Positions 1 to 64,000 of a stretch of 64,000 bases of DNA are shown one piece after another. The stretch's first letter is position 1. Each line of letters begins with the position of its first letter. The DNA comes from Adineta ricciae (taxonomy: Eukaryota > Rotifera > Eurotatoria > Adinetida > Adinetidae): assembly GCA_905250025.1 (NCBI GenBank), contig CAJNOJ010000176.1, positions 157,693 through 221,692 of the forward strand. The letters are read 5' to 3'. Below the pieces are notes generated by a model. It was not told the origin of the DNA and made no database searches. It was given only the letters and a program-made list of their open reading frames with translations. Made by a program: the position numbers and the translations under genes.

Positions 1-548
1 AACTAAACAACAAGCACAATTCAGCCAACAATCCTATACCAACCGGTAAGTTCTTTCCACTAAGCCTTCCCCACATAAACTCTTCTCCTTAATGTTTCAG
101 ACAAAGTATCAAACCCGAACCATTAATGACAACTCGTCAAAGTATAAAAACCGATCCATCGATCGCAACCCGTCAAAGTGTTTTCGTTGCTCAACAAGAA
201 ACCACAGTCACTCGCACAAGTCAAGTCAACGGTTTTGCCGCAACTCAACCAGATTACTCAAATATGAGTGATAAAGACGAATTATACGCACGTTTAGCAG
301 CTGCAAACGAATATATCGTTGAAGATGCTTATACGACTGAACCGATTGACCTTGTTGCCAATGGTGATATTGCTCAATTACATAAACAATTGAAACCAAC
401 TGATGTTGAACTTCTCTATACTCGATTACCTACGGATGTTGTACCTATGTCCGAGAATCAAGAGCCATTAACTGCAGACCAACAAACACTTCATGCAAGA
501 ATAATTGCTGCTGAATTAGAACAACAAGGTTATCGAGATGAACAGTAA
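1..548 (+). CDS. 3' end of an unrecognised gene
   Basis: The gene enters from the left edge. A first exon piece (frame starting at base 2) ends at 45, a 55-bp intron runs 46-100 (gtaagt..ttcag), and the last exon runs 101-548 with stop TAA. Reading is open across the splice, and the join recreates a repeated motif: RQSIK follows the junction and TTRQSIKTDPS and ATRQSVF follow it, so the protein has short degenerate repeats there. The rest is polar, Gln/Thr-rich, then an acidic-to-amphipathic C-terminus ending QQGYRDEQ. I recognise no domain or membrane segment. The 5' part lies outside the window, so size and start are unknown. Confidence 0.6.
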
Positions 549-860
549 ATGAATATCGATTTTTAAAAGTCATTGTTATGTTTTTTCTTGTCTTCTTGAT
601 TGACCAAACATTTTCTTTTCATTCTTTTTTATCTTTATTTCGTGTCTATTCTTGTTGATTTTTTTCTTCTATATTTCATCTGATCTATTCATTTACAGTC
701 GACGTTTGTTCAACAATCGTGACATGTTTCTCTCTGATCATTATTTCTGTTCTTTTCGATAAAACGTGTTAAACACAGTGAATAAGAAGGAGAATTAATA
801 AAACAACAAGAAGCCAAAAAAGAAAAGAAAAGCTTGCAAAGTTCTTATTTCTTCTTCCAG
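549..860. other. intergenic spacer, T-rich
   Basis: This is the 3' flank of the preceding gene and 5' flank of PPME1. It is T-rich on the plus strand up to about 760, then A-rich. The sequence just before the PPME1 ATG ends ttcttccag, which resembles a splice acceptor, so a 5' UTR intron or trans-splice acceptor at 860 is possible. Bdelloids are known to use spliced-leader trans-splicing. No gene is seen. Confidence 0.4.
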
Positions 861-2140
861 ATGTCAAACTTACGTAAACAAATCCTTTCGAAAACTCTTC
901 CGCCGATTGGACCGAGAAAAGCATCATCAGATGCAACAAAAAAATCTCCATTATCAACTCGCAACTACACCCCGATGAACTGGAACACTTATTTTGATGA
1001 TAAATATCATATCCAAATCGATGACAGCACTTTTTGCGTATATTCACGAAACACAGCTGATCCTTCGGCACCTGTGCTATTCTTTTTACATGGCGGTGGC
1101 TTTTCTGGCTTGAGTTGGGCAGTTCTTTCTAAAGCAGTTACAGATCTCGTTCGATGTCAATGTGTTGCGGTTGATATTCGCGGACATGGTGAAACGAAAA
1201 CCACCGATGAAAATGATTTAAGTATTGAAGTTCTTACGAAAGATATTTCTCAGATTTTACACCATTTGTACAAAGAAGAAAATAAACCACCGATCTTTCT
1301 CATCGGACATTCAATGGGTAAGAGAGAGAGAGACAAGCAGTAACATAGACTTGATTTTCAATCGTTTACGTAGGTGGTGCATTGGCTGTTCATGTAGCAA
1401 AAGAATGTCCAACAATGATCGATGCACTTTGTGTTATCGATGTTGTTGAAGGAAGTGCAATGGAGTCACTGAGTTCGATGCAATGTTTTCTTAGTTCAAG
1501 ACCAAAGCAATTCTCAACTCCTCAACAAGCTATTGAATATATGGTTCGGAGTGGTCAAGTGCGAAATCTTGACTCTGCTCGTGTTTCTATTATTGGACAA
1601 ATTCAACCCATCGATTCAGTAGAGACAACTTCAACGTCAAGTCCAGCATTACCTGTCGTTTCTCATTCATGTGACACTGTTCAAGAAGAGGATGAAGATT
1701 CTGAAGGAAATGAGCCGAAAACTACACAAGCGACATCTTCCGCTTCAGCAATAAGCACTTCGAACGACCCGAAAAAATATACATGGAGAATTGATCTCTC
1801 CAAAACCGAACGATTTTGGCAAGGATGGTTTACCGGTTTGTATGAACACTTTTTTCTTTCCAATTGTAGTATTTTCTTCTGAACAGATTTATCCAAATTA
1901 TTCTTATCCTGTGAATGTCCGAAATTGCTTCTCCTAGCCGGTGTTGATCGTCTTGATCGTGATCTAACCGTCGGTCAAATGCAAGGTAAATTTCAAATGC
2001 ATATCGTTCCAAAAAGTGGCCACGCCGTTCATGAAGATGCTCCAGAGCAAGTCGCTGAATGTATTGCTTCTTTTCTTGTCCGACACAAACTAGTTCAACC
2101 GGTCGACGAAAGTTTTCACGGAACATTACCCGGATGTTGA
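861..2140 (+). CDS. PPME1: protein phosphatase methylesterase 1
   Basis: This alpha/beta-hydrolase removes the C-terminal methyl ester from the PP2A catalytic subunit and is cytosolic or nuclear. Three exons, 861-1317, 1374-1835 and 1887-2140, give about 390 residues, close to the usual 386 of animal PPME1. The introns are 56 and 51 bp. The oxyanion-side motif FFLHGGG and DIRGHGET are in exon 1. The nucleophile motif GHSMGG is split by intron 1 and restored exactly by splicing, and a VIDVVEGSAM segment follows. An acidic, Ser/Thr-rich insert at about residues 250-290 matches the variable loop of the family. The catalytic His is in KSGHAVHEDAP near the C-terminus. The start at 861 gives MSNLRKQILSK; earlier in-frame starts are non-ATG. 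The gene looks complete and intact. Confidence 0.93.
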
Positions 2141-2772
2141 TTTCGACAAATTTTTTTCTTTGTTATTTGCACGCATTTCGACATTGTATAGACATTTTGT
2201 TCGTCACGAACACAAAAATAATTTTCTCAAATAAAAAAGGAAGAATCTCTTCGCAGCTTTGCAAACAATGTGCACGCGTCTACCGTCAATTCAAACGTCA
2301 GGAGTACTTCAACTCATCCAACATCTCTCTACACGTTTCTTTCTCTTATGTTCTGATTGCCATAAGGTAAAACAAATATAACAAAAGAAGCAAAAAACCA
2401 GCAGAAATGTTTAATTTTCTTTCCTGACCGAACCGACAGAAATTGAAGCATTTTTTTCATTCAATTACATCTTTTTCTCGCATAACACTCTTAAATATTA
2501 CTTTTTTCCCTTCATCAAGCAAGTAAACAGTTTTCTAACATTTGTGTTTTATAGCTTTAAAAAAAATTCGTTGTCATTTGTGTTCATAATCACCAAGTTA
2601 CCATGACGAAACGTAAGAAAAAACAACTTCTTTCTGTTTGACAGTTACGTCAGAATTGTAATTCGAACGAACATGAATTTGAAAGAGAATGTCTTTTCAT
2701 ATTTATCTTTCCCCTTCGATTTCGCTTAGATCGTCAAATTTAATTGTGAATTACGTATAATTTGTTTGAACG
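2141..2772. other. intergenic spacer
   Basis: About 630 bp of AT-rich sequence between PPME1 and the fucosyltransferase. I see no conserved coding frame, repeat or RNA gene. It should contain the PPME1 3' UTR and the promoter of the next gene. Confidence 0.4.
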
Positions 2773-4094
2773 ATGGTTTCGAAACTCGTTCGATTGACTA
2801 TTCTGTTGACGAGTACAGTTTTTGCATTTACCCTTGTTGTTCTACTTGGTTCGAATTTATATCGAAAGAAAGAAATCGTTCGTGTTATTCAACCATCCGC
2901 AGCAGCCAAGTTAGGTCCCGAATTACAATCAATGAAAGAGGACAGTGTACAGTCATTTCCAGTCGCGTACAATTCGACTCATCTTTGGTCAATGCGTGTC
3001 GCAGATAAAGAACATTATCGAATTGTTAACCTTGTTCCATGTCGGGACGTGTTTTATCATGCTCATCGTGGTACTGGAATAAACGAGACTATGAACCATT
3101 GTAATGAGAAAACTCGAGAAGAATTTTCAGTTGAATCAACATTACAAGCGCAACAGTGGATATTCAATCATCAAAATCCAATGAACTGTCAGAATAAACG
3201 ATTTGCCATTATACATAAATATGCTTGGTCTGGATTTGGATCGACTATACATCAAATTGTATGGGCATTGGCGACAGCTATAGGTAACGATCGAATTGCT
3301 GTTTATCAAAAGCCAGGAGGTTGGGTAAGAGAAGACTAAACAGATTGATTTCTATCTTTCTTCTCATTTAGCAATACGGTAGCTGTGAATGGAGTAATCC
3401 TGATTGTTTGTTTCTTCCAATTAGTAATTGTTCCGTTCCTACGCAAATCGATGGCACGCAAGTAATCCGTCTCGCAGCTGATATCGATCACTGGTATCGA
3501 CCAGCTTATCCATCCGTATTCCAAAAACGTTCTTTCAATTGGTATCGTTCTCAACTGTTATTCTATCTGATGCGATTCAATGCTAAGATATTAGCACATA
3601 TCCAAAACACTGTTGCTCGAGATTTCGTTCCGCCATCGATCGATTTTCATCGTCCATACATTGCTATTTATATTCGTCGATCGGATAAAGTGAATAGGGA
3701 AATGGGACGAGCTTTTACTCTACAGGAATATTTCGATTTATTCAATGCGGATGCTCGTCGAGCTCAAATCTCTACAGTTTATATCAACTCCGAAGACGAC
3801 AGTGTGTTCAGCGAATTTGAAACGGTAAACAAGAAATACGGAGGATATTATAAATTAATCCGAATCAAAGCAGAGAAAAATATCGTCTTCATGACATTGA
3901 TGGGTATGGACACGAACCAACGTGGAAAGATCGTTTTAGAATTTCTCACTGATCTCTACATTGAAGCGAATGCTGATTTACATTCAGGAACATTAACATC
4001 GAACTGGTGTCGATTAGTTGATGAAATGCGATTTGTACTTGGGAAAATGTTACCGTTTTACACTCCTGAACATATATATCACAGTGATGTGTAA
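2773..4094 (+). CDS. alpha-1,6-fucosyltransferase-like (FUT8/GT23) glycosyltransferase
   Basis: The predicted role is transfer of fucose from GDP-fucose to N-glycans or a related acceptor in the Golgi. Two exons, 2773-3324 and 3372-4094, with a 47-bp phase-0 intron give 424 residues. An N-terminal hydrophobic segment (residues about 8-27, LTILLTSTVFAFTLVVLL) is a type II signal anchor. The segment FHRPYIAIYIRRSDKV corresponds to the HVRRTDKV nucleotide-sugar motif of FUT8, with both arginines kept. A C-terminal ADLHSGTLTSNWCRLV matches the family's late conserved block. It is shorter than vertebrate FUT8 (about 575), so the coiled-coil stem and SH3 domain appear reduced or absent. Family membership is fairly sure; acceptor specificity is not. 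Confidence 0.78.
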
Positions 4095-4321
4095 ATATGC
4101 GAACTGCTCCAAAAGTTATTGATTGTTTTTCTCCTTTGTTAAATTTTGTAGTCAATAGATTTGTTAATATGACACAATAACAATTTTATTTATGTGAAAA
4201 AGAAGATGAAAAGGAAACTTTGCACGATATAAGCAAAATATATCACGTATTATTTGACCAAAAGTATTGTCACTCATTAAATGAATTGAATATTGTAAAA
4301 AATATGGTATCACAAGTTTTC
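4095..4321. other. convergent 3' flank
   Basis: Short AT-rich spacer between the convergent fucosyltransferase and anoctamin genes. It should hold both 3' UTRs. No other feature is seen. Confidence 0.4.
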
Positions 4322-7300
4322 TTATGAGACTTTTTCTCGACTTCGTGGTCGAGTTGTATTTTCATTAGTTTCATTATTTGAACTTGTCGAATTTCGACGT
4401 GGAAGTTTCATCATTTTCGTTGACGCTTCTAAGGCCACCATTGCTTCTTTCAAATTATCTTCGGTGAATTTACTTGACCATCGTTCACGTTGATCAATAT
4501 ATCGTTCATGATCGATCTTGTTCTGAATATACTTTGGTACATCTGGAACAAGCCATTGCATTAAATAAATAATAAAAAAGATCACATGTTCGAAAACAAC
4601 AATGAAAGCAAGTCGAGCAGCAGTGACATTCCAATACACAGCAGTTTGATCATAATTTGGACCAGTATCATTGCGAAAATCACGATAACTATTCAAAAGA
4701 AAAGATCGATTCGTTTTCTAAACAATTAATATCCTTTGTGAAATACCGGCAGAATGTCAGATTACTTGGTGCACCAGGTGGAACACTCCCTGTAATGTTA
4801 TAACCACTTAGAGGAAAATATGAAAGTGTCCAATCGACATATCCATTAAGACTTCCTCCTGTTGCTTCAAGAGACCGATATGCCATTTTCGGAATGAATT
4901 CCGATGTCCACGCAATGACCATAGCCTAAAAGCAAATCTTTTCAATGATTTTCGAATGATTACATCGAAAAGTTTTACATTGGTTAAAACAGCGAGATAT
5001 GATATAGCAGATATAATATCACTCCATATACCAATATCAGCTGCTTTGAATGGAATAGGTCGCTTATACTTCGATAAGAATTTCCAAGCATCTAAACGAA
5101 TTTCAATGATGTTGTTGCACAAAGCAAATAACGGTGCAAGTCTAAAACAAGAAGAGGAATAAACAAAATTTGATTTGAAAAGAAATACATACGGAAACGC
5201 TGCGACGAATAATGTTACAAAGCCAAATTGGATAACTATTCGCAGTGAAAATATTAAAACTTCATTTTTGAAAAACTTCATATTACCTAATTCGAGATAT
5301 TCATCGATCAGTGTAATAGAACTAAAGTCATATAGTTTATTGTCGATTTCCCATTGATCCTGAGGTACAGGTTCATCGCGATCGAATAAAATCCGTGCAA
5401 TTGTACGACGAATAGCATAGAAAAACTCTAATAAATTATTAATGATTTGTTTGCCAACCATAACTAAATTATAAAAACATTTGATTTGTTTCCACCACTT
5501 TCTCGAGATTTTCTTACTGATGATAAATTGTATAGAGAGTTCAACTAGACATCCAGCTGGGTCGCACTGAAACATTAATCAGTGAATATGTTAGTTGGAA
5601 AGAAAACTTTTACTTGTTCAGTAAAATCACCGGAGTCAGAATCTCCATATTTCGATGGATATTCATTGAATCTAAATCGAGTGGAAAGAATCATCTGTCT
5701 GAAACGTTCTTCGAGTACGAACGAACCTTCCTTTGAAAAACGCGATGTAAAATAACGATGAATAGAAGTTTACAAATTGAAAAAGATAAATTTTAATCGT
5801 TAATGAATCATCATATTGCGATTGATATTTATGAAGTTCTATCAAAACGAATCTTCTCATCAGACAATCATTCCAAGAAGTTCCTCTTACCGAAATCAGT
5901 TAATTTCCTTGCAATCCAATAATAAAATTGCGATAAAATTACCGAACAAATTAAATTCATAATGGCACTTGACACGGTGATGATAATTGACGAACGTGAA
6001 CTTAGATTCGGATCTTTTTTCAGTATACGATCCATTCGAACACGATAAACAATCGTCGCGAAAACAGTGACACAAACAATCGCTACCTAAATTCAATAGA
6101 AATTCTTTTCAATTGAAAATATCTTTCGTCGTACCATAAATAAAACAACAGCAAATGCAATGGCATAGAATGGAATTCGTTTTTTAGTTGAAATGTAAGG
6201 TTCTTTGATCTAAAAAAAACGATGTTTCATCATAGTTAAGTTTTTCGTGATCGTTCCTACCCCAGTTACTGGATTGATTCTTTGTTCACCTTTCTTCTTT
6301 GCTTTGATTTCGAATTCCGGTCGAATAGGTTCCAAATGTTCTTCGAAATTTATTGAATCCTGTTGATACGAACCGAACTTCAACTCTTCCTTTCAGTACA
6401 AATCCATCTTGGTCTTACCCAGTCATATTGCAAAACTGCTTGTCGACGTTTCCAAAATTCCATAAACCATCTATGTTCAGATAGAAAGTTCAAAATATCT
6501 TTTCTATATTACTTCTATCCTACCGCGCCCATAAAGACATTAATATCGAAAAGATCACTGTTGCTGCATTGTCAAAAACATACGAAGCCTATAAAATAAC
6601 AATGAGCAACTTTGATTCTAATCCTAAGGGACTTTTTCTACTTTCGAATACAAACAACTTTCATTTAATTTCCAAAATTTACACGTTTGATCACACCGAG
6701 GACACATATCTGTGTTTTTGCCATAATCTCCGCAAATATCCGACCTAGATCAAAATGAAAACACGATTTTATTATAATCTAAAGCAAATCTTACGTTGGC
6801 TGATCCGAAACAACCGATGCTGCGCCGTAAATAAATATAATCAATCCGACAATCGCCGGCGGAATCAGCATTTGATTATAAAAACCCGAAAGTGCAAAAT
6901 AAAACGCGACTTTTTCTCCCATATACGAACGAATTAGTGATAAAGGCTGAAATTTCAAACACCGTCGCATCGTTGCCCAATGTTTTTTCAATTTCTATTC
7001 AACCACACACGTACAAATCGAAAAGTGGACTCAGTCTAACTCACTTCACGATCATTCAGATCGGTATCATCGACATTCGTGACAATATTTCGCAACGGCT
7101 TCAAAAGAAAAATGTGAAGAAATCAACATTTGAAAAGCAAATTTACTTCGTGTAAAGGAAAATAACTTTCATAGACCTTCTTTGCGATCAATCGATCAAT
7201 GCCTAGAATGAAAAGCATGTGTGACACTTTGTCTGCGAAAATAAGAGATTCTATTGAATTTACCAGGTCGTTTGGTACTTCTTTCCATTGATATTGTTGT

Positions 7301-8432
7301 GTCGATGTCTAACAATGACGAACAAAGATCGACTTAGAAGACTTTATTTGTAACTTACGTGGAAGAGGGATAGAAGGTGTTTGATTTTCTTCGACATCAT
7401 AATCAAAATGTGCTCTGGTTAATAGCTCATGTGTTAATAAACTTCTTTCTGTTGGTGTGAAATATAATTCCTTCGATCCACGAAGTGTATCAAATAATTC
7501 TTTGAATTTCTCGACATTCGATGAATAAATTGCTGTGTAATAATCAGGATCGTTTTTTTTTAGTGATGGATCAAGATAAAATGGCTTTTTTATCCATTTC
7601 AGAAATCGATGCCATTTGGAGTGAATTGTTTGATTAACTAACAAAGCTTCATCATCATCATCATCGTCAATTTTCTATCAAAACCAAGTGATTTATTGCA
7701 AAAAAAAAACTTTTTTTGTCTTACTTCGATTGGTAATCTCATTCTCATATTTTCCGCGATGACCAATAAAACTTCAAATGGAGCATGGACTCGTACAAAA
7801 CCGACTTTCTTCGATCTGGAATTCTAATAAACCCAAAAGACAGAAAATCCTTAACAAATTTTCTCTTTTTACTCACAATACGTTCAACTATTAATCCTTG
7901 TCGTTTAGCGAGATAATCTTCGAATTTCTGTCGTCGATCCGCTGGATTCTTTCGTTTTTTCCTTTGATGATTATCATCACTATCGTTATCTTTCTCATGA
8001 TCATTCCGATCGTATACCAGAATACAATCAATTGGTAATAAATCAGTTTTCGGATTCGATGACGATAACGTCGATTGTCGCCGTTGCACATTTTGATTTC
8101 CAGCATTGGTATCATCAGCCGGATTTCGCTCCAACATTTCTATATATAAGTAAAACTCGGTAGAAAATTTGTCGTGACACACGTATACTTAAGCAAAGAG
8201 AGAATTTGCCATTAAACATATCCAACTAAAAATCTCTCAGATATTATCACAGTTATCAAATATTTAGATTATGATAAAAAATATTCTCAAATAAAAGGCA
8301 GAAGTTTACTCATGGAACTAACAGATTTGTTCTTTGCTCACCTTGGTCGTCAATCAACGATGGAAGTGGGACAATTCGCGTCATTTTGAATGAAATTGTT
8401 TGAAATAACGTAGTTTTATGATCTGAAGCCAT
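4322..8432 (-). CDS. anoctamin (TMEM16) family channel/scramblase
   Basis: This is a multi-exon minus-strand gene with start ATG at 8432 and stop TAA at 4322. Exon 1 is 8342-8432 and exon 2 starts at 8139; joining them reads MASDHKTT...[13 protein letters not shown]. The N-terminal domain contains [11 protein letters not shown] and later [20 protein letters not shown], typical of the anoctamin dimerisation domain. The membrane core includes DEYLEL spliced to [15 protein letters not shown], then [17 protein letters not shown] and [12 protein letters not shown]. These hold the acidic residues that bind Ca2+ in TMEM16A (E702/E705-like in EYLEL, E734/D738-like in EIRLD). The C-terminus has the conserved CRYRDFR (rebuilt by splicing at 4690-4760) and [13 protein letters not shown], then a basic Ser/Thr-rich tail. 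Whether it is a chloride channel or a lipid scramblase cannot be told. I did not map every exon between 5.6 and 7.3 kb. Confidence 0.88.
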
Positions 8433-9108
8433 CGAAAAGTGTTGTCAAGTACTCGGTATGACCATAAAAACAAAATCAAATGACACACTCCCTATATATA
8501 GATGGAAAACCTTTGCCGGCGGAATATTTACACATCTTTCTTCTTACAAACTCCCGCAAATTCAAAGCAAGACAAACAGAAAAACTTCACCTTTGACAAG
8601 ACTCTTTTTTCCTCAATTAATTTTCTTTCCAATGTTGTTATTTTTCAAAATCTCGTTCTTATTGAGTATTCGGTCGCTTAGCAACGACACTCAGTCAACA
8701 AAGAATATATATTTCAAGTGAAGTTATCAATCCAAGGTGTGACATCTGTTACAGAATGAGATAACGTCGTCAAATCTGCTTGATTTCCTTATTGTACGTC
8801 GATTGTCAAAGATTCATTTCCGATGTTCGATCTCTCACGAACATGCTCAAGTGCAATATCGAATTTGTTGATGATCCTTTTTCAGGAAATCTAATGTAAA
8901 TGTGATATGATTGTTGCAAGCGTTTACACGCAAGAAGACGAAGAAGGAAAATCTTCTTTTGGATTATATCAAACAAAAGAATGTTGACAAATGTATGTGT
9001 GTGTTCACTTATGAAATTAAACGAGGAATTAGATCGTGAACTAAATTAGTAATGACGAGATTTCATCACGCACTTTCGTTTTTCTCTTCAGCAACTTGAT
9101 CATGTCCA

Positions 9109-9132
9109 TACCTAGTGGCGGAGCCAGGATTT
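9109..9132. mobile_element. solitary hAT-type terminal repeat remnant
   Basis: The sequence tagtggcggagccaggatt strongly resembles the terminal inverted repeat of hAT transposons and MITEs (compare the intact element at 22907-23094, which begins tagtggcggcgccaagg). No partner end is visible within about 1 kb, so this would be a solo end or a badly decayed copy. Confidence 0.4.
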
Positions 9133-9268
9133 TATAGGGTACTGGATCTCCGCTCCAGAGCATGGGTTCCACTTAAAACTAATGGAGGATAATATTGGTG
9201 ACAAATGATGAGTTTCTATCGAGTAATTTTTGCAATCGAAGTTTGCCAAAAAAATTAGCATTTTCCTG

Positions 9269-9269
9269 N
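9269..9269. other. single unknown base, probable assembly join
   Basis: A lone n inside AT-rich intergenic sequence. By analogy with the other one-base n positions in this window it is probably where two contigs were abutted. No flanking duplication was recognised here, so what is missing cannot be told. Confidence 0.45.
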
Positions 9270-9851
9270 GACGATTAAACAAAGTAGGTAAAAGAATAAT
9301 AGAAGTAACTCGAACTATTCTATTCAGTTTGAATTTTCTTGCTGAGTTATACGAGAATTTATCTCATTTATGCGCTCAAAAGAATCTCCGTAAGAAAACA
9401 ACATTAACACCTTTGAATAGGTAGCGTCATTTGAGATAGGTTACATTTGTATTCTCGCGACAAAATTTTATAGACCGAGTCAAGAAAAAGGAAGAGAGAA
9501 CTTCTCATAACGCCGCTCATTCGCTGAAGAAAAGATCTATGTTTAGAAAGAAGAATGTTGAGGAGCCAAGAAAAGCAGTTTTATGCTGAGAAGTTCTGCG
9601 TTCCTAGGAAAGATTTGGACAAAAAGAAGTAGAGCAACAGATAGGCTTATAAAAATCCGGACTAGTCGAATATGTGTACGTGACGTGAACGTTTTTCTTT
9701 TTCTCGCTTCATTGTTTCGATCTACACATTCATTTGGCTCGTTGTTTTTCGTATTGTTTTGCTAATGAAAGTAACAACAGCAGTATTCTCTGTCACCCTC
9801 CGAGATAGATCCAACAAGATAGCAACACAAAACAGAACTTATTACATTTTT

Positions 9852-9854
<3 letters not shown>

Positions 9855-9921
<67 letters not shown>
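9855..9921. repeat. (TC)n microsatellite
   Basis: About 33 uninterrupted TC units. Shorter TC runs occur at about 24433-24453. The tract lies about 240 bp upstream of the SK channel start. Confidence 0.95.
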
Positions 9922-9924
<3 letters not shown>

Positions 9925-10157
9925 GCTCATCATTTGATTATGTGATGATGCTTTCCATTCTTCTTTGCGCAAACTGCCATTCTTTTTCACAGCTGTGACC
10001 AAGCATATTTTTCTTTTATTTTCTGTTTGATTACTATTCTTTCTCTTTTTCATTTGCTTGAAAAAGAAATTCGTAGGAGGAAAAACAAATTGATCAATGT
10101 TAATAACATTGACATTTTAATTGACAACTATATACGAAAAAACATCAAAGCGACTTC

Positions 10158-10755
10158 ATGGCTTCTGCTGACAATCCACGTCTCCCATTAACATCTGCCA
10201 CTTCTCATATCGTCAGGTATACGGAAATGCGAAATCCAACGGACTCACCTTCGACAAATATCACCATTACAACTGGACGCGATTCGCCATCAACAGAAGT
10301 TCAGCGAATGAATAAACAAGGCAATTCAACACTGAATTCCTATGAACTTCGCCGAATTCCAACTCAACAACGACGATTTGTTAAGAAAACTTTGATGGGC
10401 AATGTTGGGTATCGTTTAGCACGACGAAAAGAATTACATATCGAACGGTATGAATAACATCAAATAAATCCATTGTGAAAATTTCTTTTCCTAGACGAAG
10501 AATCAATGATCTTATGTGCTTTCTCGGTCTGCTAGGTATTTTCTTAATGATCATTGAAAACGAAGTGACATTCAATCGTTTTGATCACAAAGATACCACA
10601 TTTAGCTTACTTATAAAATCAACTATTACATTTACGACAATCGTTCTCGTTGGTCTCGTGTTTTATTACCACCGAATTGATTTAAGTCTCTATTGTGTGG
10701 ATAATTCAATCGATGATTGGCGTATTGCATTAACACGTACAAAAATACTCTCAAT
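10158..10755 (+). CDS. SK-type Ca2+-activated K+ channel, copy A (5' part, cut by an n-join)
   Basis: Exon 1 is 10158-10447 and exon 2 starts at 10495; the intron is 47 bp. Splicing gives ...RRKELHIERRRINDLMCFLG, leading into S1. The cytosolic N-terminus (about 97 residues) is polar and basic. Exon 2 encodes the first two membrane segments and the family signature NSIDDWRIALTRTKIL, matching the VDNGADDWRIAMT block of vertebrate SK channels. The reading stops at the n at 10756, and what follows is not exon but sequence otherwise found downstream of SK copy B (25482 on). The missing S3-to-C-terminal part is most likely the near-identical stretch placed only in copy B (from 23427). This copy is therefore probably intact in the genome and broken only in the assembly. 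Confidence 0.85.
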
Positions 10756-10756
10756 N
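10756..10756. other. single-n assembly join inside SK copy A
   Basis: The 221 bp left of the n (10535-10755) recur at 23205-23425 and 23427-23647. The bases right of it (10757-10878) recur at 25482-25604, downstream of SK copy B. The n therefore stands for roughly 1.8 kb of SK gene body that was assigned to copy B. Confidence 0.85.
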
Positions 10757-11366
10757 CATTCGTCAAATAGATGAGACTGTTCTAGGAAGTGAAGAGAACG
10801 AAAACGGGATTTCGAACGTATTTCAAGAACTATTTTGAGATCAACCATCGTCAAAAAAGATAACATTCGTTGATAATTTACCCAAGCAGTCAAGGATTTG
10901 GAAGAACGCCTGCAAACCGACAGGCGGGAACCTCAACGATGAGCTAAACACGTCAACCAATAAAATGCCAAAAAGGGCGTTTTTAACGTGTAATTGGCAC
11001 TTGCATAACGTTAAAGCGGTACAGATCTCACTTTTTCAGCGGTTTAATGCGTAGTTTCTGAAATTTGTACAAAAAAACACGTTAAAAACGGCTTTTTTGG
11101 CGTTTTATTAGTTGACGTGTTTAGATAATAGTCGACGCTCCCGACTGTACGTTTCCAGGCGTTTTTTCAAATTCTTGTCCGCTAGGGTATCATTGTACAA
11201 ACAGATCTGAAGCTCTTATTGCCTGCCTGGACTTCTGCTGAAAAATATGGATTTAAATGGTTAGGATATCTCTCACTGAGTTATGATCATTACTCCCAAT
11301 ATCTTCGGCAGGCACAAAACGTTCTTTTTCATTTCTATGACGTTTTACTAAATTTTATGAGATATA
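10757..11366. repeat. SK 3' flank, duplicate of 25482-25800
   Basis: 10757-10878 is essentially identical to the SK-B 3' flank at 25482-25604. Homology resumes after the MITE at 10881-11187 with clear divergence; for example the shared string ggcacaaaacgttctttttc occurs in both. This supports a block duplication that carried the SK gene and its downstream DNA. Confidence 0.75.
10881..11187. mobile_element. Tc1/mariner-type MITE (307 bp, TA target site)
   Basis: The ends are CCC..GGG preceded and followed by TA (10879-10880 and 11188-11189). The two arms are inverted repeats of roughly 110-120 bp; an almost perfect inner block is ctaaacacgtcaaccaataa at 10942 against its reverse complement at about 11105-11124. 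No coding capacity. The paralogous locus at 25604 reads through with a single TA (aatgtatctcc), which serves as an empty site and fixes the target duplication as TA. It is a non-autonomous element that would be mobilised by a Tc1/mariner-like transposase. Confidence 0.82.
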
Positions 11367-12268
11367 CTTAGGTGTATCCAAAAGTAATGTCGTCTCTATT
11401 TTATTTCTTAATTAAACGGGCACAAGAAAATTCCTTTTCTACACAAAGATAGAGAAAATGAAGCTTTATTTTTCGATGCTATCTGATTCTTCTTCAGTTA
11501 ATACCATAGTAATAAGTTTTCGATGTGAATCATGTTTGTGTAAAACTTAAGTCACGAAAAGGCCATTGTGAGTGTTCGCATTTTGTATTTTGTTTTTTCA
11601 TTTAGTATTTTTCATCAAAGATTATAAGCATACCAGAAGATGCAGTGTGAAAAGCTCTACAATTTACAAAGAACAGTTTGCTTTTATTCCGTGCTTTTTG
11701 TTTTCAAAAAAAGAAAAATTCTGCGTAATCAACTTTCATGGAACTTTGAAAACGAAAAGTACATAATTAAAATAAACTGTCCTGTGTAATTGTTACAGCT
11801 TTTCACGCGTCATCTTTTGTTGTATTTCGTTTTTTAAGAAGACGTATTCGATCATAAAACAGGAAATAATGAAAGAAGCTTTTCGCTTGTGTAGAAGAAA
11901 AAAATGATTTTTCGCAACAGCCACAATTGGTTGCATGGTGTTTTACTTTTTTTTAAAAACAAAAAGTGCACAATCAAAATAAATTTTGTAGATTGTAGAA
12001 CTTCTCACGCTGCATCTTTTGGTATATACCGATCTTTTATATAATGTATTAGAAATGCGAACATTCATAATGACTTTTCGTGACTTAAGTTTTACACAAA
12101 CATAATTCACATCGAAAATTTATTACTATGGTATTAACTGGAGAAGAATTAAGTAGCATAGAAAAATAGAGCTTCATTTTCTCTATCTTTCTGTCGAATA
12201 AGAATTTTCTTTTGACTCTTTAATAAAGAAATAAAATAGAGACGACATTACTTTTGGATACATCTAAG
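11367..12268. mobile_element. mariner-like foldback element (about 900 bp, long inverted arms)
   Basis: The left end is cttaggtgtatccaaaagta and the right end is its reverse complement with one or two changes, flanked by TA on both sides (11365-11366, 12269-12270). Inverted homology continues inward for at least 350 bp: gttttacacaaacat and ctcacgctgcatctttt near the right arm mirror sequence in the left arm. Almost the whole element therefore folds back on itself. No transposase frame is visible. The terminal string resembles mariner-family ends. It is a non-autonomous element or a long MITE. Confidence 0.78.
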
Positions 12269-12299
12269 TATCATTGTCTTTCGTTGTCATGTGCTGTAT

Positions 12300-12445
12300 G
12301 AATAGGATGGAACGATCTCAGCTTGGACAACAAATGGTGAACCGAGAACAACAAAGTCGATTGCCGTGAGTAACTGAGAGAAACACGTGTGCCGTTGTTC
12401 GTTGTGGTTAAGTGCGGGTATTTCTCAAACTTTGACAGCAGGAAA
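12300..12445 (+). pseudogene. relic of the EF-hand/WD40 gene
   Basis: This stretch closely matches 45749-45904 inside EF-hand/WD40 copy B, including two exon pieces (ggatggaacgatctcag.. and ..gtgcgggtatttctca) and the intron between them. It lacks the roughly 20-bp insertion aagagaagaggacgaaac present in the B intron. No other part of the gene is near, so it is an isolated fragment. Its position downstream of SK copy A parallels SK copy B being followed by WD40 copy A. Confidence 0.75.
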
Positions 12446-12504
12446 ACTTTTATTTTAGATTTCTGTGATAACAACAACAGAAAAATCGATGATATTTTCT
12501 TCTT

Positions 12505-13440
12505 TCATTCTACACGCGGCGTCTCCTGATAAATGTCACATGTCATTTGTATTCCACCGAACGCTTTGAATGAATCAAGATGATCATGGAATTTTTTAGC
12601 CGAATATGTTTCATCATAACTAAAAACACAATATGAATCTTCAACAGATCGCAATCTCAAATTCAAAACTCACTACGCAACGAAATCCAATCGATCCGGT
12701 TCAATGGATTGTTTCAAAACCAACTTTACAATTTTGCCAGCAACCTTTGCCACATTTACGAGATCCTCCGCCGTCTCTACAAAGATGGAAGAAAATCGGG
12801 TAATCAAAACAATTTTTATGGATTACTTTGCCACCAATTCCCGTTGGCGTTTGCAACCACACCCATCGCTTGGCTGTTGGAATGTCTTTCGACCTATATA
12901 AGAAAGAAATTGAACGACAAATTGACAATAGTCAATTGAAAATCAATTAGGAAAACTGATGATTGTACAGAGAAAAGGATGCATCAAATCCAAAGTAATA
13001 AGAGACACATACTTCTTCAATAATGCACATTTGCCCAAATGAGGAAATAACAATAAATTGTTGAAGATAAAAAGTTATATATCTGTACACTGTTCATCAG
13101 ATGACCTTTTATATAGGATGAAAAAGTGATAAAATAATTTTCGTCCATCCTGTTCTGTGATCCTTTCACTTCGATAGACGGATATATGAAGCAAGAGTGT
13201 AACATCCAGCATGTGCTTTGTGCAAATGAAGGAAAAAAGAGGTTACACTGACCAAATCAAATATATTATTCTAGACAAATAATATCAAGGAAAATATACC
13301 GATGGTTTTTCACATTGTGGACCATTTCGTCGAAAATAATATTCTCGTTTGTTCGCAGCCCAGGTCAAACAATCCGACACGGAAATAGCCGATTCGGTGA
13401 TATTCCAGAGACTTTGTTCGAAATTGATGGAATCCTGCTT
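12505..13440 (-). CDS. unrecognised multi-exon gene
   Basis: Several short exons can be joined consistently on the minus strand. The last reads YYDETYSAKKFHDHLD..GFGGI-like..TCDIYQETPRVE and stops TGA at 12505. It joins through a 54-bp intron (gtgagttttg..tttttag) to an exon reading KTAEDLVNVAKVAGKIVKLV then EPDRLDFVA. That joins through a 50-bp intron to RHSNSQAMGVVANANGNWWQ. A further upstream exon candidate reads SLWNITESAISVSDCLTWAA followed by NKREYYFRRNGPQCEKPS (about 13310-13425). The start is not found. I recognise no family. The frame-consistent joins argue for a real gene, but the 5' end may be degraded. Confidence 0.42.
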
Positions 13441-13580
13441 CAGGAACTATTGTTCTGCGAGAAGAGAGCGATGAAGCTGTGCATAACATAGAATATCTAC
13501 AATGAACAAATAAATCAAAGAAGAGCGAAAGATAATTAGAAGACATTGATTTGCTTAGAATAAGAAGACGAAAGGGTGTT

Positions 13581-13606
13581 GGGGTGGGTGTGGGTGTGGG
13601 TGAGGG
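13581..13606 (+). repeat. short telomere-like (TGTGGG) tract
   Basis: The sequence ggggtgggtgtgggtgtggg then tgaggg contains about three tandem TGTGGG-type units. I recall TGTGGG as the bdelloid telomere repeat (Adineta vaga). The run is short and could be chance low-complexity sequence. It lies 50 bp downstream of the F-box gene's stop. Confidence 0.5.
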
Positions 13607-13657
13607 TATAATGTGGAGTCAATAGAAAACACTCTCACTCCTATTGTTCAATACAAG

Positions 13658-14718
13658 TCAATTTTTAATATAAAGATTGTATTCCATACAGCGCATAAAT
13701 TCACTTTTGAACTCATGTTCGATTTTCACATTGAGAGCAGTAAAAAAAGGCGATGTTTGAAAACGTTGAATTTTTGTAAATCCATTATTCCTAATATCTC
13801 GTGTCCACCATTCAAAGTGAAGGAAAATTCGATTTAATCGATTGTTTGTTATGAATATATGTTGCCACCAATTTGGATCAAGTATTTTATCACGACAATC
13901 AGGTACATCTTGAAAACGAATATTGAAGTTAAATGTACGTAGATTAGGACAGCATGGTAATAAAAATTCTAGGAATGTACTCGATGTTTCTTCTTCTTGG
14001 TAATCATCTTCTCCTAAATTAAGTCTTATCAATAATGGAAGACCATCAATTCGAATTCGATCAGGTATTTGAGTAGATAATATTGTTACGTTCTTTTCTG
14101 AGGGATAATCGTAGAGTATAGCAGAGAAAGAACGAAGATGGATACATTGATTTAATAATTGAATAGCAAGATGAAACGGAAGTTTATTTACGTGTAAATG
14201 ACGAAGTAATGGAAAATGAAATGTACCACATAAATTGTCGTTCATTTGCATTTTATGTTCAAGTACATTCCATTGTATATGTGAATAGTGAATAATAGGA
14301 CAATGTTGTGTAAAGATAAACTTGACGAATTCATCTGTAGATCTCCAATTGTCATCAGAAAATGTATTAGCAATCAATGAACTAAGTCCTGAAAATGAGT
14401 TAAACTGTTTTGTAATATTGAACGATTCATTGTATGAATGATTGGATACTACTTGAGAATACGTCCGTTTAAACTGGTCTGAAGGAGATTTCTATAGAAA
14501 CTGAAAATTTAATATGATAAACTTCTTTAAGAAATATAATTTACTTTAGGATAAGTTGAATGCACTGAAAGAGTTTTAATACACATAAGTAGATGCCAAA
14601 TTCGTTTATTTAAACAATAAAATGACGAAAACAGATCGAACCAATTAAAATAATCAAATATTTCAAGCCAAATTTCATTTGGCAAATCTTCAATCTTCGA
14701 TGGTATTGTATTCGACAT
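13658..14718 (-). CDS. F-box protein
   Basis: Two exons, 14545-14718 and 13658-14491, with a 53-bp phase-0 intron give 335 residues. The F-box is at residues about 9-50: IEDLPNEIWLEIFDYFNWFD then LFSSFYCLNKRIWHLL, the usual L-P-x-E-I-W-x-x-I-F pattern that binds Skp1 in SCF ubiquitin ligases. The rest is rich in Leu/Phe/His without obvious regular leucine-rich repeats, though it has the look of degenerate LRR-like substrate-binding sequence (PLLRHLHVNKL, LPLLIRLNL). The start is taken at 14718 because the frame upstream is interrupted and SNTIPSKIEDL begins the conserved domain. Substrates are unknown. Confidence 0.85.
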
Positions 14719-16747
14719 CTTACCAAATATCGGCCGAACAATGAAACGAAATTGCAAACAAATCAAGATGAAATAAACCTATCGAGATTGACAATGTGCA
14801 ACGACTGTTATGTTGGTTTTTTCTGCGCCTTCTGTATACTGACTACTTTTGTGTTCTGAGAGAACGCAAGAAAAAAATCAATCTCTTGCGTTCTGCCACG
14901 CATAATATGCGATAAGACAGCGGTATTCAAGAAACGAAAATTTTTTCCGGTTTATGGTAGGTAAAGTCTTAGTGAAGCTGGAAAAATATGATGCTTTTGG
15001 ATCAATATTGAATTAAAACAACACTAGGAAAAATTTAATTCAAGTCGCCATCTATTTAAAAAAATATTGAAATAAAATCATTGATTAACACTATAATAGT
15101 GATTCTTCTACTGTGATGATTAGATATTTTCGAATCGATTTGTATGTTATTTTATGGATATATGACTTGAAAAATCGTTAACACATACAGAGAAAATCAA
15201 TAGAATACAAACAAGAAGAATAAAATGTATGAATCATGTTCGTAGTTTGAAGTATATGAGGGCATCTATCCAATCGATATCTGTCCGATGTTAGTACCGA
15301 AAATGTCATTGAAACTCCTTCTCATTTCGCACTACGTTTCGCTCATTCTTTCGTCATGCGGTGGATGATATTAAATATTATGGGGAATTCCGTTGAAATT
15401 TTGTAGTAAGCTTTTCTGTTATATTATGGGTGGTCATAGTTAAAGATTTCAAGTGTGTTTATGTTTAGAATACTGTTTAGATAGTTGACTGCTAATGAAG
15501 AGATCTCTGATATTTCGTTTTATGTAAATCTGCATAGTGTTGTTCTCTTTCTCGTAGAGAAGAGTCTTAGAAACATAAATTGTTTGCTTTCTTGCTTGTG
15601 TGTCCGCACTTCACTGATTGGTCGAAAAATCAGATAAAACTAATAATCTAAATCTCTTCCTTAGACGTATGGCATAGGGTTTTTTTAGGTTGAGGAATTC
15701 GAATCTGATGTTAGTTTTTTTAAATTTTTTACTAAACCAAGTTTTTTTTAGACAAAGGCCCATTTTTTATGAAAAAAATTTTTTTTCAAAGAACACATTG
15801 AAAATAAATTAATATGCACAATAACATCTTTAAAATGTAACAGCTGAAAGGAACATTTCTACGAGAAAGAGCTGAGCGAGTCGCTAGACGAGCGTTACTT
15901 GTGATAAAATACCATTACAAATGGAAAACTAGCTAATCTGGATATTTTTCGATATTTAGATAGGTAATTTTCCTTCGTAACAGTGTATTTGGCTTAAGTT
16001 TGATTATTAGACATTATTTTATTCTTAAAATAGTGTTTTTTGATCATTTAAAGTACAAAGCCATCTGAGGCGAACTTTAGCTGGAATGAAATCGCGATGA
16101 TGGCAAGCTTTGACTCACCTTCACACCCTCAAGATGGCGAATGTGGCACAATTTTTCTAAAATTTGAGCTGTTTTGCGGCTTTTTAGTGTTTTATGGGGT
16201 AAGAAAGGTTTTTTTCCAAAGTATTTTTTGGAAGCAATAACGTCCATAGAGTTGGATCCGGTGCACAGACGAAGTCGGAACCAGGATATCCGACGTAAAA
16301 CTGCCTGTTGCTTTTTGTGCAACCTCATATAAAACGAAACGCTGCTTCGTCATGTCATGGGAGAGTGAAGCGTTACTGCAAACACTTTCGAGCTGACCTA
16401 ACTAATTGTATGTTTTCGGGTGAATATGTAATCTATCCATGCGATTCAATGCAACATAGGGTACCGTATTCGAAAACTCGTCCTTACGTCTCACATTGGT
16501 ATTTGCGTGTCTCGTACGATTGACCAGGTGTTGATAGTCGCATCAGTCTATTATTGTAGATATTGATCTTGACGAATGAAGTATTTTTTATTCGTACCTA
16601 GTTTACTTATCGTCATCGTTTTTGGGGGAAAAATTATTGAGTGAGATTATCAACATGTGTTTGGCATTGTATATAAACGAGCTAACCGAATACAGTTATA
16701 GTGAAGTTAAGACGAAACTAAAACAACGTTGCAGGTAATCGTTAACA
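14719..16747. other. intergenic region with dispersed repeat
   Basis: About 2 kb without a supported gene. It holds one copy of a dispersed repeat (15543-15902). Open frames at 16077-16523 overlap on both strands and show no conserved features. Confidence 0.4.
15543..15902. repeat. dispersed repeat, copy 1 (partner at 22421-23154)
   Basis: This copy matches 22421-23154 from ttctctttctcgtagagaag to gacgagcgttacttgt. It lacks two internal segments present in the partner: a run of degenerate sub-repeats (about 22680-22830) and the hAT MITE. It therefore preserves the empty site cagctgaaagg for that MITE. No coding frame. Confidence 0.85.
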
Positions 16748-19536
16748 ATGGTATTCTTTTTATATTTTGTCACCGGTTCGTAGGTTTTCTCGACTTTATT
16801 TCAATTATGTTCACTCTAAGTTCTTTTTACAGTTGTTTTATGGACATCGTTTCACGTAAGCGGAAAAGACAACAATATCATCGACAAGAAACGTTTAATT
16901 ACAGTTGATTCGCCTTTGCCTGTTGAATCGCGATGCAACCCGGGTGCATTTTCTGGAAACCGTGGCGGATGTTCGAGTAACACCGATTGTGAATGTCATT
17001 CGCTTACAAATGGTCAAGGGATTTGTGCCTCAATAATGATCTCTTGCTCGACCCTAACGCCGTGTGAAGTTGACCGATCGACATGCCTCCGTCCAAATAC
17101 TGTCTGCATACAAAATCACAGATGTAGCAACCGGCCAGTGTGCTATCCAAAAGCTCTTGCTGACCTTGCAGTTTGCCCATCTCTTCCCTCAACGAATCAA
17201 TCAATTGTTACAGGTAAGTGTTTCCAATGAGAGTTATCTGTTGAGCGCTTTATCCCATATTTTTGTCGGGTTGTCTTCTGAGCAAACCGCGCGAGGTGAT
17301 TAACGGGTTTAGATTTCATCTATTGGTGGTAGATAGTCCTCGATGAGGTATGAAAAGCCTCAAAAGGATTCGTGCCCATGGACCTTTTATCTAGAGTTAT
17401 AGATGTTTTACTGAAATTTTCAGAGCATTGTTCCTATCTATAGACTAGTCTGTAACCAAAGTTTCAGTTCTAAATACTGATATTTGATCTGTTGGTAAAT
17501 ACCTAGCTATATGCAAAAATTTCAATAAAACATGTAATTATAACTCTAGATAAAAGTTCCATGGGCATGGATCCTGTCGAGGCTTTTCATACCTCATCGA
17601 GGACTATCTACCACGAACAGATGAAACCTAAATCCGTTAATTACCTCGGGCGGTTCCCTTATTAAATTCTATTTTAAAAGTCGCAATACTCCGCTGACTT
17701 TTGCATCGATGGTGAGGCAGGATGAAAGAACCGAGAAACAAGTGATGACATCGCACTCATTCCTCCGTGAAAGGTTATCCTTTCACCTAATGTGAAATCA
17801 GAGCATTTCGTCGTCTGGACTCCTTTTCGTTACACCATTATGCGCTGGTAAATAATCAATGGCTCCAAGTATTTAACTTGATCATTTGGAGGAAAATAAC
17901 GGAGGTCTTTCTGAATTCAGAGAATATCTCGTAAGAGAATATCGAAAGAGGAATAAGTTACTGCGATGCTCCGATTAAAAAGCTAATTCATTTGTGTTTG
18001 AAAAATGTGAAACTCAAAGTGAAACCTTGAGTTGTCGTATTTTATTCGTGTTAGGTTCTTCATGCAAGTTTCTTTATTACACAATGTGACGTCTTTCTTT
18101 TAAAAAAATGACAGTAAAGCGATTACCAAACATCTCTTTGATTAGCAAAAAATGATGAGGTCTGAATATAATGTAAAGGAATACTATTTCTAGTCATCTA
18201 TGATTGTTTCTTGCGGAAACATAGTCGCGAAATACTTATTTCGTTCAGCTCCAGTGTATCAAATTATTTTTGCAGCCGTCTGGATACTCGAAACCAAAAC
18301 GAATATAAGGCGATTATTAAATAAATCTGCACACACCTTAAAATGTTGCTCCATCACAGTGATTATACCCTGATTATTCCTGATGTCGTATTTTCTGAAT
18401 TATGTTTTGCCCAAGAGTTTCTTATACTTGAAAGTAAAGTAGGTAATCGATTAGAGCATGTATACTTAGCTCCCAGATACGTTAAAAGTCGCTGAATAAT
18501 AGGGAAAATGCATTTTCCCCTTGTTTACAGAACCACCGTTGAGCATCAAAATCTGCGACCAGGCTATATGGAATCAGCCCAAAAGGGTGCCATGGCTTCG
18601 TTACGGATTTGATCTTTGGATTGAGTATCCAGAGGATATTTTCATTGATAAAAATCAGAAAGTGTTTATGGCCGGACCAGGCAATCATGCAGTCGGTCAA
18701 TGGGAACTGAACGCAACACACGGTGTTATAGTAGCTGGTGGTAACGGTGAAGGTAATGCTAATGACGAGCTGAGAAGACCTACGAGTGTGATTGTCGACG
18801 TTAACGGAGATCTTATCATTTGTGATAGTGGAAATAGGCGCATAGTCAAATGGCCAATGGGATCTGATCGTGGGGAGACGATAATTGACAAATCAACACC
18901 GAACTTTACTGGCTGCGATAAATTGATCGTAAGTAAATCAGGCACGATTTTCATTCGGGACGCGGGTCGCTTTCTAAAATGGACCAGCAACATCACAGGA
19001 AACTACATAGAGCTGATAAGAAATGTAAGTGGTGGTAAATCTTATTTTCTGTCCAGTTCCGGAGATGTCTATGGAGTGAGTGAACCCAATGGCATCAAGA
19101 AATGGGCACTGGGCGATGATACAGGCGTAGTTGTCGCCGGTGGCAGTCGTAGACCAGGCAATCAATCGAATGAGCTTTATAATCCAACTGCAGTAATTGT
19201 CAATGACGAAGGCACAATGTACATCTTCGATAATGGAAATCGCAGGGTACTTCAATGGCGCGCAGGTGCCACGGAAGGAACTGTTGTTGCTAAATATTCT
19301 GATAGCATCAATAAAGTATTCGGTATACATGACGGTGGTCTCTACTATAGCTTGCACAGTTACGCCAACTACGTATATCACTTTCCAATTGACACAAGTG
19401 CATGTGGTAAGTTGAAATACTTCTTACTCGACTAACTTGTTAACATTTTGCCTCGATCTGGTTTGACTGTTGTTCACTTTACAATCCATCTTCTAAATCG
19501 AATTATATCTAATGTATTTAATGTGCAGAACCCTAA
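16748..19536 (+). CDS. secreted NHL-repeat beta-propeller protein
   Basis: Four exons, 16748-16775, 16833-17213, 18531-19406 and 19529-19536, keep one frame and give 430 residues. The N-terminus MVFFLYFVTVVLWTSFHVSG is a signal peptide rebuilt across intron 1. Residues about 45-130 form a Cys-rich module (CNPGAFSGNRGGCSSNTDC and further cysteines) of unknown fold. Residues about 140-425 form NHL-type repeats with the hallmark NGDLIICDSGNRRIVKW and EGTMYIFDNGNRRVLQW, predicted to fold as a beta-propeller for protein or glycan binding outside the cell. Exon 4 supplies only the last residues (EP) before TAA; reading on in exon 3 would end nearby in a poorer context. Intron 2 is unusually long (1.3 kb) because it carries a palindromic element. 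Confidence 0.8.
17283..17657. mobile_element. palindromic foldback element inside an intron
   Basis: The left arm (aaccgcgcgaggtgattaac.. to about 17425) and the right arm (to ..acctcgggcggtt at 17655) are inverted repeats of about 140 bp, sharing for example gtagatagtcctcgatgagg and cttttatctagagttata. About 90 bp of spacer lies between. No coding frame and no certain target-site duplication; the exact ends are uncertain by a few bases. It sits in intron 2 of the NHL gene on sequence that splicing would remove. Confidence 0.75.
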
Positions 19537-19910
19537 ATGAAGTTTCTGAAGCTGTTACCTTCAAAAATTATCTTTTCTTTGCTAATGAGGAGAGTCTCTA
19601 GTAAAGACACTACATTGTTAGACTTCTACATCTTTGCAGGTCGGCAAATCAACACAACGGCGATACATATTGAAGGGAGCATGATCGGCTGATTGGTTTC
19701 AGTGATGCAGAAGACGAAAATCTTATGCAAGCTAAATAATTTTTGCTTCATTTGTGAGTGCGTCATATGTTCTGCGAAAAATAAACTTCTTTAAAAACTT
19801 ACAGATACTAGAGTTGATTTCACCAAAGAAATAAATGTGGAAACCTCGAAATCAGATCCGAGTCTTACGTGTACTTCAAAAAGCTACAAACTATATTCAT
19901 CTCTGCATTT
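19537..19910. other. spacer between NHL gene and transposon relic
   Basis: No gene or clear repeat is visible in this 370-bp stretch. Confidence 0.35.
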
Positions 19911-21228
19911 TATTATTTTCAAGATCCGTTCATGATTTATGCCATTTTTGATGTTTTGAAGCGGCATATTGATGAAGTCATTACTGTTTCTAAACAAGCC
20001 AGTGAAAAGATAGTTATTGTTGCTGATTTTAATATAGATTTGAAGCCAAACAATAATCACAAATTTATTGATTACATGACATCGTTTGGATTTACTTTAA
20101 TTAGTCAATTAAATAAAAATTTCGACTAATGCTAAGACACAGATTGACTATTGTTTCGCTAATGTGAATGACTTGAAATCTGATTATTTTGAAAGTCTAA
20201 CAAGTTTTTATAAACCAATACGGGTGAGTAAACACAAATTTTTGACTGAACTTCATCTTAATGAAACCGAAGACTTTCATACAATTATGTCTTGCAATAT
20301 TGACAATACTATAGATACTGATCACTCTAATGCAATGGAAGTTGATAATAAATTTGCTTTTGATCACCATGAAACAGTTGATGACAACGAACAGATTGAC
20401 TTAGGTATGTCTTTACAACTAGAAGATCTTAGCTTTAATGAAACATCTGATATGATGGAAATTGAAGAAAGCTGTTCCTCAGAGAACTTTGAAATTATTG
20501 ATTCCGGCCCAAGGAAAATTCTAGATAGCTTTCTTCTTGAATTTAATTTCGATAATACCATCGAGACTAATCAATTTGTGAGTCAAGTTCGAATAATCAG
20601 CGATCTAATTAAAAAATCACCGTTCATAACTATGCAAAATAAAGACAATTCTGTGCGGTTAGAAACAAGAGTGGAATATCCTGTTCGAGCATTCGATTCA
20701 GTTTATACTCGGACACGTACGACTGGAGATGGAAATTGTTTATATAGTTCTCTTTCGATATTGAATGTTGGATCTGAGAAACTAACACATTCGATGAGAT
20801 TGTTGGCAGTTAATACAATGACAACGAATAGGGATTTTTTCCAAAGACTTTGTAGCATATTAGGATATACATTTGAAGAGCAGTTACAAAGAAGAACTGC
20901 GACACATACAATACGGGGAGGAGTGCAAATTCAAGCTCTATCGATCGCACTATCTCATCCTATATATTCATATATAAAGTTTAACAGTAATCCTGATCCG
21001 AAAAACACACAGTTTATTCCGTCAAATATTAGCCTTCAGGAACAAATTCATCGATTTAATGAAGGGACAGCAGGTGGTCATTTAATATATCTTGGATGTG
21101 AATCCGACAGAAACAAGACAGGATTTTGCCTTTATTATAACGGTAGTCACTATGATGCTCTCTTGTCTCTTCAGTATAATCCTCCTCAGTTTGTACCACA
21201 TTTTGACATAATAAACATGAGTTTTTAA
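19911..21228 (+). mobile_element. transposon relic: EEP endonuclease end plus OTU cysteine protease
   Basis: The first part (about 19911-20125) reads SEKIVIVADFNIDLKPNNNH and SFGFTLISQLNK, the D-F-N block of an endonuclease/exonuclease/phosphatase domain. After a frameshift near 20125 the same domain continues as TNAKTQIDYCFANVNDL, the typical Q-I-D-Y end. The second part is an OTU-family cysteine protease: TTGDGNCLYSSLS carries the D-G-N-C nucleophile motif and NGSHYDALL carries the catalytic His, with an acidic linker between. EEP and OTU domains occur together in some Helitron/Helentron and LINE-type elements, so this is read as the remains of a mobile element rather than a host gene. No helicase or reverse transcriptase is nearby. 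The OTU frame itself (20164-21228) is uninterrupted. Confidence 0.65.
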
Positions 21229-21342
21229 CATCGAAAAGCATTCATTACAGATATAGAATATCAATAGATACAAATTCTTCGCTGATGCAAACACTTACTT
21301 CTGTGGAACGAACTCCTCGTCACGTCCTACGGAACAAAAAGA

Positions 21343-21684
21343 CCCAGGTCAACAAATCCTATGCTGGATCTGACTGGATCCGACCATCCGACAAAATCCG
21401 ATCGGATTCCTGGAAACGGAATTGCATTGGAATCCGACTAGAAAAATCCCGTCGGTTGTTGCAAATTTTATGAGCGATCTTTTTAGCTATGTTCTATGAG
21501 GACCCTTAGAAAATCCAGGAAATTCATGTTTCGGATCCGACGAGATCCGATCGGATCCGAGACCGTCGGAATCCAATGCGATTTCTTCACCAGGATTTCA
21601 TCGGATTCGTCGAATTCCTGTAGGATCTGATAAAATCCTATATTGGATCCGATGGGATCCCAGTATGGGATTGTTCGACCTGGG
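21343..21684. mobile_element. palindromic GGATCCGA-rich MITE-like element
   Basis: The left end cccaggtcaacaaatcctat is an inverted copy of the right end (ataggattgttcgacctggg-like, with a few differences). The interior is dense in near-palindromic strings such as ggatccgac, gatccgatcggatccga and ggatccgatgggatccc on both strands. The two halves could pair over about 100 bp. No coding capacity. The target duplication is unclear. Confidence 0.65.
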
Positions 21685-22260
21685 GAGAACATCGGTAGGG
21701 CCTAAGGGGCAGCTCCGTAGTGCGCTCAAGGATGAAATTATGCCCATGGCTTAAAAATCATAATCAGATTCTCATCAAATACACCTACACAAATACATAC
21801 AATCCTCTTACTTCGTGCAGTAGAATACTACATTTATTTATTACTAGTATTTCATCGTGCAGTTACGTCTATACGAGCATCTGCTACTCATTCCGCCTAG
21901 TATAGCACTTGAGGACCTAGGGGTAGCCCTGCTAGTATAGGGCTTGTAGACATAATGCAGCCTTCAAGAAACTGAGTTACATTATGTATTGTGTATAGGT
22001 TTATGCTAAATTTTTTTTCTTCGAAAATCCCTGTAGTCCTCTCAAAGGCGGATGGATCACTTTTTCAGAATTTTTGGAATAAATGTGACATTTCTTGACC
22101 GATTAGTCTCATCGTCGAACTCGACCTAGATACTGAAGAGACAATTCTGGAGGGAAAAATTGGGCTCAATTGAATGTAATTTAAGAGAGTTATCCGATAA
22201 ACGGACGGACGACCTGACGGACATGCTGATCGATTCTAGAGGTGTACTCACTTTTTGAGT
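21685..22260. other. intergenic repeat-derived sequence
   Basis: No gene. It contains tandem-like GC-rich strings (gggcctaaggggcagctccg near 21700, gacctaggggtagccctgct near 21912) and a gacggacgg run near 22204. These are probably parts of decayed repeats. Confidence 0.35.
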
Positions 22261-22420
22261 ACACAAAAACCAGAGTGTTTTGTTCATTACAACGAGAACA
22301 TGGGGTTAGTTGACAAAACTGATATGCCGATCAGTTTTGTAAAATGCATCCGAAAAACTGTTAAGTGGTACAAGAAATTCCTCCTCCATCTGTTGGATTT
22401 ATCAACATTGAACGCATATA
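22261..22420 (+). pseudogene. piggyBac-type transposase fragment
   Basis: The frame reads PECFVHYNENMGLVDKTDM then KTVKWYKKFLLHLLDLSTLN AYIL, matching the conserved C-terminal N-x-N-M-G-x-V-D and K-W-Y-x-K..F-H-L-L-D-x-x-x-x-N-A-Y-I block of piggyBac/PGBD transposases. Only about 50 residues remain, without the catalytic aspartates, and the right side runs straight into the dispersed repeat at 22421. Non-functional. Confidence 0.7.
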
Positions 22421-23154
22421 TTCTCTGTCTCGTAGAGAAGAGTCTTAGAAACATACATTGTTTGCTTTCTTGCTAGCTTGCTTGTGTGTCCGCACTTCAC
22501 TGATTGATCGAAAAATCAGATAGAACTAATAATCTAAATCCTTTCCTTAGACGTAGGGCATAGGGTTTTTTGGGTCGAGGAATTCGAATCTGATGTTAGT
22601 TTTTTGAAATTTTTTACCAAACCAAATTTTTTTTAGACAAAGACCCATTTTTTTATGAAAAAATGTTTTTTTTATAAAATTTGACCAAAGGGTTTTTAAG
22701 CCCGAGAAACACGAATCTGAGGTTAGTTTTTTATATCCTTTCAGGAAATTTTTTTATAAGAGTTGACTGGAGGGTTTTAAAGGTCACGGAATCGGAATCT
22801 GGTATTATGCGTTTAAAATTTTTTTATGAAAAAATAGTTTTTCAAAGAACACACTGAAAATAAATTAATATGCACAATAATATCTTTAAAATGTAACAGC
22901 TAAAAGTAGTGGCGGCGCCAAGGGTGGGCTAGGGTGGGCTCAGCCCACCCTAAAGGTATCTGAGCCCACCCTGAGTTTTCTTGAAAACCAGCGATAAATA
23001 GACTCTAGGGTGGGCTCAAATAGCCTGAGCCCACCCTAGTCTGGGTTAAGTTGGGCTAAGCCCACCCTAGTGAAAATTCCTGGCGCCGCCGCTAGCTAAA
23101 AGGAATATTTCTACGAGAGACAGCTGAGCGAGTCGCTAGACGAGCGTTACTTGT
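22421..23154. repeat. dispersed repeat, copy 2, with internal sub-repeats and a nested hAT MITE
   Basis: This is the partner of 15543-15902. Between about 22560 and 22830 it holds three degenerate copies of a unit of the form agggtttttt..gaggaattcgaatctgatgttagtttttt. It is interrupted by the MITE at 22907-23094. Its right end abuts SK copy B precisely at the position where intron 1 of SK copy A ends. Confidence 0.8.
22907..23094. mobile_element. hAT-family MITE (188 bp, 8-bp target duplication)
   Basis: The terminal inverted repeats are tagtggcggcgccaagg and cctggcgccgccgcta. The 8-bp duplication gctaaaag flanks both sides (22899-22906 and 23095-23102), the length characteristic of hAT transposition. 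The interior carries several inverted copies of agggtgggct/agcccaccct. The paralogous repeat at 15843 shows the uninterrupted target (cagctgaaagg). Confidence 0.9.
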
Positions 23155-23183
23155 CTTTTCTTGGATGAAGAGTAAATGATCTT

Positions 23184-25184
23184 ATGTGCTTTCTCGGTCT
23201 GCTGGGTATTTTCTTAATGATCATTGAAAACGAAGTGACATTCAATCGTTTTGATCACAAAGATACCACATTTAGCTTACTTATAAAATCAACTATTACA
23301 TTTACGACAATCGTTCTCGTTGGTCTCGTGTTTTATTACCACCGAATTGATTTAAGTCTCTATTGTGTGGATAATTCAATCGATGATTGGCGTATTGCAT
23401 TAACACGTACAAAAATACTCTCAATNGGTATTTTCTTAATGATCATTGAAAACGAAGTGACATTCAATCGTTTTGATCACAAAGATACCACATTTAGCTT
23501 ACTTATAAAATCAACTATTACATTTACGACAATCGTTCTCGTTGGTCTCGTGTTTTATTACCACCGAATTGATTTAAGTCTCTATTGTGTGGATAATTCA
23601 ATCGATGATTGGCGTATTGCATTAACACGTACAAAAATACTCTCAATTATCTTCGAAGCCTTTGTTTGCATGATCCATCCAATCCCAGGACATTTTCTTG
23701 TCGAATGGAGTTCACAATATGTGAAAAAAGTGGGAACGAACACCAATTTTATCAATCCGTATCGTTCCACCCAACTGCACACGTTAACTTCTTCAACAGC
23801 ATTCAATTCTACTCCAGTAACAACAACAACACAAATGACGACATCAACAATCAACACCAACGACGAACCACAAGCATTTGTACCGATCGATGTGATGTTG
23901 AGTTTACCAAGTGAGATGAAAACTTATAACAAAAAAGCTGATATCCTTTCAATTCGATTTAGTGTTTTGTCGGTTGTATCTAATCGCTCGATTTATAATG
24001 CTTCATTCCCATTTGGTTCGTGATGCCTCGTCTCAATCACTTGGTTATCTCAATCGCGTTTCATTCAATTTCCCTTTCGTTATTAAATCGTATATTCAAC
24101 AACGACCCGCGCTTTGCTTAACGACCTTCTGTTTCTCTATCTTCTTCATCGCCAGTTGGTCAATGCGTGCATGTGATTACAACGTGAAAACCGGACACAT
24201 GCCAATGTTAGACGCCACATGGTTATTCATCATATCGTTTACAACGATCGGTAATTCAGAGTGCATGGATCAACACTTCTTATTCTTTTCTTTCTTTAGG
24301 CTACGGTGATATCGTGCCATCAACATACTGTGGGCGAGGTAAAATTAAGCTTGAAAAATCGAGTTTATGTCTTTGTAGAAAGAATAAAAGAAGGTTTGAT
24401 TAGATCGATTGTTCACATGATGAAATTCTCGTTCTCTCTCTCTCTCTCTCTCTCTTTTTGTTTTGTTCTCTGCTATTTCACATCGAATATGTGTGAAGAA
24501 TATAAATCATGTATCAATTATTGTGCATGATGTTTTTTCTCACGAAAGAACTAGTTTACACTATAGCGTTTGTTTGACTCGACAAGAAAATTAGCAGCAA
24601 TACCCAGCGGATATGATCATGTTGACTGATTTAATTATAGTGGAACACAATGTGAATCGAGGTTGCCATTTTCTTTCTCTGTTTTAGGTATCGCGGCGAT
24701 CACTGGGATTATTGGCGTATTTTCAACAGCTTTACTTGTCGCTGTTATATCTCAAAAGCTCGAGTTGACACGATCGGAGAAATATGTTCACAACTTTGTT
24801 GCGAGCATCGAATTAGCCAAAGCGCACAAAAACCAATCGGCCAACGTCGTCAAGTACGGATGGAAAGTCTGGTATTTGAAACGAAAGGGTAAACATATGA
24901 TTATTCAGTATATACAAGCGCAACGAAAGTTATTAACGTCGATATATTGGGCTAGAAAAATCAAACAACAACAACGTAAATTAGCTGATAACTATGTGAG
25001 TCTTTTGGAGGTTTTCAATGTTCAACGTAGTACAAATCAAACGACAGATGAAACAGCACAACGAGTGATCTCGATGGAAAGAAAAGTGGAGAAGATGGAA
25101 GATAGAATTATCGAAATCAATCAAGGAATGATCACCTTACAAGATAAACTCAATATCTTGTTGGATAGAACAACACAAAGATAA
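23184..25184 (+). CDS. SK-type Ca2+-activated K+ channel, copy B (5'-truncated, with an assembly duplication)
   Basis: Exons are about 23184-23910, 23963-24250, 24300-24338 and 24688-25184; splices restore LSLPMFCRLYLIAR, TTIGYGDIVPSTYCGRG and GIAAITGIIGVFS. The protein has membrane segments, the selectivity filter TTIGYGD, and a C-terminal calmodulin-binding and coiled-coil region (ARKIKQQQRKLADNYVSLLE, MERKVEKMEDRI), so it is a voltage-insensitive K+ channel gated by Ca2+-calmodulin. The repeat of S1-S2 on the two sides of the n at 23426 is an assembly artefact, not a double-domain channel. Exon 1 of copy A has no counterpart. The acceptor AG is changed (ttgg for ctag) and a TGA falls in frame just before this start, so copy B either begins at the internal Met at 23184 without its cytosolic N-terminus or is a pseudogene. 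Confidence 0.85.
23205..23647 (+). repeat. 221-bp duplication around a single n (assembly artefact)
   Basis: 23205-23425 and 23427-23647 are the same 221 bp of SK exon sequence, abutted with one n at 23426. The same 221 bp is also at 10535-10755. This is the signature of two overlapping contigs joined without merging. Confidence 0.93.
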
Positions 25185-26581
25185 ATCCATGTAACAAGTG
25201 AATATTTTTTCTTCGAAATAAACAAAATATCGAATGATCAAACATTAAGAATAGAGGGAAAAGCCTCTCTGTTCGTTGTCTTTCAATGTGTAATGACATT
25301 CGCAATTATCATGCGTTGATGATGTTTTATATTCTCGCGAATATTTGAATAATTATTTGAAATAATGTTTTATTGATGGAGAGAAATGCAACATGCTTGA
25401 GAGGATATCTTAACGAGAATTCAAGGGTTGAGTAACAATGTCGTCTTTTTTAGACTTCATGTCGCAACAACCTCGATTTTCATTCGTCAAATAGATGAGA
25501 CTGTTCTAGGAAGTGAAGAGAACGAAAACGGGATTTCGAACGTATTTCAAGAACTATTTTGAGATCAACCATCGTCAAAAAAGATAACATTCGTTGATAA
25601 TGTATCTCCATACGAATAGACCTTGAGTTCTGCTGAAAAATACGCTTTTAAATAGTTCGGATATTTTTCATTGAGTTCCGATCGTTACTTTATGAAAAGT
25701 ATGTTGATTACTTATGAAAACATTCTTCAGGCACAAAACGTTCTTTTTCATTTCCATGACGTTTTAATAAATTTTATGAGATATAGATACGATACCTGAC
25801 ATACACTTCGACTTTTATTTGAAATGTCACACAGCGACACTTTCCAATCTATCAAATTTCTATTTAATTCAGAAAGTTCGTCGAGTACCAGTTGAATTTG
25901 GTTTGTTTTACAAGAAACCCGAAGCTCACCTATGTATTGAGGTTCGTCGAACAAAGTACTTCCACTGAAAATGATAACGCTCGATGTCTACAAAAGATAA
26001 CACTGTATCTCTCCCTATTTTTACCCTTAAATATTACATGTCTTTTTTACATAACATGAATTCATCTTTCAATCAGAACACAACGATTCGACCTATGCCT
26101 TTTCGCATCTCGGCATTCATGTTTGGCTAAACGCTAATACATTCCACATTGCCGTTCCCTTTTGTCCACATCTAAAATCGCAAAAATTTCACACTACAAG
26201 CAATCAAGTCTAAAAATCACTATTTCTTAAACAAATAATAATCATCATCATCATCATCAACATTCACAGTTTCTCTTTTCTTTATTTTTTGCGTGTCTAC
26301 AAATCTTGATTTACTTTTTTCTTCTCTCGACTTGACGAAGAATTCCACTCACTCATTCTTTTCTCGTGTTTCTCATTTCAATCGTTTTCATCCTCACAAC
26401 CATCAACAACATGCTTGTTCACCTTCTCAACCATCCGTGTTGATGTGTTGTTGTTGTTATTTTCGATTGCACAAAAACATCATCCTCTGTTGAAGTTTTT
26501 TTCATTTTGTATTTTGTCTGATTTTGTTCGTCTGTTACCTTTCACTACATTGAGTTGATTCGTGTTTGACAGATCTGAACA
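25185..26581. other. SK-B 3' flank and 5' flank of EF-hand/WD40 copy A
   Basis: 25482-25604 is duplicated at 10757-10878. From about 26175 the sequence is nearly identical to 43885-44297, upstream of WD40 copy B, so the copied block includes promoter and 5' UTR. A TCA-rich microsatellite is at 26243-26262. No independent gene is supported; a minus-strand frame at 25748-25954 has no recognisable features. Confidence 0.55.
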
Positions 26582-29500
26582 ATGATCTACAATCGTGAAA
26601 ATAATGAGTGGATTCAACGACCATCATCTGCGCAAGGTAATCTTCAGAGTCATCCATGTTTTCAGTCCAGCCTTCTGGATGATGGACACGCACCCGGAAG
26701 TGTCGAAGTGTGGAAAAAGTCTTCATCTTCCCATCGACCACAACTTCGAATGACAAATGTCGATCGAGATGCAGAAGATTATGATCAGAATCTCGAAGCC
26801 AAAGCCTATTTTCAATCTGTAAGTCAACCTCCTCTTCTTTCTCAGATAAATAACATTTCATCGCCTAGTTCAAACATCTGAGACGACTGACGATCTCTNA
26901 GGTGTTCGAACATTTGATCTGTGCACGGAAAAGAATGTTCTTGTGACTGGTGGAATGGATCGAATAGTGAGAATCTGGAATCCATATTTGCCATCTCGAC
27001 CGATCGCTCGACTTCGTGGTAACAATGCACCTGTATTTCTTGTGAAGATTGCAGTGGAAGATAATCGATTATTTTCGATTTCAACAGATAAGGAAATTCT
27101 GGTAAGTGGTGTGTTGATTATCTCTGTTCGTAACAAAACATTATTCTGCTTTCACAAACTTATAGCTTTAATGTTCATATAATTGTAAAGAAAAACAAAT
27201 GACTGCTCTTGTAATAACCAAAAATGACGAAAGGAGAAAAAAACAAAAATAGAAGATCTTCTTAAATAACATCTTTCTTTTCGTCATTCTTCGCAGCTTT
27301 TTTCCTTGAGCTCTTTCTTTTCATCGGTGTACCATAGACAAGTGTAGCTTTCAATGGAGGAAGTGTCACTGGATGATTCGGTAAAACATTTAAAAACGAT
27401 GGAATAGAAGTAAGACTATAATTAAAATGCTTTGATATCCACTCAATTGCAAAGTTATCTGTTCGAAGTTTTCCCTGTCGCGTATATAAACGTACTGCAT
27501 ACATCCACGATATATCATCCCAGATTGAATGATATTTCATATTAGTCCATGTGTAGTTCTTCTCAAGTGGAGTTTTCCATTTGTCTTTTCCATACTCGCT
27601 ATCGAGATATTGCACAGGTGAACATGGCACTGAGAATCGATGACCGAATAGATCGCATGAACAAAGTTTTTCGAGTAATGGAAGAGTACGTCTAAATTAT
27701 TCAAAAGAACGAATATTTTATTTGAAATGTAGCTAACGTAAAATGGAAAAACATCATCCATAGAAAGCTGATTTAGTCGAAAGAAATGATGATGCCTCAA
27801 TTGTAAGATGAGAGAAAACGGAAATAAAAGAATTGACCTTGTGTTTTTCCTTATCCACTGCCAAAATAACGAGAAACAGCTCTTCATTCGATTACTACTT
27901 CTATCGAAGAGACACTTGACTTATTATAATTGACTCGCCCATTCTTTTCTCCTCTTCACATACATTACTTTCAAATTCATTTTTTCTACGATGCTCTACA
28001 TTGAACTACATGCTTCAATTACATCTATTTCTATTCAATCTCGTCATCATTGTGTAAATCAAAGCAAACTCCTACCGAAATTTCACTCGATTGGTTTGAT
28101 AACCACACCAACGATGATCTCCGTCGCGATATGCCCAAAACAGATCCAATGTAAATCGCCCTGTATATAGACGAAACTCCAATGAATCGTTCACCTAGCA
28201 AAACTCTTTCCAATTAATATTTATAGAAATTTTACAAATCAAACCGAACTACTTACCAGTCCCAATGCACCCCAGAGATACGTTATCGGATTTCCTAGGA
28301 AATGACTTCGAACAGTTTCATCGTATTCTTCAGCATAGAGACCAAAGTCTGCATCGAGAGTGTACGGTATTAAACCGCAATGTCGATACCAGCCTTTTTA
28401 AATGACATAGTCAATCATAATCACATAGCAATTATCAAGAAAAAAAGAAATTACCGAGTAGAGTACCGCCCGCAAGCCAATAACGTTTCTGCAGTTTATC
28501 TAAGGCAAAGGCAATATTTTTCATAGGTACAACAGTTATATTCAGTTGACTAGTATTTTGATAAATGTGCAGATCATTTTCCATCTGATCGGCTAATTGT
28601 CGATTGCAGTGAAGAAATTCCGATGTTTCGTATAACCATAAGAAATGCGGCACGTTTCGAGGGTAATAAAACAAATATTCATATGATTCACTTTCGATAC
28701 TAATGACACACAAAGAAACAAATAGATCTTCTTTCTTATAAGAGACCTTACTGATCAACAGCACGTAGTTTGTCACCAAAAGGTAGATGAACATTGTCAT
28801 CATCGGAGAATCGATGATGATTGGGTTGGACAAGGTAAAACGAGTGATATTTGTGTAGAACGGCTAGATGAAGGATTTTATGTTGATATGTGATAAAAAT
28901 ATGATCGATCGAAATTCGATGATTGTCCTGAGTAGTGGTTGATGTTTGTACAGAGAAGACAGACGTTCGTTGAAGTGTTTGTAGTAAGAGTTGAACCGAT
29001 TCATCGACAATAGCAAATGTTACTAATTGTTTGTCGAGTTTATCAAAAGGTAATTGATAAATAAAAAGAAAATCGAGGACAAATGGGTCAATTAAGATAA
29101 TTTTAAAGTTTGATTGAAATAGATGATTAAGTATAAAATAAAAAGATGAATTCGGAGAAGGTCGAAGTTGATTTGAGTTCTAAACAAACACGAAAAGAAA
29201 CTAATTTGGTCATGATTTCAGTTTATTTACTTGTTCTGTTGATTGTTTCAATGTTTGAATCGTTAGCCAAAGAGAAATATAGAGAAAAAATGCCAATAAG
29301 ATCACTGATTTGTGATGAACTAAGAGACGAATTATACCCATCGACTTGCAGTTGGTAACATGATGTGATAGATAAGAGAAATGGCAATCGTACCAATGCG
29401 TCTAATCTGATTTCTTCGTCCTAATTCAATCCAATCGAATTAGCATGACAGGAAAAAGTCTAGCTATTACGAATAAATTAATTAATACGATCGATCAGAT

Positions 29501-32500
29501 TGGCTTGAATGACGCATAAGTAAAAACTTTCTCTCTCCGATGAAATTTTAACTAAAATAGAGACAACGACTAACATATCATTTACATGCTTTGTTGAATC
29601 TTATCTTTCATTGTCTTATCAATCTCAACAAAGCAACCATCTGCGTATATACACATATGAATGTCTAATCGTAAGACGAAAAACTGAGTCAGCTACATCG
29701 AACTCGTACCTGAGTTTGATATCTATTTCAATCTTCAAACTAATCATTTAATAGATTTGCTCTCTGTCTCTATTAGGGAGAGAATTGAATCAGCGTGTTG
29801 TAGATTTGAGAAAGAAAATGAAGGAAACATGAGAGAATAGAGTGAACGGAAGTCAAGAACAATAATCTGAAAAAATGCGTCTTGTCATCAATCCTCGAGA
29901 GATTATCATGAACGTTGCTCATTTATGTTTAATTCTTGCTTTCTGCATTTTCGACGTACTTGATGACATAGATTTACATCGAACAGATGAAACGATGATG
30001 AAACACGTACGAAGAATTCGTCGACATTCATCGTCTAGTATCGAATTTGAACTTGTCAAAAAGACTAATCTTTATGAGAAAGAGTATAAAATATGTACTT
30101 AGTAATATACGATAACTGTGCTATAAATCAAATACGAGCACTAGAGAGAAACGAAAAAATGTGTCTCGCTGCTGAGTCAAACGAAAGAATATTTACCTTG
30201 TAGTATTTGATGCTTTTGGGCGACTGGGGATGCAGAAAAACGTAACTTGTTACTTGATTTATGAAATGTTAAAGCAGAAAGAGTAGTTAAGTCTCTGTCT
30301 TGTGATTTCGTCAATAGACAAAACAAACAAACGTATTTCTGGTTAATTGGATCAACTTTCGGCGAACAAGTTTGGTTAAACAGAGTCTATGTCTCATGTA
30401 TATGAACCAACACTTTCTATCACGTTTCTTTTTTTATCCTTCGTGTATTTAATTTACCTGTATCAATAAACATACCCTAAGGAAGAAAAAGAAAAACAAA
30501 AAGAAAAGTTTGTGATAAAAGCTGTTCTACGAGGCAAGTATAAAAAGCAAAGAAATGATCCTTTCTTCAAATGAATTGGGCTGTAAAGAAGACAATAGAA
30601 GTTAGTGAATCATCCATGAAAAGGTCCCGTTAATGCACTTTTTTGCAAGACATATCGATCGTAAAATTTATATACTCTCATTATAGAAAATAACGTCACC
30701 GATGCACTGCACGAGAAAGTACTATTAACTGATTCGGTCTATTAACCTTTTTTGTATAAAAGCATATTTTTTCGTACGCTAAGTGCGTATTCAGCTGCTG
30801 ACTGTTCGTGCATCTGCCGCTAATTAAACAAATGTCATATTCGCATAGAAATTTCATGCGACTTATTTTGACCAGAACGTGTAGTTAATTACATGAATGA
30901 AGGTGGGCTGGTGCCGTTGTTCTTATGTTCAAATGAAATCAAATCGAGTCTGAACCGAATTTCATTTGCTTATAACTCAATTTGATTAGAACACTTACGC
31001 ATATAAGGACAAGAGCAGAAAAGAGGATGAGACAGTGTATACACAACAGATCTATTGTGAACTTTATCAAAAGAAAAAAAGAAAAATCGATCAAAATCGA
31101 TCTGTTTCGGTTTATTTAGGTATGGGATCTAATTGAACACACACTTCTTGCTTGTATTCGACCAAAAGTTCACAAAATACGTGGAGATCTACAAGCTGTC
31201 TCTTACAATCATCATACACATTCTATTCTCTTTGTTGCAAGTGAACAAATTTCATTTCTTAATCTCAAACTANNNNNNNNNNNNNNNNNNNNNNNNNNNN
31301 NNNNNNNNNNNNNNNNNNNNNNNNNNNNNNNNNNNTTTAGGTATGGGATCTAATTGAACACACACTTCTTGCTTGTATTCGACCAAAAGTTCACAAAATA
31401 CGTGGAGATCTACAAGCTGTCTCTTACAATCATCATACACATTCTATTCTCTTTGTTGCAAGTGAACAAATTTCATTTCTTAATCTCAAACTACGGTCAG
31501 TCCTCCCCTCTCTTCTCCTCTCCTCTCTTTCATCTCAGTCTCCTCCCTTCTCTTCAGACCATATCTTCATGCTGATGTTGTTGTTTCACATTATGAACCC
31601 ATTCTCGGTCTGCTCTTCATCAAAGAGTTCAAACAAGTGGTTTCATGTACTGAAAATGGCGTTGTTCGTCTGTGGGATCTTCTCACAGGAAAAAAAGTTC
31701 ACGAATTTCAGGCTCATCAAGGTCAAGCCATCACTTGTATGACATTAGACACAACTGAACGACGACTAGTCACCGGAAGTCGAGATGGATCATGTGCCAT
31801 CTGGAATGTTCATAATGGTCAACTTCTCAAAATATTCAAAAGACCTCATGGTTTCTGCTCTTTATCTCCATTCCTTCCACATTCTCCTTTCTTCTTCTTC
31901 TTCTTCTTCTTTAGATGCACTCGAAGTCACGGCTGTCGCCTTTGTTGTAGTCAACAACAACTGTTCGATCTTGGCTGTTGGATGGGATAGACATGTGAAT
32001 GTTTTCAACGATGATCAAGAACAGATCAAACAGATTTGTTATCCCGATGATGAGTTTTGCAAAGGTGATGATGTTCATCATGGTCATTTTCATGATATTC
32101 TGTGTGTCGATAAATCACAAGGTGATCTGATTGCTACGGGTGATTATGGTGGAATAATTATTGTGTCAAATCTATCAAGCAAGAAGATATTTGTCACTCT
32201 CAAAGATAATCAACATCGAAATGAAGATGAAGGTGAGAGAAGAGAAGAGAAGAGAGAGGAGAGGAGAGGAGAAAAGACGTTTGTGTTATAGTCAATCCAA
32301 ATGATCGAGCGGTGAATCGTGTGATATTTATTGATTCGAGATTCGGTCGACATGGTGCAGCGAATTTGATCAGTAGTGGTCCATTTGGTGAAATTCATTT
32401 TTGGAATATTTATAGGAATGGAGTTCTTATGGGCAAATTTCGACCAGTGAGTGAAAATCTTTCTTGATTTATTCATTCAAATGAGTCTCATTGTTTATAG

Positions 32501-33793
32501 AATAGAGAAAGAAAGAGTACAGTAACACAAATCAAACTCGATTCCATGTGTCGTTTGTTGTTTGCTGCTGATTCATTAGGTAGTTCACCAAGTCATCTTT
32601 GAAATAGTTTCTTTTATCAATTGTTGATGTGTAGGTTTTCTATTTATTTATGAAATAGAAAGATATGCACTTCATCCCGAGTCCAGTCCACCTCGTTGTA
32701 AGTTCCACATTTATCATGAACATGGATGAAAATCATTCATCTATGTTTTCAGGTTTGAGAAGTTGGCGAGGTCATGTAGATAGTGTCACTGGTCTTGAGT
32801 ATATCGAACAAGGTAAATATACACATATATATGTATGTGATGTAACCGACTCATCATTGATGTTTTTGTTTAGCTCAAGTGATTATCACTTCTTCACTTG
32901 ATTGGACCATTCGATTATGGAATTTACATGGCTTCTTCATTGGTAACTCACCCTCTTTCTCTTTCTCTTTCTCTCTCTACTGTCATAATCAATGTGAACA
33001 GGTACATTTGGTCAATCGATTCCATGGAACTTGTATGATCCTGCTACATATCAACATCCATCAGTTCCACTCGATGTTCTCACTGATCCAAAAAGTCTAC
33101 CGAAAAAGACACTTCCGGACGATGGAGAAGAAGAAGCAGACGAAGAAGAGGAGAAGAAAAAGAAAAAGACAACAGCAGTGACATCGGTAAGAGCGAAAGA
33201 GAATTGTTGAAAAGAGATGAATATCGAAGAATGACTTAGACAACAACTAATACATTTAAAAATATGATGATTGATGATGAGACAATTGCCAATAATGTTC
33301 ATGAAACACTGAACAAAGTGCGTGAAGTTCAATCAGCTGGTTTAGCTGGTAAAAGGTGAGTTGATGTTGATTTGAGTTTCGAAATGATAAGAAAATTTTA
33401 TTGATGAATAGACTTCGATATTTTCATGATAAACCAAATGTTTCACTTCGTCGTGATGGTTCGAGTTATTATCAACATTTGCGTTGTTATACGATTGATG
33501 ACAATCCACCAACAANATGTTCATGAAACACTGAACAAAGTGCGTGAAGTTCAATCAGCTGGTTTAGCTGGTAAAAGGTGAGTTGATGTTGATTTGAGTT
33601 TCGAAATGATAAGAAAATTTTATTGATGAATAGACTTCGATATTTTCATGATAAACCAAATGTTTCACTTCGTCGTGATGGTTCGAGTTATTATCAACAT
33701 TTGCGTTGTTATACGATTGATGACAATCCACCAACAACGTCAACATCAACAAACGACAACACGATGCATTTGGCTAACTCAGTCAAATCATAA
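26582..33793 (+). CDS. EF-hand/WD40 repeat protein, copy A (WDR49/WDR64/WDY-like), incomplete in assembly
   Basis: Exon 1 begins MIYNRENNEWIQRPSSAQG at 26582. An n at 26899 replaces the middle of the gene (about 2.3 kb, represented only in copy B at 44837-47136). The next exon ends at 27101 (..NRLFSISTDKEIL). A 4-kb intron (27102-31119) holds an antisense fukutin-like gene. Further exons from 31120 (31341 after the gap) continue WD repeats: VVSCTENGVVRLWDLLTGKK, TERRLVTGSRDGSCAIWN, NNCSILAVGWDRHVNVFND, VIITSSLDWTIRLWNLHG. An acidic/Lys-rich tail follows and the stop is at 33791-33793. The combination of EF-hands (seen in copy B) followed by many WD repeats is that of the WDR49/WDR64 and Drosophila WDY group, often linked to cilia or sperm. 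STDKEIL replaces STDKTVR of copy B, a mild change at a propeller strand. Confidence 0.72.
26899..26899. other. single-n assembly join in WD40 copy A
   Basis: The 221 bp to the left (26678-26898) match 44616-44836, and the sequence to the right (26900 on) resembles 47136 on. The n thus stands for the stretch placed at 44837-47135. Confidence 0.85.
27262..29341 (-). CDS. fukutin/LicD-family phosphoryl-sugar transferase-like, copy A, nested in a WD40-gene intron
   Basis: Start ATG is at 29341 (MGIIRLLVHHKSVILLAFFL), a type II signal anchor. A short intron follows, then the long exon ..NFKIILIDPFVLDF.. and DHIFITYQHKILHLAVLHKY. The catalytic region contains KLQKRYWLAGGTLLG spliced to GWYRHCGLIPYTLDADFGLY, which carries the D-x-D of the LicD/fukutin nucleotidyl/phosphoryl-transferase fold. 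The C-terminal block has ISWMYAVRLYTRQGKLRTD. Stop TAA is at 27262. By family it would transfer ribitol- or glycerol-phosphate-type groups to glycans in the Golgi (fukutin acts on alpha-dystroglycan). It lies entirely within intron 27102-31119 of the opposite-strand WD40 gene. About three-quarters identical to copy B over the last 95 residues. Confidence 0.8.
29342..31114. other. rest of the large WD40-A intron
   Basis: AT-rich sequence between the fukutin-like start and the next WD40 exon, and presumably the promoter region of the nested gene. A small plus-strand open frame at 29875-30102 is listed separately. Nothing else is recognised. Confidence 0.4.
29875..30102 (+). CDS. possible small secreted peptide (uncertain)
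   Basis: A 75-codon frame. If started at the second Met it reads MNVAHLCLILAFCIFDVLDD, a plausible signal peptide, followed by a basic stretch VRRIRRHSSSS and a charged tail. Dibasic sites would fit a peptide precursor, but no known peptide motif or paralogue is visible and the frame may be chance. Confidence 0.15.
   Translation: MRLVINPREIIMNVAHLCLILAFCIFDVLDDIDLHRTDETMMKHVRRIRRHSSSSIEFELVKKTNLYEKEYKICT
31115..31493 (+). repeat. WD40 exon duplicated around a 63-N gap (assembly artefact)
   Basis: 31115-31272 and 31336-31493 are the same sequence (tttaggtatgggatctaatt..), separated by unknown bases 31273-31335. The exon, encoding VWDLIEHTLLACIRPKVHKI, also occurs at 50024-50196 in copy B. 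The two copies here are one exon seen twice at a contig join. Confidence 0.9.
33295..33737 (+). repeat. 221-bp duplication around a single n (assembly artefact)
   Basis: 33295-33515 and 33517-33737 are the same 221 bp covering the penultimate and last exon of WD40 copy A, with an n at 33516. Only one copy should be counted when reading the gene. Confidence 0.92.
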
Positions 33794-35343
33794 AAAAACG
33801 CACCCAAATATTTTTATTTTGCTCATTTCTGAAATATACTTTGCTCTTTTTCTGTATAAATACTGATAATTCCTGAAAGCAAACGTACTTCTTCAAGTTT
33901 GAGTGGATGAAAACAAGGGTGAAAGTTCACATAAGAGTGAAGAAACCTCATATCACGTTAACATTGACAATCAAAACGCAAAGGCATTTTGTACATAAAA
34001 TCTTACCTTCTTATAGCGATCGTTTCGTCAATAATTTCTAAAAGAAAAGTTAATTTTAATTTGTTGGCTGATAATCCAAAATATACTTGATTTATCGTAC
34101 CTTGATTTTGATCATAGAAGAAAAAAGAAACTGTCATTTGATTCTGTCCCTATGACAAACAATGAATAAAATTCTTTTTTTTATTTTCTTGACAAATGAA
34201 ACGAGAACGATAACCTATTTCTTACGAAACATTTCAAAGGTTTGTGTATGCTGATATTCGATACAAACACACTTGGCAACCATCGATGCATCGAAATATT
34301 TATTCTCTTAAATCAACATATGAATAGACTCACTCGAATACTGTCTCCAATAGTTGCGATTCCTTCAAAAGAAAAAGAACAATTCAATACTTTTTCAGAT
34401 GAGTTTCTTTATTGTGTAAAAAATTTGCTTTCGGAATTTCTAAGCTATCGATAGGTAAATAAATCATTTCGGCTTTATTTCAACTCACTATAAACACGAC
34501 ACGTGTATCGATTGATGTTATGTCAATCAGCATAAAACTTATTATTTGAACTACACTGGTCAATTATGACCGTTTTATAGACACTTTGTATGCACGATTT
34601 ATATTGCGCGATGCATTATTATCATTCAAATTTCTATGAAGAACAGATTTTATTGTTTGGAAGTGCCAACTACGTATAAATAGCAATGTTGGAAACACAA
34701 CTGACAGTTGGTTTGGGATTATCTGCTTATATTCAATTTGATTCTTGGTTAGTTTCATGAATATTATGTAGAATTTATATCTTATAAAGTTGAAATTATA
34801 AATATCGAAGTGCTTTTCTGCGTTGCCGAATAAAACAGTTTTAAATTTAAGAACGGTTTGGTTAATTGTGTATCTTGGATGGAACAAATCGACTAAGAAT
34901 AAATCATACAACATGTAAATATAGACCAACAATGAATCGAACAAAACAAACGTCAGCACAGTGATTTCACTAAAATCAAGTCTTCTCAGCATCGAACAAG
35001 AAGAAGGATGTGAAATTTTATAGTCAGTTATACAACGAACAGAATGCGATAAAATAGTTGTTTCGTTAGTTTGTAGAAAAATTAGTCGAGTTCATAAATT
35101 CGTCCTATGTATTCATAGTCAAAATACTCCCCAGACAAAATAATCCTTTTCGATCAGTTAATTTGAAGAAGACTGAAGAATAATGCACTTGGATTATATT
35201 CGGTGGAGACTCTTTAATACTTCATAACAATCAACAAAATATTTTATTCGTGACTCTCTCGAAAAAGTGTGAAACCTGCAATAGTATTGTCATATAATCA
35301 CATCTTTTTGTACTTGTATTTGACTGCATCGCTTTTGTTTATG
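33794..35343. other. intergenic region
   Basis: About 1.5 kb, AT-rich. A minus-strand frame at 34564-34992 (142 codons, one strongly hydrophobic N-terminal segment ITVLTFVLFDSLLVYIYML) has no recognised family and is not called as a gene. Confidence 0.35.
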
Positions 35344-36331
35344 ACCAAGTATTTGTATTAGGGTGTAGGTGTGTGAGGATGAGGGTGGGATGTTTACCAA
35401 ATGAATCTTTTCATTTCTCAACTCTCGAATGTTTTCACAATCAATCGTGTGTTGATCTTCTTCATCAATATATAAATTATCCAAACATTTCCATTCCTCG
35501 TTCTATCACATCAAATCACTTTCCATCAAACACAACTATTCATGAATTGATAACATATGCATTTACTGAACAATGGAAAACACAAACGAACTATTCAAAA
35601 TACTATCATCAATGTTTACCCTCATCATGTTCATACACCTACACTGAAAAATTCAATATCTTGTACATCATGACACTTTTTCTTAGTCTTCAAGGTGGTT
35701 TAACGTTAGTTCTGGGATGGATCTGTCCAAAACTGATTCTAACTGTAGTGAAAATGTCTGAATATTATCGTAGAAAACACAGAATATCAATCCATCCGAT
35801 GCATTCACTTTCAATCACATCAGATCGTCTCGAATGCATTGCTGATCTTCAAACATCCAAGTGACTCGAGAAGAAGTTAACTTTTGATGTGTTAAGCTTG
35901 AATTTATTCTATTTAGACGAACAACTGTTTCATCAACTTGGCGTTATTCGAAACTAATCTTGTTAGTTGTTTCATTGATATTACTGTTGATCAGTATTGT
36001 GATATTTTCCGTTTATTATGCGAGAAAAGGTAGAAGAATTCAGTTTTTTGATAATTATGCAGAAATATTGTCTTGAATAATTTCATTGATGGATGAAACA
36101 CTAGGTCGAGACGAAAGTACAACGACGCCCACATCTTCGACTGTAACAAGTGAGATTTCTTTCGTATAAAATAGAGTCTATGTTGCCTGCATCTCTACAA
36201 TTTGCTGCTTGTTATGATGTCTTCATGTATAAAATATTTGTTCATATATTTTCTCCTCCCTCTGTCAATGTACAGAGAACGATCTAATAAATCTTATACA
36301 ACTTTATGCAAAAGACGACGAAGATTTTTAA
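35344..36331 (+). CDS. bdelloid-type membrane protein, 3' portion
   Basis: The first recognisable exon reads CLPNESFHFSTLECFHNQSC then PNTTIHELITYAFTEQW-like sequence, a CLPSSCSYTYTEKF cysteine motif and a membrane segment (LYIMTLFLSLQGGLTLVLGW). It splices at 35859 (..LQTS to KRTTVSSTWRY) into a second membrane segment KLILLVVSLILLLISIVIF, then two short exons and a C-terminus ending YAKDDEDF (TAA 36329-36331). Similar Cys-containing two-membrane-segment proteins form, as I recall, a large uncharacterised family in bdelloids. No 5' exons or start are found upstream, so the gene is either truncated or its start was missed. Function unknown. Confidence 0.6.
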
Positions 36332-36616
36332 TTGAATCTAAGTACATTTCGGTTATTCAGTATCTAAATGAATAATTAGTTCAACATATCAAGTGCAACT
36401 ACGATGAACAATGCGCTCTCTTTTATCAAACTAATATAAGTTTGTGAAGTATTTTTTGATCATCAAAAATAAAGTCTATTTGAACGAGAGATATTCTTTA
36501 ATTTATTATTACTTATTAAAAGAAATAAAATATTATTTCACTAATATCTCTTAGTCAATCATAATTGTTAGATTGATTTGTGATATGGATCCCCTACGAA
36601 TCGTTACCCTCAACAT
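36332..36616. other. convergent intergenic spacer
   Basis: Short AT-rich stretch between the membrane protein and the receptor gene, which face each other. Nothing recognised. Confidence 0.35.
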
Positions 36617-37597
36617 TTATCGTCGAAGTATGTTAGTTCGAACGAGTCGTCTCAACTCTCGTCGAAATATTTCGGACGATAAAGCAAAATTAATAAATGT
36701 CAATGAAAATCCGAGATAGATCAGAACATAAGTCATATTACTAACAAATACCTCGATAGTTGCATGTAATGTTGATTTCACGATGTACATAGTCGATGAT
36801 TGATAAAGAAGAAAACATGGATTTGGAAAATTAAAAATTACAAAAATTATAATTTGATTTGCCAACATTTTATAAAGTTGAGCGTCTTTTCTTGACAGTT
36901 TATTATTCTCACATGATCGATCATTGTTTCTTTCAGTGGCTGGGACAACCCGTCGTTTAGTTTCATGAATATTTCGAACGGTCAATAAACCAAATATCAA
37001 CATTAATAAGATGGGAAGAAGCCCACTATCAATCGAAATGTAAATACTAAAATATGTTGCATATGCTCCGTTTTGATAACGACAAACTTGGTCTTCTATT
37101 CGATAAAAAATAAAAACTTGAATGTATATGATACACCAGAAGATCACCATGCTGATAATGATACGATATGCAACTTTCGATGAACTCCATTGCCGTCGAC
37201 GAGCGTTCCGACTACTGGCAAAATAACGATCAATTGATGCCATAATGATATTATAACGAGAATTCGCGGTACAGATGTAAAAAAGATAATAGCGAAGTTT
37301 ACAAAACCAAAGCAGATTATTGGCAATGTTTACGTTGTAACCATATTGAAGCATTCGAATGAACAGGGCAAAATTATAAGTGAAAAATTGGGCGAAACTA
37401 GATGCGAGAAAGTACATCGCGCATGGACTCTTACAAAATGCTGGCTGATAAAAAACAATACAAGTTAAAATCGCTCCAATATTGCCCATCAACCAAATTA
37501 AAGCCATAACATACTGTGAAATGATTGTGTTTACAAAATTTATTAGATTTATTAAATAAATCTCATTTTTATCGATAATAATGCCAGAATTATTCAT
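36617..37597 (-). CDS. orphan rhodopsin-like 7-TM receptor
   Basis: A single-exon gene of 326 residues. Seven hydrophobic segments can be placed; TM1 is IISQYVMALIWLMGNIGAIL with a conserved-type G-N pair. TM3 ends MASIDRYFASS, a DRY-type motif for G-protein coupling. A Cys before TM3 (FCKLRYYLF) and one in the second extracellular loop (DQVCRYQNG) could form the usual disulfide. The third intracellular loop is basic and Asn-rich. The C-terminal tail is short. The intronless structure and lack of close similarity to named ligand classes fit the large chemoreceptor-like sets of bdelloids. Ligand unknown. Confidence 0.8.
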   Translation of the reverse strand: MNNSGIIIDKNEIYLINLINFVNTIISQYVMALIWLMGNIGAILTCIVFYQPAFCKSPCAMYFLASSFAQFFTYNFALFIRMLQYGYNVNIANNLLWFCKLRYYLFYICTANSRYNIIMASIDRYFASSRNARRRQWSSSKVAYRIIISMVIFWCIIYIQVFIFYRIEDQVCRYQNGAYATYFSIYISIDSGLLPILLMLIFGLLTVRNIHETKRRVVPATERNNDRSCENNKLSRKDAQLYKMLANQIIIFVIFNFPNPCFLLYQSSTMYIVKSTLHATIEVFVSNMTYVLIYLGFSLTFINFALSSEIFRRELRRLVRTNILRR

Positions 37598-40484
37598 TGT
37601 TTTTCGATTGGGTTTTTAAAAAAATCTGAAATTTCAAATCAAAACTCTGTACTTACTGAATAAAGTAGACTGAAGTGTCGTATATTGATTATTAATACCT
37701 TCCTTAGCTCATCAACCAATGCTGGTAGTCAGATGATTACACATTTTGTGACGTGTCTGTATCTTATATATGGTTTTTACTGGTCATCCACAAAAATATC
37801 GGATAGTGAATGTTTCGTTGATGACATTATGTTCCTATGAATAGATTTACAGGAGCGAAAATGAAATCATAGGAAGATACATGTTGAACTCGACGATATA
37901 GGTTTACTATTATTGGGTCACGTCAAGAATTTTGAAGAAGAAACGATTACATCAAGCGTCATTAAAAAGAATTCTTCTGATGTAAAAATAATTAGGAATT
38001 AGTTGAAATTTGTTTCCGATTTCTGTATACTCCTCGATGGCAATGATCAAGTATGAAGGTACAAACTGACGAACGTTTTGATTAACGTACTTCAACCAAC
38101 TCAAAATATAATAGTCTCTAAAATAGAAGTCTATGAAAATAATATCCAATTATCTCATCGAAGACGAAAGTAGTTAAGATGCGACTTATGCGCAGATAAA
38201 CTGGTTAATTGAATTATGCTGCCATTAACATCTTACAATGTATCGAGTAAATCAGTCAGGGATCATCTCTCATAAGGAAAATTTTTAATTGAAAACGTCG
38301 CTTGGAAAATACAAATGCGCTAAAGATGTACTTTGAAAACCTATATAATGTTTAAAACGTTCTGCTTATGAACGATAAAATTCTACTCTCCGTCCCTAAG
38401 ACGCTTTTCGGCGAAGTTTGGATCTTATGGCTAATCAAATGTCATCTTTCCCCAAAAGTTCAATTGCTTCGGAATGTATTTTGAGCACGAAATAAGAGCT
38501 GATATTGGTACATTGGAAAGCGGATAGAATTCATTATGTTACTCGACGGCTTGATAAAGTAAAACTTTCTTCATTAGACTATTCACAAAAACTACTATAA
38601 TTTCATAATAAACTGCAGCTAGAGACGTTTTAGTAGATGCAGTTGTGTTTTTTTAGAAATAAATTAATACCACAAAAGTTTTTGAGGACTAAACAAGCCA
38701 TGCGCCAAATAGATTTTAATCCCTGAAAACAAACTGAGAAGATTCTACTTTGAAGAGTTGTGAAGTAGAAAAGATTCTTTTTTATCACTCAAATTCGATT
38801 AAAGAAAATCTGTTGATCAAAAACATTGCAGTAGTGACTTTCACCTACTTTTTGGTAAGTTAAAAATGTATCATGTGAGCAAAATGAAATTCTGTATCGA
38901 TGATTCTAATAATATCTCATGCATATTCATTCATCTGTTCTTATATAACATCACAGATTTTTACCAGAACTCCGAAGAATCTTGTGACGTGTATTTCTTT
39001 AATTTTCAATTGAAGCTAAGTACGCAAAATAGAATAAAAGATTAGTCTCAAACAATGATGTCTAAATATTTGACATCGCCATCAATAGAGAACGTTTGTT
39101 TTTATGTATTGAATAATTATAGTAACAAATACGACAATGATGTTTATATTATATTTTCTGATTATTTATTAGCTATGTTCTTATAGAAGAAATCTTCTTA
39201 TTATAATCATTTTGACCTGCGGAGGCCGAATATTAAATTCACAAATTTCATTTTATTTTTATCTACTGAGAAATGATCGGAGACTTTTATCATTATTATA
39301 ATAACATAATCATCAAACGATCTTTTTTGTATGTACTTTTCATACTAACAAAGCAAAGCTGTTTTTACATTACAGTGCTATCTGCTGAACCATCAAAGAC
39401 TTCGAATGTATTTTCGATTTGTTTGGTTTTTTCTTCGCGTTAATGATTGAGAAAGAGACAACTGTATCATTGACTACAGACTTCTCCTGCGAACTGCACA
39501 ACGATTTTTCGCAGACATTTTTGTAGTTCTTTTCTAATCGTAACATAACAAAAAGCAGTTAAGACTTCACCGTCTGCAAGGATACTGATTTCAATATATC
39601 AAAGTGTGCTGAAAATCGACTGACACTTTAAGTTTTAAAAGTAAAGTTGTAAAGTATCTTTACTTCGACTTTTAAACTCAAAGCTAACGCACTGCTTCTG
39701 AGAGAGATTCTAGAAGCAACTTTTTCTGCTCGTTTCATATATTTTTGGTTTATTTTAATACAAAAATGTGTTTAGAAACGGTATCCGTTGAAGTCAAATT
39801 GTATGACGTAAAATTCGGTGAGTGTTTATCAGTAGGATAAACACACGATCATAATAAATTGAGCGTTTGTGTCTTGTGAATAAATTAATAACATCCTTTT
39901 TCAAAAGTTCTCAAAATAATTTTGAAAATCAGTTTCTGCTACTAATCATAGTAAGGAAGACTTTTTTGTTAACTGATCACCGTCAACACTAAACATAAAT
40001 ATCAATGGTTTGACAAATAACATTCGTAAAGTAGAACAATCAGGCTAATATGTTCTATATTTCAAAATAGATAACTCATTTAGTTTATCTTTTCGTGTCT
40101 AAAAACAAATATGTAGGTAAAGAAGAACAAATTGACGTAAGATAGGTGAGAATATATAATTCATTTACATTGTCAAGTAAAAATATTTCCCTATCAATGG
40201 AAATATGAAAATAATATTGAATGACTTTTTCAAAACTTTCAAAATTTAGCGATATCTTGTTAGTATATGTATTTAAAACAATATAGTAAACAGCGAAACA
40301 TTTGTTGTCATTCAAAGAAAAAAATACAAAGTAAATTTACATTATACCGTGAACTTATTTAGTTCTCCGTGTAACAGATAGGCATATAAAATATTCATAC
40401 TAAAAATAACATTACTTATCTTTCATTATCCGTTCGCGACCAGTATATATATGTATTAATTTCTTTGCAAATAATACGAGAAAT
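37598..40484. other. gene-poor AT-rich region
   Basis: Nearly 2.9 kb without a supported gene, RNA gene or clear repeat. Minus-strand frames at 37952-38149 and 40085-40315 are short and unrecognised. Confidence 0.4.
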
Positions 40485-42835
40485 ATGCACAATTTTCAAA
40501 TATGTGGTAAGTACGATGCTAAAAGACCACAGACTGTGTCAATAATTTTGATTATTCTCTGTGGTTTAAATAGTTTTTACGGGAATTTTGGCTTCCCTGA
40601 TAACTTTTACTATTGCTGCACCAAGAAATTTCAAAAACATAAATATTGATATAACCGGACGATCCAGTAAGATTGCAAACAATATTTATCGTTTTTATTA
40701 CATATATATTTTAAAAACTCTCTCTTGTCTAAGAATCGAACTGTCGCACGCCATATGGTCCATCGAGTAGATATTCAACTGGTCCATATCCTGTCTTCGT
40801 TACATCAGGCGACTTTAATAATGACAAAAGACTTGATGTAGTAGCAGCCAATTATCATGACAATACTGTAAGTGTGTTATTGGGTGATAGAAATCAAACG
40901 TTTCAGAATCAATCCGTGTATGCGACTGGTATTGGTCCAGTATCTATTGCAGCTGGTGATTTTGATAGTGATGGTAAGCTGGATCTAGCAGTGGTCAATA
41001 TCGATGACAACAGTTTAAGTGTACTACTCGGTAATGGAGATGGAACGTTTCAAAATCAAATTACTTATTCAACTGGTAATCTGCCAAATTCTCTTGCAGT
41101 TGGTGATTTTAATAAAGATAGCAAACTTGACTTGGCAGTTGTTAATCACCGAGATAATAACATCATTATATTCATAGGTAATGGAGACGGTACTTTTCAG
41201 CGTTCATCAATATGTCCAACTAGTAATCTTCCAATATTTATCTTAGCTATTGATTTAACTAATGACAGAAAACTAGATCTAGTGGTTGCAAACTATTATG
41301 ACACGACAATAGGTGTTCTACTTGGAAATGGTGATGGAACATTTCAAAATCAAATGATCTATCCTACTGACCGTGGTCCATCGTCTATCGTAGCAGGCGA
41401 TTTTAATAATGATAAAAAACTGGACCTCGCAGTGGTTAATAATGCTGACGACTCTATGAGTGTACTGTTAGGTATTGGTAATGGAACCTTTCGAAATCAG
41501 AATAAATTTTCGGTTGGCAGTAGTCCGTTATCTATTACAATAGGTGACTTCAATAAAGACACAAAATTAGATGTAGCGATCAGCAATTTTGGAAGTCATA
41601 TTCAACTTATGGATAATGCAAATACTGCCAGTGTGTTACTTGGAAATGGAGATGGTACCTTTCAAAATCGAACTATTTATCCTACAGGTAGGGCTCCATC
41701 ATGCATTATAGCGGGTGATTTCACTCAAGATATGAATTTGGATCTCGTAATAAGCAATATGCTTGACAATGATACAAACTTCCTACGTGGTAATGGTGAT
41801 GGAACGTTTCTAAATCAAAAACAATACGCAACTGGCAATGGTCCAATGTCTATCACAACAGGCGATTTCAATAATGACACAAAATTGGATCTAGCAATAG
41901 CTAATCAAATAGATGCAAGTGCTAGTATACTACTTGGTAATGGAGATGGAAGTTTTCAGAAGCAAAGTAACTATTCTACTGACAAGGGCGCATCGTCTAT
42001 CTCAGTAGGTGATTTCAATAATGACAAAATCTTAGATTTAGCCGTAGCTAATAGTGGTGATAACAGTGTTAGTATACTAATTGGTAATGGAGATGGAACA
42101 TTTCAGAAACAAAAAGTGTATTCAACTGGAAAGAATCCAAGCGCTGTAGTCGTAGCTGATTTCAATCACGATTCAAAACTTGATTTAGCAGTAACAAATT
42201 ACAATGACTTTAGTATTAGTATATTAATAGGAAATGGAAATGGAACTTTTCGGCGTCAAATTCCATACTCGGTTGGAGACTATCCAAGTTCTGTTACAAC
42301 AGGTGATTTTAATAATGATAATAATGTCGATTTAGCCGTACCCAATTATTCTTCCGACACTATAAGCGTGCTGCTTGGGAATGGAGATGGAACATTCCAG
42401 AATCGTACCACGTATCCATCTGGAAGTTCTCCATTATTCATTACAGCAATGGATTTCAATAATGATACTAAACTAGATTTAGTAGTGAATAATCAAGGGG
42501 AGGATAGCATTAGTATACTATTAGGCAACGGAGATGGTACTTTTCAGCCCAGAAAATCGTATATAAGTGGTCCTTATTCATATTCGTTTTTTCCAGCTGA
42601 TTTCAATAACGATAATAAACTTGATGTAGCAGTAATAAACTTTTTAGACAACACTATCAGTGTATTACTTGGTAATGGAGATGGAACTTTGCAACAACGT
42701 ATCATCTATTCCGTTCAAGGATTTCCCATCTCTGTAACAGCAGGAACTTTCACAAATGATAACACCAAGATCGATCTTGTACTGGCCGATCTTGCAAATA
42801 ATAATGTTGCTATACTTTTGAATACATGCTCGTAA
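40485..42835 (+). CDS. FG-GAP/VCBS repeat protein (14 repeats)
   Basis: Three exons, 40485-40506, 40574-40666 and 40734-42835, keep one frame and give 738 residues. The N-terminus MHNFQICVFTGILASLITFT forms a signal peptide or anchor. From about residue 60 to the end there are 14 tandem units of about 46 residues with consensus GDFNNDxKLDLAVxN..DN.. SVSVLLGNGDGTFQ. The D-x-N-x-D loops in each unit are Ca2+-binding, and the units resemble FG-GAP/VCBS blades of integrin-like beta-propellers; 14 would make two seven-bladed propellers. Unit 4 (IDLTNDRKLDLV) and unit 14 (GTFTNDNTKIDLV) are the most diverged. It is likely extracellular or surface-bound. This repeat style is common in bacteria and expanded in bdelloids; the introns show it is settled in a eukaryotic genome. 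Confidence 0.88.
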
Positions 42836-44297
42836 TTCTTTCATTTAGTTATAAATAAAATACAAAGTCTTTGAAAACAAAATGTTTTGTTCATTTTTTT
42901 TGTTTAATGGTGAAACACAATGGAAGGTAAAAAGACGAATCAATTTTCTAGTTTGCTCTTATGATTGCGAACAGAGATTGGATGAGTACAAGTTCCGCAA
43001 GTATAAGTTAAGATATTTGTACTATAAGAATAATAGTTTGGACTTTGATTTAAGTGTAAATATCTAACCACATCCATCCTCACCCTCAACTAAAACACTA
43101 AAGTATATTCGTACCAAATGCTAATATATCAGTATTTTTATTTTCAAATAGTTAGCATACATCTGGATTTAAAGATACTGTATAATAATATAAACCACTT
43201 ACGTAGATCACTAAATGCTGTTTGTGTTTATGTAACTTTTTCGTTGAATTGTGTTACTATTTTAACGTAATACATAATCATTGTAATGAAAATTACTGTA
43301 TATAAATCTTTTTAGTCTTTATTAACTGAAGTGTGAATTTTCAATGATCATAGCTACGAGTAACAGTTAACAAGCATAGGTATAGAGAAAAACGAGATCC
43401 TCAAAACGCTATATACCTAATACATAATAAACCTTAACGTTTTTCTGTTTCTCTCTAGTTTATATATGTCTTCATAAATAGCTATTACATGGGTATACGA
43501 TTTTCGTTGTTGTCTATAGCCAAGATAGGATGTATGTTTCAGGTTGTGCAGACTTTACAAAAAAGTGAGACTTCCATTATAAATGCACAGTTTCTGCCAT
43601 AAAGAGTGATTGAACACATTTAAACAATATAACAATCAATATGCATTTGTTCTTTCGTTAATGTACTTCCGCTACACAACGACTAAATATAATGTTGGCA
43701 TAGTTTGACAAGCACAAGCGCATACACATCAGATAATATTATAAAAGACTTGGTAAATATAAATTTGAATTTGAACTGAACTGCTCTAACTCAATACCGT
43801 TCAATGACTTTTCTCAATGACAATGTCAATACCACTCAACTTAATAGTGACATATTTCATATGATCTTTCCTCCCTTTTTTCCACATCTAAAGTCACAAT
43901 TATTTCACACTACAAGCAATCAAGTCTAAAAATCACTATTTCTTAAATAAATAATAATAATCATCATCATCATCATTCACAGTTACTCTTTTCTTTATTT
44001 TTTGCGTGTCTACAAATCTTGATTTACTTTTTTCTTCTCTCGACTTGACGAAGAATTCCACTCACTCATTCTTTTCTCGTATTTCTCTTTTCAATCGTTT
44101 TCATCCTCACAACCATCAACAACATGCTTGTTCACCTTCTCAACCATCCGTGTTGATGTGTTGTTGTTGTTGTTATTTTCGATTGCACAAAAACATCATC
44201 CTCTGTTGAAGTTTTTTTCATTTTGCTTTTGGTCTGATTTTGTTCGTCTGTTACCTTTCATCACATTGAGTTGATCCGTGTTTGACAGATCTGAACA
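42836..44297. other. intergenic region and 5' flank of WD40 copy B
   Basis: No gene is seen from 42836 to about 43880. From about 43885 to the ATG at 44298 the sequence is nearly identical to 26175-26581, with small indels in a TCA/TAA microsatellite, marking the left part of the WD40 duplication. Confidence 0.55.
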
Positions 44298-47200
44298 ATG
44301 ATCTACAATCGTGAAAATAATGAGTGGATTCAACGACCATCATCTGCACAAGGTAATCTTCAGAGTCATCCATGTTTTCAGTCCAGTCTTCTCGATGATG
44401 GACACGCACCCGGAAGTGTCGAAGTGTGGAAAAAGTCTTCATCTTCCCATCGACCACAACTTCGAATGACAAATGTCGATCGAGATGCAGAAGATTATGA
44501 TCAGAATCTCGAAGCCAAAGCCTATTTTCAATCTGTGAGTCAACCTCCTCTTCTTCTTCTTTCTCACGTGAATAACATTTGATCGGCTAGTTCAAACATC
44601 TGAGACGACTGACGNGATGATGGACACGCACCCGGAAGTGTCGAAGTGTGGAAAAAGTCTTCATCTTCCCATCGACCACAACTTCGAATGACAAATGTCG
44701 ATCGAGATGCAGAAGATTATGATCAGAATCTCGAAGCCAAAGCCTATTTTCAATCTGTAAGTCAACCTCCTCTTCTTTCTCAGATAAATAACATTTCATC
44801 GCCTAGTTCAAACATCTGAGACGACTGACGATCTCTAATCCAAACAACATCCAACAGTATGAGGTAATCTTGCTGAAAAGAGCGAAGAGTTATGCACTGG
44901 TTGGTCTCAAAGGAGAAGTAAGATAAATGATCTGTGACGATGTTGACTTATGTAATTTGTGTGATAGTTGAAATCAAATGAAGAAGAAGTAGAAGTAGAA
45001 GTAAGAAGAGATGTGTGAGAGTGATGAATGATGTAGTGTTATTTGTTGATAGCATGGCAGAACTTCACCAACAAAGAAGACAAACAAAGTAAGTGAAAGG
45101 TGTTGGTGTACACGAAGATGTTGAATGTGTGTCTTTTATTGATTTAGAACAAAGATATTGACGAACAAGATGATCTACAAGTACAATCTCAAAGATCATA
45201 AAGTGAAAGAACACTTTCGATGTGTTGTAGATCGAAGAAAGACTCGATATCAACACACTCGAAGCAATCAAAAGTGCGTTCATGCAAGACTTGTCAGAAT
45301 CGAAATCAGGATGGATGAAGAATGTTCATGTTGATGCATCTGGACAAATGACATTGCAAGACTTCACTCGAGTTCTCAAACGATATGTTGGACGACGTCG
45401 AGGAGTAGGTGTCATTACATCCTCCTTTATTACCTTTCCTTCGTTCTCTCTTCATAATAGATCGATGAACAAATCGAGAATCTGTTCAACAAGATCGATT
45501 ATAATGCTGAAGAGTTGATTTCGTGGGATGAGCTGTGCACATATCTACAACTGAACTTTGATGAGAAATCAGATGCTGAACAACGTGCAAAAGAAGTGTC
45601 ATTCATCATTCCAGCAAAGATCCATAAAACACCACATCGACATCCATGTTCGACTATCGCTCTCTCAGCTGATCATCAATATTTGGCATTGGGAAGTGTG
45701 AGTATCTGTAACTATCACTATTCTTTGTTATCGAATCGATGCGAATAGGATGGAACGATCTCAGTTTGGACAACAAATGGTGAACCGAGAACGACAAAGT
45801 CGATTGCCGTGAGTAACTGAGAGAAACACGAAGAGAAGAGGACGAAACACATGTGCCGTTGTTTGTTGTAGTCAAGTGCAGGTATTTCTCAGACTTTGAC
45901 AGCAAGAGAACGACTCGAAAAGGTGAGATTATCTCTTCTTCTCTTCCACCACCTTCAAGATTAGAATGATGAAATTGTAGAGAAAAGATCAACAAACTCG
46001 ATCTCAACCGAAATGGATCACTGATTGTCAAATCATTCCCGAGTTCAACAAAGTCGTTGTCAGTACCGGGTAACAATCTGTTATTCTTCTCTTCTTTCTA
46101 TAACATCGTCTCTTCTGTTCTCGTTGTTGGTTTGTAGAGATCGTGAACTTCAGTTTTGGGATCAAACATATTGTTTGAGTACGAATCGAGAAACAAAACC
46201 AAACGAACTTCCATGTACACAGATCTCTTCACTTGACAGTACACCCATCAAACTTAACTATGGGTAATCAGATCCATACAATCTCATTCCTCGGATGATG
46301 ATGATGTTGTTGTTTTGTAGAATTCCATCTACAGAAGAGTTGTTGCTTGTGTTTGGTGATACCGAAGGATGTGTCAATATTTTGATGTTTTTTGCTGCTC
46401 GAGAGATCCTTCGACTGTTGACGAATGCTGAGCGGAAGAAAGGTATTCCAACAATGGCATTTGATCGTTTTCTGGAGACATTCAAGTGTGATTATGTTCG
46501 ATGGCAAGTTCATCGAGAATGGATTGGTGAGTCGAGTGAGAGATGTAGATGAGTTTTTGATCCGTTGTGTGTGTTTGTTGCAGAGGGTGTGAGTTATGAT
46601 CCACGATTGAATCAGATCATTTCATGTTCGAATGATGCTCAAACAGCGGTAGTCATTGGTTGTATTCGAACAAGTCCAAGTGCAGAGATTCAGCTGACAG
46701 AAGGTGGTTTTTCTGAACTGAAGTCTCGTTCTGTGAAATCAGCCGATCCTAAGTCACGCAAACATCAAACAACAGCACTGACGGGTGAGTTTCGATGTTC
46801 TTGTGTATGTGTGATGATGTGATATGTAACGATGAATAGATATTACTGAAGAGAAGGCGACATCGACATCATCTCGTGTTCAATCAAAGCGTAGCTCGAC
46901 AGCATCTCATCATACTCCTTCATCTCAAGACCCTCATTCACGAAGACCAACTGCTAATGTGGCCGAGGGTAAAGCTGAGCCAGCAAATGCGACCACAGCA
47001 GTGACGGTGTCGGGCAGTGGTAGTGGAAGAGGAGGAGGAGGAGAAGGAGGATTAGGTGGAGTTCGTTCTCCAGCGATTGTTCGAACTCCTCAGACTCGAT
47101 GTGAAGCTGATGAAATAGTGTTCAAAGTGCAGAAAGGTGTTCGAACATTTGATCTGTGCACGGAAAAGAATGTTCTTGTGACTGGTGGAATGGATCGAAT

Positions 47201-50200
47201 TGTGAGAATCTGGAATCCATATTTGCCATCTCAACCGATCGCTCGACTTCGTGGTCATAATGCACCTATATTTCTTGTGAAGATTGCAGTGGAAGACAAT
47301 CGATTGTTTTCGATTTCAACAGACAAGACAGTTCGGGTAAGTGATGTGTTGATTATTNGTGTTCGAACATTTGATCTGTGCACGGAAAAGAATGTTCTTG
47401 TGACTGGTGGAATGGATCGAATTGTGAGAATCTGGAATCCATATTTGCCATCTCAACCGATCGCTCGACTTCGTGGTCACAATGCACCTATATTTCTTGT
47501 GAAGATTGCAGTGGGAGACAATCGATTGTTTTCGATTTCAACAGACAAGACAGTTCGGGTAAGTGATGTGTTGATTATTCCTTTTTGTGAAAATACATTT
47601 TCATATACACATTTATTGGTGAGACTTTTCGAGTTACAGAAACGAAAAAAGCGCAGAAATAAGTTTTAATTGTGTCTAGCCTTATATAATATCAAGAAGC
47701 GATTTTTCCTTCGGTAACTCAGTTTTGTTCGGCAAACTTGTTCGCTGTAATGCTGAGATTGTTGTATGCAAAGCTTTTGGAGGCGGAAGTGTTACTGTTT
47801 CATTTGGTAGAGCATTAAGAAAAGAAGGAATTTTCGTAAGACTGTAGTTGAAATGATCCAGTATCCAGTCCATAGCAAATTTATCTGTTCGAAGTTTCCC
47901 CTGTCGTGTATATAAACGTACTGCATACATCCATGATATATCATTCCACATCGAATGATATTTCATATTAGCCCATTTATAGGTTTTTTCGAGAGGAATT
48001 TTCCATGAATTATTTGCATATTCGATATTGAGATATTCCACAGGCGAACATGGCACTGAGAATCGATGACCAAAAAGATTACATGAACAGAGTTTTCCAA
48101 TTAATGGAAGAGTACGTCTAAAACATAGCAGACTCCATCAGAAACTATATTTGTTTCTAAAGTTGATCGTTAGTTGACTGTAAAAATGAACTTTAAGTTG
48201 TTTTGATGAATATACCTATACTTTTTTCTATATATCTGAAAACCGAACCATCGATGATTATGCTCACGATACGCCCAGAATAGATCGATTGTATAACGGT
48301 CTGAGTGCAGACGAAACTCGAGTGAATCGTTGACCTATTTCAAATGAACGTATACGTACAAATAATCGAAATGATCATCAACTCACAAATCCCAACGCAC
48401 TCCAGAGAGGAATAACAGGATTCCCAAGGAAATGATTCCGTATACTTTCGTCATATTCTTCAGCATATAAACCAATATCTGTATCTTGTGTGAATGGAAT
48501 CACACCGCAATGTCGATACCAACCTGTGAATTGAGTTCTTTCTTCTAAAATCAAACCAAACGAAGTACTATCATACCTAGTAGAGCTCCACCAGCTAGCC
48601 AATAGCGCTTTTCGAGTTTATCAAGAGTATGGATAACATGTAAGATTGGCTCAACAGTAGTATTGTACTTTGTGCGATTCTGATATAAGTGATACTTGTT
48701 TTCCATTCTGTTTGCTAATGCTCGATTGCAATGTAGAAATTCCGATGTTTTGTATAACCACAAAAAATGTGACACATTTCGAGGGTGGTAAAACAAATAC
48801 TCGTGAAATTCGGTGTCAATACTGGAAACAACGAAACACGGCATGAATAGCTTTTCATACTGGTAAGAAATCTTACTGTTCAACAGCACGTAGTTTGTCA
48901 CCAAAAGATAGATGAATATTGTCACCATCGGAGAATCGAAGATGATTGGGTTGGACAAGGTAAAACGAGTAATATTTGTGTAGAACAGCTAGATGAAGGA
49001 TTTTATGTTGATATGTGATAAAAATATGATCAATGGACATCCGATGATTTGCGAGAGTGGTGGCTGATGTCTGTATAGAGAAGAGAGGCGTTTGTTGAAG
49101 TGTTTGTAGTAATCTCTGAACTGATTGGTCGAAAACGGCAAATGTTACTAACTGTTTGTTGAGTTCATCGAATGACGTGTGATCGATAAATAGTTGATTC
49201 AATGCACTTGGATCGATTAAAATAATATTAAAGCTCATTTGATATAATTGACTAATTACACAGTAAAAAGTCGAGTTTGATCGATATTTATATCGATTTG
49301 CTTTCTATAAGGGACGTATTCACTGTTTTGGTATGCGAGAATGATGCTTCTTACTTGAACTTCACGAATCTCTGATGATTTTCTTATATTCTCGAAAGCC
49401 AGCCATATGATAGCATAGACCAGAAATAAGAATATTAGGAATCTTTTATTGCGATTCAATAAACGAATTAAACTCATTAAATCCAAATAAACTCAGTAAA
49501 TAAATATCGTTAGAAATGTCTTTGAAATATACTTTATTTAGCACTCGAAACAACCATGAAGAACGTTGTTGTACACCCTGAAATGTGACTGTTTTGTGTA
49601 GTAACGACGAAAATGACTTAAGCAGAGCAATTTCTGCAACTTTGTTCTGCTTTCATACAGCATTTCTTTTTCGTTTAACGTAAGCATACATTTTCACAAG
49701 AAGAAAAGATTCTATTTGCACACACAGACCTGAAACATGTTTTCATACCCGTTTCCTTTTCAAATTCTTCACAAATGCATATGTTAATTCCTTCAAAGTT
49801 TATTTTTCTTCTTTGATGCTTAAATAAGCATAAATTCTTGAATGAGTTACAAACACAGAAGAGACCGAAGCATGAGTGGTTTATAAGGTTCATTTCGAGT
49901 AAATTATTAGTGCCTTAGCAGTTCCATAGTTATTGTACGGTTTATACTTAAGCGTACAGATATTAAGATTTAATGTGACTGTTGACAACTTTTAGAATAA
50001 TGAACAGTTTTTGCCAATTTTGTTTTAGGTATGGGATCTAATTGAACACACACTTCTTGCTTGTATTCGACCAAAAGTTCACAAAATACGTGGAGATCTA
50101 CAAGCTGTCTCTTACAATCATCATACACATTCTATTCTCTTTGTTGCAAGTGAACAAATTTCATTTCTTAATCTCAAACTACGGTCAGTCCTCCCCNTGG

Positions 50201-50422
50201 TAAAAGGTGAGTTGATGTTGATTTGAGTTTCGAAATGATAAGAAAATTTTATTGATGAATAGACTTCGATATTTTCATGATAAACCAAATGTTTCACTTC
50301 GTCGTGATGGTTCGAGTTATTATCAACATTTGCGTTGTTATACGATTGATGACAATCCACCAACAATGTCAACATCAACAAACGACAACACGGTGTATTT
50401 GGCTAACTCAGTCAAATCATAA
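44298..50422 (+). CDS. EF-hand/WD40 repeat protein, copy B (WDR49/WDR64/WDY-like), incomplete in assembly
   Basis: This copy shows the 5' half that copy A lacks. Exon 1 starts MIYNRENNEW at 44298. After small exons come IEERLDINTLEAIKSAFMQD with SGWMKNVHVDASGQMTLQDF and IDEQIENLFNKIDYNAEELI with SWDEL, which make an EF-hand pair. WD repeats follow (TIALSADHQYLALGS, KWITDCQIIPEFNKVVVSTG then DRELQFWD, EELLLVFGDTEGCVNILMFF, EGVSYDPRLNQIISCSNDAQ). A low-complexity linker (Ser/Gly-rich, about 46850-47070) precedes LVTGGMDRIVRIWNPYLPSQ. Intron 47337-50028 contains an antisense fukutin-like gene. The exon at 50029 encodes VWDLIEHTLLACIRPKVHKI. An n at 50197 then stands for about 2 kb of WD exons found only in copy A, and the last exon ends at 50420-50422. 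A scaffold protein, perhaps Ca2+-responsive; function not known. Confidence 0.72.
44394..44836 (+). repeat. 221-bp near-duplication around a single n
   Basis: 44394-44614 and 44616-44836 correspond to each other across the n at 44615 but are not identical. The left half has the copy-B form of the intron (ttcttcttctttctcacgtg), while the right half has the copy-A form (ttctttctcagataaat), as at 26820-26898. The contig starting at 44616 therefore overlaps copy A at its left end. Confidence 0.88.
47137..47579 (+). repeat. 221-bp duplication around a single n (assembly artefact)
   Basis: 47137-47357 and 47359-47579 are almost the same 221 bp covering one WD-repeat exon (VRTFDLCTEKNVLVTGGMDR). 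They differ by a few bases such as gaagacaat against gggagacaat. The apparent tandem WD repeats here are one exon from two contigs. Confidence 0.9.
47682..49477 (-). CDS. fukutin/LicD-family phosphoryl-sugar transferase-like, copy B, nested in a WD40-gene intron
   Basis: It starts MSLIRLLNRNKRFLIFLFLV near 49477, a type II signal anchor. Exon 1 ends ..EIREVQ, a short intron runs to AAAGCAAATCG (ANRYKYRSNSTFYCVISQLY). A long exon has DHIFITYQHKILHLAVLHKY and FGDKLRAVEQ. Next are DTEFHEYLFYHPRNVSHFLW and KLEKRYWLAGGALLG, spliced to GWYRHCGVIPFTQDTDIGLY with the D-x-D pair of the LicD fold. It continues through FRLHSDRYTIDLFWAYREHN to ISWMYAVRLYTRQGKLRTD and stop at 47682. It sits wholly inside intron 47337-50028 of the opposite-strand WD40 gene, exactly as copy A does. 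Expected to act in the Golgi on glycans; acceptor unknown. All exon joins look intact. Confidence 0.82.
49487..50023. other. rest of the WD40-B intron
   Basis: AT-rich sequence upstream of the nested fukutin-like gene. A minus-strand frame at 49675-49893 has several Cys codons but no recognised pattern. No gene called. Confidence 0.35.
50197..50197. other. single-n assembly join in WD40 copy B
   Basis: The left flank (50024-50196) equals 31336-31508 in copy A, and the right flank (50198 on) equals 33347 on. About 1.8 kb of WD-repeat exons, present only at 31509-33346, is missing here. Confidence 0.87.
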
Positions 50423-50948
50423 GAAAACGCAAACAGTTTTCTTCCGATAAACAAAATGTAGATAATATAAATAGAATACTTATGATTTCTTTGAAAAATT
50501 TCATACAAGCATCGAAATGACAGTCGCTTTATTTTTCCAACAAATCAGACATCTTATCTTTATATTTCGTTTCACCAAGTTTGTTATAATAATCAAATAA
50601 ACTTATAATTTCTATTATCTCAGAAGTATTGTGACTGTCAATTCATATACGAACAAACATTTCTTCTCAGCACAATTGATCGATAACCAAATAATTGAGA
50701 TGCAATTCTCAGTCGTTTCATGAAAGTTTATTATTTCAATTGTAATTGAATCGGCATACAAGATTTGTTTAAACCTAGTCTTAGCTTCTTTCGAAACTAA
50801 ATAACTGGGAGAAATCATTTCACATAGCGAGAAAAACGTGTGCAAAAGTTACGAAAAGCAAAAGTCGCACACCCTCAACACTACATGGGACAGATAAAAC
50901 GAATAAAATTGAAGTTTATTTAATAAGGTTGTGTGCATTTGATTCCTT
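50423..50948. other. convergent intergenic spacer
   Basis: About 525 bp between the WD40-B stop and the cyclophilin stop. No gene is recognised; the minus-strand frame at 50615-50845 is not conserved-looking. Confidence 0.35.
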
Positions 50949-51713
50949 TTATTCGACGATACCACTTCGGGCAATGGCAATCTTAGCTTTTGTAGCTCCA
51001 GATTGCGAACCTAAACTTTCGAGTTTTTTGACAATATCCATACCATCAACAACTTCACCAAAGACAACCTTTTACAACCGAAGGACAAGTTAAATAATAA
51101 ATCTATAAAATTCTTTCAAGGTTTCTTACATGTTTGCCATCAAGCCATGAGGTTACAACAGTGGTAATAAAAAATTGAGAACCATTTGTATTCGGACCGG
51201 CATTAGCCATTGATAAAAGTCCAGGCTTAGAGTGTTTAAGTTGAAAGTTTTCATCGGCAAATTTTTCACCGTAGATACTAAACAAAATCAGATTTTTTCA
51301 ATCGGTTTTCCATCGAAAGTCGTTTACCTTCGACCACCAGTGCCATTACTATAAAAAGAGATATGAGAACACGAGTAGATAATAATTAATTGACTCACTG
51401 TCTAGTGAAATCACCCCCTTGTAGCATAAATTGCGGAATTACCCGATGAAATGTACTTCCTTGGTAACCATAGCCTTTTTCATTTGTGCACAATGCTCGA
51501 AAATTGGCTAAAATATTCGTATTATGCAATAAAGTTCACAAGATTTATTCTGAAAGTACCTGCAGTTTTAGGTACAATTTCATCGAAGAGCTAAAACGAA
51601 GAAAAAATCGTTGAAGATGAGCAGAAAATCTTGTTTTTCCGTACTCTGAACGTAATGCGACCAACAGGATTATTGTCAACCGTAATATCGAAGAAAACGT
51701 TTTTTCCAGCCAT
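50949..51713 (-). CDS. cyclophilin A-type peptidyl-prolyl isomerase (cytosolic)
   Basis: It starts [20 protein letters not shown] at 51713 and stops at 50949. Short introns separate [30 protein letters not shown] then [17 protein letters not shown], a tiny exon NGTGGR, then [20 protein letters not shown] and [17 protein letters not shown], then [20 protein letters not shown] to the C-terminus. The catalytic Arg (FHRVIP), Phe/Met and Gln (FMLQGGDF) and the cyclosporin-contact Trp (SWLDGKH) are all present. No targeting peptide is seen, so it is the cytosolic form, catalysing cis-trans isomerisation of prolyl bonds. It shares exon structure with the gene at 54745-55840 and is its tandem paralogue. 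Confidence 0.93.
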
Positions 51714-52012
51714 TGTTCAACTTCTTTGACCGAACAAAAATGTAAATCTAGAATATCAGATCTGTAGTGAAAAGCATCAGTTAACCAAAAGAGACAGAAG
51801 ATTCATTGCACAATATGTATAAACGCATATCTATATGAGGAAGTAGACATATAAAGAGAAAATAGATACACTTAGCAATATCTGACAACAGGCTAATTGA
51901 TAAGAAAGAAAGAAAGAAAGATTGAGATTATTTTGGGAGAATATTGACTCAAAAACAAGAAAAAGAAAAATTCGCCTTTCGACGAAGAAACTAGCACTGC
52001 AGAGAAGAATTT

Positions 52013-54074
52013 CTATTCGATATTTAATTCATGTAATAAATTCTTCGTCGATTGTTGCAAAGAACACGTTGGTAGATGAGATAACTAAAAAAAAAAACTT
52101 CAATAGAAACCAAAATTTTCCATTTAATCAACTGTAACTTACCCGCATGAGAATCGGCAATCCATTCATATCTCGAATAATCGCTCTACATGTGGAATCT
52201 TTCGCTAAACTTGTCAATGTTATCACAATCGATTCCATTAACGTATCAAAACGTTGAATATCTTCAGGTAGTTTTAATCGATCCCGTTCCAAATTCATTA
52301 ATAATTCAATTAACTTCTGAACTGTATTTTGTTCACATAAATTCGGGATTATTGTTTGAGATAACGACAAATTTCGAATTAAACCGACTGTTGCTCTGAT
52401 AGTTCCCCAATGTCCATTGTAATTCTTATCGCGAAACAATTTCACGATATTACCAATTCCGTATGATTTTCGTACGATTTCACGCGCTTCATTTTCGAGA
52501 TCGTGTCGAGCGGTAACATGACGGAGTGTACATAACTAAACAAATCAATTCTAATAAGTTAATAAAACAACAACAAATTGCTTTTTCATACCGCTGCTTC
52601 GATAAGCTCATCATTTCCATCGGAATTCATCATTAATTTCTGCATGACACTTTGCACTCCGTTCAATTTCACAAATAAACTTTTATTATTTCGATTATCT
52701 GCTGTTAAATTGCCAAGAATTTCCAAGGAGTAAATAACTGATTGACGATCATCACTTGATAACATCGCAGTCAGTTGTTGAATTAACGAATCAATATCAC
52801 GCTGAAACATATAGAAGTTCTTCATTGGGTCGGAAAATATTCCAATGCACTTACCATTTGCGTCGCTTGATTAGAAATATTTCTTAGTGTGATAAGACAG
52901 TTATGTCGTATTCGAATACTCTTCGTCGTGCGTAGATGTTTTTCGATTATATTTAATCCATTTGATCGAAGAATCAAGCTTTTATTCATTTCATTTCCTG
53001 ATGATATGATTGGTAATAGTTTCGATATTGTCAATAGTAATTTATCGTATTTATTCGTTTCGAAGATCCAAAGAAGACGTTGAATGCATTCTTCACTATT
53101 CTGTATGAATTGTTTCGATTTTGTGCTGTAACTTGACATTTTTAGTAAACTGTCAGTGACTAAGGTTAATAATTTATCGTTTGTACTATCCAGTAGATGA
53201 GTGAATTTGATAAGACCTTCACAGCGATAAATTTCGTCAGCTGCTTGATGTTGGAGAACGATCAGAAAATTATGTAATGTTGTTATCGCGTAATTAACGA
53301 TGTTATCAGCACAGCTAAGCAAAGTTTTGAATAGAAAAACAGAAAATTCAGCTGTTAATTGTCTTACTCAAGAATTTGTATTAAACGTGCGATGCCTCCG
53401 CAGTCATAAATGACACGTAGACCTTCTTGTTGTTGAGAGAGTGAGTGAAATAGATTGACTAATGCATGTGTGACCTTTCCATCACCCATATCTTTTGAGA
53501 ATGTCTCCAGTAAAGTGTTAATTAACTAAAAGAATTGATAAGAAAACGAAGGGAGAACAATAAAGTATTTTACCTCGCGATTTTGAATTACTTCCGATCG
53601 ACTTTCATTTCCTTCTTTGACTAAGATGTGTGTGAGTAAGACAGCTTCGCGAACGATAACTGGATCGTCTTCCATCAATAGATTAAGTAATTCAGGGATG
53701 ACTTGAGATGGTTCTGGTTTGGGTGGTGGTCCTGGTACTGATTGTAATTCAGTGTATTGTGGATGAGTATTTTCAATGTCATTAGGCAAGCGAGGAGGCA
53801 TTTGTTCGTACATTGCTGCTCCTGATCCGTGATGTTGAGAACTTGTACTTGCCGAGTCTACACTTCGCAGTGAGGCTGGTCGAGAATTAAAACCAGAATC
53901 ACGTTGCGATGGGCATCCATTTGACATCGGATAGGAATCGTCGAGCCACATGGAAGTATGACTTTCTGAACTGATAGGTTGTAACTGGTTTGATAGAAGA
54001 GGATGTGAAGGATGATGTGTGTGAGGCTTCGATGAATGAGGAACTTGATGGTGCATTGGAGATGGATAGTCCAT
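52013..54074 (-). CDS. beta-catenin-like armadillo protein A (degron kept, C-terminus lost)
   Basis: It starts MDYPSPMHHQVPHSSKPHTH at 54074. The N-terminal tail contains CPSQRDSGFNSRPASLRS. DSGFNS matches the DSGxxS phospho-degron recognised by beta-TrCP, with serines 4 apart as in the GSK3 sites of beta-catenin. No alpha-catenin-binding segment follows. Armadillo repeats run from PELLNLLMEDDPVIVREAVL through AITTLHNFLIVLQ, SIRIRHNCLITLRNISNQAT, YSLEILGNLTADN and GTIRATVGLIRNLSLSQ to DMNGLPILMR. The last exon (52013-52084) is in frame and ends LSHLPTCSLQQSTKNLLHEL NIE then TAG, aligning with [21 protein letters not shown] of copy B. The protein thus stops inside a late repeat, without the last repeats, transactivation tail or PDZ motif. 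Divergent repeats suggest relaxed or changed binding. Confidence 0.82.
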
Positions 54075-54744
54075 GATGATTAACTAGAGAAGTGAAAAGG
54101 CGAATTATGCGTTATACAATGTTCATTATATTTACCTAATCGTATTGAATATGTTCGTCAATGATGAACTCGAATGAGAAAGAGAACGCTAAGCAAACTG
54201 ACACGGCGGCCGCGCTTTGTCCGTTTTTCAACGGATATTCAGTTTTCGTTGTCTTTTATCAACCAATAAAAACACATCTCTTTGGTTACTTGTTACTATC
54301 GAATATCCTCTGTTCGACTTTTCATCCAAAGATTATTTACATTCGACATTCTAGTCATTTGCTCATATCCCAAGCGAAACAACTGCCATCGGTTCAACAT
54401 TTATCAATGAAAAAATCATCTAATTATTCGAATTTCTGACGCCATCTATCCATATTGAAATTTGTACAATCGATATGCACGATTGTACAAATGCCCCGAA
54501 GAAAATTCCAATTTACCCCACCTGCTTCTCTCTGCATAATCGCAAACAATTAATCGATTATTTCACAGCTCATTAAGCCGATTATTTGAATAATGAATGT
54601 TTTTATTGTTTATATGAAAAAAGTGACGGTAGGAAAGACGTTACGTTCAATCACTAGTTTACTTTTTACTAGAAAAAGAGCTAAACACAGTCACAGGATC
54701 AGAAAAACGAGATGCTTGGTTGAAAAAGATGAGCATTCTAATAA
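54075..54744. other. spacer between beta-catenin A and mitochondrial cyclophilin
   Basis: About 670 bp. It should hold the promoter of beta-catenin A and the 3' UTR of the cyclophilin. Plus-strand frames here are not recognised. Confidence 0.35.
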
Positions 54745-55840
54745 CTATTGTTTAGATTTTTCGCTTGCTATTTCTCCGCAATCAGCAATTGTTATCTTCT
54801 TCTGAGTTCGACCTGATTGAGAACCTAATGCTTCGATTTTTTTCACTGTATCCAGACCATCGACAACTTCACCGAAAACAACCTAAATGAAAAGCACATT
54901 CGTTATTTCTTGAATACTTCAACAAATTTCATACATGTTTGCCGTCGAGCCAAGGGGTCGAAACCGTTGTAATGAAGAATTGCGAACCTAAAAAAAGCAA
55001 ATATGAAGATCGATAGACAGAAGATTTGATCTCACCGTTGGTATTCTTGCCGGCATTAGCCATGGAAAGTAAACCTTCTTTTTCATGTCTGATTTGGAAA
55101 CTAAAATCCAGTTTCACAATGGACTAAGTTATAACTACAGTCAGATTTCTTACTTTTCATCGGCGAATTTGTTACCATAGATACTGAAATGAGAGAGATT
55201 ATTTTAGAGTTGTAAAATGACTTTTGACGTTAATTACCTGTATCCACCAGTACCATTACTTAAAATACATAGAAAGAATGATTTGGAGAGCTGAATTTTT
55301 GCGATTTATTTGACTTACTGTCGTTCGAAATCTCCACCTTGTAACATAAATTTAGGAATTACTCGATGAAATGTGGAGTTTTTATAACCAAATCCTTTTT
55401 CGCCAGTACACAAAGCTCGGAAGTTCTCTAAACAAAATCCATTCTTCCATTTCGGATCATATTTCTCTTATCATACCTGCAGTTTTCGGAACGACATCAT
55501 TATAAAGCTAATATTCATAAAAAGAAAAATCTTAAAGATTAAACTTCATTACACACTACTAACTTGAAATGTGATTCGTCCAAGCGGCTTATCTTCTACA
55601 TTCACATCACTAAATGTCGAAATTCAACAATAAAATCCAAGAAACAAAGTCAATTACAAGAAACATTTTGATCGAGACACATCTTTTTTCGATGATCCGC
55701 TGAATATTCCAAACGTTCGTTGCAAACCACACGATTTCTACGATAATCAAAATCAAATTCTATATTCAACTTGAGCATTCATTGATAGAAACCTGAACAT
55801 TCGATGACAAAACATTTCGAAGAAGTGTACGTGAAATCAT
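54745..55840 (-). CDS. cyclophilin with mitochondrial-type presequence (PPIF/cyclophilin D-like)
   Basis: Exon 1 reads [16 protein letters not shown] from 55840. After a short intron the next exon reads [20 protein letters not shown] then SRSKCF. Splicing then gives [17 protein letters not shown], the normal start of the isomerase domain. The first 40 residues are rich in Arg/Ser without acids, typical of a mitochondrial targeting peptide. The domain has [63 protein letters not shown] and [20 protein letters not shown], with all active-site residues. It ends ..[17 protein letters not shown] at 54745. By analogy with PPIF it would act in the matrix and could regulate the permeability transition. 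The localisation is an inference from the presequence. Confidence 0.85.
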
Positions 55841-56161
55841 TCTTCCTTCAACTTTCTTTTGTATGAAAAAATCTACAAATACAATGGAAGCACAAAAATT
55901 TTTATTCAATATATCATTCGTCAAAATCATACGAAAAGAGATTAATCAAAGATTCATTACACACACAAACACGAAACAAAAATGTGACATATTCAGATCT
56001 CAAGGAAAAAAAAGAAACTCAGGATAAGAAAATGGATTGATTAAAAGAGAATATCTAATCTTCTGACATAAAGTAGATCGATATAATATGTATGTAAAGA
56101 TATGTATATATGCACATCAATCAAAAATGAGAATTCTACAACTAAATTTCATGTTTCGTTT
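55841..56161. other. spacer between mitochondrial cyclophilin and beta-catenin B
   Basis: AT-rich 320 bp, mostly 3' flank of beta-catenin B. Nothing else recognised. Confidence 0.35.
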
Positions 56162-58865
56162 TCACAAATCAGTGTCGAACCAAGCAGCCATTTGAGGATT
56201 ATTAGTATTATGAGGTGGAGGTGTTTGATGATGGTTTGACGAACGAGGCGAACCTTGCATCATATCTCGATCGCCGATGAGTACTTGATTATCCATTAAA
56301 CTTCCCAGACCACTACCACCTGCACCTTCAGATGCATAATAATTCATTGTTGGAACATCATGAAGGGGTGGTGGAGTTCCTCGATAGGGATTTGCATATG
56401 TACCATTAGTCGAACCATTTCCCATGCTGTAGTGCTAGAAATGCGCGAGTAAATCAGATTCAATCTCTGAAGAAGATGATTCGTTTAAGACTTACGTTGT
56501 TGATCATATGTTCTTCGCGATACAAAGCTGATGTGACATCTTGTGATAAACGCTTTTTCATATCATACGGTTTATCATCCGATAGACGAAATAGAATTGC
56601 TGCTGCGTATGTAGCTAGAGGAAAACAACTGTGTATAATCTTAAAATAAAGAAGAGTTTCGACTTACCAACGCCTTCGTCACTCGATTTGAGTAATTCAG
56701 TCAGTTTTTGTGTACAATTTTGCTTTTCAACAATGTCTGCACATAAACGATCATTCACGAGTTCACACAAAACACCCGCAGCTGCACGTTGAATTGCAAT
56801 ATTCGATGGTGGATAGAGAAGCTAAACACGCAAATCAATAAACTCAACAAAAAAGGTGAAGAAAACCACAATTTCCTACTCGAACAAATAATGGAATACA
56901 ATCTAAATCACGTATGATTATTCGATTTTGCTGATCTTTCGCAATAATATGTAGGGCACTAACACACGCTTCGAGAATATCATCCATTCGAATATAATTA
57001 TCAATTAATTCAACATTAGGCTGTTGTCGTTGTAATTCCTGATGACTTCGAACGAGTAACTGTGCTAATTTCTGTATCGAACCCGTTTCACGCAAAACTG
57101 GAAGATTATTGGGCGACAAAGCTAAATTTCGCACTAGACTTATAGTCGATTTGATAATAGGCCATGAATAGATTGCCGGATTAAGTAATTCAACAATTGG
57201 TAATAGACCATTGACATTTCGAACTGTATCTTGTGCTTCTGCCGCATGGGAATGTCGAGATGTAATATGTCTTAATGCGCAAATGGCTGGTTCTAGAATT
57301 TCTTCTTTATCATGACCTTGAATAATCGCGTTGATCAATCCATGAACACCATTCGATTGAACAACAGCCATTTTGTTGTATTGGTTATTACATGTCAAAT
57401 TGGAGAGAATGCCGACAGCACATGAAACGGTGATGAGATCGTTGGTTTGTAATAATTCAATGAGTAAGCGAAGGAGTGAGTCAAGATTTTCCTAAAAGAA
57501 AAGGGTTTCTTTAGGAAAAAATAATGATTTGTTAGTCTACGAACTAGTTTAACAGCTTGATCGGAAAGATTTCGAAGAATTTGTAAACAATTTTGTTGTA
57601 CACGTAAGCTTATTGGTTGATATAATTGTTTTTCAAGAATTTGAACTGCATTTTTCGATATCATGACGATTTTGATGGATGGACTGACCGATAAAACTCG
57701 AAGAAGACGTGTTGTTGTCCATAACAGTTTTTCATAATCTGTTAATTCCAAAATCCGTAACAGTTGTTGAGGACCATTGCTTGATTCGATAATGATCTAA
57801 ATCGATAAACATAGAGATAATCATTTCTTCTGAAATCGAGTTCGTTTCAAAGCTTAAAATGCGTCACCGAGAACAAAAGACAAGAAGCCATTCTAGTTTC
57901 CTTTGTCAATACTGCAAAACTTACCAAACAAACAAGAAAAAGACTTTCTAAACACATGGACAGCGAAATGACGGCGACTTTCATGCTTATTTACCTTCAC
58001 TTCTTCATTGTTGAATGCTAACATATGAAGACAATCAGTAAGAATAGCCAAAAACTTCGGATTGGTACTGTTTAACAATCCCACCATTTTCTGACAACCA
58101 CCACAACGAAGAATTTCCAATTTAGCATTCTCTAAATGTAACAATAAATTGTGTAACGTCGAGAGTGAGTAATTAACCACGGATTCAATCGATGAACTAG
58201 AAAACGACAAGAAAGGATAAGACAAGAGAGGAAAAATATTCTTACTCGAGAAGTCGAACAAGAATTGGAATAACACCACCTTTGAAAAGTAGAACAAGGC
58301 CTTGCTTTTGATGAGACAGACAATGAAACACCCCTGCTATTCCACGACGTGTTTCATCGTTAGCACGTGGATTAGAGATCGCTTGAATTAAGGCTTGAAT
58401 CATTTGTGGAGTAGATAAAGCTATTCGGCTTGCTTCTTTCTTTGCTAACGTATGTAAAATCAATGCAGCTTGACCTGAAACAATCGGATCATCATCGCTC
58501 AATAAACGAATCAATTCCGGAAGAGCTTTTTCAGTTATATCAGCATCCTCTTTATAATTAATGATATCAATGACAGCATTTTTTAACAATTGTGATGGCT
58601 CGGCAAGTTTCTGAACGGCCGTCGGTTGACCATTAGCAAATTGAGGTGAAGCCATTGGCATGGATATTCCACCAGCTACACCATCTTCGAGGGTCTCAGG
58701 AAATATCGCTGCGCGAATACGTTGAGCACGTGTTGAACTCAACTGGGCACTCATTGATTCAATATGTTCCTGGACCATATAATCGTCCATATGACCATTA
58801 CGAACATGAGAACGATGACCATGTCCATTCATTCCATTTGTCGTTGGATAAGTTTCGTACTCCAT
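56162..58865 (-). CDS. beta-catenin/armadillo B (adhesion-type features kept, degron absent)
   Basis: It starts [20 protein letters not shown] at 58865. The N-tail has no DSGxxS. It does have [19 protein letters not shown], a near-exact match to the alpha-catenin-binding segment of beta-catenin. Twelve armadillo repeats can be followed: [132 protein letters not shown] and [19 protein letters not shown]. The Tyr equivalent to human Y654 is kept, while the Y670 position is Met (YDMKKR). The C-terminus ends AAWFDTDL, the classic PDZ-binding end of beta-catenin. Cadherin-bound junction scaffold and possible TCF coactivator; its turnover should not depend on beta-TrCP. Confidence 0.93.
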
Positions 58866-60196
58866 GGGAAGATCAGAAGAGATTTATCGAAATAAAACAC
58901 AAACGATTGAACTCTATCCAGCACTAGTTAAACTGTATTCTGATTCGCCATATTGTTTATTCGATAGTACATTGAACAAGTTAAACAAATAAACAGAACA
59001 GAACGGACAAATAATTGCTACGAAAAAAAAATCTTTCTGAAAATATGTCATTCTTAGTATTTCATAAAAAAAACGAGAAAAATGCAAATTTTAGGATATT
59101 AGTCGAGAAAATATCAATTCTGGCAATAGATGGCGCGCATTGATACGATAACGCAGTTGACCTATGGTCATATATATATTCAAGATATGTACGGCAGAAC
59201 TATATGTTGAATAGAATCATAAAAAGACGGTACGTATGCCCTACTGAACATTATCGAACGAATAAGAGTCATTATTTCTACTTTTACTGTTGTAAATTTA
59301 TATGACAAAGCGAAAGTAAGTTTTGTTCATGATTAAAAAACCGTTATAATCTTCGCACATATTCAAAAGTAGAAGAAATAAAACTCGTTTATCGGTGTAC
59401 TTCCAAGGCTATGTTGTGTAAATATGTCAATAATAAGTTTCATTGATGATTGTCTTACGCTCGAAAAATCTTTGAATTTTATTATCATATATTCCTCATG
59501 AATAGCTGTCAAGAAGTTATATAATAACCAAAATCGATAGAAAGCAATTTCGAACCTTCTCGTTCGTTTATCTTTTCATTTTCAAGTCAAACATAGATAC
59601 TCATTTCGAAGAATGTATTTGCTCTCGTTAAACAGTCTCTTGTTGTTTTTTTTTTCAAAGAAAATCACGGTGCACGTTCGATTGTTGTTGAACAAATGTA
59701 GTTTTAGTTTAATAAGAAGTTTTTATTATATGTAATTGCTAATCTATCATTAACCGAACAATAATATAAAACAAGTTGAATAAAAGTTTGTAAAAAACGG
59801 ACACATATGTAATTTGTATATAACTCGCTTATCAAAGAAAATAGAAGAAGAGAAACAAGAAGGAGAGTCGATTTTGACTTCAAAATCTCAATCAAATCTT
59901 GTTTTCTTATACAAAAACTGTCAAATACTCGTTCAAATGTCGACTGTGAATGTTTCTCGCATTAGATTGCTGTAATAAGGCTGATGCTGATGTTCCAAGA
60001 TCGGTTCCAACACCACTGATCGATGACTGCAAAGAAAAAATAACATTCGAAATGGATTTTTCAAAACTTCATGCAATTTGATTAATAAAGATGCAAGCAA
60101 TGATTATCAAAGACGAGTAGATCTATTTGATGTATTAAAGTTAGTTACACGCAAAACAAAAACAAAGCGTTGACAAAATGAAAAAAAAACCTAAAT
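58866..60196. other. spacer between protocadherin and beta-catenin B
   Basis: About 1.3 kb, AT-rich, containing the beta-catenin B promoter and the protocadherin 3' UTR. A short exon-like stretch near 59940-60030 (cattagattgctgtaataag) is not assignable. The poly-T run near 59647 and the small minus-strand frame at 59704-59895 are not called. Confidence 0.35.
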
Positions 60197-63100
60197 TTAG
60201 CAACGAGTAGAAGCAATGGGGCTGAATCGAGCATTAAGATAGCAAAAGCTGTTGTCTCCTACTTCAACTGTTGCTGCTGCTGTTGTTTGTTGTCGACAAG
60301 CATCAACAATGGCTGTCGCACCTGAGGAGGAGGGAGAAGAGGAAGATAAGAATAAGTGAGTTGACGTGCTCGATAATAATGAATAACAATGAGAACAAAC
60401 ATGATTAATGAAATGATTAGAGTTAGAGCAAGCAATACAAGCATTAGTTAATGGTTGAACTCTATGGACTACCTCGTGAGATTCGGATATAATATCCATT
60501 GCATCTTCAGATATCGCAGGACGTCGGAGATCCATTGAACGTCTTTGTTGTTGATTATTAACCCATTGCATGTCTTCATTAATTGTGTCCAAATGTGTAG
60601 GAGGTTCGTTCGATTCACGTATGGTTGTACGGAATGAACCTGTATTTGTCGGTGCTGGCCGATCACTAACATCGGATGAACTTGACGAACTGCTCGTCGA
60701 ACGATTGTCGTATGTTGATAGTAATTCTTCGATCGTTGTATTTATCGGTGGTTCGCTGACTTTGTAGTGTCCGGAAAGAAGACGGTTGTTAATTGGTGAT
60801 GACGTTGTTTGTTCACTGCTATGTGATGAATCGTCATCACGTACACCCAACGCATAAGGTGAAGATTCGACGATAGGAGTTTTTGATTTCAGAAATGATA
60901 TTCCTTGCGCTGATGAATTCTGACTGATTTTGAAAAATGGTGGAACGCGATGTTTAGCGCGTTGGATATTATAATAAATAACAATAAATAATATTGCAAT
61001 GATAATAAGGATAAATGCACTGACACTTGCTATGATCGCATAAGTTGTACTATTGTCTGCGGATCGAGATGTACCAATCGTTGATGCTGGATATGAGTTT
61101 GATGGTAAATTGCGAATTGTTACAATAACATCAGTGGAAAGATTCATTTTTAAAGTTGAACAGACTTGTTGAACAGTGATTTGAAATTGATAAGCTTCTT
61201 GAATCGGTGATGTAGATGTATTGGACCAAGTTAGATTACCTGTGGAAGAAATTGAGAAGAGAGAATCATATGGACCAATGATGGAATATTGCACTTGACA
61301 ACGATTATCTTTAATGATCTAAATGAAAATGAAAGAAAATGTGAAAAGAAGAGTTAGATTGAAGAATTTTCTCACTTGAATTGTACCAATGTTTGAGAGA
61401 GAATCATTAAGTGGATAGTCGGCTGACAATAGATATGAATTCATTAGGAAGGCTAAGGGTGTATAGAGATAAACATGAAGGTCGGTCTGATCTGACTGAA
61501 ATTTTACCAAGAAAATTCAATTGATGATTAATTACATGTAGAAAAACTTACATATTGTCCATCAGAAACATTCAAAACACAGATACATGTTTGACAAACA
61601 GGAAGATTTTGAAAATTCGTTAGTTGTAATCGAAATTGACGAAGACTAAATGATCGAACACAACACCGATGAATTCCTATACATCTAAAACGATCTTACC
61701 TAGTTTTTACAATTTGCAAATTAAGCGATGATGAATCACACGAGTAACTATACACTAATCTCGGATTCTAAACAAAAACTAACTCTAAAAAACTTTCAAT
61801 TGATTAATTTCTTCTTTACCGCATCCATATCACTAACAGTTCCATTGACTGTTGGTATCTGATCGAGATTATTCATTGTATATCCGACCATGATGTAAGG
61901 CGAAGAAAGAAACCTTGGTGGATACAGATTTAACTCATAGATATTTACATGTAACACAGTTGTTGCAAATCGATTCGGATTATTTTCTTGTTCAGCCTAA
62001 TCAACGAAAAGAAAATATCAATTAAAACTTCAATCATGCACTAATTTTACTTTAATTAACAGATCGAACTGAGCTATTGAATCCAAATTCGATTGAAGAG
62101 TAATAACACCTGTGTATTTATCAATATTAAAGTACATATCTACGAAAAATAACATTGAACACATTTAGATAAAACGTCTATCTTCATACTCGATGTGGAA
62201 AATGAATAGATGATCGTTGCATTGATTCCAAAATCTTGATCATACGCAAAGATTCGTCCTTCTTTCGGCACTACTTCGTAACCCTAACATAAAGAAAAAA
62301 GGTAAATAGATTTCAATAAAAATGTTATAGACTGTACAATAGTTGTGTCGATAGAAATGTTTAGATTATACGACGTGGATATTCGAAATTTCGGATCTAA
62401 GTTATCCACATCGATGAGATGTATTGAAACAATAGTTTGCGATGACAATGGTGGATTGCCGTTATCCTAGAGACAAGAAGTGATTCAAAATTTTCAAATC
62501 GAATTCGGTTACTTGTGCAACAATGATTAAATTAAAGTTTGGTACCATTGAATTATAATCAAGTGGTCGAACTAATATCAGACTAGCATTTGTTGAGCTT
62601 ACCAATCGAAAATATGACTACGAACGAATAATCAATAAGCTTCAATGAAATTCAACGAAACGAATTCTCTTACCGCATATGACGAGAGATTATTCTGTAA
62701 AGAGTATGAAAATGTACCCGAGGCTCCCGAATCCGGATCGGTAGCTGTGATTGCGGTGGATACAATGGTGTTGACCGAAGTTGTTTCAGTTAGATTTATA
62801 TGATAGATTGATTGAGAAAATGTCGGAGGATTATCATTAATATCGATGAGATCAAGTTGAAAGTCAATATCATGAATCGATCGATCGGATAAAACTATAC
62901 ATTCGACTATAAAACGAAAGGGATTGGGAAAACCATTCGATGTCCACCATTCATAATCCAAGGCTAAATGAAATATAATAGCATTGCTTCGCAATGTCAA
63001 ATGATGTCAAAACTCACGAGAACGTAAATATAAATCAGTGAAATTTAAGGTAAAATAATCGGTTCCATTGGTTTTTACATCTGAACTATTATAAATCAGT

Positions 63101-63579
63101 CGTGTGGAGATTTCGGAGGGTGAACCAGTAATTTGTAAGCGAGCAACCAGATTTCCCGGTTGAGTATTTTCGGGCATTGTTATGATTTGAAGTGCAGGTA
63201 GAAATTGTAGTGTACATGGTTGACCTACGGAAATATTTTCATAAAGAAAAACATTTGACATTGATCATGTTTATCAATCTGATTAACGTATTAAAAGCGG
63301 TCCATTTGATTTCCTTCTTTCTTTTTTGTCTCTACTGTTTCCATCAGTCATTCTATATTCTGTCGGTTTGTTGATATACACTCAAAAGTTGTTCTCTTGC
63401 GAACAATAATCAATGAATAGTAATTAGCTGAACTCTCATGTTGACCGTTCGAACACGACACTTTCGAGTTGTTTGACCATGTTTAAGTAGGAGAAAAACT
63501 TACCTTGCGCGCGTGCGCTTAGAGCCATTAAGCAAAGCAGCAGCACAAGGCTGATTTCGTTGATGAGAAGTGTACTCAT
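60197..63579 (-). CDS. protocadherin-like transmembrane adhesion protein
   Basis: Exon 1 (63485-63579) encodes the signal peptide MSTLLINEISLVLLLCLMAL SARAQ. A 261-bp intron follows and exon 2 begins GQPCTLQFLPALQ. Cadherin repeats are shown by TMPENTQPGNLVARLQ, IDINDNPPTFSQSIYHINLT, TATDPDSGASGTFSYSLQ, DNGNPPLSSQTIVSIHLIDV and DVDNLDPKF, the D-x-N-D-N-x-P calcium-binding linkers. After the ectodomain there is one membrane helix (YAIIASVSAFILIIIAILFI) and a cytoplasmic tail of about 250 residues rich in Ser, with EELLSTYDNRSTSSSSSSSD and a Cys/His cluster NACIACSNSNHFINHVCSHC. It stops at 60197. The tail lacks a clear classical catenin-binding domain. Several small introns were seen but not all mapped. 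Confidence 0.85.
63314..63424 (+). repeat. left arm of a perfect 111-bp inverted repeat
   Basis: The exact reverse complement lies at 63890-64000, the very end of the window, so the arm may be longer. The left arm is inside intron 1 of the protocadherin. Confidence 0.97.
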
Positions 63580-63753
63580 CGACCAGATGATGGATGACCA
63601 TCAATCACAATAGCAGTCAATCTGAAAAAAACGACGAATTCTTTCAGATAAAAAATTCTTTTCACAAGAAATGTTCTTGAATTATTCAAATAGAAGAATA
63701 CTTTAGATATTCTTTTAGTCGAAGGCAATCTTTTCACTTGAATATAAGCCATA

Positions 63754-64000
63754 ATGGATGTAATGTTCTTACTCGATGAAATGTTTCTTTTGACTATTTC
63801 CATTCGTCTTCTCCTTCATTCTATTGTTTCAATTCGAACGTGCTTAGTAGTTCAGTCTGCCTTTCTTTTGTTTCTGTTATGTTCAGGTGATTACTATTCA
63901 TTGATTATTGTTCGCAAGAGAACAACTTTTGAGTGTATATCAACAAACCGACAGAATATAGAATGACTGATGGAAACAGTAGAGACAAAAAAGAAAGAAG
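63754..64000 (+). CDS. first exon of a probable divergent gene running off the right edge
   Basis: A plus-strand frame from 63754 reads MDVMFLLDEMFLLTISIRLL then CLVVQSAFLLFLLCSG and meets a GT (gtgattact) at 63887-63888, giving a plausible signal-peptide exon of about 45 codons. The sequence after the GT is the exact inverted copy of the protocadherin's intron 1. The simplest reading is a paralogous gene facing away from the protocadherin, its first intron starting here. Only the first exon is visible and the product is inferred. Confidence 0.4.

What the first reader, a model, noticed from the sequence alone, without database searches (positions are those of the whole stretch)
52013..58865. 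Tandem beta-catenins that have split degron and adhesion modules
Copy A (52013-54074) has DSGFNS with 4-spaced serines in its N-tail, but no alpha-catenin-binding segment and no C-terminal tail: its last exon ends in TAG within a late armadillo repeat. Copy B (56162-58865) has [19 protein letters not shown] and the terminal FDTDL, but no DSGxxS. In animals with one beta-catenin all of these are in one protein. Functional separation of beta-catenin paralogues is known in planarians, but this complementary loss between adjacent genes looks new to me for rotifers.
Basis: partly seen in the sequence, partly recalled or inferred. Interest (0 to 1): 0.82.

Follow-up and report, generated by a model that had tools for sequence, protein, structure and literature searches.

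The report
Split beta-catenin gene pair in rotifers
In bdelloid rotifers one ancestral beta-catenin gene has become two neighbours, one keeping the destruction tag used in Wnt signalling and the other the cell-adhesion ends, and the other main rotifer group shows the same division, apparently reached independently.

Summary
The window is Adineta ricciae DNA. Copy A (54074-52013, minus) has DSGFNS, no alpha-catenin segment, and stops at the equivalent of vertebrate residue ~624, before the last repeat and tail. Copy B (58865-56162, minus) has TRAQRIRAA and a terminal FDTDL but no DSGxxS. Neither is a pseudogene or assembly error: both are intact on the second haplotype (dN/dS 0.07 and 0.02), and a more diverged third locus carries the same tandem order. 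The duplicated unit is apparently beta-catenin plus cyclophilin. Of 28 A-class proteins 27 keep DSG(F/I)(N/H)S; 0 of 7 B-class proteins have DSGxxS. Didymodactylos, the deepest bdelloid branch sampled, is transitional: its B has DSDIHS and its A runs 22 residues further. Monogononts, identified through one named Brachionus protein per type, also have a degron-like type without the alpha-catenin motif (40 proteins) and a reciprocal type (9); AU tests reject one shared duplication (p<0.001), so the split looks parallel. Most likely A is the turnover-controlled, TCF-binding form and B the junctional form. Whether A activates or competes at TCF is open: planarian beta-cat3 has A's architecture and inhibits. 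New variant of a known kind; no function was tested.

The parts
52013..54074 (-). [quoted passage not shown]
   Evidence: gene model; intact second haplotype; orthologues; fold
53883..53900 (-). DSGFNS degron-like motif of A (residues 59-64 of the 597-aa model)
   Evidence: coordinates; conserved in 27 of 28 A-class proteins as DSG(F/I)(N/H)S
52013..52084 (-). Last exon of A, LSHLPTCSLQQSTKNLLHELNIE then TAG; homologous to the first part of B's fifth exon (shared intron after ..[MV]R)
   Evidence: last residue aligns to beta-catenin residue 624
56162..58865 (-). Copy B: beta-catenin without degron, 7 exons (58865-58246, 58196-57995, 57796-57545, 57491-56880, 56821-56668, 56614-56496, 56434-56162), 743 aa
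   Evidence: gene model; orthologues
58707..58733 (-). TRAQRIRAA of B (start of the alpha-catenin-binding segment), in a first exon without DSGxxS
56162..56434 (-). Last exon of B, C-terminal tail ending AWFDTDL (PDZ-ligand-type end)
54760..55650 (-). Cyclophilin gene between B and A (approximate limits); 75% identical to the one after A
50940..51720 (-). Cyclophilin gene after A (approximate limits); with the other it indicates that the duplicated unit was beta-catenin plus cyclophilin

Best explanation
Copies A and B are ancient tandem paralogues produced in the bdelloid stem by duplication of a beta-catenin + cyclophilin segment, before the bdelloid genome duplication. They then divided the parent's work by complementary loss. 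B lost the phospho-degron and became the constitutively stable junctional beta-catenin, linking cadherin to alpha-catenin and to a PDZ protein through its FDTDL end. A lost the alpha-catenin segment, repeat 12, helix C and the tail, and became the adhesion-free, destruction-complex-controlled form: phosphorylated at DSGFNS it is removed through beta-TrCP, and when Wnt stabilises it, it binds TCF through its groove. My lean is that A carries the regulated Wnt output, with co-activators recruited through its N-terminal part, because A (with its paralogue A2) is the only degron-bearing beta-catenin type I found in the genome. Shown: sequences, conservation, history, predicted fold. Inferred: every binding and functional step.
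Against: A has no C-terminal transactivation region, which canonical activation is thought to need, and planarian beta-cat3, with the same architecture, inhibits a TCF reporter (PMC5643146). B keeps the TCF groove, so it is not adhesion-only by sequence. Nine or ten of 24 recalled groove sites differ from Xenopus in the six A proteins scored (ten in the window's A, F253, F293, K345, W383 and N430 among them). Searches for the TCF beta-catenin-binding domain, APC 20-aa repeats, BCL9 HD2 and the Axin beta-catenin-binding motif found nothing, but had no positive control. No clear LRP5/6 was reported in A. vaga (PMC8711157). No expression or binding data from this species.
Confidence: 0.5

Rival explanations
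1. A is a dominant-negative regulator: it binds TCF but cannot activate, so when stabilised it competes with B (or with a low nuclear pool of B) at TCF, as planarian beta-cat3/4 compete with beta-cat1.
For: Same architecture as planarian beta-cat3, which binds TCF and beta-TrCP and inhibits TOPflash (PMC5643146). A lacks all of helix C and the tail. B keeps the groove and a C-terminal tail.
Against: In planarians the inhibited partner beta-cat1 has a degron and a tail. Here no degron-bearing beta-catenin with a tail was found, so the Wnt-regulated activator would be missing. The monogonont counterpart mostly keeps a Gln-rich tail (36 of 40 proteins with at least 20% Gln in the last 80 residues).
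Confidence: 0.3
2. No division between Wnt and adhesion: A has drifted to a different role (for example a stress- or germline-specific scaffold), and B alone does both junction and nuclear work, with its stability controlled in another way.
For: A evolves much faster than B (stem branches 0.94+0.67 against 0.15+0.15 changes per column). B keeps groove and tail. No clear LRP5/6 in A. vaga.
Against: The degron block is the longest invariant run in A's N-tail and groove residues are conserved above background. Wnt, TCF, DIX and beta-TrCP matches are present. The same partition occurs in monogononts.
Confidence: 0.15
3. The split is one old event in the rotifer ancestor: A equals the monogonont degron type and B the monogonont adhesion type, and tandem gene conversion in bdelloids makes A and B look like sisters.
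For: Same partition of motifs in both classes. The genes are tandem in bdelloids, so conversion is possible. In the 36-row tree all four types together form one clade at 97/92, which the 45-row tree leaves unresolved.
Against: AU tests reject ((A,E),(B,X)) with p 3e-5 to 7e-4 under two models, delta lnL 39-48; in the 36-row set A+E alone had p 0.0054 and B+X p 0.0008. Bdelloid A+B is a clade at 100/99. At vertebrate F253 N is found in 10 of 11 A and 5 of 5 B rows, while E has S in 7 of 8 (N in one) and X has F in 5 of 6. Attraction between the long A and E branches would have favoured A+E, which is not what is found.
Confidence: 0.05
4. A is a pseudogene or its stop is an assembly or gene-model error.
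For: Public annotation of A (P0001, 556 aa) lacks the first 41 residues of the present model, so models here are imperfect.
Against: Same stop on the second haplotype; purifying selection; Adineta and Rotaria orthologues end at the same place, and the A2 class adds a short low-complexity tail; proteins of 586-636 aa come from contigs of only 1.9-3.0 kb, probably intron-free transcripts, though the contigs were not seen; no N within A or B.
Confidence: 0.02

Closest known systems
Planarian Smed-beta-catenin3 (and 4), C-terminally truncated beta-catenins (PMC5643146)
   Different: Planarians also keep beta-cat1 with degron and tail as activator; here no such third gene was found. A is a bdelloid duplicate of B, in tandem with it, and its truncation takes repeat 12 too.
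Planarian beta-catenin1 / beta-catenin2 segregation (described in PMC5643146)
   Same: One paralogue for Wnt (no alpha-catenin site), one for junctions.
   Different: Planarian beta-cat1 keeps the transactivation tail and beta-cat2 lost Wnt-partner binding; here A lost the tail and B keeps the groove.
C. elegans BAR-1, HMP-2, WRM-1, SYS-1 (roles recalled; duplications in passages of PMC3141441)
   Same: Adhesion and signalling on separate beta-catenins in a small animal.
   Different: Different lineage, four strongly diverged genes, not a tandem pair with reciprocal loss (recalled).
Drosophila Neural Armadillo, a C-terminally truncated splice form (PMC5643146, discussion)
   Same: Truncated beta-catenin without the transactivation tail; inhibits in TOPflash.
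   Different: Made by splicing from one gene; A is a separate gene that also lacks the alpha-catenin segment.
Vertebrate plakoglobin
   Same: Duplicate of beta-catenin specialised towards junctions.
   Different: Keeps a DSGxxS motif (DSGIQS in fish P0033, P0035); no reciprocal degron loss.

Membership tests
beta-catenin family (A) | Armadillo-repeat superhelix of beta-catenin | tested here: met
beta-catenin family (A) | Groups with beta-catenins in a tree | tested here: met
   Clade with bdelloid B, 100/99; p120 relatives not included
beta-catenin family (A) | N-terminal GSK3/beta-TrCP degron | tested here: met
   DSGFNS, 4-spaced serines by sequence; the S45 register is not kept
beta-catenin family (A) | alpha-catenin-binding segment before repeat 1 | tested here: not met
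   RAQRIRAA in 0 of 28 A-class proteins; Y142 position deleted in the 7 A rows shown
beta-catenin family (A) | Repeat 12, helix C, C-terminal transactivation tail | tested here: not met
   Stops at the equivalent of residue 624
beta-catenin family (B) | Repeats, alpha-catenin segment, groove, terminal DTDL | tested here: met
beta-catenin family (B) | N-terminal degron | tested here: not met
   DSGxxS in 0 of 7 B-class proteins; none in the frames of 58846-60196
truncated inhibitory beta-catenin (planarian beta-cat3 type) | GSK3 sites kept, no alpha-catenin site, no transactivation domain | tested here: met
   against PMC5643146 section read
truncated inhibitory beta-catenin (planarian beta-cat3 type) | Binds TCF and inhibits Wnt reporter | not testable with these tools
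   needs experiment
truncated inhibitory beta-catenin (planarian beta-cat3 type) | Orthology with flatworm beta-cat3/4 | not tested
   No sequence named as flatworm was put in the trees; A+B as a bdelloid clade against 29 other rows argues for separate origin

The most novel reading that the evidence does not exclude
Both rotifer classes independently split beta-catenin in the same way, and in bdelloids the only Wnt-regulated beta-catenin has no C-terminal transactivation domain. Canonical Wnt output there would then run through a route independent of the C terminus, or be inverted so that stabilised A displaces a constitutive TCF partner. The Didymodactylos pair catches the reciprocal loss half way.
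Probability: 0.4. Interest if true: 0.8.

Novelty: new variant of a known kind. Interest (0 to 1): 0.6.

Why it matters
Why one protein does both junctions and Wnt signalling in most animals is a long-standing question. Rotifers appear to add two more independent natural separations, one of them with ordered intermediate states (tandem duplication, then genome duplication, with stepwise degron and tail loss visible in Didymodactylos). Because A has degron and groove but no transactivation tail, bdelloids offer a direct test of whether Wnt output needs the C terminus at all.

Tried and rejected
Pseudogene or assembly error for A: rejected. Upstream degron exon for B and downstream repeats for A: looked for and not found (unspliced frames only). 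A third beta-catenin with degron plus tail: none among the own-genome matches, both of which score only the best candidates. The only extra gene is a divergent A-like one on C42, with no degron in the part modelled, whose N-terminus is unreliable, and no cyclophilin within the 9.9 kb fetched. One shared rotifer duplication: rejected by AU test. Against a tidy monogonont story, holding E+X together was itself barely rejected in the 36-row set (p 0.047), though A+B and E+X both as clades was not rejected in the 45-row set (p 0.12 and 0.16); the monogonont history is open.

Uninformative: the Pfam searches PF08347, PF05923, PF11502 and PF08833 found nothing in this genome, and nothing rang in the control genomes either, so absence is not shown. 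A regular-expression search for the TCF N-terminal motif in six TCF flanks found nothing; the exon may lie further away. PF01044 hits do not separate alpha-catenin from vinculin. A1-A2 dS is saturated.

Rows dropped. A class leaves out fragments P0028, P0030-P0032 and P0059; E leaves out fragments P0052, P0200, P0207-P0209, P0214, P0215, P0217-P0219 and P0221; X leaves out P0038, P0238 and P0253. The tree leaves out X38, X39, Nymphon, fish plakoglobin, E41 and A_meta, which were, where E and X formed no joint clade, and adds 15 rows. The tree leaves out nine rows and adds the C42 gene. Groove sites, the BCL9 contact D164 and residue roles are recalled, not from a call.
Full report
What is there. 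The window lies at G000:C176:157693-221692 of a 130-Mb assembly. The protein database names the copy A product as Adineta ricciae, a bdelloid rotifer. Two beta-catenin genes lie on the minus strand. B comes first: 7 exons, 743 aa, MEYETYP...[19 protein letters not shown]...AWFDTDL. A follows: 6 exons, 597 aa, MDYPSPMHH...QRDSGFNSRPASLRS...LLHELNIE then TAG. All introns in the models are GT-AG. A and B share three intron positions by my reading (LLD|/ILD|, VKL|/TQM|, FVR|/LMR|), and A's last exon corresponds to the beginning of B's fifth. A cyclophilin gene follows each of them; the two cyclophilins are 75% identical. I infer that the duplicated unit was beta-catenin plus cyclophilin.

Is it real and constrained? 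The second haplotype (C235) has both genes intact, with the same A stop and no B degron. dN/dS between haplotypes is 0.071 for A and 0.021 for B. A third locus (C45) carries the paralogues B2 and A2 in the same order, again each followed by a cyclophilin; A1-A2 are 69% and B1-B2 62% identical. Degenerate tetraploidy is reported for all bdelloids examined (PMC7943196, passages), and A1 and A2 each occur in Adineta and Rotaria, so I infer that the tandem duplication came first and the genome duplication second.

Conservation of the motifs. In 28 A-class proteins from Adineta, Rotaria, Didymodactylos and environmental sources, DSG(F/I)(N/H)S is present in 27 (25 DSGFNS, 2 DSGIHS; the exception, P0027, is a 552-aa Didymodactylos model). 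RAQRIRAA is present in none, and a W(F/Y/L)D(T/S)DL end in none. In A's N-tail SQRDSGFNSR is the longest invariant run across 9 Adineta/Rotaria proteins.

A transitional state. Didymodactylos is described as sister to the other sampled bdelloids (PMC7943196, passages). Its one B protein (P0068, partial) reads MWMHNQNNHYHDSDIHSTATSY: recognisably the degron with glycine replaced. Its two A proteins in the alignment run 22 residues further into repeat 12 than Adineta A. The reciprocal loss therefore looks stepwise.

The other rotifer class. A profile search (120 of 1424 hits listed) found two monogonont types, identified by Brachionus plicatilis P0194 and B. calyciflorus P0206. Type E (40 proteins counted) has a (D/E)SGxx(S/T) motif, mostly ESGYST, in 40 of 40, no RxQRIRAA and no DTDL end; 36 of 40 have at least 20% Gln in the last 80 residues. 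Type X (9 counted) has no degron, TRSQRIRAA in 8 of 9 (P0199 starts after it), and DTDL in 9 of 9. Three X proteins show E(S/T)-type strings with a serine at +4 that may be degron remnants. The two types were not shown together in one named species.

One event or two? Bdelloid A+B is a clade at 100/99 in a 45-row tree and at 100/99.7 in a 36-row tree. Constraining A with E and B with X is rejected (p-AU 3e-5 to 7e-4 under LG+F+R5 and LG+C20+F+G4; 4 of 7 planned constraint trees tested, without a free tree). A tree with A+B and E+X both as clades is not rejected (p 0.12, 0.16), though E+X alone was at p 0.047 in the smaller set, where all four types together formed a clade at 97/92. At vertebrate F253, N occurs in 10 of 11 A and 5 of 5 B rows; E has S in 7 of 8 and N in one; X has F in 5 of 6. 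Independent duplication is the better reading. The tool flagged long branches meeting at A, so the claim is strong but not final.

How it most likely works. B, without a degron, should be stable and junctional. A, with degron and groove but neither alpha-catenin nor tail regions, should be free of junctions and under destruction-complex control, and should bind TCF when stabilised. I lean to A carrying the regulated output, because no other degron-bearing type was found. The main rival is that A is a competitor, as planarian beta-cat3, with the same architecture, inhibits a TCF reporter (PMC5643146, abstract and sections 4, 6, 7 and 14 read). None of this was tested for rotifers.

Compared with what is known. 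Splitting beta-catenin is known in planarians and nematodes, and truncated inhibitory forms are known and said to be convergent. The 2011 catenin family survey does not contain the words rotifer, Adineta or Brachionus (word search of PMC3141441). Searches of the open-access library for rotifer, bdelloid or Brachionus with catenin, armadillo or Wnt (20 of 103, 15 of 35, 10 of 10 and 1 of 1 papers listed), and one on beta-catenin paralogues in general (15 of 178 listed), showed no paper on this pair by title or start of abstract. The bdelloid hit that I opened, PMC10809525, mentions beta-catenin only in a reference. Subscription journals are mostly not in that library. I file it as a new variant of a known kind.

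Noticed in passing
G000:C42:~406100-408300 (minus), locus L031: A third, very divergent A-like beta-catenin gene (pieces 33-42% identical to A or A2), placed with the A clade at 94/86 on a long branch; no cyclophilin within the 9.9 kb fetched and no degron in the part modelled.
   Followed up: partly
G000:C54, C58, C64 (L038-L042, L046-L051): TCF/LEF HMG boxes occur as two loci per contig on three contigs, so TCF may be duplicated too, as planarians have a TCF-2.
   Followed up: no
P0001 against window 54074-53952: The public annotation of A in A. ricciae starts 41 residues later than the present model; orthologues P0002-P0006 support the MDYP start.
   Followed up: yes
P0064 (Adineta steineri): A public gene model fuses a B2-like beta-catenin with a cyclophilin, probably an annotation error that shows the same gene order in another species.
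   Followed up: partly
P0202, P0204, P0206: Monogonont X proteins with ETIKSS, ESIRSS and ETIHKS near the N-terminus: possible remnants of a degron.
   Followed up: no
23426 and 47358: Single N bases flanked by repeated coding sequence inside ORFs 23169-24023 and 46836-47669: likely assembly joins with duplicated overlap.
   Followed up: no
40733-42835 (+): A 700-aa uninterrupted frame of repeats that look by eye like FG-GAP/VCBS repeats.
   Followed up: no
60197-61318 (-): Open frame next to B with a likely membrane-spanning segment by eye and a Ser-rich tail; no Pfam match.
   Followed up: partly
20113-21228 (+) and 36617-37615 (-): By eye, an OTU-protease-like frame (GDGNCLY) and a seven-helix receptor-like frame.
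   Followed up: no
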